A stretch of 36,028 bases of DNA from Bacillota bacterium (GTDB lineage Bacteria > Bacillota > Bacilli > Alicyclobacillales > SLC66): NCBI GenBank assembly GCA_021793015.1, contig JAJYTO010000009.1, forward strand, positions 1-36,028, read 5' to 3'. The translations under genes and the position numbers were made by a program. Below are positions 1 to 36,028 of the stretch, one piece after another; positions within the stretch are counted from its first letter, which is position 1; each line of letters begins with the position of its first letter. The notes under the pieces were generated by a model, which did no database searches, was not told the origin of the DNA, and was given only the letters and a program-made list of their open reading frames with translations.

Positions 1-225
1 TGCGAAGTCCTGGATCTTGAGATCTATGCGACCATCGCCTACGAACCGCAAGCAGCCGGTGAGGCGGCTGACCTCGGAGTGCCCCTTCTGGTCGGCCCAA
101 GGCGGACCAGAACGGCGCGCGACATCAATCTGTTGGCGACGAAAACGTTGGCCCAGGAACGCCGGGGCAGCGCCGCCGCATCCCGCCTGGGGATTCTCCG
201 ACGGTCTTTGTGGAAAGTGAGGTGA
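1..225 (+). CDS. TadZ/CpaE-like ATPase, C-terminal fragment (5' end outside window)
   Basis: The frame starting at base 1 is open for 74 codons to a TGA at 223-225, seven bases before the TadA start. The peptide contains a stretch reading EIYATIAYEPQAAGEAADLG followed by VPLL. This matches the C-terminal pattern of MinD/ParA-like CpaE/TadZ proteins, where a short 'I-P-Y-D' strand precedes a 'G-x-P-L' helix start. TadZ proteins localise the pilus machine at the cell pole. The catalytic P-loop lies outside the window and cannot be checked. Assignment rests on this short motif and on its position directly upstream of tadA, the standard order in Tad loci. Confidence 0.6.
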   Translation, partial: CEVLDLEIYATIAYEPQAAGEAADLGVPLLVGPRRTRTARDINLLATKTLAQERRGSAAASRLGILRRSLWKVR

Positions 226-231
226 TGCGAC

Positions 232-1620
232 GTGTCGCTGCTTGAGCGTATGGAGAAAAAACGCCAATTGAGCGGACTGACTGCGGAGCAAAGCCCGTCT
301 TACGGAGTGAGGGCGTCCCCGGAGAGCGATGTGGCGGGAGGAGCCCGAGTGGCGAAAGAAGAAATTTTCGCACAACTAAAGAGCAAGCTTCACGTGCGCC
401 TTGTGGACGATCTGGTACAGACGGACGCCGCCGACGAAGCCACTCTGCTCGGTCTTCTCAACAGCTTCTTGCTCGATGAGAGCGTGGTGTTGACCAAATC
501 GGAACATGAACGGCTGTTCTTGGAATTGACGGCGGAAATCCGCGGATATGGACCGATCGACGGGTTGCTTCACGACGACACGGTCTCCGAAATCATGGTG
601 GTGGCGCATGACCAAGTGTATGTGGAACGCGCTGGTCAACTCCAGGAGACTTCCGTTCAGTTCAAGAATGACGAGCATGTGATGCGGGTGATCGAAAAAA
701 TTGTGGCGCCTCTGGGGCGGCGCATTGACGACGCCACGCCTTACGTCGATGCGCGTCTGCCGGACGGTTCGCGCGTACACGCGATTATCCCGCCTCTGGC
801 CCTCAAGGGTCCGTGTCTTACGATACGCAAATTTGCGGCCAAACCGTTTTCGATCAACGATTTGATCGGATTTGGCACACTGACGCCGCCAATGGCGCGG
901 TTTCTGGAGACGGCGATCACAGCTCGCCTCAACATCGTCGTCTCGGGGGGAACCGGCTCGGGCAAGACAACGACGCTGAATGTCCTGTCGAACTTCATCG
1001 GCGACGGCGAACGAATCGTCACGATCGAGGACGCGGCGGAACTAAAGTTGCAGCAGCGCCATCTCGTGACTCTTGAGACGCGGCCGTCAAACGTGGAGGG
1101 CAAGGGCGCAGTAACTGTTCGCGATCTCGTCAAGAACGCTCTGCGGATGAGGCCGGATCGGATCGTCGTGGGCGAGGTTCGGGGCGCCGAGGCGCTCGAT
1201 ATGTTGCAGGCGATGAATACGGGGCATGACGGCTCGCTCACGACCGGGCACGCCAATTCGCCGCGGGATATCCTGCGCCGCCTGGAAACCATGGTGATGA
1301 TGGCGGGGATGGAACTCCCGATGCGCGCCATTCGCGAACAGATCGCATCGGCGGTTGACATGATCGTGCAACAGTCGCGTTTGGCCGACGGCACGCGGCG
1401 CATCACGCACGTTACGGAAGTGTTGGGCATGGAAGGCGAGCAGATCGTTCTTCAGGATATTTTTGAATTTGAACAAACGGGCCGATCGCATGACGGCAAG
1501 GTGCTCGGGCGCCATCGCCCCACTGGGACGGTTCCTTCCTGCGCGGAGCGGTTGAGGTCCGCGGGGCTCGCCGTGAATCTTGACTGGTTTGTGGATGCGG
1601 GACCGATTGCAGCGCGGTAG
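232..1620 (+). CDS. tadA: TadA/CpaF-family secretion ATPase
   Basis: Cytoplasmic hexameric ATPase that powers assembly and retraction of Tad/Flp type IVc pili. The 462-residue protein has the family layout: a helical N-terminal domain (about 45-130), then a RecA-like motor with Walker A GGTGSGKTT at 239-247, an Asp-box region IEDAAELKL near 265-273, Walker B RIVVGEVRG at 310-318 and His box GSLTTGHANS at 334-343. Length is normal for CpaF. The start is GTG at 232, preceded by GTGAGGTGA at 217-225, which is also the end of the upstream gene. It is followed by tadB and tadC, the platform proteins it drives. No pilin or TadE gene is in the window, so those must lie upstream or elsewhere. Confidence 0.95.
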   Translation: MSLLERMEKKRQLSGLTAEQSPSYGVRASPESDVAGGARVAKEEIFAQLKSKLHVRLVDDLVQTDAADEATLLGLLNSFLLDESVVLTKSEHERLFLELTAEIRGYGPIDGLLHDDTVSEIMVVAHDQVYVERAGQLQETSVQFKNDEHVMRVIEKIVAPLGRRIDDATPYVDARLPDGSRVHAIIPPLALKGPCLTIRKFAAKPFSINDLIGFGTLTPPMARFLETAITARLNIVVSGGTGSGKTTTLNVLSNFIGDGERIVTIEDAAELKLQQRHLVTLETRPSNVEGKGAVTVRDLVKNALRMRPDRIVVGEVRGAEALDMLQAMNTGHDGSLTTGHANSPRDILRRLETMVMMAGMELPMRAIREQIASAVDMIVQQSRLADGTRRITHVTEVLGMEGEQIVLQDIFEFEQTGRSHDGKVLGRHRPTGTVPSCAERLRSAGLAVNLDWFVDAGPIAAR

Positions 1621-1705
1621 CTCATTGTGAAGCACAAACTCCAGAGCGAGGGCCGGCCCCGTGCTGGTATGCGGGACCGATTGCAGAACGGCAGGTCATT
1701 GTGAG
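1595..1705 (+). repeat. Imperfect direct repeat spanning the tadA stop codon
   Basis: The 18-mer ATGCGGGACCGATTGCAG occurs at 1595-1612 (last codons of tadA) and again at 1669-1686 (intergenic), exactly 74 bases apart. After a diverged 9-base stretch both copies continue with TCATTGTGA. Only the first copy carries the TAG stop of tadA; the second has lost it. This looks like a 74-base tandem duplication of the gene end that has since diverged, which explains the roughly 100-base tadA-tadB gap. Confidence 0.8.
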
Positions 1706-1719
1706 GGGGGTGAAACGCC

Positions 1720-2679
1720 ATGGCGGCGGTTCTGGCTTTTATGAGCAGCTTCCTGATTTTCTGGGCAGGACTCAGCTTGCTTTTGTGGCGAAGACAGCGC
1801 CTGGAAGACCGCGTATCCGCGCTTGCCGGGGCGGTGACGAAGACGGAGAGTGCACAGGCCGCTTCTGTCGGCGAGCCGGCGGAAGGACCGAGCGCGCAGG
1901 CGCGATTTCGCAAACGGCGGGAGACGATGTTCAGAAGCGTGGCTGCGCGGATCAACCGCCAGGTGGAGAGTGCGGGCATCACGTTGTCGTCCGCCCATTG
2001 GCGTCTGGTCGGTATCGTATTCGCCGCGCCGCCGCTGTTGATCGGACTGCTGGCGAGGAATGCGGTTCCCGCGGTCATCGTGGAGTGCATGCTGCTCGTT
2101 CTTGCGACGCTTCTGGCGGCGCGAAGGCGGTCTGTTCTGCGCCGGGAACTGGACAATAGCCTGGGCGATATCATCACGGTCGCTGCAGGCGCCCTGCGGG
2201 CGGGCTACTCGTTTCTCCAGGCGATCGACATCCTTGCGAGTGAAACGAAGGGACGCATGGCTGATGAATTTAAACGCATGCTGCGCGAGATGAGTCTGGG
2301 CGTCGGCGTTGAGGAGGCGCTCACTCATGCGGCGGAACGCGTGGCGTCGACAGACTTTGACCTGATTGTCGCCGCTGTGCTCGTGCAGAGGCAAGTTGGA
2401 GGCAATTTGGCTGAGGTGCTCGATATAACGGGCGAGACGATTCGGGAACGGATTCGGATCAAAGGGGAGATTCGCACGCTTACCGCACAGGGGAGGATGT
2501 CTCTGTGGATTTTTACACTCCTGACGCCGGGTATCGCCGCGGCGTTATTTTTGTTGAATCCGAGCTATATCGCTACTCTGTGGCAGAACTCCGCAGGCAT
2601 CGCGATGGTGGTCGGCGCCGTCATTGGACAGGCGCTCGGGGCGCTTGTGATTCGCAATATCGTGCGAATCGAGGTTTGA
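1720..2679 (+). CDS. tadB: TadB-like inner-membrane platform protein (T2SSF domain)
   Basis: Polytopic membrane protein of the Tad pilus base; with TadC it forms the platform on which TadA acts. The 319-residue product has an N-terminal hydrophobic helix (about 3-22), a second hydrophobic pair near 90-130, a cytoplasmic T2SSF helical domain (about 145-270: LGDIITVAAGALRAGYSFLQ, then EMSLGVGVEEAL), and two C-terminal membrane helices. The ATG at 1720 follows GAGGGGGG at 1702-1709. T2SSF proteins come in tandem in Tad loci, and tadC follows 42 bases downstream. Confidence 0.9.
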   Translation: MAAVLAFMSSFLIFWAGLSLLLWRRQRLEDRVSALAGAVTKTESAQAASVGEPAEGPSAQARFRKRRETMFRSVAARINRQVESAGITLSSAHWRLVGIVFAAPPLLIGLLARNAVPAVIVECMLLVLATLLAARRRSVLRRELDNSLGDIITVAAGALRAGYSFLQAIDILASETKGRMADEFKRMLREMSLGVGVEEALTHAAERVASTDFDLIVAAVLVQRQVGGNLAEVLDITGETIRERIRIKGEIRTLTAQGRMSLWIFTLLTPGIAAALFLLNPSYIATLWQNSAGIAMVVGAVIGQALGALVIRNIVRIEV

Positions 2680-2721
2680 CACCAGGGTGACAGTGACGCG
2701 ACTGGTCAAGGAGGCAAAACG

Positions 2722-3606
2722 GTGATCTCCATTCTAAGCTTCTCATCGGCGTTCAGTTTTTTTCTCGGGTGGCTATGGTGGATGTGGCGGCGAGAGCTGG
2801 CCGTCTCGCAGAGAGTCGATCAAATCATCCGAAAACCCGATCAGGATACGCGGCAATTTGTGCGCGAGGTAGGGACTGCCATTGTGAAGCGGTTAATCGG
2901 ATGGATTGAACGTGTGACGCCTGCAGACTACTTCAAGAGGGTGGAAGCGGAGGTGAGACGAGCGGGAATTCGCGGTCCGAAAGCCGTTCGCTACTGGTTG
3001 CTGGCGCGCGCGGGCGCTCTGGCCGTCGCCGTTGTCATGGGCGCGTTTGTCTGGGCGGCGACTGGATCCACCGTCGGTTTCCTGGTCGCGATGGTCCTTG
3101 TGATTGCGGGCATTCTTGGACCCCGTCTCTACTTGACGCGCACGATCAAAAACCAACAGTCGCTCGCCCGTCGAGCCTTGCCAAACCTGTTGGACATGTT
3201 GACGATCAGCGTGGAGGCGGGACTGGGATTCGATCAGGCGTTATCCCGCACGGTGAAGAATATGGGCGGCCTGTTAGGCTTGGAACTGCGGCAGGCGCTT
3301 GCCGAGATGAGCCTCGGAAAGACGCGTCGGGAAGCGTTGCGGGATGCGGCGGCGCGCATGAACCTGGACGAATTCGGGAGTTTTGCCGGAGCCATTATCC
3401 AGGCGGATCGCTTGGGTATGGGCATCGCACAGGTGCTGCGGGTGCAGGCGACAGAGGTGCGCGGGAAACTTCGCCAGCGTGCGGAGGAGCAGGCGATGAA
3501 GGCGCCGATCAAGATCCTGTTTCCGCTCGTGCTCTTCATATTTCCTGGGCTATTCATGATCATCCTGGGGCCTGCCGTTTTGCACATCATGCAGATTCTC
3601 AGGTAA
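2722..3606 (+). CDS. tadC: TadC-like inner-membrane platform protein (T2SSF domain)
   Basis: Second platform protein of the Tad apparatus. The 294-residue product begins with a membrane helix, has two hydrophobic segments at about 92-132, then the T2SSF domain (LPNLLDMLTISVEAGLGFDQ, later EMSLGKTRREAL), and ends in a hydrophobic helix (PIKILFPLVLFIFPGLFMII), the usual TadC ending. The EMSLG motif is shared with TadB, as expected for paralogues. The GTG start at 2722 follows AAGGAGGC at 2708-2715. The operon continues into the DUF192 gene 14 bases on. Confidence 0.9.
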   Translation: MISILSFSSAFSFFLGWLWWMWRRELAVSQRVDQIIRKPDQDTRQFVREVGTAIVKRLIGWIERVTPADYFKRVEAEVRRAGIRGPKAVRYWLLARAGALAVAVVMGAFVWAATGSTVGFLVAMVLVIAGILGPRLYLTRTIKNQQSLARRALPNLLDMLTISVEAGLGFDQALSRTVKNMGGLLGLELRQALAEMSLGKTRREALRDAAARMNLDEFGSFAGAIIQADRLGMGIAQVLRVQATEVRGKLRQRAEEQAMKAPIKILFPLVLFIFPGLFMIILGPAVLHIMQILR

Positions 3607-3620
3607 GGGGGCTACGCAGC

Positions 3621-4076
3621 GTGGACTGGCAGCAGCTTTATGTGGGGGCCCCAGTTTGCGATCCCCAGTGCACCTTTCAGTCAGATCCAGACGGACAGCA
3701 GCCGCATGTGGCAGATTCGGGAAGCGGCGACCGGGTGATTGAAGATCGAGTCATCGTTTCGCGATTGGCGGTGGCAGACTCGTTTCTTACGCGTCTGCGC
3801 GGCCTTCTCGGGAAAAAATCGCTTGCGAGCGATGAAGGCTTATGGTTGGATGCCTGTCATTCGATTCACACGTTCTTTATGAGGTTTGCGATTGATGTGG
3901 TCTTTATTGACGCGGACGGATGCGTGGCAGCCGTACATGCCCGAGTTCCCCCCGGAAAGGTCGTGACCGCGAAACGGGCCGTTCACACGATCGAATTGCC
4001 GTCGGGAGCCTGCGAACGACTGGGGCTGAGAGAGGGGCAGCGTGTGAAGCGCGGCGTCGTGTCGAAGATGAGGTGA
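3621..4076 (+). CDS. DUF192 family protein at the end of the Tad operon
   Basis: The 151-residue protein carries a DUF192 domain at about 45-145: TRLRGLLGKKSL, then GLWLDACHSIHTFFMRFAID, VVFIDADG, and a C-terminal IELPSGACERLGL segment. The biochemical function of DUF192 is not established; small members occur in Tad loci and as exported proteins. No convincing signal peptide is present. The N-terminal 40 residues are polar and contain two Cys (CDPQC). The start is GTG at 3621 with AAGGGGGC at 3605-3612, and tight spacing to tadC suggests cotranscription. It is the last gene of the unit; the next gene lies beyond a 318-base gap. Confidence 0.8.
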   Translation: MDWQQLYVGAPVCDPQCTFQSDPDGQQPHVADSGSGDRVIEDRVIVSRLAVADSFLTRLRGLLGKKSLASDEGLWLDACHSIHTFFMRFAIDVVFIDADGCVAAVHARVPPGKVVTAKRAVHTIELPSGACERLGLREGQRVKRGVVSKMR

Positions 4077-4242
4077 AAGAGGTCTATAATGACGGTAACC
4101 GGTTCGTTGTATACGCATCCATCAAAACGAATGCGAAATGGTTGCGGGATAGACATTCATGCCTGAGTTTTGCGAAGCAAAATCTCACTTGCGCACCATC
4201 AACAACCGGGAAGAAAATGCGCCTGCGGCGATTCTCGGACTT

Positions 4243-4328
4243 GAACGGCTCATGCATGCCGATGCAGCGAGTATTAGCGGCCGTTAGGCCGCGGCTGTCT
4301 GAGCGGCAGCGGCATGCATGAGCCGTTC
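4243..4328. repeat. Large nested palindrome downstream of the Tad operon
   Basis: Perfect 18-base inverted arms GAACGGCTCATGCATGCC (4243-4260) and its complement at 4311-4328 enclose 50 bases, which contain a second hairpin GCGGCC-GTTA-GGCCGC (about 4277-4292). There is no following T-run, so it is not a canonical terminator, although it sits where a tad-operon transcript would end. A BIME-like repeat or a remnant of a small mobile element is also possible. The rest of the 4077-4394 gap shows no convincing gene. Confidence 0.75.
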
Positions 4329-4394
4329 GGCGGGCACAAGCGATGTCGCATTTTCCGGGATAAGGCGAAATGAAGCATCGGTGTGAAGTGAGGG

Positions 4395-7088
4395 ATGAAA
4401 GCGGTGGTTGCGGTCGATGACGCCCGTGGCGATAAAATACATAGAGAACTGATTGCTTTGATTTATCGAGAAGGATTTGAACTTGACTGGCAGGAAACGG
4501 AGGGGCAGATTGACGGCAAGGTCATTCTTTTGCAGGATGAGTTGTATCGAAAATTCAAGGAAAATGCTTACGAATCTCTCTTTTATCTGGGTTTCTCGGG
4601 CCAATCTGCGTCACTGTCGGATTCGGTCCATTTCCTCGGCGTCATAGCAGCGTCTTTTGTCAAAGCTCTTTCAAAAACCTCGGATCTTGAGTCTTTGCGA
4701 GAGGAAATCATTGTTGAACCGGACGCGGATGACATGGACCACATTGTGCGCAGCGCACCCTACATGAGCGGAGCGGAGCACCTGAATCGGGACTGGATTG
4801 AGAACGTCTGGCGCAGACTGAACGATGTGTTTTCAACTGAAATCAGGGATTTCATCGGCAGTGTTGCGGATTTTTTCGCCGCGCAAAGCTCCGGAATTCA
4901 TCCTGTGGGCCGAATCTTTTTTCATCTGGTGGAAAGCAAGAAGGAAGACTATCCGTTTGCCTTTCTGGCAACCTATTCTTCCCATATGACTAAAAAAGGG
5001 AGAACACAGCATCTTCCTCTGAAAAATGCGCTCGAAGAATACAGGGATGACAACAAGAAGCTCCTGGAACTGTTGTCAACAGTGAACAAGGCGTCAGAAC
5101 AGAGCGCATTCATCTCGGAACTTGTGGATTCGGGAGAGATTTTTCATCCTCTTGGACTGACCGGCGTTGAAGCATATACCTGTCTGAAGGAAATTCCGCT
5201 TTACGAAGAGGCCGGAATCCTGTGCCGCATTCCTAATTGGTGGAAAAATAAAGCCAACTCCTTGCGGATATCCGTCAGTATCGGCAATAACACCCCCTCG
5301 CACTTGGGGTTGGGCGCCCTGGTAGATTTCAATGCCCAATTGGCGATAGGGGAAGAAACCATTACCGTCGAGGAATTGAAAAAACTGCTTTCCGGGGTCG
5401 AAGGACTTGCTTTCATTAAGGGTAAGTGGGTGGAGGTGAATCACCAAAAGCTGCAAGAAACCCTGCAGGCTTATGAACAGGCGCAGAAACTCATGGCAAA
5501 GACGGATATGAACATGATTGAAGCCATGCGCTTTCAGTTAAATGCATCAAAATTGATGAAGATTCCCGAAGAAGCCTGTGACATTGAAATCACCAACGGT
5601 GAATGGCTCGCGACGGTTGTCGAAAAGTTGACGCATCCCGATGCCATAGAAACGGTTCCCGGCGGCGAAGATTTTCGCGCCGATCTGCGGGAGTACCAGC
5701 AAAGAGGGCTGGCCTGGCTTTATTTTATGAAGACGCTTGGGTTGGGGGCGTGTCTTGCCGACGACATGGGACTGGGAAAAACAGTCCAGACCATTGCGCT
5801 TCTTAACTATATTCGGGGCCAAAAGCATGAAAAGACACTCTTGGTGATCCCGGCGTCGCTCATCGGCAACTGGATGAATGAAATCGGAAAATTTGCACCC
5901 TCATTAAAATACTGGGTGCTGCATCCTTCCGAAAACAAGGCTGCAGTCAGCGGGGACAAGGAACTGCTTGAGGAGTATGATCTGTGTATTACAACTTATG
6001 GAATGCTGTTGCGCTACGATTGGTTGAAGGATGTCGCCTGGAATTCGTTGATACTGGATGAGGCCCAGGCAATCAAGAATCCGGGAACCAAACAAACGCG
6101 AGCCGTGAAGCAAATCAATGCGGTCTATAAAATAGCCATGACCGGAACCCCCATTGAAAACCGCCTTTCGGACCTGTGGTCTCTGTTTGACTTCCTGAAC
6201 AAGGGACTCCTGGGGAGTGCAAAGGAGTTTTCCGATTTCACAAAACAGTTGAAGGAAAACCAGGAAGGATATTCGCGGTTGAAGAGGGTGGTGAGTCCCT
6301 TCATATTGAGAAGATTGAAGACGGACAAAACCGTCATCGCCGATCTGCCCGAAAAGATAGAAATGAAGACGTTTGCGACGCTGACCAAAAGGCAGGCGGC
6401 GCTTTACAAAGCGCTTGTTCAGGAACTCAAAACAAGGCTTGAATCCGCGGAGGCAGGTATAGAAAGAAAAGGGCTGGTCCTCTCTTCGTTGCTGAAATTC
6501 AAACAGATATGCAATCATCCGGATCAATATCTCGGTCAGGGCGTATTTGCGGAAAGCGAAAGCGGAAAATATGCAAGGTTGCGCGAGATCTGCGAAACCA
6601 TCTACGAAAAGAGGGAGAGAGTCCTGGTCTTTACACAGTTCAAAGAAATCACCGAGCCTCTGAAAGAATTTCTCGAGACTGTGTTTCACCGCAAAGGGCT
6701 TGTGCTGCACGGAGAAACTCCTGTGGCCAAAAGAAGAGACATTGTTGCAAAATTCCAGGCCGAGGAATATGCGCCGTTCCTGGTGCTCTCCATCAAGGCG
6801 GGCGGTGTGGGACTGAATCTTACGTCGGCAAACCACGTTGTTCATTTTGACCGGTGGTGGAATCCGGCGGTCGAGAACCAGGCCACAGACAGGGCATTCC
6901 GAATCGGACAGCAGAAAAATGTCATTGTGCACAAGTTTATCACAAGGGGTACAATAGAGGAGAAAATAGACTTGCTGATCGAGGAAAAAACGAAATTGTC
7001 GAACGAGATCATTCCGGATGCGCAGGAAACCTGGATCACCGAAATGGACAACAGGCAGTTGATGGATTTATTCAGACTTTCCCTATAG
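4395..7088 (+). CDS. ywqA: SNF2-family DNA helicase/translocase (YwqA-like)
   Basis: Superfamily 2 Swi2/Snf2 ATPase, predicted to translocate on double-stranded DNA and remodel bound proteins. The 897-residue protein has a long N-terminal region typical of bacterial SNF2 helicases (1-420), then motif I DDMGLGKT (456-463, Lys462), motif II DEAQ at 555-558, motif III MTGTPIENRL, and C-terminal motifs V and VI (KAGGVGLNLTSANHVVHFD, then QATDRAFRIGQ). An in-frame stop at 4389-4391 fixes the N-terminus at ATG 4395 or GTG 4404; the only SD-like GTGAGGG (4388-4394) touches the ATG, so the GTG is a real alternative. The next gene encodes a SWIM protein, the B. subtilis ywqA-ywqB arrangement. Base composition is clearly more A+T-rich than the Tad genes. 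Its role is unsettled; DNA repair or protein removal from DNA is plausible. Confidence 0.92.
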   Translation: MKAVVAVDDARGDKIHRELIALIYREGFELDWQETEGQIDGKVILLQDELYRKFKENAYESLFYLGFSGQSASLSDSVHFLGVIAASFVKALSKTSDLESLREEIIVEPDADDMDHIVRSAPYMSGAEHLNRDWIENVWRRLNDVFSTEIRDFIGSVADFFAAQSSGIHPVGRIFFHLVESKKEDYPFAFLATYSSHMTKKGRTQHLPLKNALEEYRDDNKKLLELLSTVNKASEQSAFISELVDSGEIFHPLGLTGVEAYTCLKEIPLYEEAGILCRIPNWWKNKANSLRISVSIGNNTPSHLGLGALVDFNAQLAIGEETITVEELKKLLSGVEGLAFIKGKWVEVNHQKLQETLQAYEQAQKLMAKTDMNMIEAMRFQLNASKLMKIPEEACDIEITNGEWLATVVEKLTHPDAIETVPGGEDFRADLREYQQRGLAWLYFMKTLGLGACLADDMGLGKTVQTIALLNYIRGQKHEKTLLVIPASLIGNWMNEIGKFAPSLKYWVLHPSENKAAVSGDKELLEEYDLCITTYGMLLRYDWLKDVAWNSLILDEAQAIKNPGTKQTRAVKQINAVYKIAMTGTPIENRLSDLWSLFDFLNKGLLGSAKEFSDFTKQLKENQEGYSRLKRVVSPFILRRLKTDKTVIADLPEKIEMKTFATLTKRQAALYKALVQELKTRLESAEAGIERKGLVLSSLLKFKQICNHPDQYLGQGVFAESESGKYARLREICETIYEKRERVLVFTQFKEITEPLKEFLETVFHRKGLVLHGETPVAKRRDIVAKFQAEEYAPFLVLSIKAGGVGLNLTSANHVVHFDRWWNPAVENQATDRAFRIGQQKNVIVHKFITRGTIEEKIDLLIEEKTKLSNEIIPDAQETWITEMDNRQLMDLFRLSL

Positions 7089-7117
7089 TACGTGTCCGAT
7101 TCGGGCAACTCTCTATA
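7084..7117. repeat. Short palindrome resembling the ends of the 8880-8977 element
   Basis: TGTCCGA-T-TCGGGCA (7093-7107) is a near-perfect palindrome between the helicase stop codon and the SWIM gene start. The 16 bases TATAGTACGTGTCCGA (7084-7099) match 14 of 16 with TATAATGCGTGTCCGA at 8871-8886, the left edge of the larger palindrome downstream. Both are also followed by a CAAC...TATA pattern on the right side. It may be a minimal or collapsed copy of the same element, or chance similarity. Confidence 0.4.
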
Positions 7118-7140
7118 AAGTGGCGATCGGGGTGATTCAC

Positions 7141-7971
7141 ATGGCGTTTGACCGCTATGGGTATCCAAAGTATGTTACGGTGGCGGAAAAGAGGGCGAAG
7201 GCGCAAAAAAGTCTGGAAAAACTGAGAAGCAAAAACTCCGACATCGTTCCCGTCATTCTGGACGGAAGCAAGCTGGCGAGGACATGGTGGGGAAAAGCCT
7301 GGAATGGCAACCTGGAGAGTTATTCGGATTATGCAAACCGCATCGGGAGAGGACGCAGTTATGTCCGCCATGGCGCCGTGCTGGATCTGAAGATCACACC
7401 GGGTAAAATCACCGCTCTGGTACAGGGAAGCGAGACAAAACCATACCGGATCGAGATTGCCATTCAAGCGCTGGGCAAGACCACATGGGAGGCGATCACA
7501 AAAGCCTGTGAGGGCAAAATAGATTCATTGCAGGAACTGATTGAAGGAAAGTTTCCGAAGGCGCTTGCCGACCTGTTTACTGTCCAGGGGAAGGGGCTCT
7601 TCCCTGCTCCCAAGGAAATATCCCTCAGTTGCAGTTGCCCTGACTGGGCGACCATGTGCAAGCATGTCGCAGCAGCCCTCTACGGCGCCGGCGCCAGGCT
7701 GGATGAAAACCCCGAACTGTTTTTTGTCTTGCGCAGTGTCAATATCGATGATCTTGTATCAAAGGCAATCGCGCAGAAATCAGAGACACTGCTAAAAAAA
7801 TCAGGCAGGAAAAGCGGCAGAGTGATTGATCACGATGATATTTCGGCCATGTTCGGGATTGAGATGGAAGCGGAAGATGAAAAAGCGTCGCAAACGGCGA
7901 CCGCCAAAGAAGGGGGGACAAAGGAAAAGACTGCAAGATTTGGAACCGCAAAGACGCGCAAAGATCTGTGA
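7141..7971 (+). CDS. ywqB: SWIM zinc-finger protein (YwqB-like)
   Basis: 276-residue protein with a SWIM zinc-binding motif CSCPDWATMCKH, which fits C-x-C-x(n)-C-x-H, at about residues 165-176. SWIM domains bind DNA or protein partners and are recurrent neighbours of SNF2 helicases in Bacillota, so it probably works with the upstream helicase. The N-terminal part (FDRYGYPKYVTVAEKRAKA, later RTWWGKAWNGNLESY) is typical of this family. The C-terminal tail is low-complexity and charged. ATG 7141 is chosen because GGGGTG ends six bases before it; an upstream in-frame GTG at 7120 has no ribosome site. It lies 52 bases after the helicase gene and is likely cotranscribed. Confidence 0.88.
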   Translation: MAFDRYGYPKYVTVAEKRAKAQKSLEKLRSKNSDIVPVILDGSKLARTWWGKAWNGNLESYSDYANRIGRGRSYVRHGAVLDLKITPGKITALVQGSETKPYRIEIAIQALGKTTWEAITKACEGKIDSLQELIEGKFPKALADLFTVQGKGLFPAPKEISLSCSCPDWATMCKHVAAALYGAGARLDENPELFFVLRSVNIDDLVSKAIAQKSETLLKKSGRKSGRVIDHDDISAMFGIEMEAEDEKASQTATAKEGGTKEKTARFGTAKTRKDL

Positions 7972-8052
7972 AGACAGTTGGGTTGGCAGCGTCGCGCGAC
8001 GATCGTCAGCGTTCCGACCGCTCGTGGGTCGCACTGTTGGATCGCGTCGTGT

Positions 8053-8072
8053 AGCGACCCTCCTCGCTTTTT
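8053..8072 (+). terminator. Possible weak rho-independent terminator after ywqAB
   Basis: AGCGA (8053-8057) pairs with TCGCT (8064-8068) around a CCCTCC loop and runs into TTTT. A larger hairpin, GGGTCGC (8026-8032) with GCGACCC (8054-8060), overlaps it as an alternative fold. The stem is short, so support is moderate. The rest of 7972-8246 shows no gene. Confidence 0.4.
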
Positions 8073-8246
8073 GCCTGACGGTCCGCCCGAAAGCCCGCCC
8101 TATTTGTTCAGTATAATCAGTATAGTCTCACGAAGCTCTGCAATTCTCTATCGCTCTATATATAGTTATTTTGTGCTATGTCACCATGCTTTGTCACGAT
8201 ATAGTATGTACTTGCAACTACGCGCAACGGGAACGGGGTGACACCG

Positions 8247-8711
8247 ATGATCGAGGATGTGCGATCCGAGGTGACACGATTGCTTCTGTCCAACCGATAC
8301 ACGCATGCGGATATCGCCAGGCGGGTGGGCGTCACAGAAACCGTGGTTGATAGAATTATCGGTGATTTGCGCAAGAAAGGAATCTTGCCGGCCACTCGTG
8401 AGCGTCATCTCGGTCGACGAAATGGAGAGAAAGAGGTTGTGTCCGTAGATTCCCCTGAGTTTCTGGATCACATCCAGGTAGTCCATAGGGCAATCTATTC
8501 GTATTCTGAAGTCTTGGAACAATCCGAGGAAGCCACATTGCAATTTTTGAGCAATCGTGAAACCGTGGAACTGGCTGCCGAGTTGATCGGATTGTCGTCA
8601 GCGGACGGAGGCAACGTGCCGCCCTCCATGATCCAGGCTCTGGCATATGTCCTTGACAAGCAAGGATACTTCGTGCCAAAGCTCACGGGGTTTGTGGTGA
8701 TGCGATCATAA
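8247..8711 (+). CDS. Small HTH protein of unknown function
   Basis: 154-residue protein with an N-terminal helix-turn-helix pattern (residues about 11-42: THADIARRVGVTETVVDRII), followed by a basic linker (RERHLGRRNGEK) and an acidic helical C-terminal half with no family I recognise. It is probably a DNA-binding protein. ATG 8247 is preferred because GGGGTG (8235-8240) precedes it by six bases; GTG 8238, nine bases upstream, lies inside that site. Upstream, TGTCACCAT (8179-8187) and TGTCACGAT (8195-8203) form a spaced direct repeat that could be its operator. A terminator follows at 8786. Confidence 0.65.
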   Translation: MIEDVRSEVTRLLLSNRYTHADIARRVGVTETVVDRIIGDLRKKGILPATRERHLGRRNGEKEVVSVDSPEFLDHIQVVHRAIYSYSEVLEQSEEATLQFLSNRETVELAAELIGLSSADGGNVPPSMIQALAYVLDKQGYFVPKLTGFVVMRS

Positions 8712-8785
8712 GCGGCGCCACAATCAGAGGCGCTCCCCACGCTCCCCACGCCTTCATGGCGACGAAGATGAAATGAACCCCATAT

Positions 8786-8811
8786 CCCCGACGCTGATGC
8801 GCGGGGTTTTT
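8786..8811 (+). terminator. Rho-independent terminator after the HTH gene
   Basis: Stem CCCCG (8786-8790), one bulged A, CGC (8792-8794), loop TGAT, then GCG (8799-8801) and CGGGG (8802-8806), followed by five T (8807-8811). This is a standard G+C-rich hairpin with a U-tract on the plus strand, 75 bases after the stop of the HTH gene. Confidence 0.8.
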
Positions 8812-8870
8812 CGGGATTTTCAGGCAAACCGGCAGCAACAATAAGGCGACTTCGCTGTCATGATCATCCC

Positions 8871-8987
8871 TATAATGCGTGTCCGAAAAGGGTCGAGGTA
8901 AGACGCTTGCAGGGGATTGGTGAAGTCCGGCGCAAGCCGAGCCCCTGCAGCGCGGAGTTCTCGACCCTTTTCGGACAACCTCATATA
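8871..8987. repeat. Nested palindromic element, MITE-like or structured RNA
   Basis: Perfect 18-base outer arms TGTCCGAAAAGGGTCGAG (8880-8897) and complement (8960-8977) enclose a second stem TGCAGGGG (8908-8915)/CCCCTGCA (8942-8949), and inside that a CGGC-GCAA-GCCG hairpin with a GNRA loop (8928-8939). TATAAT lies immediately left (8871-8876). The terminal heptamer recurs at 7093. The ends look like the terminal inverted repeats of a small non-autonomous element; a structured RNA is the alternative. No open reading frame lies within, and no clear target duplication is visible. Confidence 0.7.
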
Positions 8988-9122
8988 TGGTCGTGGGGTC
9001 ACAGCCATTGAGCCGAGGCCAAATCATGCGACAAGTGGAGCATCGCGAACGCTTTCATCAGATCGCGCAAATGTGACATAAATGCGGCGAAAATATGTTC
9101 TAAATATCGAATGAGCATTCTA

Positions 9123-9151
9123 TTGACACCCCGGAAGAGTAATGTTATATA
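9123..9151 (+). promoter_or_regulatory. Sigma-A promoter of the ammonium transporter gene
   Basis: TTGACA at 9123-9128, a 17-base spacer, and TATATA at 9146-9151. This is the strongest vegetative promoter match in the window. It lies about 200 bases upstream of the transporter start, leaving a long leader. Confidence 0.8.
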
Positions 9152-9159
9152 TACTGACA
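9143..9159 (+). promoter_or_regulatory. GlnR/TnrA operator overlapping the amt -10 box
   Basis: TGTTATATATACTGACA fits the Bacillus GlnR/TnrA consensus TGTNA-N7-TNACA at every defined position. It covers the -10 hexamer (9146-9151) and the probable start point. In known GlnR/TnrA targets a site overlapping the promoter acts as a repression site, whereas activation sites lie near -50. Repression by GlnR when nitrogen is plentiful is therefore the likely mode (inference). Confidence 0.82.
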
Positions 9160-9226
9160 TAAATACTGATGATTCGCCGCAATTCACACTTATCACGGCT
9201 TTTCTGGGAGGGATATGACACTAATC

Positions 9227-9403
9227 ATGACACAACATGGGGAGGCGCGAATCGAATACCCATTGCACGATTGTAAATGTTGCTCACACATAGGGGCGCA
9301 TGCTGAGGGCGCAGGCCGTCAAAAACATATTTCGAAGGAGGGTTCCGTGTGTTTGTTCCAGATCCATCGTATCTATCGCCAGGCGATAATTCTTGGCAAT
9401 TGA
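9227..9403 (+). other. Possible leader ORF overlapping the amt start
   Basis: An open frame from ATG 9227 (or ATG 9215) runs 58 or 62 codons and ends inside the transporter gene in another frame. GGGAGGG at 9206-9212 precedes it: two bases before the first ATG and 14 before the second, neither ideal. The peptide is rich in Cys and His (HDCKCCSHIGAH). It may be a translated leader or simply chance; no homology is claimed. Confidence 0.25.
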
Positions 9404-10770
9404 CGGCTGCCACATTTGTCGGATTGCAGTCTGTTCCCGGTTTGGCCATTCTGTATGGAGGTGTCGTGAAGAAAAAGTGGGCGATCAATTCTGCGATGAT
9501 GGCGTTTTACGCTTTTGCCATGGTGCTGATCGTCTGGTCGTTGTGGGGATTTCGCATGGGGTTTGGCAATCCTCTCGTTCCCGGAAAAGGATTTCTGTCC
9601 GGGATCGTTGGGGCGCCGCAAAGCGTGCTCACATCCATCATGGAGCAGGGTCAGGCCTCCATACCCCTGCTGAATGGCGCGATGCCAAATATTCGTTTCC
9701 CTGAATCATCCATGGTGTACTTCCAGTTTGTCTTTGCCGCTATCACCCCGATCATTCTTGCAGGGGGTGTGCTTGGCCGGATGAATTTCAAGGCGTGGAT
9801 GATATTTGTTCCGCTGTGGTCCACGCTTGTATACTCGGTCAACGCCTTCATGCTGTGGGGCGGCGGGTGGTTGGCCCAAATGGGCGCCGTCGACTTCAGC
9901 GGTGGTTACGTGATTCATGTGGCGGCGGGTGTATCGGGTTTTGTCGCCGCGGCTGTCGTAGGTCCGCGCCTCAAGGCGGATCGCGAGAATTTTAAGCCAA
10001 ATAACCTGATCATGGCTCTGGCTGGCGCCGGAATCCTATGGCTCGGATGGAACGGGTTCAACGGCGGCGACCCTTACTTCGCCAACGCGGACGCCGCGTC
10101 AGCTATATTTAACACCAACCTGGCAACCGCAGTGGCCCTCGTCGCGTGGTTGTTTATGGATATGTTCAATACCGGGAAGGCGTCGCTCGTCGGTTCGATC
10201 AATGGCATGATCTGCGGATTGGTCGCCATCACTCCGGCTGCGGGGTATGTGAATGGCTACGGTGCGATCATCATCGGTGTGGTGGCGAGCGTGATTCCCT
10301 GGCTGACCATGAACAAACTGGGCAACGTCGGCATCTTCAAAAAAGTGGACGATACGTTGGGGGTCGTGCATACCCACGCATTTGCCGGTGCGATTGGCGG
10401 TCTCCTGACCGGAATTCTCGCCGATCCCAACATTGTCGAATATATCGGCGTGAAGGGGACTGCCAATTCCTCCATTACAGGCTGGCTATACGGAAATCCG
10501 CACCAGTTTGTCGTTCAGTTGATTGCGCTCCTGGTCATCGTTGCCTATGACGGAGTGCTCACATTTATCATCCTAAAACTGATTGGTCTTGTCGTGCCGT
10601 TGCGCATGCCTGACGAGGAACTGCGAAGAGGCGATCCCGTCGCGCACGGAGAGAGTGCGGATGATACGGGCGCGGAGTCCGGCGAACCGTCTGGACATCG
10701 TGGACCGCTGGTTCCGAGTCCGGCGATGGCGCAGGTATTGAGCCCGAGAATGTCGGAGTCGGACGGCTAG
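9349..10770 (+). CDS. amtB: Ammonium transporter (Amt/NrgA family)
   Basis: Membrane channel that carries ammonium into the cell. The 473-residue protein has the usual eleven-helix Amt pattern. It contains the signature DFSGGYVIHVAAGVSG with the pore histidine at 190, and VVHTHAFAGAIGG with the second pore histidine at 343, equivalent to the twin-His pair of E. coli AmtB. The C-terminal 50 residues are a polar, low-complexity cytoplasmic tail longer than in many homologues. GTG 9349 follows GAAGGAGGG (9334-9342) by six bases. A GlnR/TnrA-regulated promoter lies upstream and a strong terminator downstream, so it is monocistronic; no glnK-type PII gene is adjacent, which is unusual for the family. 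Confidence 0.95.
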   Translation: MFVPDPSYLSPGDNSWQLTAATFVGLQSVPGLAILYGGVVKKKWAINSAMMAFYAFAMVLIVWSLWGFRMGFGNPLVPGKGFLSGIVGAPQSVLTSIMEQGQASIPLLNGAMPNIRFPESSMVYFQFVFAAITPIILAGGVLGRMNFKAWMIFVPLWSTLVYSVNAFMLWGGGWLAQMGAVDFSGGYVIHVAAGVSGFVAAAVVGPRLKADRENFKPNNLIMALAGAGILWLGWNGFNGGDPYFANADAASAIFNTNLATAVALVAWLFMDMFNTGKASLVGSINGMICGLVAITPAAGYVNGYGAIIIGVVASVIPWLTMNKLGNVGIFKKVDDTLGVVHTHAFAGAIGGLLTGILADPNIVEYIGVKGTANSSITGWLYGNPHQFVVQLIALLVIVAYDGVLTFIILKLIGLVVPLRMPDEELRRGDPVAHGESADDTGAESGEPSGHRGPLVPSPAMAQVLSPRMSESDG

Positions 10771-10876
10771 CGCAGTACAGTTGACGCCGCGTCGGCAACG
10801 CCAGTGCGAGAGAATGATGCAATAGAGATCGACTGCATTGCCTTGACCGGCGTGACCATCACATAGAGGAGTGGGG

Positions 10877-10900
10877 AGAAGGTCCGGAGGGCCTTCTTTC
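10877..10900 (+). terminator. Rho-independent terminator after amtB
   Basis: AGAAGGTCC (10877-10885) pairs with GGGCCTTCT (10889-10897), nine base pairs including one G-U, around a GGA loop. It is followed by TTCCTTTG. The U-tract is interrupted but the stem is strong, and it sits in the gap behind the transporter gene. Confidence 0.65.
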
Positions 10901-10943
10901 CTTTGTGCTATTCATGTCAGATTGACTGCAGAGGTGTCGCAGA

Positions 10944-11393
10944 ATGAATCTAAGCGATATGGAGTTCGTGAGCGCGGGGTCCGGCATGATGAAATTCAGT
11001 CGTGCATGGAAGGACAGGCGAACCGGGATTTACGAACAGGCCTTTTCGGAACTGGACAGTTGGCTGGAAAAGCAGTGGATGGAGGCGTACAAAGAAGGGT
11101 ACGAGGCTGGTGAAGTCAAGGCCCGCTCGCTGATTGCCGGCACTCTGTTGATGAACGATATCGATGTGCCGGAAGTGGTGCACTATACAAAATTAGCTGA
11201 AGCACAGGTTGAGATGCTTCAGCTCCAAGTGGAGCGAGCGGTGGAGCAGTGGCGGCGGCAGAACTTGCGGGACATGGCGATGCGGTTTCTGGATGATGGG
11301 ATGAATTCTGACATGGTGGCGAAATATCTCAGTCTGTCGCGAGAACAGTTGGATGACCTATTGTGCGAAGAGGAGACGTCACACGACGAGTAG
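10944..11393 (+). CDS. Hypothetical helical protein with an internal duplication
   Basis: 149-residue soluble, strongly helical, charged protein that I cannot assign to a named family. Two related segments are visible: ARSLIAGTLLMNDIDVPEVV with YTKL (about 53-77), and RDMAMRFLDDGMNSDMVAKY with LSLSREQLDDL (about 108-139). Each resembles the C-terminal tails of Rpn/PD-(D/E)XK transposase-like nucleases, where an E-G-rich coil is followed by 'ARxLLxxGxxxxxVAxxTxLSxxxL'. No nuclease core precedes them here. ATG 10944 follows GAGGTG (10931-10936). It lies between two unrelated transcription units, so context gives no function. Confidence 0.6.
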   Translation: MNLSDMEFVSAGSGMMKFSRAWKDRRTGIYEQAFSELDSWLEKQWMEAYKEGYEAGEVKARSLIAGTLLMNDIDVPEVVHYTKLAEAQVEMLQLQVERAVEQWRRQNLRDMAMRFLDDGMNSDMVAKYLSLSREQLDDLLCEEETSHDE

Positions 11394-11521
11394 AGCGACG
11401 ATTTTCCAACATCTGCCTACAAATCATGCGCTATTCTCATAGGCGCGTCAATTGGCTGGAGACGAATGATGAATGGTGAGGTATGATGGTGACACATGAC
11501 GCGCAGCGAGGAGAGTGAAGC

Positions 11522-12157
11522 ATGTACATACCAACACCGTTTCGAATGAACGATCCGACGGAAATCATGAGATTCATCCACGCCCACAGTTTTGGCCTCT
11601 TGACGAGCACAGTTGAGAGCCAACCGTTCGCCACGCATCTTCCGTTTCTCTATGATGCCGGGCAAAATGTTTTGTTTGCCCACTTGGCCAAGGCGAATCC
11701 GCAGTGGCGTGAACTAGACGGACAAACGGCGCTCGTCGTGTTTTCCGGGCCGCACGCTTATGTTTCGCCGTCTTGGTACGAGGCGCCCGCATCCGTACCG
11801 ACGTGGAACTATGTAGCGGTGCATGTGTATGGGATATGCAGGGTAATCGACCATGAAGAGGAATTGGGACGGTTGCTTGAGCAGACAGTGAGATTTTACG
11901 AACCGCATTCAGAATTGCCGTACCAGGCTGATGAACCGTTTTATCGAAACATGATGAAGGCCATTGTCGGTTTCCGGGTAGACATCACCAGGGTGGAAGG
12001 AAAAGCGAAGCTGAGCCAGAACAAATCGGACGAGATTCAGCGGCGCGTTGCCGCCAGACTGGGGGAGTCGGGAGACTTCGGGGCTCAAGATGTGGCCCGG
12101 TTAATGCAGGAACGGTTAAAAGCTTTGAAAGGGGCAGAGCAAGTTGAAGATTTATGA
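11522..12157 (+). CDS. PaiB-like FMN-binding protein
   Basis: 211-residue member of the PaiB/FMN-binding split-barrel family, close to the ~207 residues of B. subtilis PaiB. Diagnostic motifs are MYIPTPFRM at the N-terminus, THLPFLYD, HLAKANPQW, and GPHAYVSPSWYE followed by VPTWNYVAVHVYG. PaiB acts in B. subtilis with the acetyltransferase PaiA in control of sporulation and degradative enzyme genes. Here too an acetyltransferase gene follows and overlaps by 14 bases, though that protein belongs to a different GNAT branch. The start ATG follows GAGGAGA at 11509-11515. Confidence 0.85.
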   Translation: MYIPTPFRMNDPTEIMRFIHAHSFGLLTSTVESQPFATHLPFLYDAGQNVLFAHLAKANPQWRELDGQTALVVFSGPHAYVSPSWYEAPASVPTWNYVAVHVYGICRVIDHEEELGRLLEQTVRFYEPHSELPYQADEPFYRNMMKAIVGFRVDITRVEGKAKLSQNKSDEIQRRVAARLGESGDFGAQDVARLMQERLKALKGAEQVEDL

Positions 12158-12623
12158 AGTGACGAGTGACGGTTGCATGATTTCCACGGATCCGGAGCGG
12201 ATCGACATCAACGCGCTTTACCGGTATCTGCACGATGAGGCGTATTGGAGCCAGGGGATTCCAAGAGATGTTATAGAGCGCTCGATCCGCCATTCGCTCT
12301 GCTTTGGCGTGTATGACGGCGATGCGATGGTCGGATTTGCCCGAGTCATTTCAGACTACGCCACCTTTGCCTACTTGGGCGACGTGTTCGTGCTGCCCGA
12401 CCACCGGGGGAAGGGACTGTCCAAGAAGATGATGGAGGCCATTTCAAATCACCCTGATTTGCAGGGGTTGAGGCGATTCCATCTCGTGACTCGGGACGCC
12501 CATGGATTGTACTCGCGATTTGGATACCGAATCGTCGCGGAACCGGGTCGGCACATGGAAAAAGTTGCGCCTGCGCGTGAGTTGTATGACCAGCCGGGAG
12601 GTGAGACTGAGGGATCATGTTGA
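12144..12623 (+). CDS. GNAT family N-acetyltransferase
   Basis: 159-residue GNAT enzyme that transfers an acetyl group from acetyl-CoA to an unknown amine. The acetyl-CoA loop is DHRGKGLSKKMM (about 88-99), preceded by GFARVISDYATFAYLGDVFV and followed by TRDAHGLYSRFGYR, a signature of a widespread bacterial GNAT subgroup. It is not obviously the spermidine acetyltransferase PaiA. The start is TTG 12144 inside the upstream paiB-like gene with AAAGGGGC at about 12127-12134, so the two are translationally coupled. Confidence 0.82.
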   Translation: MKIYEVTSDGCMISTDPERIDINALYRYLHDEAYWSQGIPRDVIERSIRHSLCFGVYDGDAMVGFARVISDYATFAYLGDVFVLPDHRGKGLSKKMMEAISNHPDLQGLRRFHLVTRDAHGLYSRFGYRIVAEPGRHMEKVAPARELYDQPGGETEGSC

Positions 12624-12758
12624 TTATCCAGAGAATGTGGTCAATGGCAGAAAAATGGTCGGTCTGCCCAAATAAGAGAAACTGGATTCAGAAATAGTGT
12701 CTGGAACCACTCCTCGGCAAAACGTCGTTCTGTGTGATTGTGACATGAATGGTCACGT

Positions 12759-12971
12759 TCACGCTCCAGAGAAAGCAAGCAGAATCAGAACTGGAATCCA
12801 GCCGAAAATGAATGACAAGAACACCCATAGATAAACGTTGCGATTTTGTTTCTGAGCCAAGACACCGCTCAGGATCATAGGAAGCAACCACAGGATCAGC
12901 CAGATGGAAATGAATATGAATATGAGCAACGTCAGGATAATCACACTCCGCTTAAAAGAGATTGAGAACAC
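12759..12971 (-). CDS. Small two-helix membrane protein, unknown
   Basis: 70 residues with two hydrophobic segments: the first from about residue 9 to 34, the second LWVFLSFIFGWIPVLILLAF at about 48-67, joined by a polar turn (AQKQNRN). The layout resembles small TM2-like or superinfection-immunity-type membrane proteins, but no confident match is made. The start codon is GTG with only a weak GGTG upstream. An alternative tiny ORF (ATG at 12982, nine codons) has a better GAAGGA site and overlaps the start, so initiation may occur elsewhere. It stands alone on the minus strand. Confidence 0.5.
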   Translation of the reverse strand: MFSISFKRSVIILTLLIFIFISIWLILWLLPMILSGVLAQKQNRNVYLWVFLSFIFGWIPVLILLAFSGA

Positions 12972-13135
12972 CGAACACCATCTAGTTTATTCCTTCTATA
13001 GTAAATGCGCAATGATACGAGGGGAACGCATTATGGTTGAGGATGCACCTGCCCGCAACAGGACGAGTTCGCCTTGGCGAGAGTCAGTTGAGTAGTTACA
13101 AGCGTCCATAAAAGGCAAACGAGTTGAACTGCGTT

Positions 13136-13193
13136 TTCACAAAAACAGCCGTGTTCCGAGTCGCACCGCAGGGGGCCGGCAACTCGGAACACG
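13136..13193 (-). terminator. Rho-independent terminator of the repeat-protein gene (minus strand)
   Basis: Perfect 12-base stem CGTGTTCCGAGT (13150-13161) with complement at 13182-13193. Read on the minus strand it is followed by GGCTGTTTTTGTG. The T-run after the stem and the position just past the stop codon at 13264 identify it as the terminator of the minus-strand gene. Confidence 0.75.
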
Positions 13194-13263
13194 ACTTTCT
13201 TCACTCTGACAAATGCCGTGGCGTGCATGGCACTTTCATGCCTATGTGCGTCTGGACGGAACT

Positions 13264-14496
13264 CTACGCCGTCGTGCCAGCGCCCGAACTGGAGGCTGAC
13301 GAAGAATGGGGCTCCGGAGACTTCCATGTCTGACTGAGGAAGTGAGAGACGGCCGTGCTTTGCTGTGTGGCCAACCATTGGGTGAGTTGCTGCGTCAGGG
13401 TCGACGGACTCACGTTCTGCGCTTGAGCCACCTGCGTCACGCTCTTCCCGGATTGCAGATCGGTCATCAGGGTGTTCGGGGACAGCTTCAGAAGTGTGGC
13501 GGTTTCGCCCAGCAGTCCACCGTCGGCCATTCCGTGTCTACCTTTGCCATGCGGTTTCTGTCCGATGCCCGGCCCAGTCTGAGAGCCATCGGAATGTGCA
13601 GGGAACACTTGATTGACAAAGTGGGAAATCGATGTGCTTTGTCGCTGCGCCGCCCACTGTTCCAGTTCCTGCGTCAGTGTCTGCGGGCTCACGCTTTGCG
13701 CCTGAGCCACCTGCGCCACGCTCTTCCCAGATCGCAGATCGTTCATCAGAGTGGTCGGGGACAGCTTCAGGAGCGTCGCCGTTTCCTTGGACAGTCCACC
13801 GCCGATCATGCCGGGTCCCCATGGTCCAAAGGCTTTCATGCCAGCATGAGGTTTCGGTTGAGAGTGGTTGGACGGCGCATGGAACGTCTGACTGAGGAAG
13901 TGAGAGACGGTCGTGCTTTGCTGCGTCGCCAACCATTGGGTGAGCTGCTGCGTCAGGGTCGACAGACCCGTGCTTTGCGCCTGCGCCACCTGCGCCACGG
14001 TCTTACCGGATCGCAGATCGGTCATCAGGGTGCTCGGGGACAGCTTCAGAAGTGTGGCGGCTTCGCCCAGCAGTCCGCCAGCGGCCATCCCGTGTCTGCC
14101 TTTACCACCCGGTTTCTGTCCGGCGCCCGCCTTCATCATGGGGCTGCCAGGATGTGCGGGGAACATTCGATTCACATACTTGGAGATTGATGTATTTTGT
14201 TGCTGCGTCAGCCATTTCCCCAGTTCCTGTGTCAGTGTCTGCGGGCTCACGTTCTGGGCCTGCGCCACCTGCGCCACGCTCTTTCCTGATCGCAGATCGG
14301 TCATCAGAGCGGCCGGGGACAGCTTCAGGAGTGTGGAAGTCTCACCCAACAGTCCACCGTCGGCCATTCCCCAGTGAGGTTGTTTCGTCGTCGTTGATCC
14401 AGCGGCAAATGCGCTGGTGGCTCCCATCGTGATCGTAACCGCCGTTGCGGCGCCGATCATGGATAGTTTCAGCATGCGATGAGAATGAAATTGCAT
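13264..14496 (-). CDS. Secreted protein with four tandem helical repeats
   Basis: 410-residue exported protein. The signal peptide (basic start, hydrophobic MIGAATAVTITMGATSAFA) probably ends at AFA-AG near residue 32. Four repeats follow at about 48-110, 140-203, 234-297 and 328-390. Each contains GLLGETATLLKLSP, then TLMTDLRSGKSVAQVAQAQ and a TLTQxLxxW segment. The core pattern 'LxxGKSxAQxAxAxxVSxxTL' resembles helical repeats in many secreted Bacillota and Actinobacteria proteins, but the function is unknown. Repeats alternate in type (A-B-A-B). Gly/Pro/His-rich linkers separate them. ATG 14496 is preferred over ATG 14505 because CTCCC (minus-strand GGGAG) abuts the latter but lies nine bases from the former. 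No anchor motif is visible. Confidence 0.8.
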   Translation of the reverse strand: MQFHSHRMLKLSMIGAATAVTITMGATSAFAAGSTTTKQPHWGMADGGLLGETSTLLKLSPAALMTDLRSGKSVAQVAQAQNVSPQTLTQELGKWLTQQQNTSISKYVNRMFPAHPGSPMMKAGAGQKPGGKGRHGMAAGGLLGEAATLLKLSPSTLMTDLRSGKTVAQVAQAQSTGLSTLTQQLTQWLATQQSTTVSHFLSQTFHAPSNHSQPKPHAGMKAFGPWGPGMIGGGLSKETATLLKLSPTTLMNDLRSGKSVAQVAQAQSVSPQTLTQELEQWAAQRQSTSISHFVNQVFPAHSDGSQTGPGIGQKPHGKGRHGMADGGLLGETATLLKLSPNTLMTDLQSGKSVTQVAQAQNVSPSTLTQQLTQWLATQQSTAVSHFLSQTWKSPEPHSSSASSSGAGTTA

Positions 14497-15048
14497 TCCG
14501 TCCATCTCCCTTAGAGAATTTTGGCTGTCTCAGTATCTTGACGTGCCTTGTTTGAAAAACGCGACCGCCGTCGCGACAAGAGCGGATGCCGCCTATCCCA
14601 TTTGAGCGATGAACGCGCACGCATACATGTTATTCCTTTCATCCCTGATTTGATCAATCCTGTGTTGCTTTCACTGAGGCGGCATTGGACTGATACTGGG
14701 CATTGAATGCGATGCTGTACTCATCATGGATTTGACTCCCAAGATGTTGCATTAACCTTCTGGCAAAGGACGGGCCCTGTCCTTCACAAAACCCATTTTG
14801 AATGGATAACTTTTAGATTCCCTTGAAAAAACGGAACGACACGATTCGTTCATACTCCTCTTGGTGAGCGGTATATTTGCCCACACTGCGGAACTTCACT
14901 CTGGGTTGATATTGTGCCTGTATCGGGCGAACATCCGCAGGATTTCCGATGGACATTTCCAGTTCCAAATAAGCTGCTTGACCACTGAAGACATTGGCGT
15001 CCGATGCAAACGCATCTCCTCATTTCAGGCAAAATGGATCACGATAGC
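14497..15048. other. 552-base intergenic stretch without a confident gene
   Basis: Lies between the MarR gene and the repeat-protein gene, both on the minus strand, so it must hold the promoter of the latter; no clear -35/-10 pair stands out. One palindrome AAGGAC-N7-GTCCTT is at 14766-14784. A 32-codon minus-strand frame (14752 to 14654) behind AGAAGG has coding-like composition but a too-short SD spacing. Nothing else is supported. Confidence 0.4.
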
Positions 15049-15504
15049 TCATCGGTCAATATTGGTCGCGTCCGCCAATTTGTGGAGCAACTCCACCAGC
15101 GTCGTCTGTTCATGCTGGGTCAAAGTCGAAAAAGACGCCGCGAGTCGCTCCTGCCAGACCGTTTCCACGGTGCGGATGAACGACAATCCAGGCTCGGTCA
15201 GTTGGATCAGACGCACCCTGGAGTCGTCTGGCGCCGGCGAACGCGTGACCCAGTGTTCTTTTTCGAGTCGATCAAGCATTTGCGACATCGTGCTCGGGCG
15301 CACATTCATGCGCTCCGCCAATTGTCCAATGGTGCAATGTTCGGTGCGTTTGAGATTGCGTAAAATCATCCACTGCACGCGTGTGATCTGCTGTCCATTT
15401 TGCTGCAGCGCGCCGGAACGAAGATGACGGTTGATGCGCCAAAACGCGCTCATGAACGTCTCCACTGCTTCCGTTATGTTCTGCGTCTCCTTTTCAGAAG
15501 GCAA
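15049..15504 (-). CDS. MarR-family transcriptional regulator
   Basis: 151-residue MarR-type winged-helix regulator: recognition region TIGQLAERMNVRPSTMSQML (about 58-77), wing SPAPDDSRVRLIQLT, and a helical dimerisation C-terminus. The start is TTG at 15504, with AAGGAAG nine bases upstream inside the last codons of the ABC exporter gene, which it overlaps by 11 bases. This order suggests it is translated with the exporter and controls that operon, as is common for MarR-ABC pairs, although here the regulator is the distal gene. Confidence 0.85.
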   Translation of the reverse strand: MPSEKETQNITEAVETFMSAFWRINRHLRSGALQQNGQQITRVQWMILRNLKRTEHCTIGQLAERMNVRPSTMSQMLDRLEKEHWVTRSPAPDDSRVRLIQLTEPGLSFIRTVETVWQERLAASFSTLTQHEQTTLVELLHKLADATNIDR

Positions 15505-17464
15505 CGGATGTCACTTCCTTGTGATCGAGTTGATCGAGTTGATCGAGTTGATCGAGTTGATCGAGTTGATCGAGTTGATCGAGTTGATCGAGTTGATCGA
15601 GTTGATCGGCGGCGAGACCGCCGGTTTGCCCTTCTTGGGAAAACTGCGCCTCGTAGAGCTGTCTGTACAGGCCGCACGTCGCCAGCAAATCCGCATGCCT
15701 TCCTTGCGCCACGATCCCACCATGCTCAAGCACCACGATCAGGTCGGCCGCCAGTATGGTAGACAGGCGATGCGCAATCACCACTGCCGTTCTCCCTTTC
15801 ATTAGTGCAGTCAAAGCTGTCTGAATCTGCCGTTCCACCAGGGTATCCAGCGCGCTGGTCGCTTCGTCGAGCAGCACGATCCGCGGCGCACGCAGTAAGA
15901 CACGAGCGATGGCCAGGCGCTGTCGTTCACCGCCCGAGAGTCGGTAGCCGCGCTCGCCCACCACCGTATCATAGCCTTGTGGCAAGCCTGCGATCATGTC
16001 GTGAATCTGCGCCGCCTCACAGGCACTCTGAAGTTCTTCATCCGTAGCCTCTTCCTTGGCAAACAACAGGTTCTGGCGAATGGTGTCGTGGAAGAAAAAT
16101 GGGTCCTGGGGAACCAACCCCATTTGCGACCGCAGGGAGTCCAGCGTGAGACTCTTCGCATCGTAATCGTCGAGGAGCAGCCTGCCCTCCAGTGGGTCGG
16201 AAAAGCGCGGGAGAAGATGGAGGAGCGTCGTCTTGCCCGCGCCGCTCGGGCCAACCAGGGCCACCATTTGTCCGGGCTCCGCTGTCAGTGTGATGTGGGA
16301 CAGCGCCAGCGACGATTCCTCAGTTCCTGCGCGATAGGCGAAGGATACACCTTCCATCCTGATCCGACCCTGCACGGCACCTGGCGCCAGGTTGACTGAC
16401 CCGTCATCCACCTCCGGCACAATGTCCAAAATGGCAAAAATACGCCGAAACAGCGCAATCGACGACAACAGGTTGACCTGCACCTGCGCAAGTTGACTGA
16501 AGGGGGAGTAGAGTCGGTTGAGCAGCGAGGTGAAGGCAACAATGGTGCCCAGTCCCATCTGGTGATGAATCACCAGCCATCCCCCGTAGCCCCAGAGCAG
16601 AGCGGGTCCCACCGACGAAAACATGCCAATCCACATGAAGAGCCAGCGCCCCACTACACTCTGGCGCACATACAGATTGCGCAGGTCGCGGTTGTCTACT
16701 TGGAACCGCTCAGTCTCCCGCTTCTCTCGATTGAATATGCGTGTGAGCAGTGCCCCGCTTACGCCGAACTGCTCCGTAAGTTGGACGGTCAGTGTGGATA
16801 ACCGTTCTTGGATGCGCCCCTGCAGTTTCTGACGGGCGCGCCCAACCCGCTGTGTGGGCACGATAAACCCTGGAACGACGACAAGGGCGAGTACGGCCAA
16901 CTGCCAATTCATACTGAACATAAACGCAACAGTAAAGAGAATGACCAGGACATTACTCGCGAAGCCGATCAATGTGTTGTTGATGACGCTTTGAATCGCG
17001 CCCACGTCATTCATGACGCGCGAGACCAAATCTCCCGACTGGCGAGTGGCAAAAAAGCCAACCGATTGGCGTTCCACGTGTCGAAACAGCTGGAGCCGAT
17101 AATCCGCCATGACATCCTGCGCAATCAGGTTGCTCAGCCATGTCTGCAGCACGCCAAGCAAGCCCGTTCCCACCGCGACGAGGATGAGAAACAGAGTCAG
17201 TTCGATGACCACCGAGAGTCGACCGCGCAGGATTCCGTTGTCAATGATGCGTTGTGTCAAGTAGGCCGGGATGACACCACCCGCCGCTGTGATGAGCAGG
17301 ACCAGCGACACGAGGATGGCGTTTCCCCAATAAGGCACAAATGCGGCGAGCGCCCGTCGCAAGATGGGCCAGTCGAGTTTCTCCGACTTGGCCAACTCCC
17401 GCATCTGCCAGCTGTGTGCTCCCCACATCCCGGATCCGCCGCCGCGGCCCATCGGCATTCCCAT
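15494..17464 (-). CDS. ABC-type exporter (fused membrane and ATPase domains)
   Basis: 656-residue half-transporter of the multidrug/lipid exporter type. A six-helix membrane domain occupies about 40-340. The nucleotide-binding domain has Walker A GPSGAGKTT, Q-loop VPQDPFFF, signature LSGGERQR, Walker B IVLLDEATSALD and H-loop AHRLST. The N-terminus is Gly/Met-rich (MGMPMGRGGGSGMWGAHSW). The C-terminus carries an extra tail of nine DQL tripeptides encoded by a 9-base tandem repeat, not part of the family fold. ATG 17464 follows GGGGGTG on the minus strand (17474-17480). Homologues act as homo- or heterodimers; no partner gene is adjacent, so a homodimer or a distant partner is implied. The substrate is unknown. 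Confidence 0.9.
   Translation of the reverse strand: MGMPMGRGGGSGMWGAHSWQMRELAKSEKLDWPILRRALAAFVPYWGNAILVSLVLLITAAGGVIPAYLTQRIIDNGILRGRLSVVIELTLFLILVAVGTGLLGVLQTWLSNLIAQDVMADYRLQLFRHVERQSVGFFATRQSGDLVSRVMNDVGAIQSVINNTLIGFASNVLVILFTVAFMFSMNWQLAVLALVVVPGFIVPTQRVGRARQKLQGRIQERLSTLTVQLTEQFGVSGALLTRIFNREKRETERFQVDNRDLRNLYVRQSVVGRWLFMWIGMFSSVGPALLWGYGGWLVIHHQMGLGTIVAFTSLLNRLYSPFSQLAQVQVNLLSSIALFRRIFAILDIVPEVDDGSVNLAPGAVQGRIRMEGVSFAYRAGTEESSLALSHITLTAEPGQMVALVGPSGAGKTTLLHLLPRFSDPLEGRLLLDDYDAKSLTLDSLRSQMGLVPQDPFFFHDTIRQNLLFAKEEATDEELQSACEAAQIHDMIAGLPQGYDTVVGERGYRLSGGERQRLAIARVLLRAPRIVLLDEATSALDTLVERQIQTALTALMKGRTAVVIAHRLSTILAADLIVVLEHGGIVAQGRHADLLATCGLYRQLYEAQFSQEGQTGGLAADQLDQLDQLDQLDQLDQLDQLDQLDQLDHKEVTSVAF
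15522..15608. repeat. 9-base tandem repeat (minisatellite) in the exporter gene
   Basis: Nine perfect copies of TGATCGAGT (15522-15602) plus six further bases. The unit length is a multiple of three, so copy-number change alters the exporter tail by whole DQL units without frameshift. Every unit holds a GATC and a TCGA site. It ends just before the ribosome site of the overlapping marR gene. Confidence 0.97.
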
Positions 17465-17502
17465 GCCACTTTCACCCCCACGGCAATGATTAGGTTAGCT
17501 AT

Positions 17503-17531
17503 ATAATATATTGACGGCGCACAACGCGCAA
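17503..17531 (-). promoter_or_regulatory. Candidate promoter of the ABC exporter-marR operon
   Basis: On the minus strand TTGCGC (17531-17526), a 17-base spacer and TATTAT (17508-17503) lie about 40 bases upstream of the exporter start. The -10 is good and the -35 weak. The -10 sits in an A+T-rich, partly palindromic stretch (17497-17512) that could serve as a MarR operator. The rest of the 17465-17652 gap holds no supported gene. Confidence 0.4.
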
Positions 17532-17652
17532 TCCTAGAACTTGGGTAGATCCCCTGCTGTGGATCTCCGCCGTACGTCCTAAAGAAATCTCTGTCGAGGC
17601 GGCGGAATGTTTCGGTAATATCTCGTTTGAACAGTTTCATTAGAGGGGACGG

Positions 17653-19221
17653 TCAACCCTGGCTCATGTGCACATGGACGACGCGACCTTCGATGTTCGC
17701 GGTGACGGCGCCGCTCCGCAACGCCGTGGACGGCAGGCGTGTCCGTTTCCCCGTACCTAAATTGACCAGCCAGATGTGCTGTAGGATCTTGCCCTGCGGA
17801 TTGAGGTCGTCGGCCTTGTCGTAGACAACGTACGGGCCGTATGTGCCGTACGTGAAAAAATAGCCGCCCGCGCCCAGGAAGGAGGTCAAGAGCCGGGGCA
17901 CAGGCTGACTGGCCTGCAGGCTGATCGCGTACAGCGCGTTGCCCGCGGGCTGGTTCATCCCGAGGCTTGCGTAGGTGACACTGTAGAGCAGCCAGTTTGA
18001 TCCAGCCGTTTCCAGGAGCCTCGCAGACGTGTAGAGCGGTGCGTTCGTCCAGACTCCCGGTTGGGCCGGAGCTATTATTGTCAGCGTGCGGAAGTTTCCG
18101 CGCCCAAGCGTCGGCTCGCCTGCGGGGCCGAGGTTGATGGAGAACATACCGCTTGGCACAGATGAGTTTGCCGGCGTGAACCCGCGCGCCGCATCGGTAT
18201 TTGTGTCAATGAAGGTGGGTTGGCCGATCCAGGCGACGCCGCGGGCTGTCGGGAGTACCATGCCTTGCGTGGGGAATCCTTTTGGCACAGGCAAGCGGTA
18301 GACATGGTTTCCAGCAGCGATCGAGGTCACAGGCGACGACAGGACGGTACCCGCGAGCTGCGACGCACCCACCTGGGTCAGGTTGGAGAGGGCGGAGGCC
18401 ATCACGTAGGGTGCCAGGCTCGTGTCCGCGCCGTCGGCGCTGAAGGAAAACTGGGCCTGCATATTGAACATGCCGATGTAAGATGGCTGGTAAAAGGCGT
18501 ATCCGTACACGGAACGGCCCGAGTTGCTGGCGAACGAAAAGAGCGCGACGCGGTGATTGTAGCGATAGCTGAGCGTCGCCGGATGCAAGAGGTCCTTTGC
18601 CGTCCACTTGATGCCGAGTCCTACGCGATTGAGCGCTGCGCCAGCCGCCGGAAAGAACTGCGCAGCCGCGCCCTGCGCCATGAATTCCGATCCTCCGACA
18701 TGGCTGAAGACGATCGAGGCGTCGGCGTTGGCGAGAGTGAAGCCTGCTCCGCCATCGGTTGCAATTTCGGCTTTGCCAGTCATCCCGCGGGGGCCGATCA
18801 CGTAGGCCCACTCCCAGTTGTTGACCGGAAACAGGTAGGCTGTCATCCGCTTGGCGACAGTCGCGGGAATGGGCGCCAATACGGACTTTGGAACGTGCGT
18901 CGGTCCAGACATCTCCCCGCCGGCCGTGAAGGGAAGGACGGTGACGGGGATGGTCGATCCGCCGCCTTTATAGCTCTGGGTCCCGGTAATAAGCGGGATG
19001 GGACGGGCGGGGACGAGATTGGTGCCAAGCAGCGCATTGGCCGGCGGGGCATTTTGCAGGGTTGCGGCGCTGGCCGAGGAAGTCGGTTCGGCGCCCAGCG
19101 CGCAGAGGGTGAATCCCGCCAGGATGGCCGCCGCACCTGTCATGAGGCGGCGTCTTGTCGTGTGTGCGGGCTTTCTTGGCTGCGAGTGGTCGCTTGTCCG
19201 GGGCTGATCGCAAAAGTTCAT
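17653..19221 (-). CDS. Exported protein of unknown function, twin-arginine-like signal
   Basis: 522 residues. The N-terminus has TTRRRLMTGAAAILAGFTL, which fits the Tat pattern (T-R-R-x-L-M) followed by a mild hydrophobic core, with likely cleavage near SASA-AT (about residue 53). The mature part is rich in Gly, Ala, Ser and Thr with beta-strand character; late segments (YFFTYGTYGPYVVYDKADD, then HIWLVNLGTGKRTRLPS) recall WD40/TolB-like propeller blades, but no family is claimed. ATG 19221 follows GGAG (19233-19236 on the minus strand). It is divergent from another exported protein gene, with a shared 152-base control region. The two may work together at the cell surface (inference). Confidence 0.65.
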   Translation of the reverse strand: MNFCDQPRTSDHSQPRKPAHTTRRRLMTGAAAILAGFTLCALGAEPTSSASAATLQNAPPANALLGTNLVPARPIPLITGTQSYKGGGSTIPVTVLPFTAGGEMSGPTHVPKSVLAPIPATVAKRMTAYLFPVNNWEWAYVIGPRGMTGKAEIATDGGAGFTLANADASIVFSHVGGSEFMAQGAAAQFFPAAGAALNRVGLGIKWTAKDLLHPATLSYRYNHRVALFSFASNSGRSVYGYAFYQPSYIGMFNMQAQFSFSADGADTSLAPYVMASALSNLTQVGASQLAGTVLSSPVTSIAAGNHVYRLPVPKGFPTQGMVLPTARGVAWIGQPTFIDTNTDAARGFTPANSSVPSGMFSINLGPAGEPTLGRGNFRTLTIIAPAQPGVWTNAPLYTSARLLETAGSNWLLYSVTYASLGMNQPAGNALYAISLQASQPVPRLLTSFLGAGGYFFTYGTYGPYVVYDKADDLNPQGKILQHIWLVNLGTGKRTRLPSTALRSGAVTANIEGRVVHVHMSQG

Positions 19222-19258
19222 GAGTCATCACTCCACGTTGAAATTTGACCTGACGCTG

Positions 19259-19279
19259 AGGCGCTTTAAGCGTGCGCCT
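19259..19279. promoter_or_regulatory. Nested palindrome in the divergent control region
   Basis: CGCTT-T-AAGCG at 19262-19272 lies inside AGGCGC (19259-19264)/GCGCCT (19274-19279). It sits between the two divergent exported-protein genes and could be an operator common to both. Clear promoters were not found. Confidence 0.35.
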
Positions 19280-19373
19280 GCAGTTCATAGAGATAGACGC
19301 GCCATGCGGTCAAAAGGTTACACGCGCGGCTTGCAGTATTTTGTATTGAAAAGTGATTCAGGGGAGTGATCCA

Positions 19374-20477
19374 ATGAAACGCGTTTGTACCCGCGTGCTC
19401 TCGGGAGGCGCCATCGCGGCGGTCGTTGCAGCGATATCATCGATTTCTCCGGCTTCCGCCTTCGCAGGAACCCAGTCCACCGTTGCTCTGCCCATCACGA
19501 TTTCCGCAGGTTCCCTCGCGACATATCATGTCGACGCGCTCAATGTCATGGGACCTGACCATGCGTCGATGATCTATGTACCCGTGTGGTATGTGGACCA
19601 AGCGCTTGCGGCAGCTGGTTATCTGGCGCGGTGGAACGGGGAGAATCGGACGTGGGACATCACCACCACCTTTGGGAACGCCGCGCCGGCGCCGACAGGA
19701 ACGGGGTCTGTCCACGTGATTGAGGATGGGGCACTCGTTGCCAATACGACAGATCTCGTGGCAAAGGACCCGCGAAGCGGACAGCCGACGGTGTATCTTC
19801 CGGTCAATGCCGTTGCCCAGGCATTGCAATCTCAGAATCTGGGTCTGACGTGGAGTGGAACCCGCCTGAGCGTCCCTCTTTGGGCAGGCGTGAGTCAGGT
19901 GGTCGGAGCCACAGGCATCCCGCTGGGACAATATGACGCGTTGAGCCTGCTGGCCACAAAAGGTGGGACGATGCTGGTCCCGTGGAGGGACGTGCACGCC
20001 ACAGTCAGCGGGGGCCAGGGAGCCACGGTGAACTCGTTTGGCGTCTTTAACGCCGTGAGTCCCGGCGTGTACACAGTCAACGCGACCTTTGCAGGCCATG
20101 CGGCGAGTCCCTTGACCATCCATGTATACGGTCAGCCTGCGAATGTCGAGATTGCCTTGTTAAAGGGAACGGCGCCTCTCTCCGGAACGGACACTGTACG
20201 CGTGTACGTGACAGACAGCCAGGGGAATACGGTACGGGACTTCAACGGGACTGTGCGGTTGTCGCTCCCAGCAGCCGGCGGCGCGTTGTCCAACGGCGGT
20301 CTGGTCACCATCCAGGGGGGAACGGGAACTGCCCAACTGACGGCGCCGGCGAGTGCTCCCGGACAGAGCGTCTCCATCACTTCATCCGGATTGACGGCGA
20401 ACGGATCTGCGCAGTCGGTGCGCGGAGTGCAGTACGGAGAGGCTGCCGAGCAGTACGTATCGGCGTCTGCCCACTAG
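19374..20477 (+). CDS. Exported protein with stalk-like and Ig-like domains
   Basis: 367 residues. The signal peptide spans about 1-31 (VLSGGAIAAVVAAISSISPA, cleavage near AFA-GT). Residues about 60-170 contain two copper-amine-oxidase-N-like stalk motifs (YVPVWYVDQALAAAGY and YLPVNAVAQALQSQNLGLTW), common in Bacillota surface proteins. Residues about 255-350 form a bacterial Ig-like (Big_1/invasin-type) domain with DTVRVYVTDSQGNTVRDFNG. It is probably a cell-surface protein; function unknown, with no sorting motif. ATG 19374 has GGGGAG at 19361-19366; the in-frame GTG 19353 upstream lacks an SD. Confidence 0.7.
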   Translation: MKRVCTRVLSGGAIAAVVAAISSISPASAFAGTQSTVALPITISAGSLATYHVDALNVMGPDHASMIYVPVWYVDQALAAAGYLARWNGENRTWDITTTFGNAAPAPTGTGSVHVIEDGALVANTTDLVAKDPRSGQPTVYLPVNAVAQALQSQNLGLTWSGTRLSVPLWAGVSQVVGATGIPLGQYDALSLLATKGGTMLVPWRDVHATVSGGQGATVNSFGVFNAVSPGVYTVNATFAGHAASPLTIHVYGQPANVEIALLKGTAPLSGTDTVRVYVTDSQGNTVRDFNGTVRLSLPAAGGALSNGGLVTIQGGTGTAQLTAPASAPGQSVSITSSGLTANGSAQSVRGVQYGEAAEQYVSASAH

Positions 20478-20496
20478 CCGCGCATCAGATTCGCCG

Positions 20497-21585
20497 TCAG
20501 AACAGTGTCAGCTGAATCGAGCCCGCGGCTTCGTCCTGAAGATTCTGCACGGTCACTCCGAGCAGCCGCACCTTTGCCGTCATGTCGATCTGCTCCAGCA
20601 GTCTGCGCAGGTACACGTTCATCTCATCCGCCGTCTGCACGGGAGTCGCCGTGGTCATCCTGCGGGTGATCTGCCGGAAATTCTCAAACTTGATCTTCAG
20701 CACGACGACACGGGCGCGCAGTGCGCGATGTTTGAGATTTTGCTCTACGCCGCGCGCCAAGTCTTCCAGGATGCGGGTCATTTGCGACACATCGTCGATG
20801 TCGACCGGAAAGGTCGTCTCTTTCCCGATGGAGCGGCGAATCCGCTCCGGTTCGACAGGGCGGGGATCGATCCCGCGAACGAGATTGTAGAACACGCGTC
20901 CTCTGTCGGAGAAGACGCTCGACAATTCCTCGACAGACAGGCGGCGCAGATCCTCGCCTGTGTGAACGCCAAGCTGATTGAGCCGTTCCTCCGTGACCTT
21001 TCCGACGCCAAAGAACTTTCGCACGGGCACGGCATCCAGAAAGGTTTGCGCCTGTTCCGGCGTTATCACGGTCAGCCCGTTTGGTTTGTGATAGTCAGAT
21101 GCAATCTTGGCAATAAATTTGTTGTACGAGACTCCGGCGGATGCGGTGAGTCCAGTCGTCCGATAAATCTTTTCCCGAATGGCGCGCGCGATCAGCGTGC
21201 CGGAGGCGATTCCCTGGCGGTCATGCGTGACATCGAGGTACGCCTCGTCCAGCGAGAGCGGTTCGACCAGATCCGTATAAGATCGGAAGATGGCCAAGAT
21301 CTCTCTGGAGACCTGACGGTATACCTCCATGCGCGGCTTCAGGAAGATTGCATGAGGACAGAGGCGGTGGGCGGTTTGCGAGGGCATGGCAGAGTGAATG
21401 CCGTATTTGCGCGCTTCATAAGAGCAGGTCGCAACGACTCCGCGCGCATGCGGGTCGCCGCCAACGATGACGGGCTTGCCCTGGTACGCCGGACGATCGC
21501 GTTGCTCGATGGACGCGTAGAATGCGTCCATGTCAATATGAATGATCTTGCGAAGCAGCGCTCCCGTACTCACTCCGAATGCCAC
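20497..21585 (-). CDS. dinB: DNA polymerase IV (Y-family translesion polymerase)
   Basis: Error-prone DNA polymerase for lesion bypass. The 362-residue protein has the catalytic IHIDMDAFYASIE (Asp18) and SLDEAYLD (Asp113, Glu114) motifs, the helix-hairpin-helix region (VRKFFGVGKVTEERLNQLG), a little-finger domain, and a C-terminal QLTLF beta-clamp-binding motif. Length is normal. The start is GTG 21585; another GTG at 21573 is possible. No LexA box is visible upstream. The gene lies directly behind the truncated efflux gene and runs convergent to the Ig-like protein gene, with only 19 bases between stops and no visible terminator. Confidence 0.95.
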   Translation of the reverse strand: MAFGVSTGALLRKIIHIDMDAFYASIEQRDRPAYQGKPVIVGGDPHARGVVATCSYEARKYGIHSAMPSQTAHRLCPHAIFLKPRMEVYRQVSREILAIFRSYTDLVEPLSLDEAYLDVTHDRQGIASGTLIARAIREKIYRTTGLTASAGVSYNKFIAKIASDYHKPNGLTVITPEQAQTFLDAVPVRKFFGVGKVTEERLNQLGVHTGEDLRRLSVEELSSVFSDRGRVFYNLVRGIDPRPVEPERIRRSIGKETTFPVDIDDVSQMTRILEDLARGVEQNLKHRALRARVVVLKIKFENFRQITRRMTTATPVQTADEMNVYLRRLLEQIDMTAKVRLLGVTVQNLQDEAAGSIQLTLF

Positions 21586-21636
21586 CGCTCTTCACGCGCG
21601 CAGTCTGCCAATGGCACAATTGGCGCGGATCTGCAA

Positions 21637-21795
21637 TCATTGTACCACTGCCCTGGGCGTTGAGTCCAAGTGCACATTCGACACGACGGTTTGGTCCATG
21701 GACGAGAAGAACATCGTCAAGAGAACGGTGGCAAGCGCCCACCACTTTCTTGAACCGGTAATACGGTTCGAGGTCTGTACGATTGATTGAGCCAT
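21637..21795 (-). pseudogene. Truncated 5' stump of an EmrB/QacA-type drug efflux (MFS DHA2) gene
   Basis: A 52-codon frame starts at ATG 21795, two bases after the marR stop, with a strong GGAGG in the last marR codons. Residues 17-39 contain RKWWALATVLLTMFFSSMDQ then TVVS, the characteristic first helix and D-x-T-V-V motif of 14-helix DHA2 drug exporters. The family continues with 'TALPTI', but here the reading changes abruptly to NVHLDSTPRAVVQ and stops. More than 400 residues are missing in all frames, and the dinB gene begins 52 bases later. A deletion with its left end near 21678 best explains this. Confidence 0.75.
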
Positions 21796-21797
21796 AT

Positions 21798-22277
21798 TTA
21801 TTCCTCCAAACGGTTTTCTGCCTGTATGAGTTCCTTAATGTCCATCGCAGCAGAGACGGTCGCCAATTTCTCCAGGGTCTGCACAAAAGAATCCAGTTCA
21901 TCGGGCCGCAGTTGCATCAGACAATGTTGCATGATTTGGCTCCGTACGTGCAAGACCTTGTTCAACGACTCCTCCCCGTCGTCGGTTATCTGGATAAGAA
22001 CGACTCGGCGATCGCCTGTGTCACGCGTGCGACGGACAAAACCCCGGTGTTCCAGTCGGTCGAGCATGACGGTAATGGCGCTCGGATTCACTTCCACCTT
22101 TTCCGCCAGCGTGGATACGCGGCATTGACGTTCTTTGCGAATGAAATGCAACATGAATACCTGACCTGGCGTTAAACCTAACTGGGCGCGGTGAATCAAC
22201 TGGGGACCCAAGTTTTGCATCATGATATACAGAGCCGCATCAAACCGCTCCGTCAATGAGTCGATGTGGTTGGACAT
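21798..22277 (-). CDS. MarR-family transcriptional regulator
   Basis: 159-residue winged-helix regulator: RVSTLAEKVEVNPSAITVML recognition region (about 53-72), wing TRDTGDRRVVLIQIT, and C-terminal dimerisation helices. ATG 22277 has GGAAG upstream. It precedes the truncated efflux gene and is divergent from an intact MFS transporter gene. In such layouts MarR proteins usually repress the efflux gene and themselves. With its own efflux partner destroyed, the divergent MFS gene is the remaining local candidate target. Confidence 0.87.
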   Translation of the reverse strand: MSNHIDSLTERFDAALYIMMQNLGPQLIHRAQLGLTPGQVFMLHFIRKERQCRVSTLAEKVEVNPSAITVMLDRLEHRGFVRRTRDTGDRRVVLIQITDDGEESLNKVLHVRSQIMQHCLMQLRPDELDSFVQTLEKLATVSAAMDIKELIQAENRLEE

Positions 22278-22346
22278 ACGTTCACTTCCGTTCTCCAGCT
22301 CTATATGCGTCTACGCCTGATGGTTTACATGCGGATCATACGGGTA

Positions 22347-22385
22347 TTAAAAAAGATGCACTCTTATAGAGCGCATCTTTTTTAA
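22347..22385. terminator. Bidirectional hairpin in the marR-MFS divergent region
   Basis: TTAAAAAAGATGC (22347-22359) pairs perfectly with GCATCTTTTTTAA (22373-22385); the loop holds a further CTC/GAG pair. A-run before and T-run after make it a terminator in both directions. It stands upstream of both divergent starts, where a terminator is not expected, so it may insulate the promoters or mark the end of a deleted gene. Confidence 0.7.
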
Positions 22386-22554
22386 TCAGCACATACGTTC
22401 GTTTTACGGAGCACTCAAATCAAAAATGGCTTGCCTCGATTTCCATAATATTAGTATAAATCAAAGAAAATTATAAGTCTATACTTGCTTTGACAAAGAT
22501 TTTATGATGGTGGAACCCGGCCGGGAACGAATAAAGGAGGGCACACGCGAGCAT

Positions 22555-23793
22555 ATGGTCAAATCTCTATTGAAAACAGGGGCGCTCTCTGGTTCTCAGT
22601 TTCGATGGTTCTACATGGGGCGAACCATTTCCTTATTTGGCAGCGCTATGACACCCGTGGCTCTAGCATTTGCCGTGCTTCAAGCTCGGCAAGGGCAGCA
22701 TCTGTTGGGATACATTCTTGCTGCAGAAATTCTCCCTAATGTCTTGATCGTGCTTATCGGTGGCAGCATTGCGGATCGTTATCGTCGAGACATGCTGATA
22801 CTCCTTAGCAACTTGGGTTCTGGGCTATCTCAAACAGGAATTGCCGCTATCGTCCTTAGCGGGGCGAATACGTATTGGATATTCCCGTTGGCAGTCGTAA
22901 ACGGCGTATTGGGAGCCTTCACTTCCCCAGCTATGCGAGGCATAATCCCAGATATAGTCGATAGCAAGGATATCAACCAGGCGAATTCGCTACTAAACAC
23001 ATCGCGCAGTACTGCCAGAATTGTCGGACCAGCAGCTGCTGGAATTTTGGTCGCGACTCTCGGCGGGGGATGGGGGATTGCTATCGATGCCGCCAGTTTC
23101 TTCATGGCGTCTGTTTGCATGACTCGAGTCCGCATTCCTTCCCATCCTGTCGTCACTGATCATTCGCTACTTGAGCAGATGCGCGATGGCTGGTCGTACT
23201 TTCGGCGTCGCCGTTGGATCTGGTTGATTACCGGGGCATTTGCCGTGATGAACCCGGTGCAGATGGGGGTGTGGCAAGTGCTGGGACCGATCATCGCCAA
23301 GCACACGTTTGGCTCCGCTGGATGGGGATTGACGCTGAGCATAAAGGCAGTCGGTCTCTTGGCAGCGAGTTTGGCACTGCTCAGATTCCAACTGCGGCGT
23401 CCACTTCGCGACGGCATGATTGCCGTTGCTGCGGCTGGACTACCGATGGTCGTTCTTGGCCAAGGTTACGCCTTGCCGGTCCTAATCATAGCTGCGGCAC
23501 TAGCTGGGGCTGGATCGACCATCTCAGGAGTAGCGTGGGACACCTCATTACAGCAAGCCGTTCCAAAAGACATGCTCTCACGAGTCTGTGCCTTCGATGA
23601 TTTTGGGTCTTACATCACAATCCCCATAGGCGAGATACTGGCGGTGCCATTGGCTGACACCTTCGGCTACCAAATGGTTGCCACGGTCGGAGGAATCATC
23701 TTCATGGTCGTCGCGCTGCTTCCTCTGTCGGAACGGACGATCCGCCAGATGACAACAGAAAATATTCAGGCTCTACGCGGATCGCATGGATAA
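22555..23793 (+). CDS. MFS transporter (EntS/MFS_3-like efflux)
   Basis: 412-residue transporter with about twelve hydrophobic helices. The N-terminal FRWFYMGRTISLFGSAMTPV, the loop-2/3 motif GGSIADRYRRDM and AMRGIIPDIVDSKDINQANS are typical of the MFS_3 (enterobactin-exporter-like) family of drug or metabolite exporters. ATG 22555 is chosen because AAGGAGGG (22534-22541) lies upstream, although the 13-base spacing is long; ATG 22504 in frame has no SD. It is divergent from a marR gene that probably controls it. The substrate is unknown. Confidence 0.85.
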   Translation: MVKSLLKTGALSGSQFRWFYMGRTISLFGSAMTPVALAFAVLQARQGQHLLGYILAAEILPNVLIVLIGGSIADRYRRDMLILLSNLGSGLSQTGIAAIVLSGANTYWIFPLAVVNGVLGAFTSPAMRGIIPDIVDSKDINQANSLLNTSRSTARIVGPAAAGILVATLGGGWGIAIDAASFFMASVCMTRVRIPSHPVVTDHSLLEQMRDGWSYFRRRRWIWLITGAFAVMNPVQMGVWQVLGPIIAKHTFGSAGWGLTLSIKAVGLLAASLALLRFQLRRPLRDGMIAVAAAGLPMVVLGQGYALPVLIIAAALAGAGSTISGVAWDTSLQQAVPKDMLSRVCAFDDFGSYITIPIGEILAVPLADTFGYQMVATVGGIIFMVVALLPLSERTIRQMTTENIQALRGSHG

Positions 23794-23816
23794 GGGCAGG
23801 GAATAAGTGGGGGGAA

Positions 23817-24994
23817 CTATGATTTACTGAGGTAAATCATATCCCAATATTGTAAACTGGGAACCGTGAATGTCACATAACTTCCCCCGCTGTCCTGACC
23901 TGTCGTGTAACTCACCTCGTAGCTCTTTCCGTTCTGATAATCCGGAGAAGCCCATGCGACGCTGCTGACTGTGCCGCTTCCATAATAGTACTTCACCGAC
24001 ACATTACTCAGAGCGGTCGGGGTCGGATAAGTGGCATCCAAATCCTGTACGGGCCCGTTTGCGCCCGTACGGTATCGACATCCGACTGCACGGCAGCCAA
24101 CGAGCTGTCAATCGCTAGGTAATAGTACAGAGTGGTCGTGCCGTTTGCGGGAATGGTGACCTTATTCTCGAATCCCGCATCCAGGTCGGACCCTGTCAGG
24201 CTCGCGTTATTGGGCAGAACGCCCGAGTTGTCGAAGGCGTACCAAGCGCCCACTGTCGGGTCACTCGTATCGGAATTCGAGTCATTGCCAACCTGATAGG
24301 AGGTTGGCGCCTGCAGTGCGCCGAACGCCATATAATACTGACCGCTGGCTGACATGTTGTTAAAAATCGCGTTGCGTGTGGCATCATAATACGCCGTTTG
24401 GGTGCTGGAAGAGTTCTTGTTGCTGAAATGAACCTGATCCAACACATTCCACGTAATGGGGCTGCTGGTCGTGTTGGTGAGCGTGTATTGAACCACCACG
24501 AAATTCTCGTTGGGAACCATCGCATAATTGCGCGAAATGGAGACGGGGAGGGAGGACCCGCTGTAAGTTAGGTACTGGGAGTTCAGTATGCCACTCGACT
24601 CCAGGTAGCCGTTTGACGCAAAGTTGTGAATTTGGTCGTACTTGACGGCATTCGTTTCGTCTCGGAAGAATCCAGAGTAGTCCACGATTTGATTCGTCGG
24701 CCAATCGGAAGCATAGTGAAATTCGCCCAATCGCGGGCCATAATTGCTGGTATCGTTTTGATTCAACATGCTGGCCATCCAAATGCCCATGATGTTGCTC
24801 CAGTTCGACATATACAGACTGGCCGCCGAAGTGGAAGAGGGGTTTGTCGTTGTCAGCGCATCAACTTGCGGTAGTGAATTCATGCTGCTCACCTCGTTGT
24901 GGTTGTCTCCGTTGCTGATTGTTCGCAACAGGCCAAACCACCTCGTATTTAGGATGCTGTCGGTCCAGGGAGAAAGCGGTTCGCCTTCACGCAA
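23817..24994 (-). pseudogene. Broken GH15-like/GH66-tail glycosidase gene
   Basis: Two frames form one ruin. The first (24994, or ATG 24883 with GAGGTGA, down to about 24045) encodes a beta-sandwich domain like the N-terminal part of GH15 glucoamylase/glucodextranase enzymes (RLGEFHYASDW, DYSGFFRDETNAV, FVVVQYTLTNTTSSPITWNV) and stops where the catalytic domain should begin, after VRAQTG. The second, one frame away (24041 to 23817), encodes VSVKYYYG...SPDYQNG...FTVPSLQYWDMIYL, the C-terminal tail of GH66 enzymes, closely matching the end of the secreted dextranase at 33197-35047. The catalytic parts of both ancestors are missing. A deletion joining two tandem genes is the likeliest origin. 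No signal peptide is seen. Confidence 0.75.
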
Positions 24995-25018
24995 TAAGCA
25001 GTGATTCTCTACTCACCG

Positions 25019-25058
25019 CCCTCTCGACACCCAATTTTACCCACAGGACCCTCTCGAC
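25019..25058. repeat. Direct repeat in the leader of the broken glycosidase gene
   Basis: CCCTCTCGAC occurs at 25019-25028 and 25049-25058, a 30-base period, just downstream (minus strand) of the candidate -10 box. It could be a regulatory half-site pair; function unknown. Confidence 0.4.
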
Positions 25059-25062
25059 GAAC

Positions 25063-25094
25063 AACTTACTACAGGTATCATCGAAAGTAAATAG
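25063..25094 (-). promoter_or_regulatory. Minus-strand promoter/operator of the broken glycosidase gene
   Basis: On the minus strand CTATTTACTTTCGA (25094-25081) contains the -35-like TTTACT, followed after a 17-base spacer by TAAGTT (25068-25063). The sequence is closely matched in inverted orientation by 25195-25226, including a TGTAGTA just before or at the -10. It is the promoter copy serving the decayed divergent gene. Confidence 0.6.
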
Positions 25095-25194
25095 GCAAGA
25101 CGGCAATGAAGACAGGTTACAAAATTACAAGATTTATAGTAATTTCTCAGTGTTTGCACCTGAATAAGAAGGCCGATCACAGACCTGGAATAGA

Positions 25195-25226
25195 CTATTT
25201 ACTTTCGACGGTGAGTGTAGTATGTT
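25195..25226 (+). promoter_or_regulatory. Promoter/operator of the dextran-utilisation operon
   Basis: CTATTTACTTTCGA (25195-25208) contains TTTACT (25198-25203); a 17-base spacer leads to TATGTT (25221-25226), about 100 bases upstream of the binding-protein gene. The 14-mer is the exact reverse complement of 25081-25094. Since both copies cover a -35 box, the 14-mer may be the operator of the ROK repressor encoded in the operon (inference). Confidence 0.6.
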
Positions 25227-25326
25227 ATTTTCAATGGGGGGTGGTTGTAGTATTTCCTGAGTCACATGTGGGCAAGAACGTGTAAGGAACTACTGCATCA
25301 AACCAAAAAATCACGGGGGTGTTTGT

Positions 25327-26616
25327 GTGAAAGGTAAACGCTTTCTTCCTGCTTTGGCCACGCTGATGGCTCTTGGCGCGATGACCGGCTTGACCGGTGC
25401 GGCCGCCGCACAAAGGACGCCAGTTCGTCGTACGTCGGCGCCAATTACCATCACGTTCTGGAATGCATACAATGCGACTGACAATGAGGAAAAGACAATT
25501 GTCAAAGATATCATCCCTGCTTTTGAGAGGAGCCATCCGGGGATCAAGGTACAAAACGTTACGCTCCCGTACAGCGCGATGCAGCAAAAACTGCTGACAT
25601 CCGCCGCTGGCGGCGTACTGCCGGACGTCGCTCGGTTGGATATCATCTGGACGCCGCAATTGGCGAAACTGGGAACTCTGATGGTGCAGAACAACCTGCC
25701 CGGATTTGCCGCCCTCAGCAAGAAGGTGTTTCCTGGTCCGCTGTCCACCAACCTGTATAATGGAAAGTACTACGGGCTGCCTCTTGATACCAACACGACG
25801 GTGCTGTTTACTAATACCGCCGTTCTCGCCAAACATGGCATTAAGCAGCCGCCCAGAACGATGGCGCAGTTTATCGCCGATATCAAGAAAATGACAGGCG
25901 GCCAGGGCAAGACCAAGACGTTTGGGTATATGGATGGAGGCGGAACCGATCTGTGGGGTTTGGTGCCGTGGATTTCGTCCTTTGGCGGCTCCGTCCTGAG
26001 TCCCAATTTGAAGACCGCCAACGGGTATCTCAACGGTCCGAAAACCGTGCGCGCCATCACCACACTGATCAGTCTGAGCAAGGCAGGGTACATAACGGGG
26101 CTCCTGCCTGGCGCCAACGGCGACCTGACAGGTCTTGCGCAGGGGCAATATGCGATGATCAACGAAGGGCCCTGGGACGTGCCAACCATGCAGCAGCAGT
26201 ATCCAAAAGTTCATTATAAGATGTCCCTGTTCCCGGCCGGACTGGGGGGATCTCGCAGCGTTGTGGGCGGCGAGGACATTGGCGTGTTTAATACGAATCC
26301 CGCGCATGAAAAGGCAGCCTGGGCGTTCGAAAAGTTCATGATGTCGCCGTACGCGCAGTCGCTGATGCAGGCGGCGGGCCAGATGTCCACGCTCAAAAAC
26401 CTGCCCCCTTCGCCGGTGCTGAAGGGCCTCGCTTATTACAATGTGTTTCGCAAGCAACTGAATACGGCCGTGGCCCGACCATCCATCCCGAACTACAGTC
26501 AGGTGGACACGGACATCAGCAACGCAGTTACATTGGCCGCCCAGGGCAAGGAATCGGTCAAAGCGGCGCTGGACCAAGCAACACAGCAGGTGGACGCGCT
26601 CTTGGCCTCCAACTGA
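25327..26616 (+). CDS. ABC sugar-binding protein (family 1), dextran/isomalto-oligosaccharide operon
   Basis: 429-residue extracellular solute-binding protein: ITITFWNAYNATDNEEKTIV after the signal peptide, AGGVLPDVARLDIIWTPQLA and GQYAMINEGPWDVP are typical of MalE/MsmE-like proteins. It should deliver oligosaccharides to the two permeases downstream. The N-terminal signal (MKGKRFLPALATLMALGAMT) has no lipobox cysteine, and the whole protein contains no cysteine, which is unusual for a Gram-positive binding protein normally held as a lipoprotein. GTG 25327 follows GGGGGTG at about 25314-25320. The neighbouring GH66 and GH13_31 genes point to alpha-1,6-glucans as ligand. Confidence 0.88.
   Translation: MKGKRFLPALATLMALGAMTGLTGAAAAQRTPVRRTSAPITITFWNAYNATDNEEKTIVKDIIPAFERSHPGIKVQNVTLPYSAMQQKLLTSAAGGVLPDVARLDIIWTPQLAKLGTLMVQNNLPGFAALSKKVFPGPLSTNLYNGKYYGLPLDTNTTVLFTNTAVLAKHGIKQPPRTMAQFIADIKKMTGGQGKTKTFGYMDGGGTDLWGLVPWISSFGGSVLSPNLKTANGYLNGPKTVRAITTLISLSKAGYITGLLPGANGDLTGLAQGQYAMINEGPWDVPTMQQQYPKVHYKMSLFPAGLGGSRSVVGGEDIGVFNTNPAHEKAAWAFEKFMMSPYAQSLMQAAGQMSTLKNLPPSPVLKGLAYYNVFRKQLNTAVARPSIPNYSQVDTDISNAVTLAAQGKESVKAALDQATQQVDALLASN
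25333..25346. promoter_or_regulatory. Candidate CcpA cre site at the start of the binding-protein gene
   Basis: GGTAAACGCTTTCT agrees with the cre consensus TGWAANCGNTNWCA at all positions except the first and last, and overlaps codons 3-7 of the gene. A cre site here would block transcription when glucose is abundant. The same bases encode part of the signal peptide (K-R-F-L), so coincidence cannot be excluded. Confidence 0.5.
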
Positions 26617-26697
26617 TTCGTGGCTTTAGAGCCGCAAACGGGGCGGGGTCGAGGTCAAGACTCCGCTCTTGTCTTTACACACGAGCGAGGGATACTC

Positions 26698-27912
26698 ATG
26701 GGAATTGCCAAAGCGGATCGCAAACTGATGAGAGAGATCAACAACATGCAAGTGCTGCAACGTATTCGGGCGCAGGAACCAATATCGCGGCCGCAACTGG
26801 CGGAGCAGACCGGTCTGGGACTGTCCACCATCGGAAACATTGTGACGGAACTGCTGGACAACAAGCTCGTTCGCGAAGTGGGGGAAGGCGATTCCAGCGG
26901 GGGCCGGAGACCGGGCCTGCTGAAGATCAATGAATCCGCTCGCTACGCCTTCGGTGTGAAGATCGGCGCCCAGCAGGCGTGGATCTCACTCTTTGATCTG
27001 TGTGCACGACAATTGGAGATGGTCGAAGTTTCGTTTGAGAAAGAAGATGCCCCCGCTGTCGTGGTTGGACTGATTGCGGCGCGTGTCGAAGAACTGAGAA
27101 AAGCCCATCGGTTGACCAAGCGATCAATTCTCGGCCTTGGAATCAGCACGTCTGGACTCATCGATCCGCAGACAGGCGCCTGCCGCTATAGCCCCATCCT
27201 CGGTTGGAGCGATGTACCCATTCGAGCTGCCCTTGAAGAGCTTCTCAAGCTGGATGTAATCGTTGAAAATGACGTGAATGCATTTGCATACGGGATTTTG
27301 CTCCAGGAATCGGTCGCCGCGACGCGCAACATGATCTGCATCACCACAGGACCGGGCGTTGGGGCAGGCATCATTTTGAACAGGCGCCTGTATCGCGGCA
27401 GTTGCGGCGGCGCTGGAGAATTCGGACATATGACGATCGACAGGCACGGTCCTCTATGCACATGCGGGCGCCGCGGTTGTCTGGAGGTGCTGGCGTCCGA
27501 CCAGTTTCTGATGGCAAGGGCCCGCGAGATGGCGGCGGCAGGGGAATCGACCCTGCTCGAGAGCATGGTTGACGAAGGAAAGTTATCGCCAACCACCTTG
27601 TATTATGCGGCGCAAGTCGGAGATGAAGCAGTTCGGTCGCTGTATAGGGAATTGGGCGAAAACCTCGGCTGCGGGGTGACCGACCTGATCAACTTGTTCA
27701 ACCCCGACAAGATCGTCATCGGCGGCGAAGGAGCCGTCGCGGCCAAGTTTTTTCTGGATGCCGTTCGGGACGTGGTGGCCAAGTCCGTATTTCCCCATCT
27801 GGCCGATCAGGTGGAGATCGTGGTGGACGACGGCAGTGAGGACGTGTGGCTGCAGGGTGCGGCCATGTTGGTGATCGAGCGATTCTTTGAAGTTCCCCTG
27901 GCCGCGTATTGA
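26698..27912 (+). CDS. ROK-family transcriptional repressor
   Basis: 404-residue XylR/NagC-type regulator. An N-terminal winged helix (ISRPQLAEQTGLGLSTIGNI, about 26-45) is followed by a ROK sugar-binding domain with ENDVNAFAYG, GAGEFGHM and a zinc motif CTCGRRGCLE. The ATP-binding D-x-G-G-T motif of ROK kinases is replaced by FGVKIGAQQA, as in regulators that bind but do not phosphorylate sugar. ATG 26698 has GCGAGGG upstream; the in-frame GTG 26620 is unsupported and would give an over-long N-terminus. Lying between the binding-protein and permease genes, it most likely represses this operon until an alpha-1,6-linked sugar or glucose derivative binds. Confidence 0.88.
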   Translation: MGIAKADRKLMREINNMQVLQRIRAQEPISRPQLAEQTGLGLSTIGNIVTELLDNKLVREVGEGDSSGGRRPGLLKINESARYAFGVKIGAQQAWISLFDLCARQLEMVEVSFEKEDAPAVVVGLIAARVEELRKAHRLTKRSILGLGISTSGLIDPQTGACRYSPILGWSDVPIRAALEELLKLDVIVENDVNAFAYGILLQESVAATRNMICITTGPGVGAGIILNRRLYRGSCGGAGEFGHMTIDRHGPLCTCGRRGCLEVLASDQFLMARAREMAAAGESTLLESMVDEGKLSPTTLYYAAQVGDEAVRSLYRELGENLGCGVTDLINLFNPDKIVIGGEGAVAAKFFLDAVRDVVAKSVFPHLADQVEIVVDDGSEDVWLQGAAMLVIERFFEVPLAAY

Positions 27913-27937
27913 TGCTCTCTTTGGTGGAGGTGGAGAT

Positions 27938-28888
27938 ATGGCCAAGGACACGATTGTGTTCCATAGTGCCCTGCCGTTGCGTCGAAGAAAACAGCGCTTG
28001 TACAGAAGTGTGCGGCATCATGCCGCCATCTATCTGTTTTTGCTTCCTGGGCTCGCTTTTTTTCTTGTTTTTACTACGTATCCCATCCTGTATTCTTTTG
28101 TCATGAGTTTCACCAACTGGCCCATTATGGGCCCCGCGCAGTTCGTGGGGGTGCAAAACTACAGTCAGGTTCTGAACGATCCCATCGTACGCACCGCTTT
28201 TCTCAATGCCATTTTGTACATGGTGGTGTCCGTGCCCCTCCAACTCGGGCTGGGCCTTCTTGTGGCCATCGGACTCGACCGACCCATGCCGGGACGGACG
28301 ACGTTGCGCCTGATCTACTATTTGCCGGTCATCACCTCGTGGGTCGTCGTCACGTACATATTTCAGTACCTCTTCAACACCGACTACGGACTGATCAACT
28401 GGCTCCTGATGTCGATAAACGTCATCCAGTCGCCGATTTCCTGGCTGGCCGATCCCAACAAGGCGATCGTGGTCGCGGCGATTCTTGGATCGTGGAAGGG
28501 CATCGGCTGGGCCATGATGATTTTTCTGGCCGCTCTGCAGGGGGTGCCCGTTGAACTGTACGAGGCGGCGGCGATTGACGGCGCTGGGAAATGGCATTCG
28601 TTCTGGTCAATCACCCTGCCGAGTATTCGCGCTTCCATGTTCTTTGTCACCGTCCTTCTGGTTATGGGCGCCTTTCAGGTGTTCATCCAGATCTACATTC
28701 TGACGGCGGGCGGACCGGCTGACCAGACACAGGTGCCCCTCGTATGGATGTATCAGCAGGCTTTCGCCAATCTGCAGTTCGGCTATGCGAGCGCCTTGTC
28801 CTGGCTGATCGCGGTGCTCATTGTCCTGTTCACCATGGTTCAGTTTTGGATCTTCCGTCCACGCAGCCTGAACGTGAGGGAGGGCTAA
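27938..28888 (+). CDS. ABC sugar permease, MalF/MsmF-like
   Basis: 316-residue inner-membrane permease with six predicted helices. The EAA loop that docks the ATPase is visible as VPVELYEAAAIDGAGKWHSF. ATG 27938 follows GGTGGAGG (27923-27930); an in-frame TTG 27887 overlapping the ROK gene is rejected. It pairs with the permease that starts three bases after its stop. No ATPase gene is in the operon, so a shared MsmX-type ATPase is needed. Confidence 0.92.
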   Translation: MAKDTIVFHSALPLRRRKQRLYRSVRHHAAIYLFLLPGLAFFLVFTTYPILYSFVMSFTNWPIMGPAQFVGVQNYSQVLNDPIVRTAFLNAILYMVVSVPLQLGLGLLVAIGLDRPMPGRTTLRLIYYLPVITSWVVVTYIFQYLFNTDYGLINWLLMSINVIQSPISWLADPNKAIVVAAILGSWKGIGWAMMIFLAALQGVPVELYEAAAIDGAGKWHSFWSITLPSIRASMFFVTVLLVMGAFQVFIQIYILTAGGPADQTQVPLVWMYQQAFANLQFGYASALSWLIAVLIVLFTMVQFWIFRPRSLNVREG

Positions 28889-28891
28889 CAC

Positions 28892-29722
28892 ATGTGGGTC
28901 AACTCAAGGGCGACAACCATCCGCTTTTTGATTCTGTTGACGTTTGCCATTATCATGGCTTTCCCGTTTTGGTATATGGCCGTTGTGTCTCTGGAACCCA
29001 ATCAGCTGTCGCTGCAGTACCCGCCCGTCCTGTTTCCGCAGCATGCGTCGTTTGGCAACTATGTCGGAGCTTGGCAGGCGAATAACTTTGCCGGGTACTT
29101 CATGCGCAGTCTGTATGTGTCGGTCGTCTCGACGTTCTTGGGCACCTTGATCGCGTGCGCTGTGGCGTTTGTTGTGTCGCGTTACCGCTTCTTTGGGCGC
29201 AATGCCATTTACCGCGCTTTCTTGGTATCCATGATGATCCCTGGCATGACGTTTCTCCTGCCGCAGTTCAAATTGATGGAGACATTGGGGTTGCTCAATC
29301 ATTTGTACGGGCTGATCCTGATTTACACGGCTGGCATGATCCCGTTCACGACGTTTCTGATGAAGGGCTTCTTCGATGACATACCCTTGGAACTGGAGGA
29401 TGCCGTGCTCATGGACGGCGGGAGCAAATGGACGCTGTTCGCGCGCGTCGCGATGCCCATGGCGACGCCGTCGCTCGTGACGGCCGTTTTGTTCAACTTC
29501 ATGGGCGGTTGGGATGAATTCACGATGGCCCTGACCTTCCTGCAAAATCCCAACAAATTCACCCTGCCCATTGCCCTGATGTTTTTTCAGGGCCAACACA
29601 GTACGCAGTGGGGAGAGTTTTTCGCGGCCGCTCTCATCCAGACGGCGCCTATCATCATCATGTTCGTGATCTTCCAGCGTTACATCGTGAAAGGAATTAT
29701 GGCTGGCGCCGTGAAGGGGTGA
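28892..29722 (+). CDS. ABC sugar permease, MalG/MsmG-like
   Basis: 276-residue second permease with six predicted helices and EAA loop IPLELEDAVLMDGGSKWTLF. The ATG at 28892 follows GAGGGAGGG (28876-28884). Together with the upstream permease and binding protein it completes the membrane part of a carbohydrate-uptake (CUT1-type) importer. It is followed after seven bases by the cytoplasmic GH66 gene, so uptake and hydrolysis genes are tightly cotranscribed. Confidence 0.92.
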   Translation: MWVNSRATTIRFLILLTFAIIMAFPFWYMAVVSLEPNQLSLQYPPVLFPQHASFGNYVGAWQANNFAGYFMRSLYVSVVSTFLGTLIACAVAFVVSRYRFFGRNAIYRAFLVSMMIPGMTFLLPQFKLMETLGLLNHLYGLILIYTAGMIPFTTFLMKGFFDDIPLELEDAVLMDGGSKWTLFARVAMPMATPSLVTAVLFNFMGGWDEFTMALTFLQNPNKFTLPIALMFFQGQHSTQWGEFFAAALIQTAPIIIMFVIFQRYIVKGIMAGAVKG

Positions 29723-29729
29723 GGACAGG

Positions 29730-31439
29730 TTGAAGACTTCGAAACCGTTTGACGTATTTCCCGTGTACACGCAGTATAGACCCGAGCAATCGGTTCGAGT
29801 GTTTATGGCCATTTCGCAGGACTGCGGCGATGACGATGCTGTGGCGATAACGGTGTTTCACCATCATGCTCGCGTTCGCGCCGTTCGTCTCTCCCTGTCG
29901 GAATTGCGGCGTCAGCAAGGGATTCTTGACCTTGGCGTCTTTTCGGAGGGTGGGTATCATGTGGCCTGCGAGTTGCAACGGACGGAAGGGTCGTGGACGG
30001 CGCGCACCGCGTTCGACGTCAGAGCGCATTGGCGCAACGCTCCTCGTTACAGCTTTCTTTGTAACTTTGCGCCGATCGACCCGCAGGTGAACATGCAAGA
30101 AGACATGCAAGAGAACATGCAGACGTTCTTTCGCCACTTTCACCTGAACGTCACGCAGTTTTATGATTGGATGGAGCGTCACGACGCGCTCGTTCCGAGG
30201 GAGTCGGAGTTTGTGGATCCCATGGGCCGAAAACTCTATACCGAGGGCATCATCTCGCGTATGCAAGCCCTTCGAGAGATCCAGTCCGCGCCAATCGCGT
30301 ACGCGGCGGTATACGCGTCTCTGGCAGACTATGCGCAGACGCATCCGGAACAGGGGATCTATGACAATCAAGGAGTCCAGTACTCGCTGATTGATCGCTT
30401 CTTTCTCATGGACATCTCGGAGGATTCCCTGTGGAGGGAGCATATCCTGGCGGAATTTGGACGAGTGGTGCAGTTCGGGTTTGACGGGTTGCACCTGGAC
30501 CAATATGGCTTTCCAAAATCGGCGCAGAGGCGAAACGGAACAACGATGTGGATGGACGGGGCCTATCTCTCTTTTATCGATGCATGCCGTGAGACATTGG
30601 GCGACCAGACCGGTCTGATCTTCAACGCCGTGTCGGGCTATCCGACCCATGCGGTGAGCGCCTCCGCGCAGGACGCTGTATATGTGGAGGTTTGGCCGCC
30701 TATGGTGCGCTACCGCCACCTGTGCGCGCTCATCGAGAGGGTCCGGCGGGAGGCGGCGGGAACGAAGCAGGTCATCCTGGCGGCGTACCTGAAATCCTTT
30801 GGCGCAAAGCAGGAGACGCGACCCGATGCGATCGCCAGGAGCGCCCTGCTCGTGACGGCCGTGATTTTTGCCAGCGGCGGGTACCATCTGGTGTTGGGCG
30901 AAGCGGGAGGGATGCTGGCGGAGGCCTACTACCCCGACTACAACACCATGGTTCCCGAACTGTATGATCCCCTGCGCGCGATGTACGACATCGTCACCGC
31001 GGACGCGGACCTGCTGTCCGCGCCGGATGTGGTCGATGTGTCCTGGAGCTTTGTCGGCGGGATCAACGAGGAGATGCTCATACAAGGCGCCCCGATTTCC
31101 TTGGAACCGGACATGGGAACGGTGTGGGTGCGCGTGACGCTGACAAAACCGGGGCTAGTCCTGCACTTCATCAACCTGCTGTGGGTGGATCACGAGGAAT
31201 GGAACTCGGTGCACGAGGAACCGTTTCGACCAGCGCCTCCGCTGGATGTATCGATTGAGTGGAATCATCCGGTGGACGGCGTTTTTGTCCAGCGCGCCGA
31301 AGCGCCGGGGTGGATTCGCGCTGACGTGGACTGGACATCGCATGTTCGCGGGAAGGCGTTGCATCTGACGGTGCCTTCGTTTGACGTGTGGTCCATGGTA
31401 TTTGTTCCGTACAACACAGATTCAGAAAGCGTCAAATGA
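29730..31439 (+). CDS. Cytoplasmic GH66-family glucanase (dextranase-like)
   Basis: 569-residue GH66 protein without a signal peptide. GH66 contains endo-dextranases and cycloisomaltooligosaccharide glucanotransferases. The nucleophile is expected in GFDGLHLDQYG (Asp257) and the acid/base in YVEVWPP (Glu320). An N-terminal beta-sandwich (about 1-110) precedes the (beta/alpha)8 barrel (about 115-430); the C-terminal sandwich ends with LHLTVPSFDVWSMVFVPYN, cognate to the tail of the secreted paralogue. The CBM35 insertion of cyclising enzymes is absent. TTG 29730 follows GTGAGGA. Residues 125-136 carry a small MQE(D/N)MQ repeat. A role in hydrolysing imported linear or cyclic isomalto-oligosaccharides is likely, but not shown. 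Confidence 0.85.
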   Translation: MKTSKPFDVFPVYTQYRPEQSVRVFMAISQDCGDDDAVAITVFHHHARVRAVRLSLSELRRQQGILDLGVFSEGGYHVACELQRTEGSWTARTAFDVRAHWRNAPRYSFLCNFAPIDPQVNMQEDMQENMQTFFRHFHLNVTQFYDWMERHDALVPRESEFVDPMGRKLYTEGIISRMQALREIQSAPIAYAAVYASLADYAQTHPEQGIYDNQGVQYSLIDRFFLMDISEDSLWREHILAEFGRVVQFGFDGLHLDQYGFPKSAQRRNGTTMWMDGAYLSFIDACRETLGDQTGLIFNAVSGYPTHAVSASAQDAVYVEVWPPMVRYRHLCALIERVRREAAGTKQVILAAYLKSFGAKQETRPDAIARSALLVTAVIFASGGYHLVLGEAGGMLAEAYYPDYNTMVPELYDPLRAMYDIVTADADLLSAPDVVDVSWSFVGGINEEMLIQGAPISLEPDMGTVWVRVTLTKPGLVLHFINLLWVDHEEWNSVHEEPFRPAPPLDVSIEWNHPVDGVFVQRAEAPGWIRADVDWTSHVRGKALHLTVPSFDVWSMVFVPYNTDSESVK

Positions 31440-31455
31440 TAAGGGTGGGTTGGCA

Positions 31456-33162
31456 ATGCCAGACGAGCGAGTCGAGGATGTCCAGAGGACATGGTGGAAG
31501 GAAGCGGTGGTGTATCAGATCTATCCGCGCAGTTTCATGGATAGCAACGGAGACGGCATCGGTGATTTGCAGGGAATTATCGCGAAGCTTGACTATCTGA
31601 AGTGGCTGGGAATCGACGTCATCTGGCTTAGTCCGGTGTATCGCTCCCCCAATAATGACAATGGGTATGATATCAGCGACTATCGCGGCATCATGGAGGA
31701 CTTTGGCGCCATGAAAGACTTTGACGCGTTGCTGGATGGCCTGCATAGCCGGGGCATGAAACTGGTGATGGATCTTGTGGTGAACCATACTTCGGACGAA
31801 CATCCATGGTTTCTGCAGGCACGAGAGAGCAAAGATAACCCTTTTCGAGATTATTACATTTGGCGGTCGAACGGGAATGGTCAACGCCCCAACAATTGGG
31901 TCTCCTTTTTTGGCGGCTCCGTGTGGGAACTGGACCGGTCGAGCGATGAGTACTATCTGCACCTGTTTTCCGTCAAACAACCCGATCTAAACTGGGACAA
32001 TCCGAATCTGCGAGCGAAGATCCACGACATGATGAGATGGTGGCTGGACAAGGGGGTGGACGGATTTCGGATGGATGTCATCAACGCCATTTCCAAGGTA
32101 CCGGGCCTGCCGAACGCCCCTGGGGAGGACGACCTGGAGTGGGGCGGTTCTTTATTCCTGAACGGTCCTCATGTGCATACCTACTTGCGGGAAATGAACG
32201 CCGAGGTGTTGTCCCGCTACGATATCGTGACCGTGGGCGAGACCCTGTCCGTCACACCGAAAGAAGCTCTGAAGTACGTCGGGTTTAACCGTCAGGAATT
32301 GAACATGGTGTTTCAATTCGAACTGATGGACATCGATTCTGGGTCTGGCGGCAAGTGGGACGTTCAACCGTGGACACTGAGCGAGTTCAAGCGCATCGTC
32401 AGCCGCTGGCAAACGGAGTTGAACGGTCGCGGGTGGAACAGCCTGTATTTGAACAATCACGACCAGCCCCGCCTTGTGTCCCGATTTGGCGATGAGGGGA
32501 CATATCGCGTACAGTCGGCCAAAATGTTGGCGACCCTGCTGCATACTTTGCAGGGGACGCCATTCATCTATCAGGGTGAAGAGATCGGCATGACCAATGT
32601 GCAATTTCCCGATATTGAACACTATCGGGACATTGAGACCCTGAATTGGTATGCGGAACAGATGGACAAAGGAGAACGTCCTGTCACAGCGGTCATGGAG
32701 GCCATTCACCGCAAAGGCCGTGACAACGCCCGAACCCCGATGCAATGGAGCGATGATCCCCAGGCTGGATTCTCGGTGGGGAAGCCGTGGCTTGAGGTCA
32801 ATCCCAACTACCGTGAAATCAATGTCAAGCAACAGATGGAAGATCCTGAATCCGTCTTGAGTTATTATCGGAGATTGATCGAACTTCGGCGAAAAACCCC
32901 CATCCTGACTTACGGTGATTATACATTGGTCAATCCCGACCAGGAAGAGATGTATGTTTTTGCACGGCGGTTGGGGCATGCCCAATTGGTAACCGTATTG
33001 AATTTTACGCCCGAAACACAGACATTCTGTTGGCCTCTGGACATGGCGCCAGAAAATTTCAAACTGATCCTGTGCAACTACGGCTGCGATGACAGCGCGG
33101 CCGACAGGACGGACAGAGCGGTTGACCTGCGCCCCTATGAGGCGAGGGTTTATTTGGCGTGA
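31456..33162 (+). CDS. Oligo-1,6-glucosidase / dextran glucosidase (GH13_31)
   Basis: Cytoplasmic exo-alpha-glucosidase releasing glucose from isomalto-oligosaccharides. The 568-residue protein has DLVVNHTSDEHPWF (region I), GFRMDVIN with nucleophile Asp207, TVGET with Glu262 and NNHDQPR with Asp336. Valine directly after the nucleophile aspartate is the residue associated with alpha-1,6 specificity in this subfamily (alpha-1,4-specific relatives carry Thr). ATG 31456 has AAGGGTGGG (31441-31449); the in-frame TTG at 31381 overlapping the GH66 gene is rejected. It completes the pathway begun by the two GH66 proteins. Confidence 0.93.
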   Translation: MPDERVEDVQRTWWKEAVVYQIYPRSFMDSNGDGIGDLQGIIAKLDYLKWLGIDVIWLSPVYRSPNNDNGYDISDYRGIMEDFGAMKDFDALLDGLHSRGMKLVMDLVVNHTSDEHPWFLQARESKDNPFRDYYIWRSNGNGQRPNNWVSFFGGSVWELDRSSDEYYLHLFSVKQPDLNWDNPNLRAKIHDMMRWWLDKGVDGFRMDVINAISKVPGLPNAPGEDDLEWGGSLFLNGPHVHTYLREMNAEVLSRYDIVTVGETLSVTPKEALKYVGFNRQELNMVFQFELMDIDSGSGGKWDVQPWTLSEFKRIVSRWQTELNGRGWNSLYLNNHDQPRLVSRFGDEGTYRVQSAKMLATLLHTLQGTPFIYQGEEIGMTNVQFPDIEHYRDIETLNWYAEQMDKGERPVTAVMEAIHRKGRDNARTPMQWSDDPQAGFSVGKPWLEVNPNYREINVKQQMEDPESVLSYYRRLIELRRKTPILTYGDYTLVNPDQEEMYVFARRLGHAQLVTVLNFTPETQTFCWPLDMAPENFKLILCNYGCDDSAADRTDRAVDLRPYEARVYLA

Positions 33163-33196
33163 TAACACAGCAGACCGATGCGGGGGGAGATATAAA

Positions 33197-35047
33197 ATGA
33201 GAAACGGTTGGGTGCGCAAGGGGTTGACCATCATGGGCGGCGGAATGCTCCTGATCACGACGCTGGGTTTTTCAACTGTTCCAAAGACCGCTATGCTTGC
33301 TTTGCAAGCAAGCATGACGACAAACAAAGCCCGCTATAATCCTGCAGAGCCCGTCAAATTCAAGGTGACTGTAACGAATCCAAATGATGGGATCTTATCG
33401 GGCAACCTCTATCTTGCTGTGAATCATTTGGGCGAGCCGACAGGATCCCTTTCTCCCCAACGCATTTCCGTGCCGGGCAAGAGTTCGCGCATCTATGTAT
33501 TGACGTGGACTCCTCTCACGAAAGACTACCAGGGATATTTTGTGGGAGGGGTTATACGGTCGCAAGCCGGGTCCATTCTCGCAAGGGTTGCCACGGCGAT
33601 TGACGTTTCATCGAGTTGGGTAAAGTTTCCGCGCTACGGGTTTGTATCCGAGTACCCTCAAATGTCGAGAACAGCGGTGAAACATGAACTGGCTCAACTG
33701 AAAAATTATCATATCGACGGGTTGCAATTCTACGACTGGCAGTGGAAACACGACATTCCGCTGGCGGGAACCGTGTCGCATCCGGCTGCGTCCTGGCATG
33801 ATATAGCCGGGCGCACCAACTATCGACAGACAATTCTCAACATGATTCAGGTGGGACATCAATTAGGCATGGCCTCCTTCAATTACAATCTGATGTACGG
33901 CGCCTGGGCAGGATACCAGACGGACGGCAGCGGCGTGAAGTCTGCCTGGGGCCTCTACTATGACAACGGAGGCGCCCTTCAGGTCAGTGTATCCATGCCC
34001 GCTGGTTGGAGTACAAGCGCCATTGACGTGTTCAACCCCGGTAATTCGGGATGGAGACAGTACATTCTCCATCAGGAGGCCAACGTGTTTAAGACCTATC
34101 CGTTTGATGGCTGGCAGGTGGACCAACTGGGTAATCAAGGAACCGTTTTTGACGCCAAGGGCCAACAAGTTCACTTGCAAGCGACGTTCACTCCGTTCCT
34201 GAATGATGCAGCTCGATTTTTGCGCAAGCAAATCATCTTTAATAACGTAGGGGGGTACGGTTTGCAGTCTGTCGCCGCTCATTCCAATGAATCGGTGGCT
34301 TATGTGGAATGCTGGCCGAATTCAGGACAGGCGACATTCAACGATTTAAAGACGACCATCGACTCAATCAACGCTTTGAGCAAAGGGAAAAAGTCTGCGA
34401 TTCTGGCTGCCTATCTGGACAGCACGTACGCAAACTCCTTTTCTGGACAGAATCCAGGTTATTTTAACAACGCAGGTGTTCTTCTTGCCGATGCGACCAT
34501 TTTTGCCAGCGGCGGAGACCATATTGAACTCGGCGACAATCTACAGATGTTGAACGCGCCGTATTTCCCGAATCACAACCTGATCATGGACGCTGCTCTT
34601 AAAGCGAAATTGCTGTCCTACTATAACTTTATGGTGGCTTATGAAAATCTGCTTCGCGGAGGGCTGGTGAACACGGAAAACAGTGTGGCGCTTCACGGAC
34701 TGAAGGTCAGCCAGGATGGGTTGCCACAGACAGTTTGGGCATTCACCAAAGCGGGAGGCGGGTATGAGGTGATTCAACTAATCAACCTGTACCGACAGAC
34801 AACGAATTTATGGCAGGATTCGTCCGCCAGCACGCCGACGCCTCCGACATTTCACAACGTTCAGGTTAAGTATTACGTTGGACAGGAGAAGGTCCAGGGT
34901 GTCTATGCGGCCTCTCCTGATTTTCAAAACGGGGCCGCTACGCAACTGAAGTACACATACTCCGTATCCAAGGGGAAAAGATACATCTCCTTCACGGTTC
35001 CAAGCCTGCAGTACTGGGATATGATTTATCTGAAAAAGACAACGTGA
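33197..35047 (+). CDS. Secreted GH66 dextranase
   Basis: 616-residue exported enzyme that should cut alpha-1,6-linked glucan outside the cell. The signal peptide (VRKGLTIMGGGMLLITTLGF) probably ends near residue 33. An N-terminal beta-sandwich (TNKARYNPAEPVKFKVTVTN) precedes the barrel, with nucleophile Asp309 in FDGWQVDQLGNQG and acid/base Glu371 in YVECWPN. The C-terminal sandwich ends FTVPSLQYWDMIYLKKTT. The CBM35 insert typical of cycloisomaltooligosaccharide glucanotransferases is absent and the protein is far shorter, favouring plain dextranase. ATG 33197 follows GGGGGGAG (33182-33189). No cell-wall sorting motif is present, so it is probably released. Confidence 0.9.
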   Translation: MRNGWVRKGLTIMGGGMLLITTLGFSTVPKTAMLALQASMTTNKARYNPAEPVKFKVTVTNPNDGILSGNLYLAVNHLGEPTGSLSPQRISVPGKSSRIYVLTWTPLTKDYQGYFVGGVIRSQAGSILARVATAIDVSSSWVKFPRYGFVSEYPQMSRTAVKHELAQLKNYHIDGLQFYDWQWKHDIPLAGTVSHPAASWHDIAGRTNYRQTILNMIQVGHQLGMASFNYNLMYGAWAGYQTDGSGVKSAWGLYYDNGGALQVSVSMPAGWSTSAIDVFNPGNSGWRQYILHQEANVFKTYPFDGWQVDQLGNQGTVFDAKGQQVHLQATFTPFLNDAARFLRKQIIFNNVGGYGLQSVAAHSNESVAYVECWPNSGQATFNDLKTTIDSINALSKGKKSAILAAYLDSTYANSFSGQNPGYFNNAGVLLADATIFASGGDHIELGDNLQMLNAPYFPNHNLIMDAALKAKLLSYYNFMVAYENLLRGGLVNTENSVALHGLKVSQDGLPQTVWAFTKAGGGYEVIQLINLYRQTTNLWQDSSASTPTPPTFHNVQVKYYVGQEKVQGVYAASPDFQNGAATQLKYTYSVSKGKRYISFTVPSLQYWDMIYLKKTT

Positions 35048-35185
35048 CGGGTTCCCCATGCCCAGTATAATGGGGCTATAAAACAGGTGGTGATCCGTTC
35101 TTGTTCGGGTAACGGGCAGCGGCGTAAGCTCCCTGTAACTTTCCAAGCCAAGTCTGCTTGACAGTAAACTGAAGGAAAAATTGAT
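35048..35185. other. Gap after the dextran operon
   Basis: A weak hairpin CCCCAT (35054-35059)/ATGGGG (35070-35075) lacks a T-run. TATAAT at 35065-35070 has no fitting -35. The stretch about 35085-35150 is G+C-rich and unlike the A+T-rich gene that follows; no gene or known element is recognised. Confidence 0.3.
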
Positions 35186-35199
35186 GAGGAGTGTTCCTC
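35186..35199 (+). promoter_or_regulatory. Hairpin covering the ribosome site of the YdeI-like gene
   Basis: GAGGA-GTGT-TCCTC pairs the Shine-Dalgarno GAGGA (35186-35190) with TCCTC (35195-35199), immediately before ATG 35201. If it forms, it would limit translation initiation. The stem is only five base pairs. Confidence 0.4.
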
Positions 35200-35200
35200 G

Positions 35201-35794
35201 ATGACAAATAGCAGAATGAATCCTAAGGTTGATGAATTTTTGAGTAAAGCTCAAAAGTGGAAGGAAGAATATGGGGAGTTGAGAAATATCGTTCTTGACT
35301 GTGAGCTGACCGAAGAATTTAAGTGGATGCATCCTTGTTATACGTTTAAGAAAAAAAACATAGTTTTAATACATGGATTTAAAGAATATTGTGCGCTTCT
35401 GTTTCACAAAGGTGCCTTGCTACAGGATGCCCATAGGATTCTAATCCAACAAACGGAGAATGTACAGGCGGCGCGCCAGATTCGGTTCACCAATGTTCAA
35501 GAAATAGTTGAAATGGAAACCATCTTGAAAGACTATATTTATGAAGCCATTGAAGTTGAAAAAGCCGGTTTGGAAGTGAATTTTAAGAAGACGATAGAAT
35601 TCATAATTCCTGAAGAATTTCAAAATAAACTCGATGAAACCCCTGCCTTGAAAACTGCTTTTGAAGCATTGACGCCGGGACGGCAAAGGGCATACATTCT
35701 TTATTTTTCTGAACCCAAACAATCCAAAACTCGAGAGTCAAGGGTTGAAAAATGTATGCAGCAAATTCTCGATGGAAAGGGATTAAATGATTAG
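35201..35794 (+). CDS. YdeI-like protein (DUF1801 plus YdeI/OmpD-associated domain)
   Basis: 197-residue cytoplasmic protein, the same length as B. subtilis YdeI. The N-terminal DUF1801-like domain (about 20-120) has LTEEFKWMHPCYTFKKKNIV and FKEYCALLFHKGALLQD; the C-terminal segment LTPGRQRAYILYFSEPKQSK is the YdeI/OmpD-associated signature. Function is unknown. The gene is much more A+T-rich than the dextran operon next to it, with codons such as AAA, GAA and ATA frequent, suggesting separate origin. The ribosome site lies in a small hairpin. Confidence 0.88.
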   Translation: MTNSRMNPKVDEFLSKAQKWKEEYGELRNIVLDCELTEEFKWMHPCYTFKKKNIVLIHGFKEYCALLFHKGALLQDAHRILIQQTENVQAARQIRFTNVQEIVEMETILKDYIYEAIEVEKAGLEVNFKKTIEFIIPEEFQNKLDETPALKTAFEALTPGRQRAYILYFSEPKQSKTRESRVEKCMQQILDGKGLND

Positions 35795-35914
35795 TATATT
35801 CTCGCAGAATAGATAGTTCGAAGGGGATGAATACATACCATATCGTCAATTGGCAAGAGTCAAGGTTATAATGGGTTAGGCCGTGTTTGCGGGAAACACA
35901 CAGGAGGCATCGGG

Positions 35915-36028
35915 ATGTTCTTTTTGCAAATGTCGGGGTTCCCTGGGGCGGGGAAGTCAACTCTCGCAAGTATGTTGAATGTGTTTTGGAGGATATGCAC
36001 GAGCTGAACAATAGGCTGAAGAACCGCG
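35915..36028 (+). pseudogene. P-loop kinase/AAA-type gene with internal deletion (3' end outside window)
   Basis: ATG 35915 behind AGGAGG (35902-35907) starts MFFLQMSGFPGAGKSTLAS, an intact P-loop N-terminus of zeta-toxin/AAA_33-type small kinases. The frame ends at a TGA (36005-36007) after 30 codons. In another frame, from AAG 35968 to the window end, the DNA reads KYVECVLEDMHELNNRLKNR, which looks like the C-terminal part of the same protein family. The nucleotide-binding start and a late segment are thus joined directly with a frame change and the middle missing. An internal deletion is the simplest reading; the true 3' end is not visible. Confidence 0.55.

Follow-up and report, generated by a model that had tools for sequence, protein, structure and literature searches.

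Probable pseudogene with both ends of a large GH15-GH66-type enzyme beside an intact importer operon in a Bacillota bacterium

Results

The window, a stretch of 36,028 nucleotides that constitutes contig C317 of a Bacillota genome (3.82 Mb in 321 contigs, 91.9% complete, one assembly), contains an ABC importer operon with GH66 and GH13 genes and, on the opposite strand to its left, two adjoining remnants with GH15- and GH66-type homology, the two being separated from the operon by a pair of mirrored elements (Table 1). The listed start of GH66b, 33089, falls inside the GH13 gene, while the probable start 33197 sits behind GGGGGGAG. Two tandem repeats lie elsewhere in the window. The first (13355-14367) consists of 3.6 copies of a 279-bp unit inside ORF 13264-14505, whose protein has helix-turn-helix family matches at several places. 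The second (15522-15608), close to the 3' end of an ABC transporter gene, is a perfect 9-bp repeat of 9.7 copies, and since its unit is a multiple of three, strains could vary in its length without a break of frame.

Table 1 Remnant locus, mirrored elements and operon in window coordinates
Feature	Position	Strand	Basis
Remnant 2, C-terminal GH66 tail including the stop codon	23817..24044	minus	PF13199; L008 C-terminus
Deletion join, uncertain by about 3 bases	24046..24047	minus	different frames on its two sides
Remnant 1, GH15-type N-terminal beta-sandwich (domain N2 of dextran dextrinase)	24047..24859	minus	residues 46-316 of ORF 24994-24008
5' segment of the remnant's open frame, with neither signal peptide nor relative	24860..25012	minus	hydropathy, alignment
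Promoter/operator-like element, arm 1, facing the remnant	25060..25094	minus	inverted repeat
Mirror element, arm 2, facing the operon	25195..25229	plus	inverted repeat
Solute-binding protein	25327..26616	plus	SBP_bac_8 / SBP_bac_1
ROK-family regulator or kinase	26620..27912	plus	PF00480 E 8.8e-57
Two ABC permeases	27887..29722	plus	PF00528 in both
GH66a, signal peptide not seen by eye, probably intracellular	29730..31439	plus	PF13199 E 5e-87
GH13 enzyme, signal peptide not seen by eye	31381..33162	plus	PF00128 E 6.5e-172
GH66b, probable start 33197, signal-peptide-like N-terminus (secreted)	33197..35047	plus	PF13199 E 2.6e-166

The remnant is read in two frames. ORF 24994-24008 comprises 328 codons with zero inner stops; 12 unrelated residues follow the join before it ends at the stop 24010-24008. 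ORF 24041-23817, of 74 codons, overlaps it in a different frame that is open back to 24107. The initial annotation had proposed a GH15-like sandwich and a GH66 tail in different frames with a breakpoint near 24041-24055, and homology and frames place both pieces as it described, with the join at 24047/24046 inside that range. The frame change at the join likewise stands, but the two frames share a stretch of sequence instead of succeeding one another.

As judged from the alignments, both homologies are far beyond chance. Specifically, residues 46-316 of the sandwich are 57% identical to residues 43-315 of an intact protein from a Chloroflexi MAG (L008), and the best solved relative by sequence match is the GH15 dextran dextrinase 9ju0 (E 3.9e-14). 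The predicted model of the ORF has a mean pLDDT of 61.8, with residues 1-98 below 50, and the fold search with Foldseek therefore used the sandwich part only; in it, chains of 9ju0 took ranks 1-3 (E 5.8e-13 to 1.0e-12). The N-terminal super-sandwich (N2) of the GH15 dextran dextrinase cluster is present in the remnant. The glucodextranase of Arthrobacter globiformis (GH15, 1ug9), an inverting hydrolase, has a similar sandwich fold (rank 24, E 7.5e-7) but shares only 15% identity.

The tail ORF matches the Pfam GH66 profile PF13199 with an E-value of 2.4e-19. It is 53% identical to the C-terminus of L008 (residues 1437-1510, 88.2 bits) and matches the GH66 protein of locus L060 (genome G296) better, at 59% and 95.9 bits. 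Its motif TVPSLQYWDMIYL is, as had been noted at the outset, identical in the intact GH66b (33089-35047). The possibility that the tail was copied from GH66b within the window was considered and rejected: the two are 54% identical over 72 residues, compared with the values for L060 and L008 above, and the stretch of identity is limited to a 13-residue motif near the end.

What is missing comprises everything catalytic. The GH15 barrel, an (alpha/alpha)6 fold with two catalytic Glu, is absent, as the join falls at residue 316, and of GH66 only profile positions 479-546 of 546 are left, without the catalytic barrel. Compared with L008, the remnant lacks residues 316-1436, about 1120 residues or 3.4 kb, which by alignment correspond to the two barrels, of GH15 and of GH66, and to the stretch that follows the first of them. 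The deletion fusion put forward in the initial annotation is thereby supported: both ends of an intact homologue are present, the middle is gone and the frame is broken, as in a pseudogene. A PF00723 profile search found no other GH15 gene in the window's assembly; the same search was positive in 9 of 14 control genomes, and the profile does detect the L008 protein and that of a Cohnella locus (L006). As a cause of the deletion, a hairpin at the join was tried and is unsupported, the 8-bp inverted repeat there having a folding z of -1.3, equalled in 16 of 200 shuffles.

The 5' end has changed as well. Six relatives share a signal-peptide-like N-terminal hydrophobic stretch, with best 12-residue hydropathies of 2.2-2.9. 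In the corresponding region of the remnant (24850-25060), no signal peptide is found in any frame, and the best value is 1.08. Residues 1-45 of ORF 24994-24008 have a counterpart in no aligned relative, and 24860-25060 has no DNA match in any of 60 relatives, nor elsewhere in its own genome. To judge by hydropathy and alignment, loss of the signal peptide is a second lesion, missed earlier, and any product of the remnant could at most be cytoplasmic; which of the two lesions came first is a matter of inference.

This second lesion also bears on whether the join might be an artefact of assembly or binning, with the real gene full-length and the join chimeric or mis-assembled. The assembly is in 321 contigs and the only one available for its species, and a short inverted repeat does lie at the join, albeit with a z of only -1.3. 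However, inspection of the sequence at the join revealed no long direct repeat able to mislead an assembler, and with the loss of the signal peptide a separate event, mis-assembly would have to have struck the same gene twice, which makes such an error quite improbable.

Far less credible still is the idea that the short gene is functional, either as a cytoplasmic sandwich protein or as a protein of sandwich and GH66 tail made by -1 frameshifting. The upstream frame is clean over its 328 codons and offers a possible start, ATG 24883, behind GAGGTGAGCAGC, and the heptamer GGGCCCG (24056-24050) fits the X XXY YYZ pattern, is correctly phased and would lead into the tail frame. Yet the overlap holds about 33 positions in phase, so that one such heptamer is expected by chance about 1 time in 8 by estimate; the hairpin is, at the same z, unremarkable; and the gene encodes neither catalytic residues nor a signal peptide. 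Relatives with the same short gene, which the initial annotation had named as contrary evidence, did not appear: the gene is absent in both same-genus genomes examined (G001 and G002).

Sequence conservation bears on the age of the loss. For each sandwich row, the positions that do not vary among the other six sequences were counted. The window's sandwich keeps 78 of 88 such positions, the open, full-length L008 keeps 78 of 95, and the five Bacillota-type rows, a more closely related set, keep 78 of 79-81. Third-position GC is 0.69 in the sandwich compared with 0.59-0.71 in the operon genes, and 0.56 in the tail, which has only 75 codons. The sandwich thus exhibits no excess decay, which points to a recent loss. 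The whole interval 25012-23817 (minus strand) is probably a pseudogene: what remains are the two termini of a single large enzyme that used to be secreted, after a deletion of about 3.4 kb within the gene and the loss of the signal peptide.

A search of contigs for counterparts returned three loci, in Cohnella (L006), in Gordonibacillus (L007) and in the Chloroflexi MAG. The last contains a single ORF (7500-12032) of 1510 amino acids with the same sandwich, a GH15 domain (PF00723, 45.1 bits with a cut-off of 22) and GH66 (PF13199, 579 bits). A ROK gene and an ABC importer lie on the flanks of this fusion. In a tree of the seven sandwich rows, the window and L008 group together with a support of 100/100, the L008 branch being long (0.57). 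In L006, L007 and L011 (genome G104), GH66 and GH15 are separate neighbouring genes in the order GH66 then GH15, from which a simple deletion cannot yield the order seen in the window.

Since the sole intact counterpart in this order is one ORF and the sandwich tree groups the window with it, the ancestor would most likely have been a single GH15-GH66 gene hit by an internal deletion, rather than the second unit of a GH15-like and a GH66 gene that the initial annotation had envisaged. The alternative, separate neighbouring GH15 and GH66 genes in that order with one deletion that began in the GH15 linker and reached the end region of the GH66 gene, draws on the Bacillota relatives L006, L007 and L011, in which the two are as a rule separate, and on G104, where a broken GH15 gene lies upstream of a same-strand GH66 gene with an importer operon between them. 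It is nevertheless unlikely, given that direct neighbours stand in the opposite order, that the sandwich groups with a fused protein and that a larger deletion would be required. Against the single-gene reading, in turn, L008 is only 57% identical and itself a MAG, and the GH66 tail alone does not single it out, since L060 matches better. The intact fusion occurs in 1 of 177 genomes of L008's class, namely L008 itself, with at most three candidates scored per genome, and is absent among the matches listed from 398 genomes of the window's class, with the best two candidates scored in each.

Among the seven sandwich genes compared, the window's carries the deletion, copy 1 of G104 three frame changes and L007 one. 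The G104 gene (L010:10712-13492) is a broken second GH15-type copy, 87% like an intact paralogue about 15 kb away, and the L007 gene (L007:7893-10669) is a GH15-type gene split by its one frame change. Both sets of frame changes may be sequencing errors.

Between remnant and operon lies an inverted repeat whose 35-nt arms, separated by 100 nt, are 80% complementary. The assembly as a whole contains the core of this repeat at exactly two places, the two arms at this locus, with zero control matches. A scan of 24850-25330 for consensus sigma-70 promoters returned one site, equal to shuffles, and did not mark the mirrored element, whose designation as promoter/operator-like rests on symmetry and conservation. 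The operon is intact and shared with the sister species G001 at 91.9% DNA identity from 25194 to 35050. Both arms of the repeat are recognisable there, with the alignment also covering 25052-25094. To the left of 25052, G001 carries unrelated ABC-type genes, which the left arm faces in that genome, and a GH15-like gene or remnant is absent from it, the one sister species with the operon; G002, of the same genus, has neither a GH66 nor a GH15-like gene. The mirrored element may thus drive whatever gene stands to its left. Of the shared control with the operon that the initial annotation had suggested, the symmetry of the sequence is what was found, and co-regulation of the lost enzyme with the operon is plausible on that pattern.

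In G001, about 230 bp of the coding end of GH66b are repeated (97% identity) near 15875-17329 of contig C149 (L040), an arrangement that leaves another GH66 tail fragment. The repeated ends flank a gene that by eye resembles a Gfo/Idh-type oxidoreductase.

Discussion

The remnant and its intact counterpart offer a framework for considering what the lost enzyme may have done. The closest solved relative of both the sandwich and the GH15 catalytic domain of L008 (E 6.2e-64 for the latter) is the dextran dextrinase of Gluconobacter oxydans, 9ju0. Both catalytic Glu, in SIWE and GE motifs, are present in L008, L006, L009 and L011. A study of the dextran dextrinase cluster presumes its members to be anomer-retaining transglucosylases, recognisable by a Phe-Tyr dyad (S4) and a Gly-Glu dyad (S5), with fusion to GH66 in some of them (PMC12446779). 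In the intact relatives examined, Gly-Glu is found in four of four and Phe-Tyr in three of four, the region being deleted in the window; L008 has Tyr-Tyr in place of Phe-Tyr, which weakens the transglucosylase reading. Most or all of the sequence features that mark the transglucosylase cluster are present in the relatives, and 'dextran degradation', the role initially assigned to the lost unit, is doubtful for its GH15 half.

Known systems share parts of this arrangement. In the CI cluster of Tepidibacillus decaturensis, the CITase is a GH66-type enzyme. That cluster has a set similar to the window's, with CITase, a GH15 4(6)-glucosyltransferase (46GT) and an ABC importer, and additionally a CI-binding protein (PMC13084667). 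The same paper proposes that the glucosyltransferase beside the CITase converts maltodextrin into alpha-1,6-glucans, which are cyclised and imported. The GH15 gene of T. decaturensis is reported there as active and separate, whereas that of the window is broken; a truncated isomaltodextranase pseudogene adjoins the T. decaturensis cluster (PMC13084667). The G. oxydans enzyme carries an additional N1 domain, has no GH66 portion and lacks a typical signal peptide (PMC12446779), whereas the window keeps only the N2-type sandwich. The CITase of Thermoanaerobacter thermocopriae likewise combines GH66 and a dextran-dextrinase-type GH15 in one protein, with GH15 at the C-terminus in that source (PMC12446779), whereas L008, and presumably the ancestor of the window's remnant, has it at the N-terminus. 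The pseudogene itself is ordinary in kind and the reversed-order fusion mildly new: among the literature matches listed, outside which most subscription journals fall, none describes a GH15-GH66 fusion in this order.

These systems suggest by analogy that the lost enzyme, rather than only degrading dextran, more probably synthesised and processed alpha-1,6-glucan. A model can be sketched in which the ancestral enzyme consisted of a signal peptide, the GH15-type sandwich, the GH15 barrel, a C-terminal beta domain and GH66, in this order. Its GH15 half would have built alpha-1,6-linked chains by transfer of glucose from maltodextrin, and its GH66 half would have cut or cyclised them; the adjacent ABC importer would have brought the products into the cell, where the intracellular GH66 and the GH13 enzyme would have degraded them, with enzyme and operon transcribed from mirrored, co-regulated promoters. 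In the present cell, the operon and the secreted GH66 would presumably still permit the use of external alpha-1,6-glucan, while its synthesis from maltodextrin by this route would presumably be lost. That the ancestor was such a secreted, bifunctional GH15 4(6)-glucosyltransferase-GH66 enzyme yielding (perhaps cyclic) alpha-1,6-glucans from maltodextrin, and that the deletion marks a switch from making to scavenging in which the mirrored promoter was kept, is offered as a tentative proposal that may well prove wrong.

Taken together, the locus reads as a record of the recent loss of a large enzyme beside an intact importer operon. Loss of the GH15-type enzyme is possibly recurrent, with broken copies elsewhere in copy 1 of G104 and perhaps in L007. 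The value of the finding lies in a control element that, mirrored, would have outlived its gene and in the pointer to L008, an intact fusion in the reversed order and thereby a candidate for the conversion of maltodextrin to alpha-1,6-glucan by one protein.

Follow-up and report, generated by a model that had tools for sequence, protein, structure and literature searches.

A mirror-image pair of predicted ROK operators between a dextran operon and a decayed gene in a Bacillota genome

Two near-identical promoter-like elements lie back to back between a dextran operon and a broken gene, raising the questions of which regulator they serve and why there are two of them. The elements were analysed within a stretch of 36,028 nucleotides (the window) from a 3.8-Mb, 321-contig Bacillota genome (G000:C317); the nearest named records at the locus are MAG JA1.bin52 and Alicyclobacillus acidiphilus. 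The dextran operon (25327-35047, plus strand) encodes a sugar-binding protein, a ROK repressor, two permeases, and GH66, GH13 and GH66 enzymes. The features considered here are:

23859-24882, minus strand: decayed left gene; by sequence comparisons, a GH15 dextran-dextrinase-like N-domain, then a GH66 C-terminus in another frame.
25067-25091, minus strand: predicted left operator core, TTTACTTT-N10-TGTAGTA, in the arm 25060-25094, with -35-like TTTACT and -10-like TAAGTT; 15/15 core bases kept in the sister species (genome G001).
25095-25194, no strand: spacer between the arms, which diverges freely; 61 of 108 alignment columns match the sister species, and indels occur.
25198-25222, plus strand: predicted right operator core, TTTACTTT-N10-TGTAGTA, in the arm 25195-25229, overlapping the presumed dextran-operon promoter TTTACT-N17-TATGTT; 15/15 core positions unchanged in both the sister species and A. 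acidiphilus.
25228-25252, plus strand: degenerate third match with three mismatches, TGTGGTA in the sister species, within a predicted leader stem.
25327-26616, plus strand: sugar-binding protein of an ABC importer, first gene of the operon (PF13416/PF01547); orthologues at 91% in G001 and 71% in A. acidiphilus.
26620-27912, plus strand: ROK repressor, proposed binder of both operators (PF00480 and NagC/Mlc models; closest solved protein Lmo0178, 5f7p/5f7q), with helix GLGLSTIGNIV; start probably the ATG at 26698.
27887-35047, plus strand: remaining operon genes (two permeases, GH66, GH13, GH66), from profile matches.

The sequence-only reading had described a 14-mer, CTATTTACTTTCGA, present as exact inverted copies, and this was confirmed: the copies occupy 25081-25094 (minus strand) and 25195-25208 (plus strand), with 100 bases between them. 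The TTTACT hexamer, the 17-base spacer, the second hexamer (TATGTT on the right, TAAGTT on the left) and the common TGTAGTA were also all as described. The 14-mers sit within a 35-nt inverted repeat (25060-25094 and 25195-25229) that is identical at 28 of 35 positions and is the sole inverted repeat of such quality at a separation of up to 200 bp in the whole 36-kb window. The best inverted repeats in six shuffled windows reached only 22-24/35, and the observation of a mirror pair therefore stands. Both window sites are of the inverted-repeat type expected of ROK operators (about 25-29 bp, T-rich at the 5' end and A-rich at the 3' end), a type seen most clearly in A. acidiphilus; in the window the outer arms pair at 6/7 positions on the left and 5/7 on the right.

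Orthologous operons are present in the sister genome G001 and in A. acidiphilus (G047). The sister genome carries both arms, and A. acidiphilus has one site, the counterpart of the right arm. When these five sites were aligned, the core TTTACTTT-N10-TGTAGTA proved invariant. The window and G001 agreed at 30/30 core positions of the two arms and at 12/20 N10 positions (Fisher p = 2e-4), while the inter-arm spacer, at 61/108 with gaps, fell below the 78-85% identity of fourfold-degenerate sites in three operon genes (the fourth, 29730-31439, being left out of this comparison). Because the cores are kept while the N10 bases and the spacer drift, both arms are constrained. The A. acidiphilus site, CTTTACTTTATTCGATGAATGTAGTAAAG, is a near-palindrome with an exact core upstream of the orthologous operon, and pairs at 11/14 positions, a level attained by 0.02% of 29-mers.

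The same comparison bears on whether the repeat could instead be a structural hairpin or mark the ends of a small mobile element. With 100 bp between its inverted arms and a synteny break alongside, where the left neighbours of the two species differ, it would suit such an explanation; however, the interior drifts freely between species, the right arm stands alone at the A. acidiphilus operon and no further copies occur in the 3.8-Mb genome. As no Rfam family matched, neither a riboswitch nor another known RNA was recognized, and this explanation as a whole is scarcely credible. The degenerate match at 25228-25252 is probably not a third operator: it has three mismatches, is lost in the sister species and is better read as one arm of a leader stem (TGTAGTA...TACTGCA), itself weakly supported (RNA z of -1.7 in the window and -0.4 in the sister species). 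The leader of the sugar-binding-protein gene (25230-25326) is conserved like coding sequence (84/97) and is able to fold into a stem that takes in this apparent third TGTAGTA copy.

The second gene of the dextran operon encodes a wing-HTH ROK repressor, the sole regulator seen in the operon, and among 59 genomes of the order its orthologue (at least 68%) occurs only in the three that bear both operon and motif. The earlier proposal of a duplicated control element under one shared regulator, this ROK protein, is well supported by the presence of the motif at the orthologous operon in three species. It gains further from three distant ROK repressors that belong to the recognition-helix class of the window protein, are 37-38% identical to it and carry the palindrome TTACTTTmTTCAATGAAnCAAGTwA 30-40 bp upstream of their own genes. 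Two of these were examined by a motif-blind palindrome search upstream of the ROK gene, in G132 (38-39% to the window ROK) and G292 (37%, and 52% to Lmo0178); the palindromes found, ACTTACTTTATTCAATGAAGCAAGT and AACTTACTTTCTTCAATGAAGCAAGTAAGTT, correspond base by base to the A. acidiphilus site.

Larger searches gave a similar picture. In about 1 Mb of ROK loci scanned at up to two mismatches there were 11 strand-counted matches, at four independent places, and none in shuffles. The symmetric form was met at seven places in 399 genomes of the class, three of which (G292, G132 and G111) precede a ROK gene by 30-40 bp, each in another genus and each gene encoding a protein 37-38% identical to the window ROK. 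Across whole genomes a reversed control pattern was at least as common as the symmetric motif, so the evidence for a ROK operator is position, not abundance. The window sites themselves fit the general palindrome poorly at the centre, and their link to it goes via A. acidiphilus and the sister species. Motif copies in the Bacillus ROK loci L087-L099 were AT-rich or coding chance matches only, and the viral contigs searched held no relative of the window ROK protein.

The palindrome also follows the type of protein. The window ROK and the palindrome-bearing Bacilli ROKs share a recognition helix of the form [GS]LST[IV], and other ROKs have NKATVSS- or TPPTVSS-like helices; several of the latter types carry an XylR-like TTTGTTTGTT upstream. 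As distant ROKs of the same class carry the palindrome before their own genes, the core element is very probably the operator of the dextran-operon ROK protein. In Dictyobacter aurantiacus (L095 5928-5952) a perfect palindrome, TTACTTATTTCAAAGAAATAAGTAA, a two-mismatch form of the motif, also precedes a ROK gene by about 25 bp, which suggests that this operator type extends well beyond the Bacilli.

The motif might alternatively be the site of another sugar regulator, or the shared core of two similar sigma-A promoters. TTTACT-N17-TAnnnT is promoter-like, a related dextran locus in the Bacilli genome G104 has an adjacent LacI-type gene, and the relative G004 has an exact core between lysA and ribD, with no evident connection to ROK (probably a chance occurrence). 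The invariant bases, however, form the dyad TACT...AGTA while the -10 hexamer varies (TATGTT, TAAGTT, TAAAGT), the palindrome recurs before ROK genes in three other genera, and no regulator other than ROK was seen in the operon; this alternative is quite improbable.

As promoters the two elements are weak. The hexamers (TTTACT-N17-TATGTT on the right, TTTACT-N17-TAAGTT on the left and TTTACT-N17-TAAAGT in A. acidiphilus) match the sigma-70 consensus at 8/12, 7/12 and 8/12 positions, respectively, and a consensus scan of the window at 9/12 or better reported neither the right nor the left promoter. As the hexamers overlap the operator arms, they are not independent evidence of promoters; since they largely coincide with the two half-sites, there may be no promoter at the left element, which could be just an operator. 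What supports the earlier claim of two outward-facing promoters is sequence resemblance, in weak hexamers that are largely operator half-sites. From its position and conservation, it is a reasonable inference that the right element drives the dextran operon. About 10 bases upstream of the motif in A. acidiphilus (L025) there is a cre-like sequence, TGAAAACGCTTTAC, with two mismatches to TGWAARCGYTWNCA and overlapping the -35 hexamer, which suggests CcpA control in that species. The only cre-like match with two mismatches in the window falls within the first codons (25333).

The regulon looks local and confined to one locus, because no other copy of the motif with up to one mismatch occurs in the 3.8-Mb genome, where matches with two or three mismatches were fewer than in the control. 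Further copies near other alpha-glucan genes, which a multi-locus regulon would have, were therefore not found. A one-mismatch site in the sister genome (G001:C92) adjoins an ABC gene with no sugar link seen.

The gene at the left is broken, as had been claimed. Its open frame, P0001 (24008-24994, likely ATG start at 24882), encodes an N-domain fragment that ends at a stop; across some 270 residues it shares 46-48% identity with the front of proteins in two other Bacilli, and it resembles dextran dextrinase (PDB 9ju0, E=3.6e-14). Those relatives have open frames of up to about 920 aa, and one of them stands beside GH66-type dextran genes. Beyond the stop, the C-terminus of a GH66 enzyme (PF13199 positions 477-537, E=5.9e-12), 48% identical to the operon's own GH66, is encoded in a different frame. 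A deletion fusing two adjacent dextran-enzyme genes would explain this structure. In G001 the left neighbour is instead an ABC exporter set (L024 12323-17922; ATPase, membrane-fusion-like protein, FtsX-like permease and ATPase) that is transcribed away from the dextran operon; this arrangement is peculiar to the sister genome, the set being absent from 20 other relatives. Since the left element is kept in two species with different left genes, it has outlasted at least one neighbour exchange, and since one of those genes is unrelated, it need not serve to drive the left gene.

The left element might then be an auxiliary ROK operator without a promoter, one that makes the dextran operon more tightly repressed through looping or a higher local repressor concentration and is kept for that added repression whatever gene stands at its left. 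Its exact conservation beside different neighbours would fit such a role, as would its -10-like TAAGTT, which matches only 3/6 consensus positions yet is identical to an operator arm in G292 (AGTAAGTT), and the greater palindromicity of the left copy in both the window and the sister species (outer arms 6/7 vs 4-5/7). Similarity to G001, however, runs on past the left arm and through the leader to about 25015, the start of the G001 left gene, and the gene that adjoins the left element in the window is what remains of dextran enzymes, as a co-regulated divergent unit predicts. The centre-to-centre distance is also not constant: it is 131 bp (about 12.5 turns) in the window and 129 bp (about 12.3 turns) in the sister species, assuming 10.5 bp per turn (a weak test, as the in-vivo repeat may differ); helical phase does not support looping, and other cooperation remains compatible with this spacing. 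An auxiliary role is accordingly possible but somewhat unlikely.

The reading preferred here, and held to be probable, is that the mirror elements are two operators for the ROK repressor of the dextran operon, the left being an older duplicate that likely lay over a former leftward promoter. What computation established is the sequences themselves, how far they are conserved and that the palindrome goes with a ROK class; from this, binding, repression, the inducer and promoter activity on either side are inferred. A ROK dimer would sit on an imperfect palindrome with half-sites TTTACTTT and TGTAGTA(A), covering the -35 to -10 region and blocking RNA polymerase; ROK sites that overlap promoter elements have been read as repressor sites in other Firmicutes (PMC8579813). 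A dextran-derived sugar, such as an isomalto-oligosaccharide, would release the repressor, and the operon, including the repressor gene, would then be induced by its own substrate. The right operator would control the dextran operon. The left, facing the other way, would most likely have covered the leftward promoter of a former divergent unit of dextran enzymes (GH15 and GH66), now collapsed in the window genome. The unrelated exporter in the sister species runs counter to a divergent unit purely specific to dextran, and the single site in A. acidiphilus also counts against the preferred reading. It is conceivable, if doubtful, that the left operator is kept for its own sake, acting on the dextran operon or capturing whatever gene adjoins it; a two-way switch would then persist next to an unrelated exporter in the sister species and next to the decayed fusion of dextran enzymes in the window.

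Several known systems invite comparison. NagC and Mlc of Escherichia coli belong to the same family as the window ROK; their half-sites are T-rich (TTATTT), and NagC has two operators between the divergent nag operons and forms a loop, which the 131/129 bp spacing here does not favour. The best solved full-length match to the window ROK is Lmo0178 of Listeria monocytogenes (PDB 5f7p/5f7q/5f7r, E=3e-68). It has been described as a regulator of alpha-glucan breakdown (PMC9104551), and the gene of its nearest relative among these proteins, that of G292, has the same palindrome directly upstream and ABC-importer genes alongside. The window ROK differs in being only about a third identical to Lmo0178, in the place of its gene, second in an operon for dextran use (GH66/GH13), and in having two predicted mirrored operators.

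XylR of Bacillus and Paenibacillus is also a ROK repressor with a 25-bp-class inverted-repeat operator, the edges of which are important, in a bidirectional sugar-operon promoter region (PMC9104551, PMC2873477). Its half-sites, though, are of the GTTT/TTAGTTTGTTT type (PMC9104551), its helix is NKATVSS-like and it has one shared operator region instead of two mirrored copies; half-sites of the XylR type (GTTT...AAAC / TTAGTTTGTTT) are absent from the window sites, which have TTTACTTT and TGTAGTA. RokB of Streptomyces coelicolor recognizes a 28-bp inverted repeat (TTTGTTC-N11-GAACAAA) and has two sites in its own divergent promoter region (PMC4856308), but the half-site differs, and the RokB regulon is multi-locus while that of the window ROK is apparently restricted to one locus.

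ROK control of a sugar operon is of a known kind, and in this case site and protein can be matched with unusual clarity; a literature search found no paper describing the present ROK/dextran system. The comparison yields a concrete predicted operator, in general form TTACTTTmTTCrATGAAnnnAGTAA, for a ROK clade that includes the solved Lmo0178, tied to a recognition-helix class distinct from that of XylR. Such an operator sequence could help to predict which regulators govern alpha-1,6-glucan use in uncultured Bacillota, and the left element would provide an example of a control element that survived loss of the adjacent gene.

Other features of the window were noted in passing. Positions 4140-4245 hold a dispersed repeat of about 95 bp, not an Rfam family, with at least 44 matches at 83-96% identity in the genome; one copy lies inside an ABC ATPase open frame in the sister genome (L024:17247-17334). 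Positions 13264-14505 encode a 413-aa protein with several HTH domains of different Pfam families, resembling repeated HTH modules.
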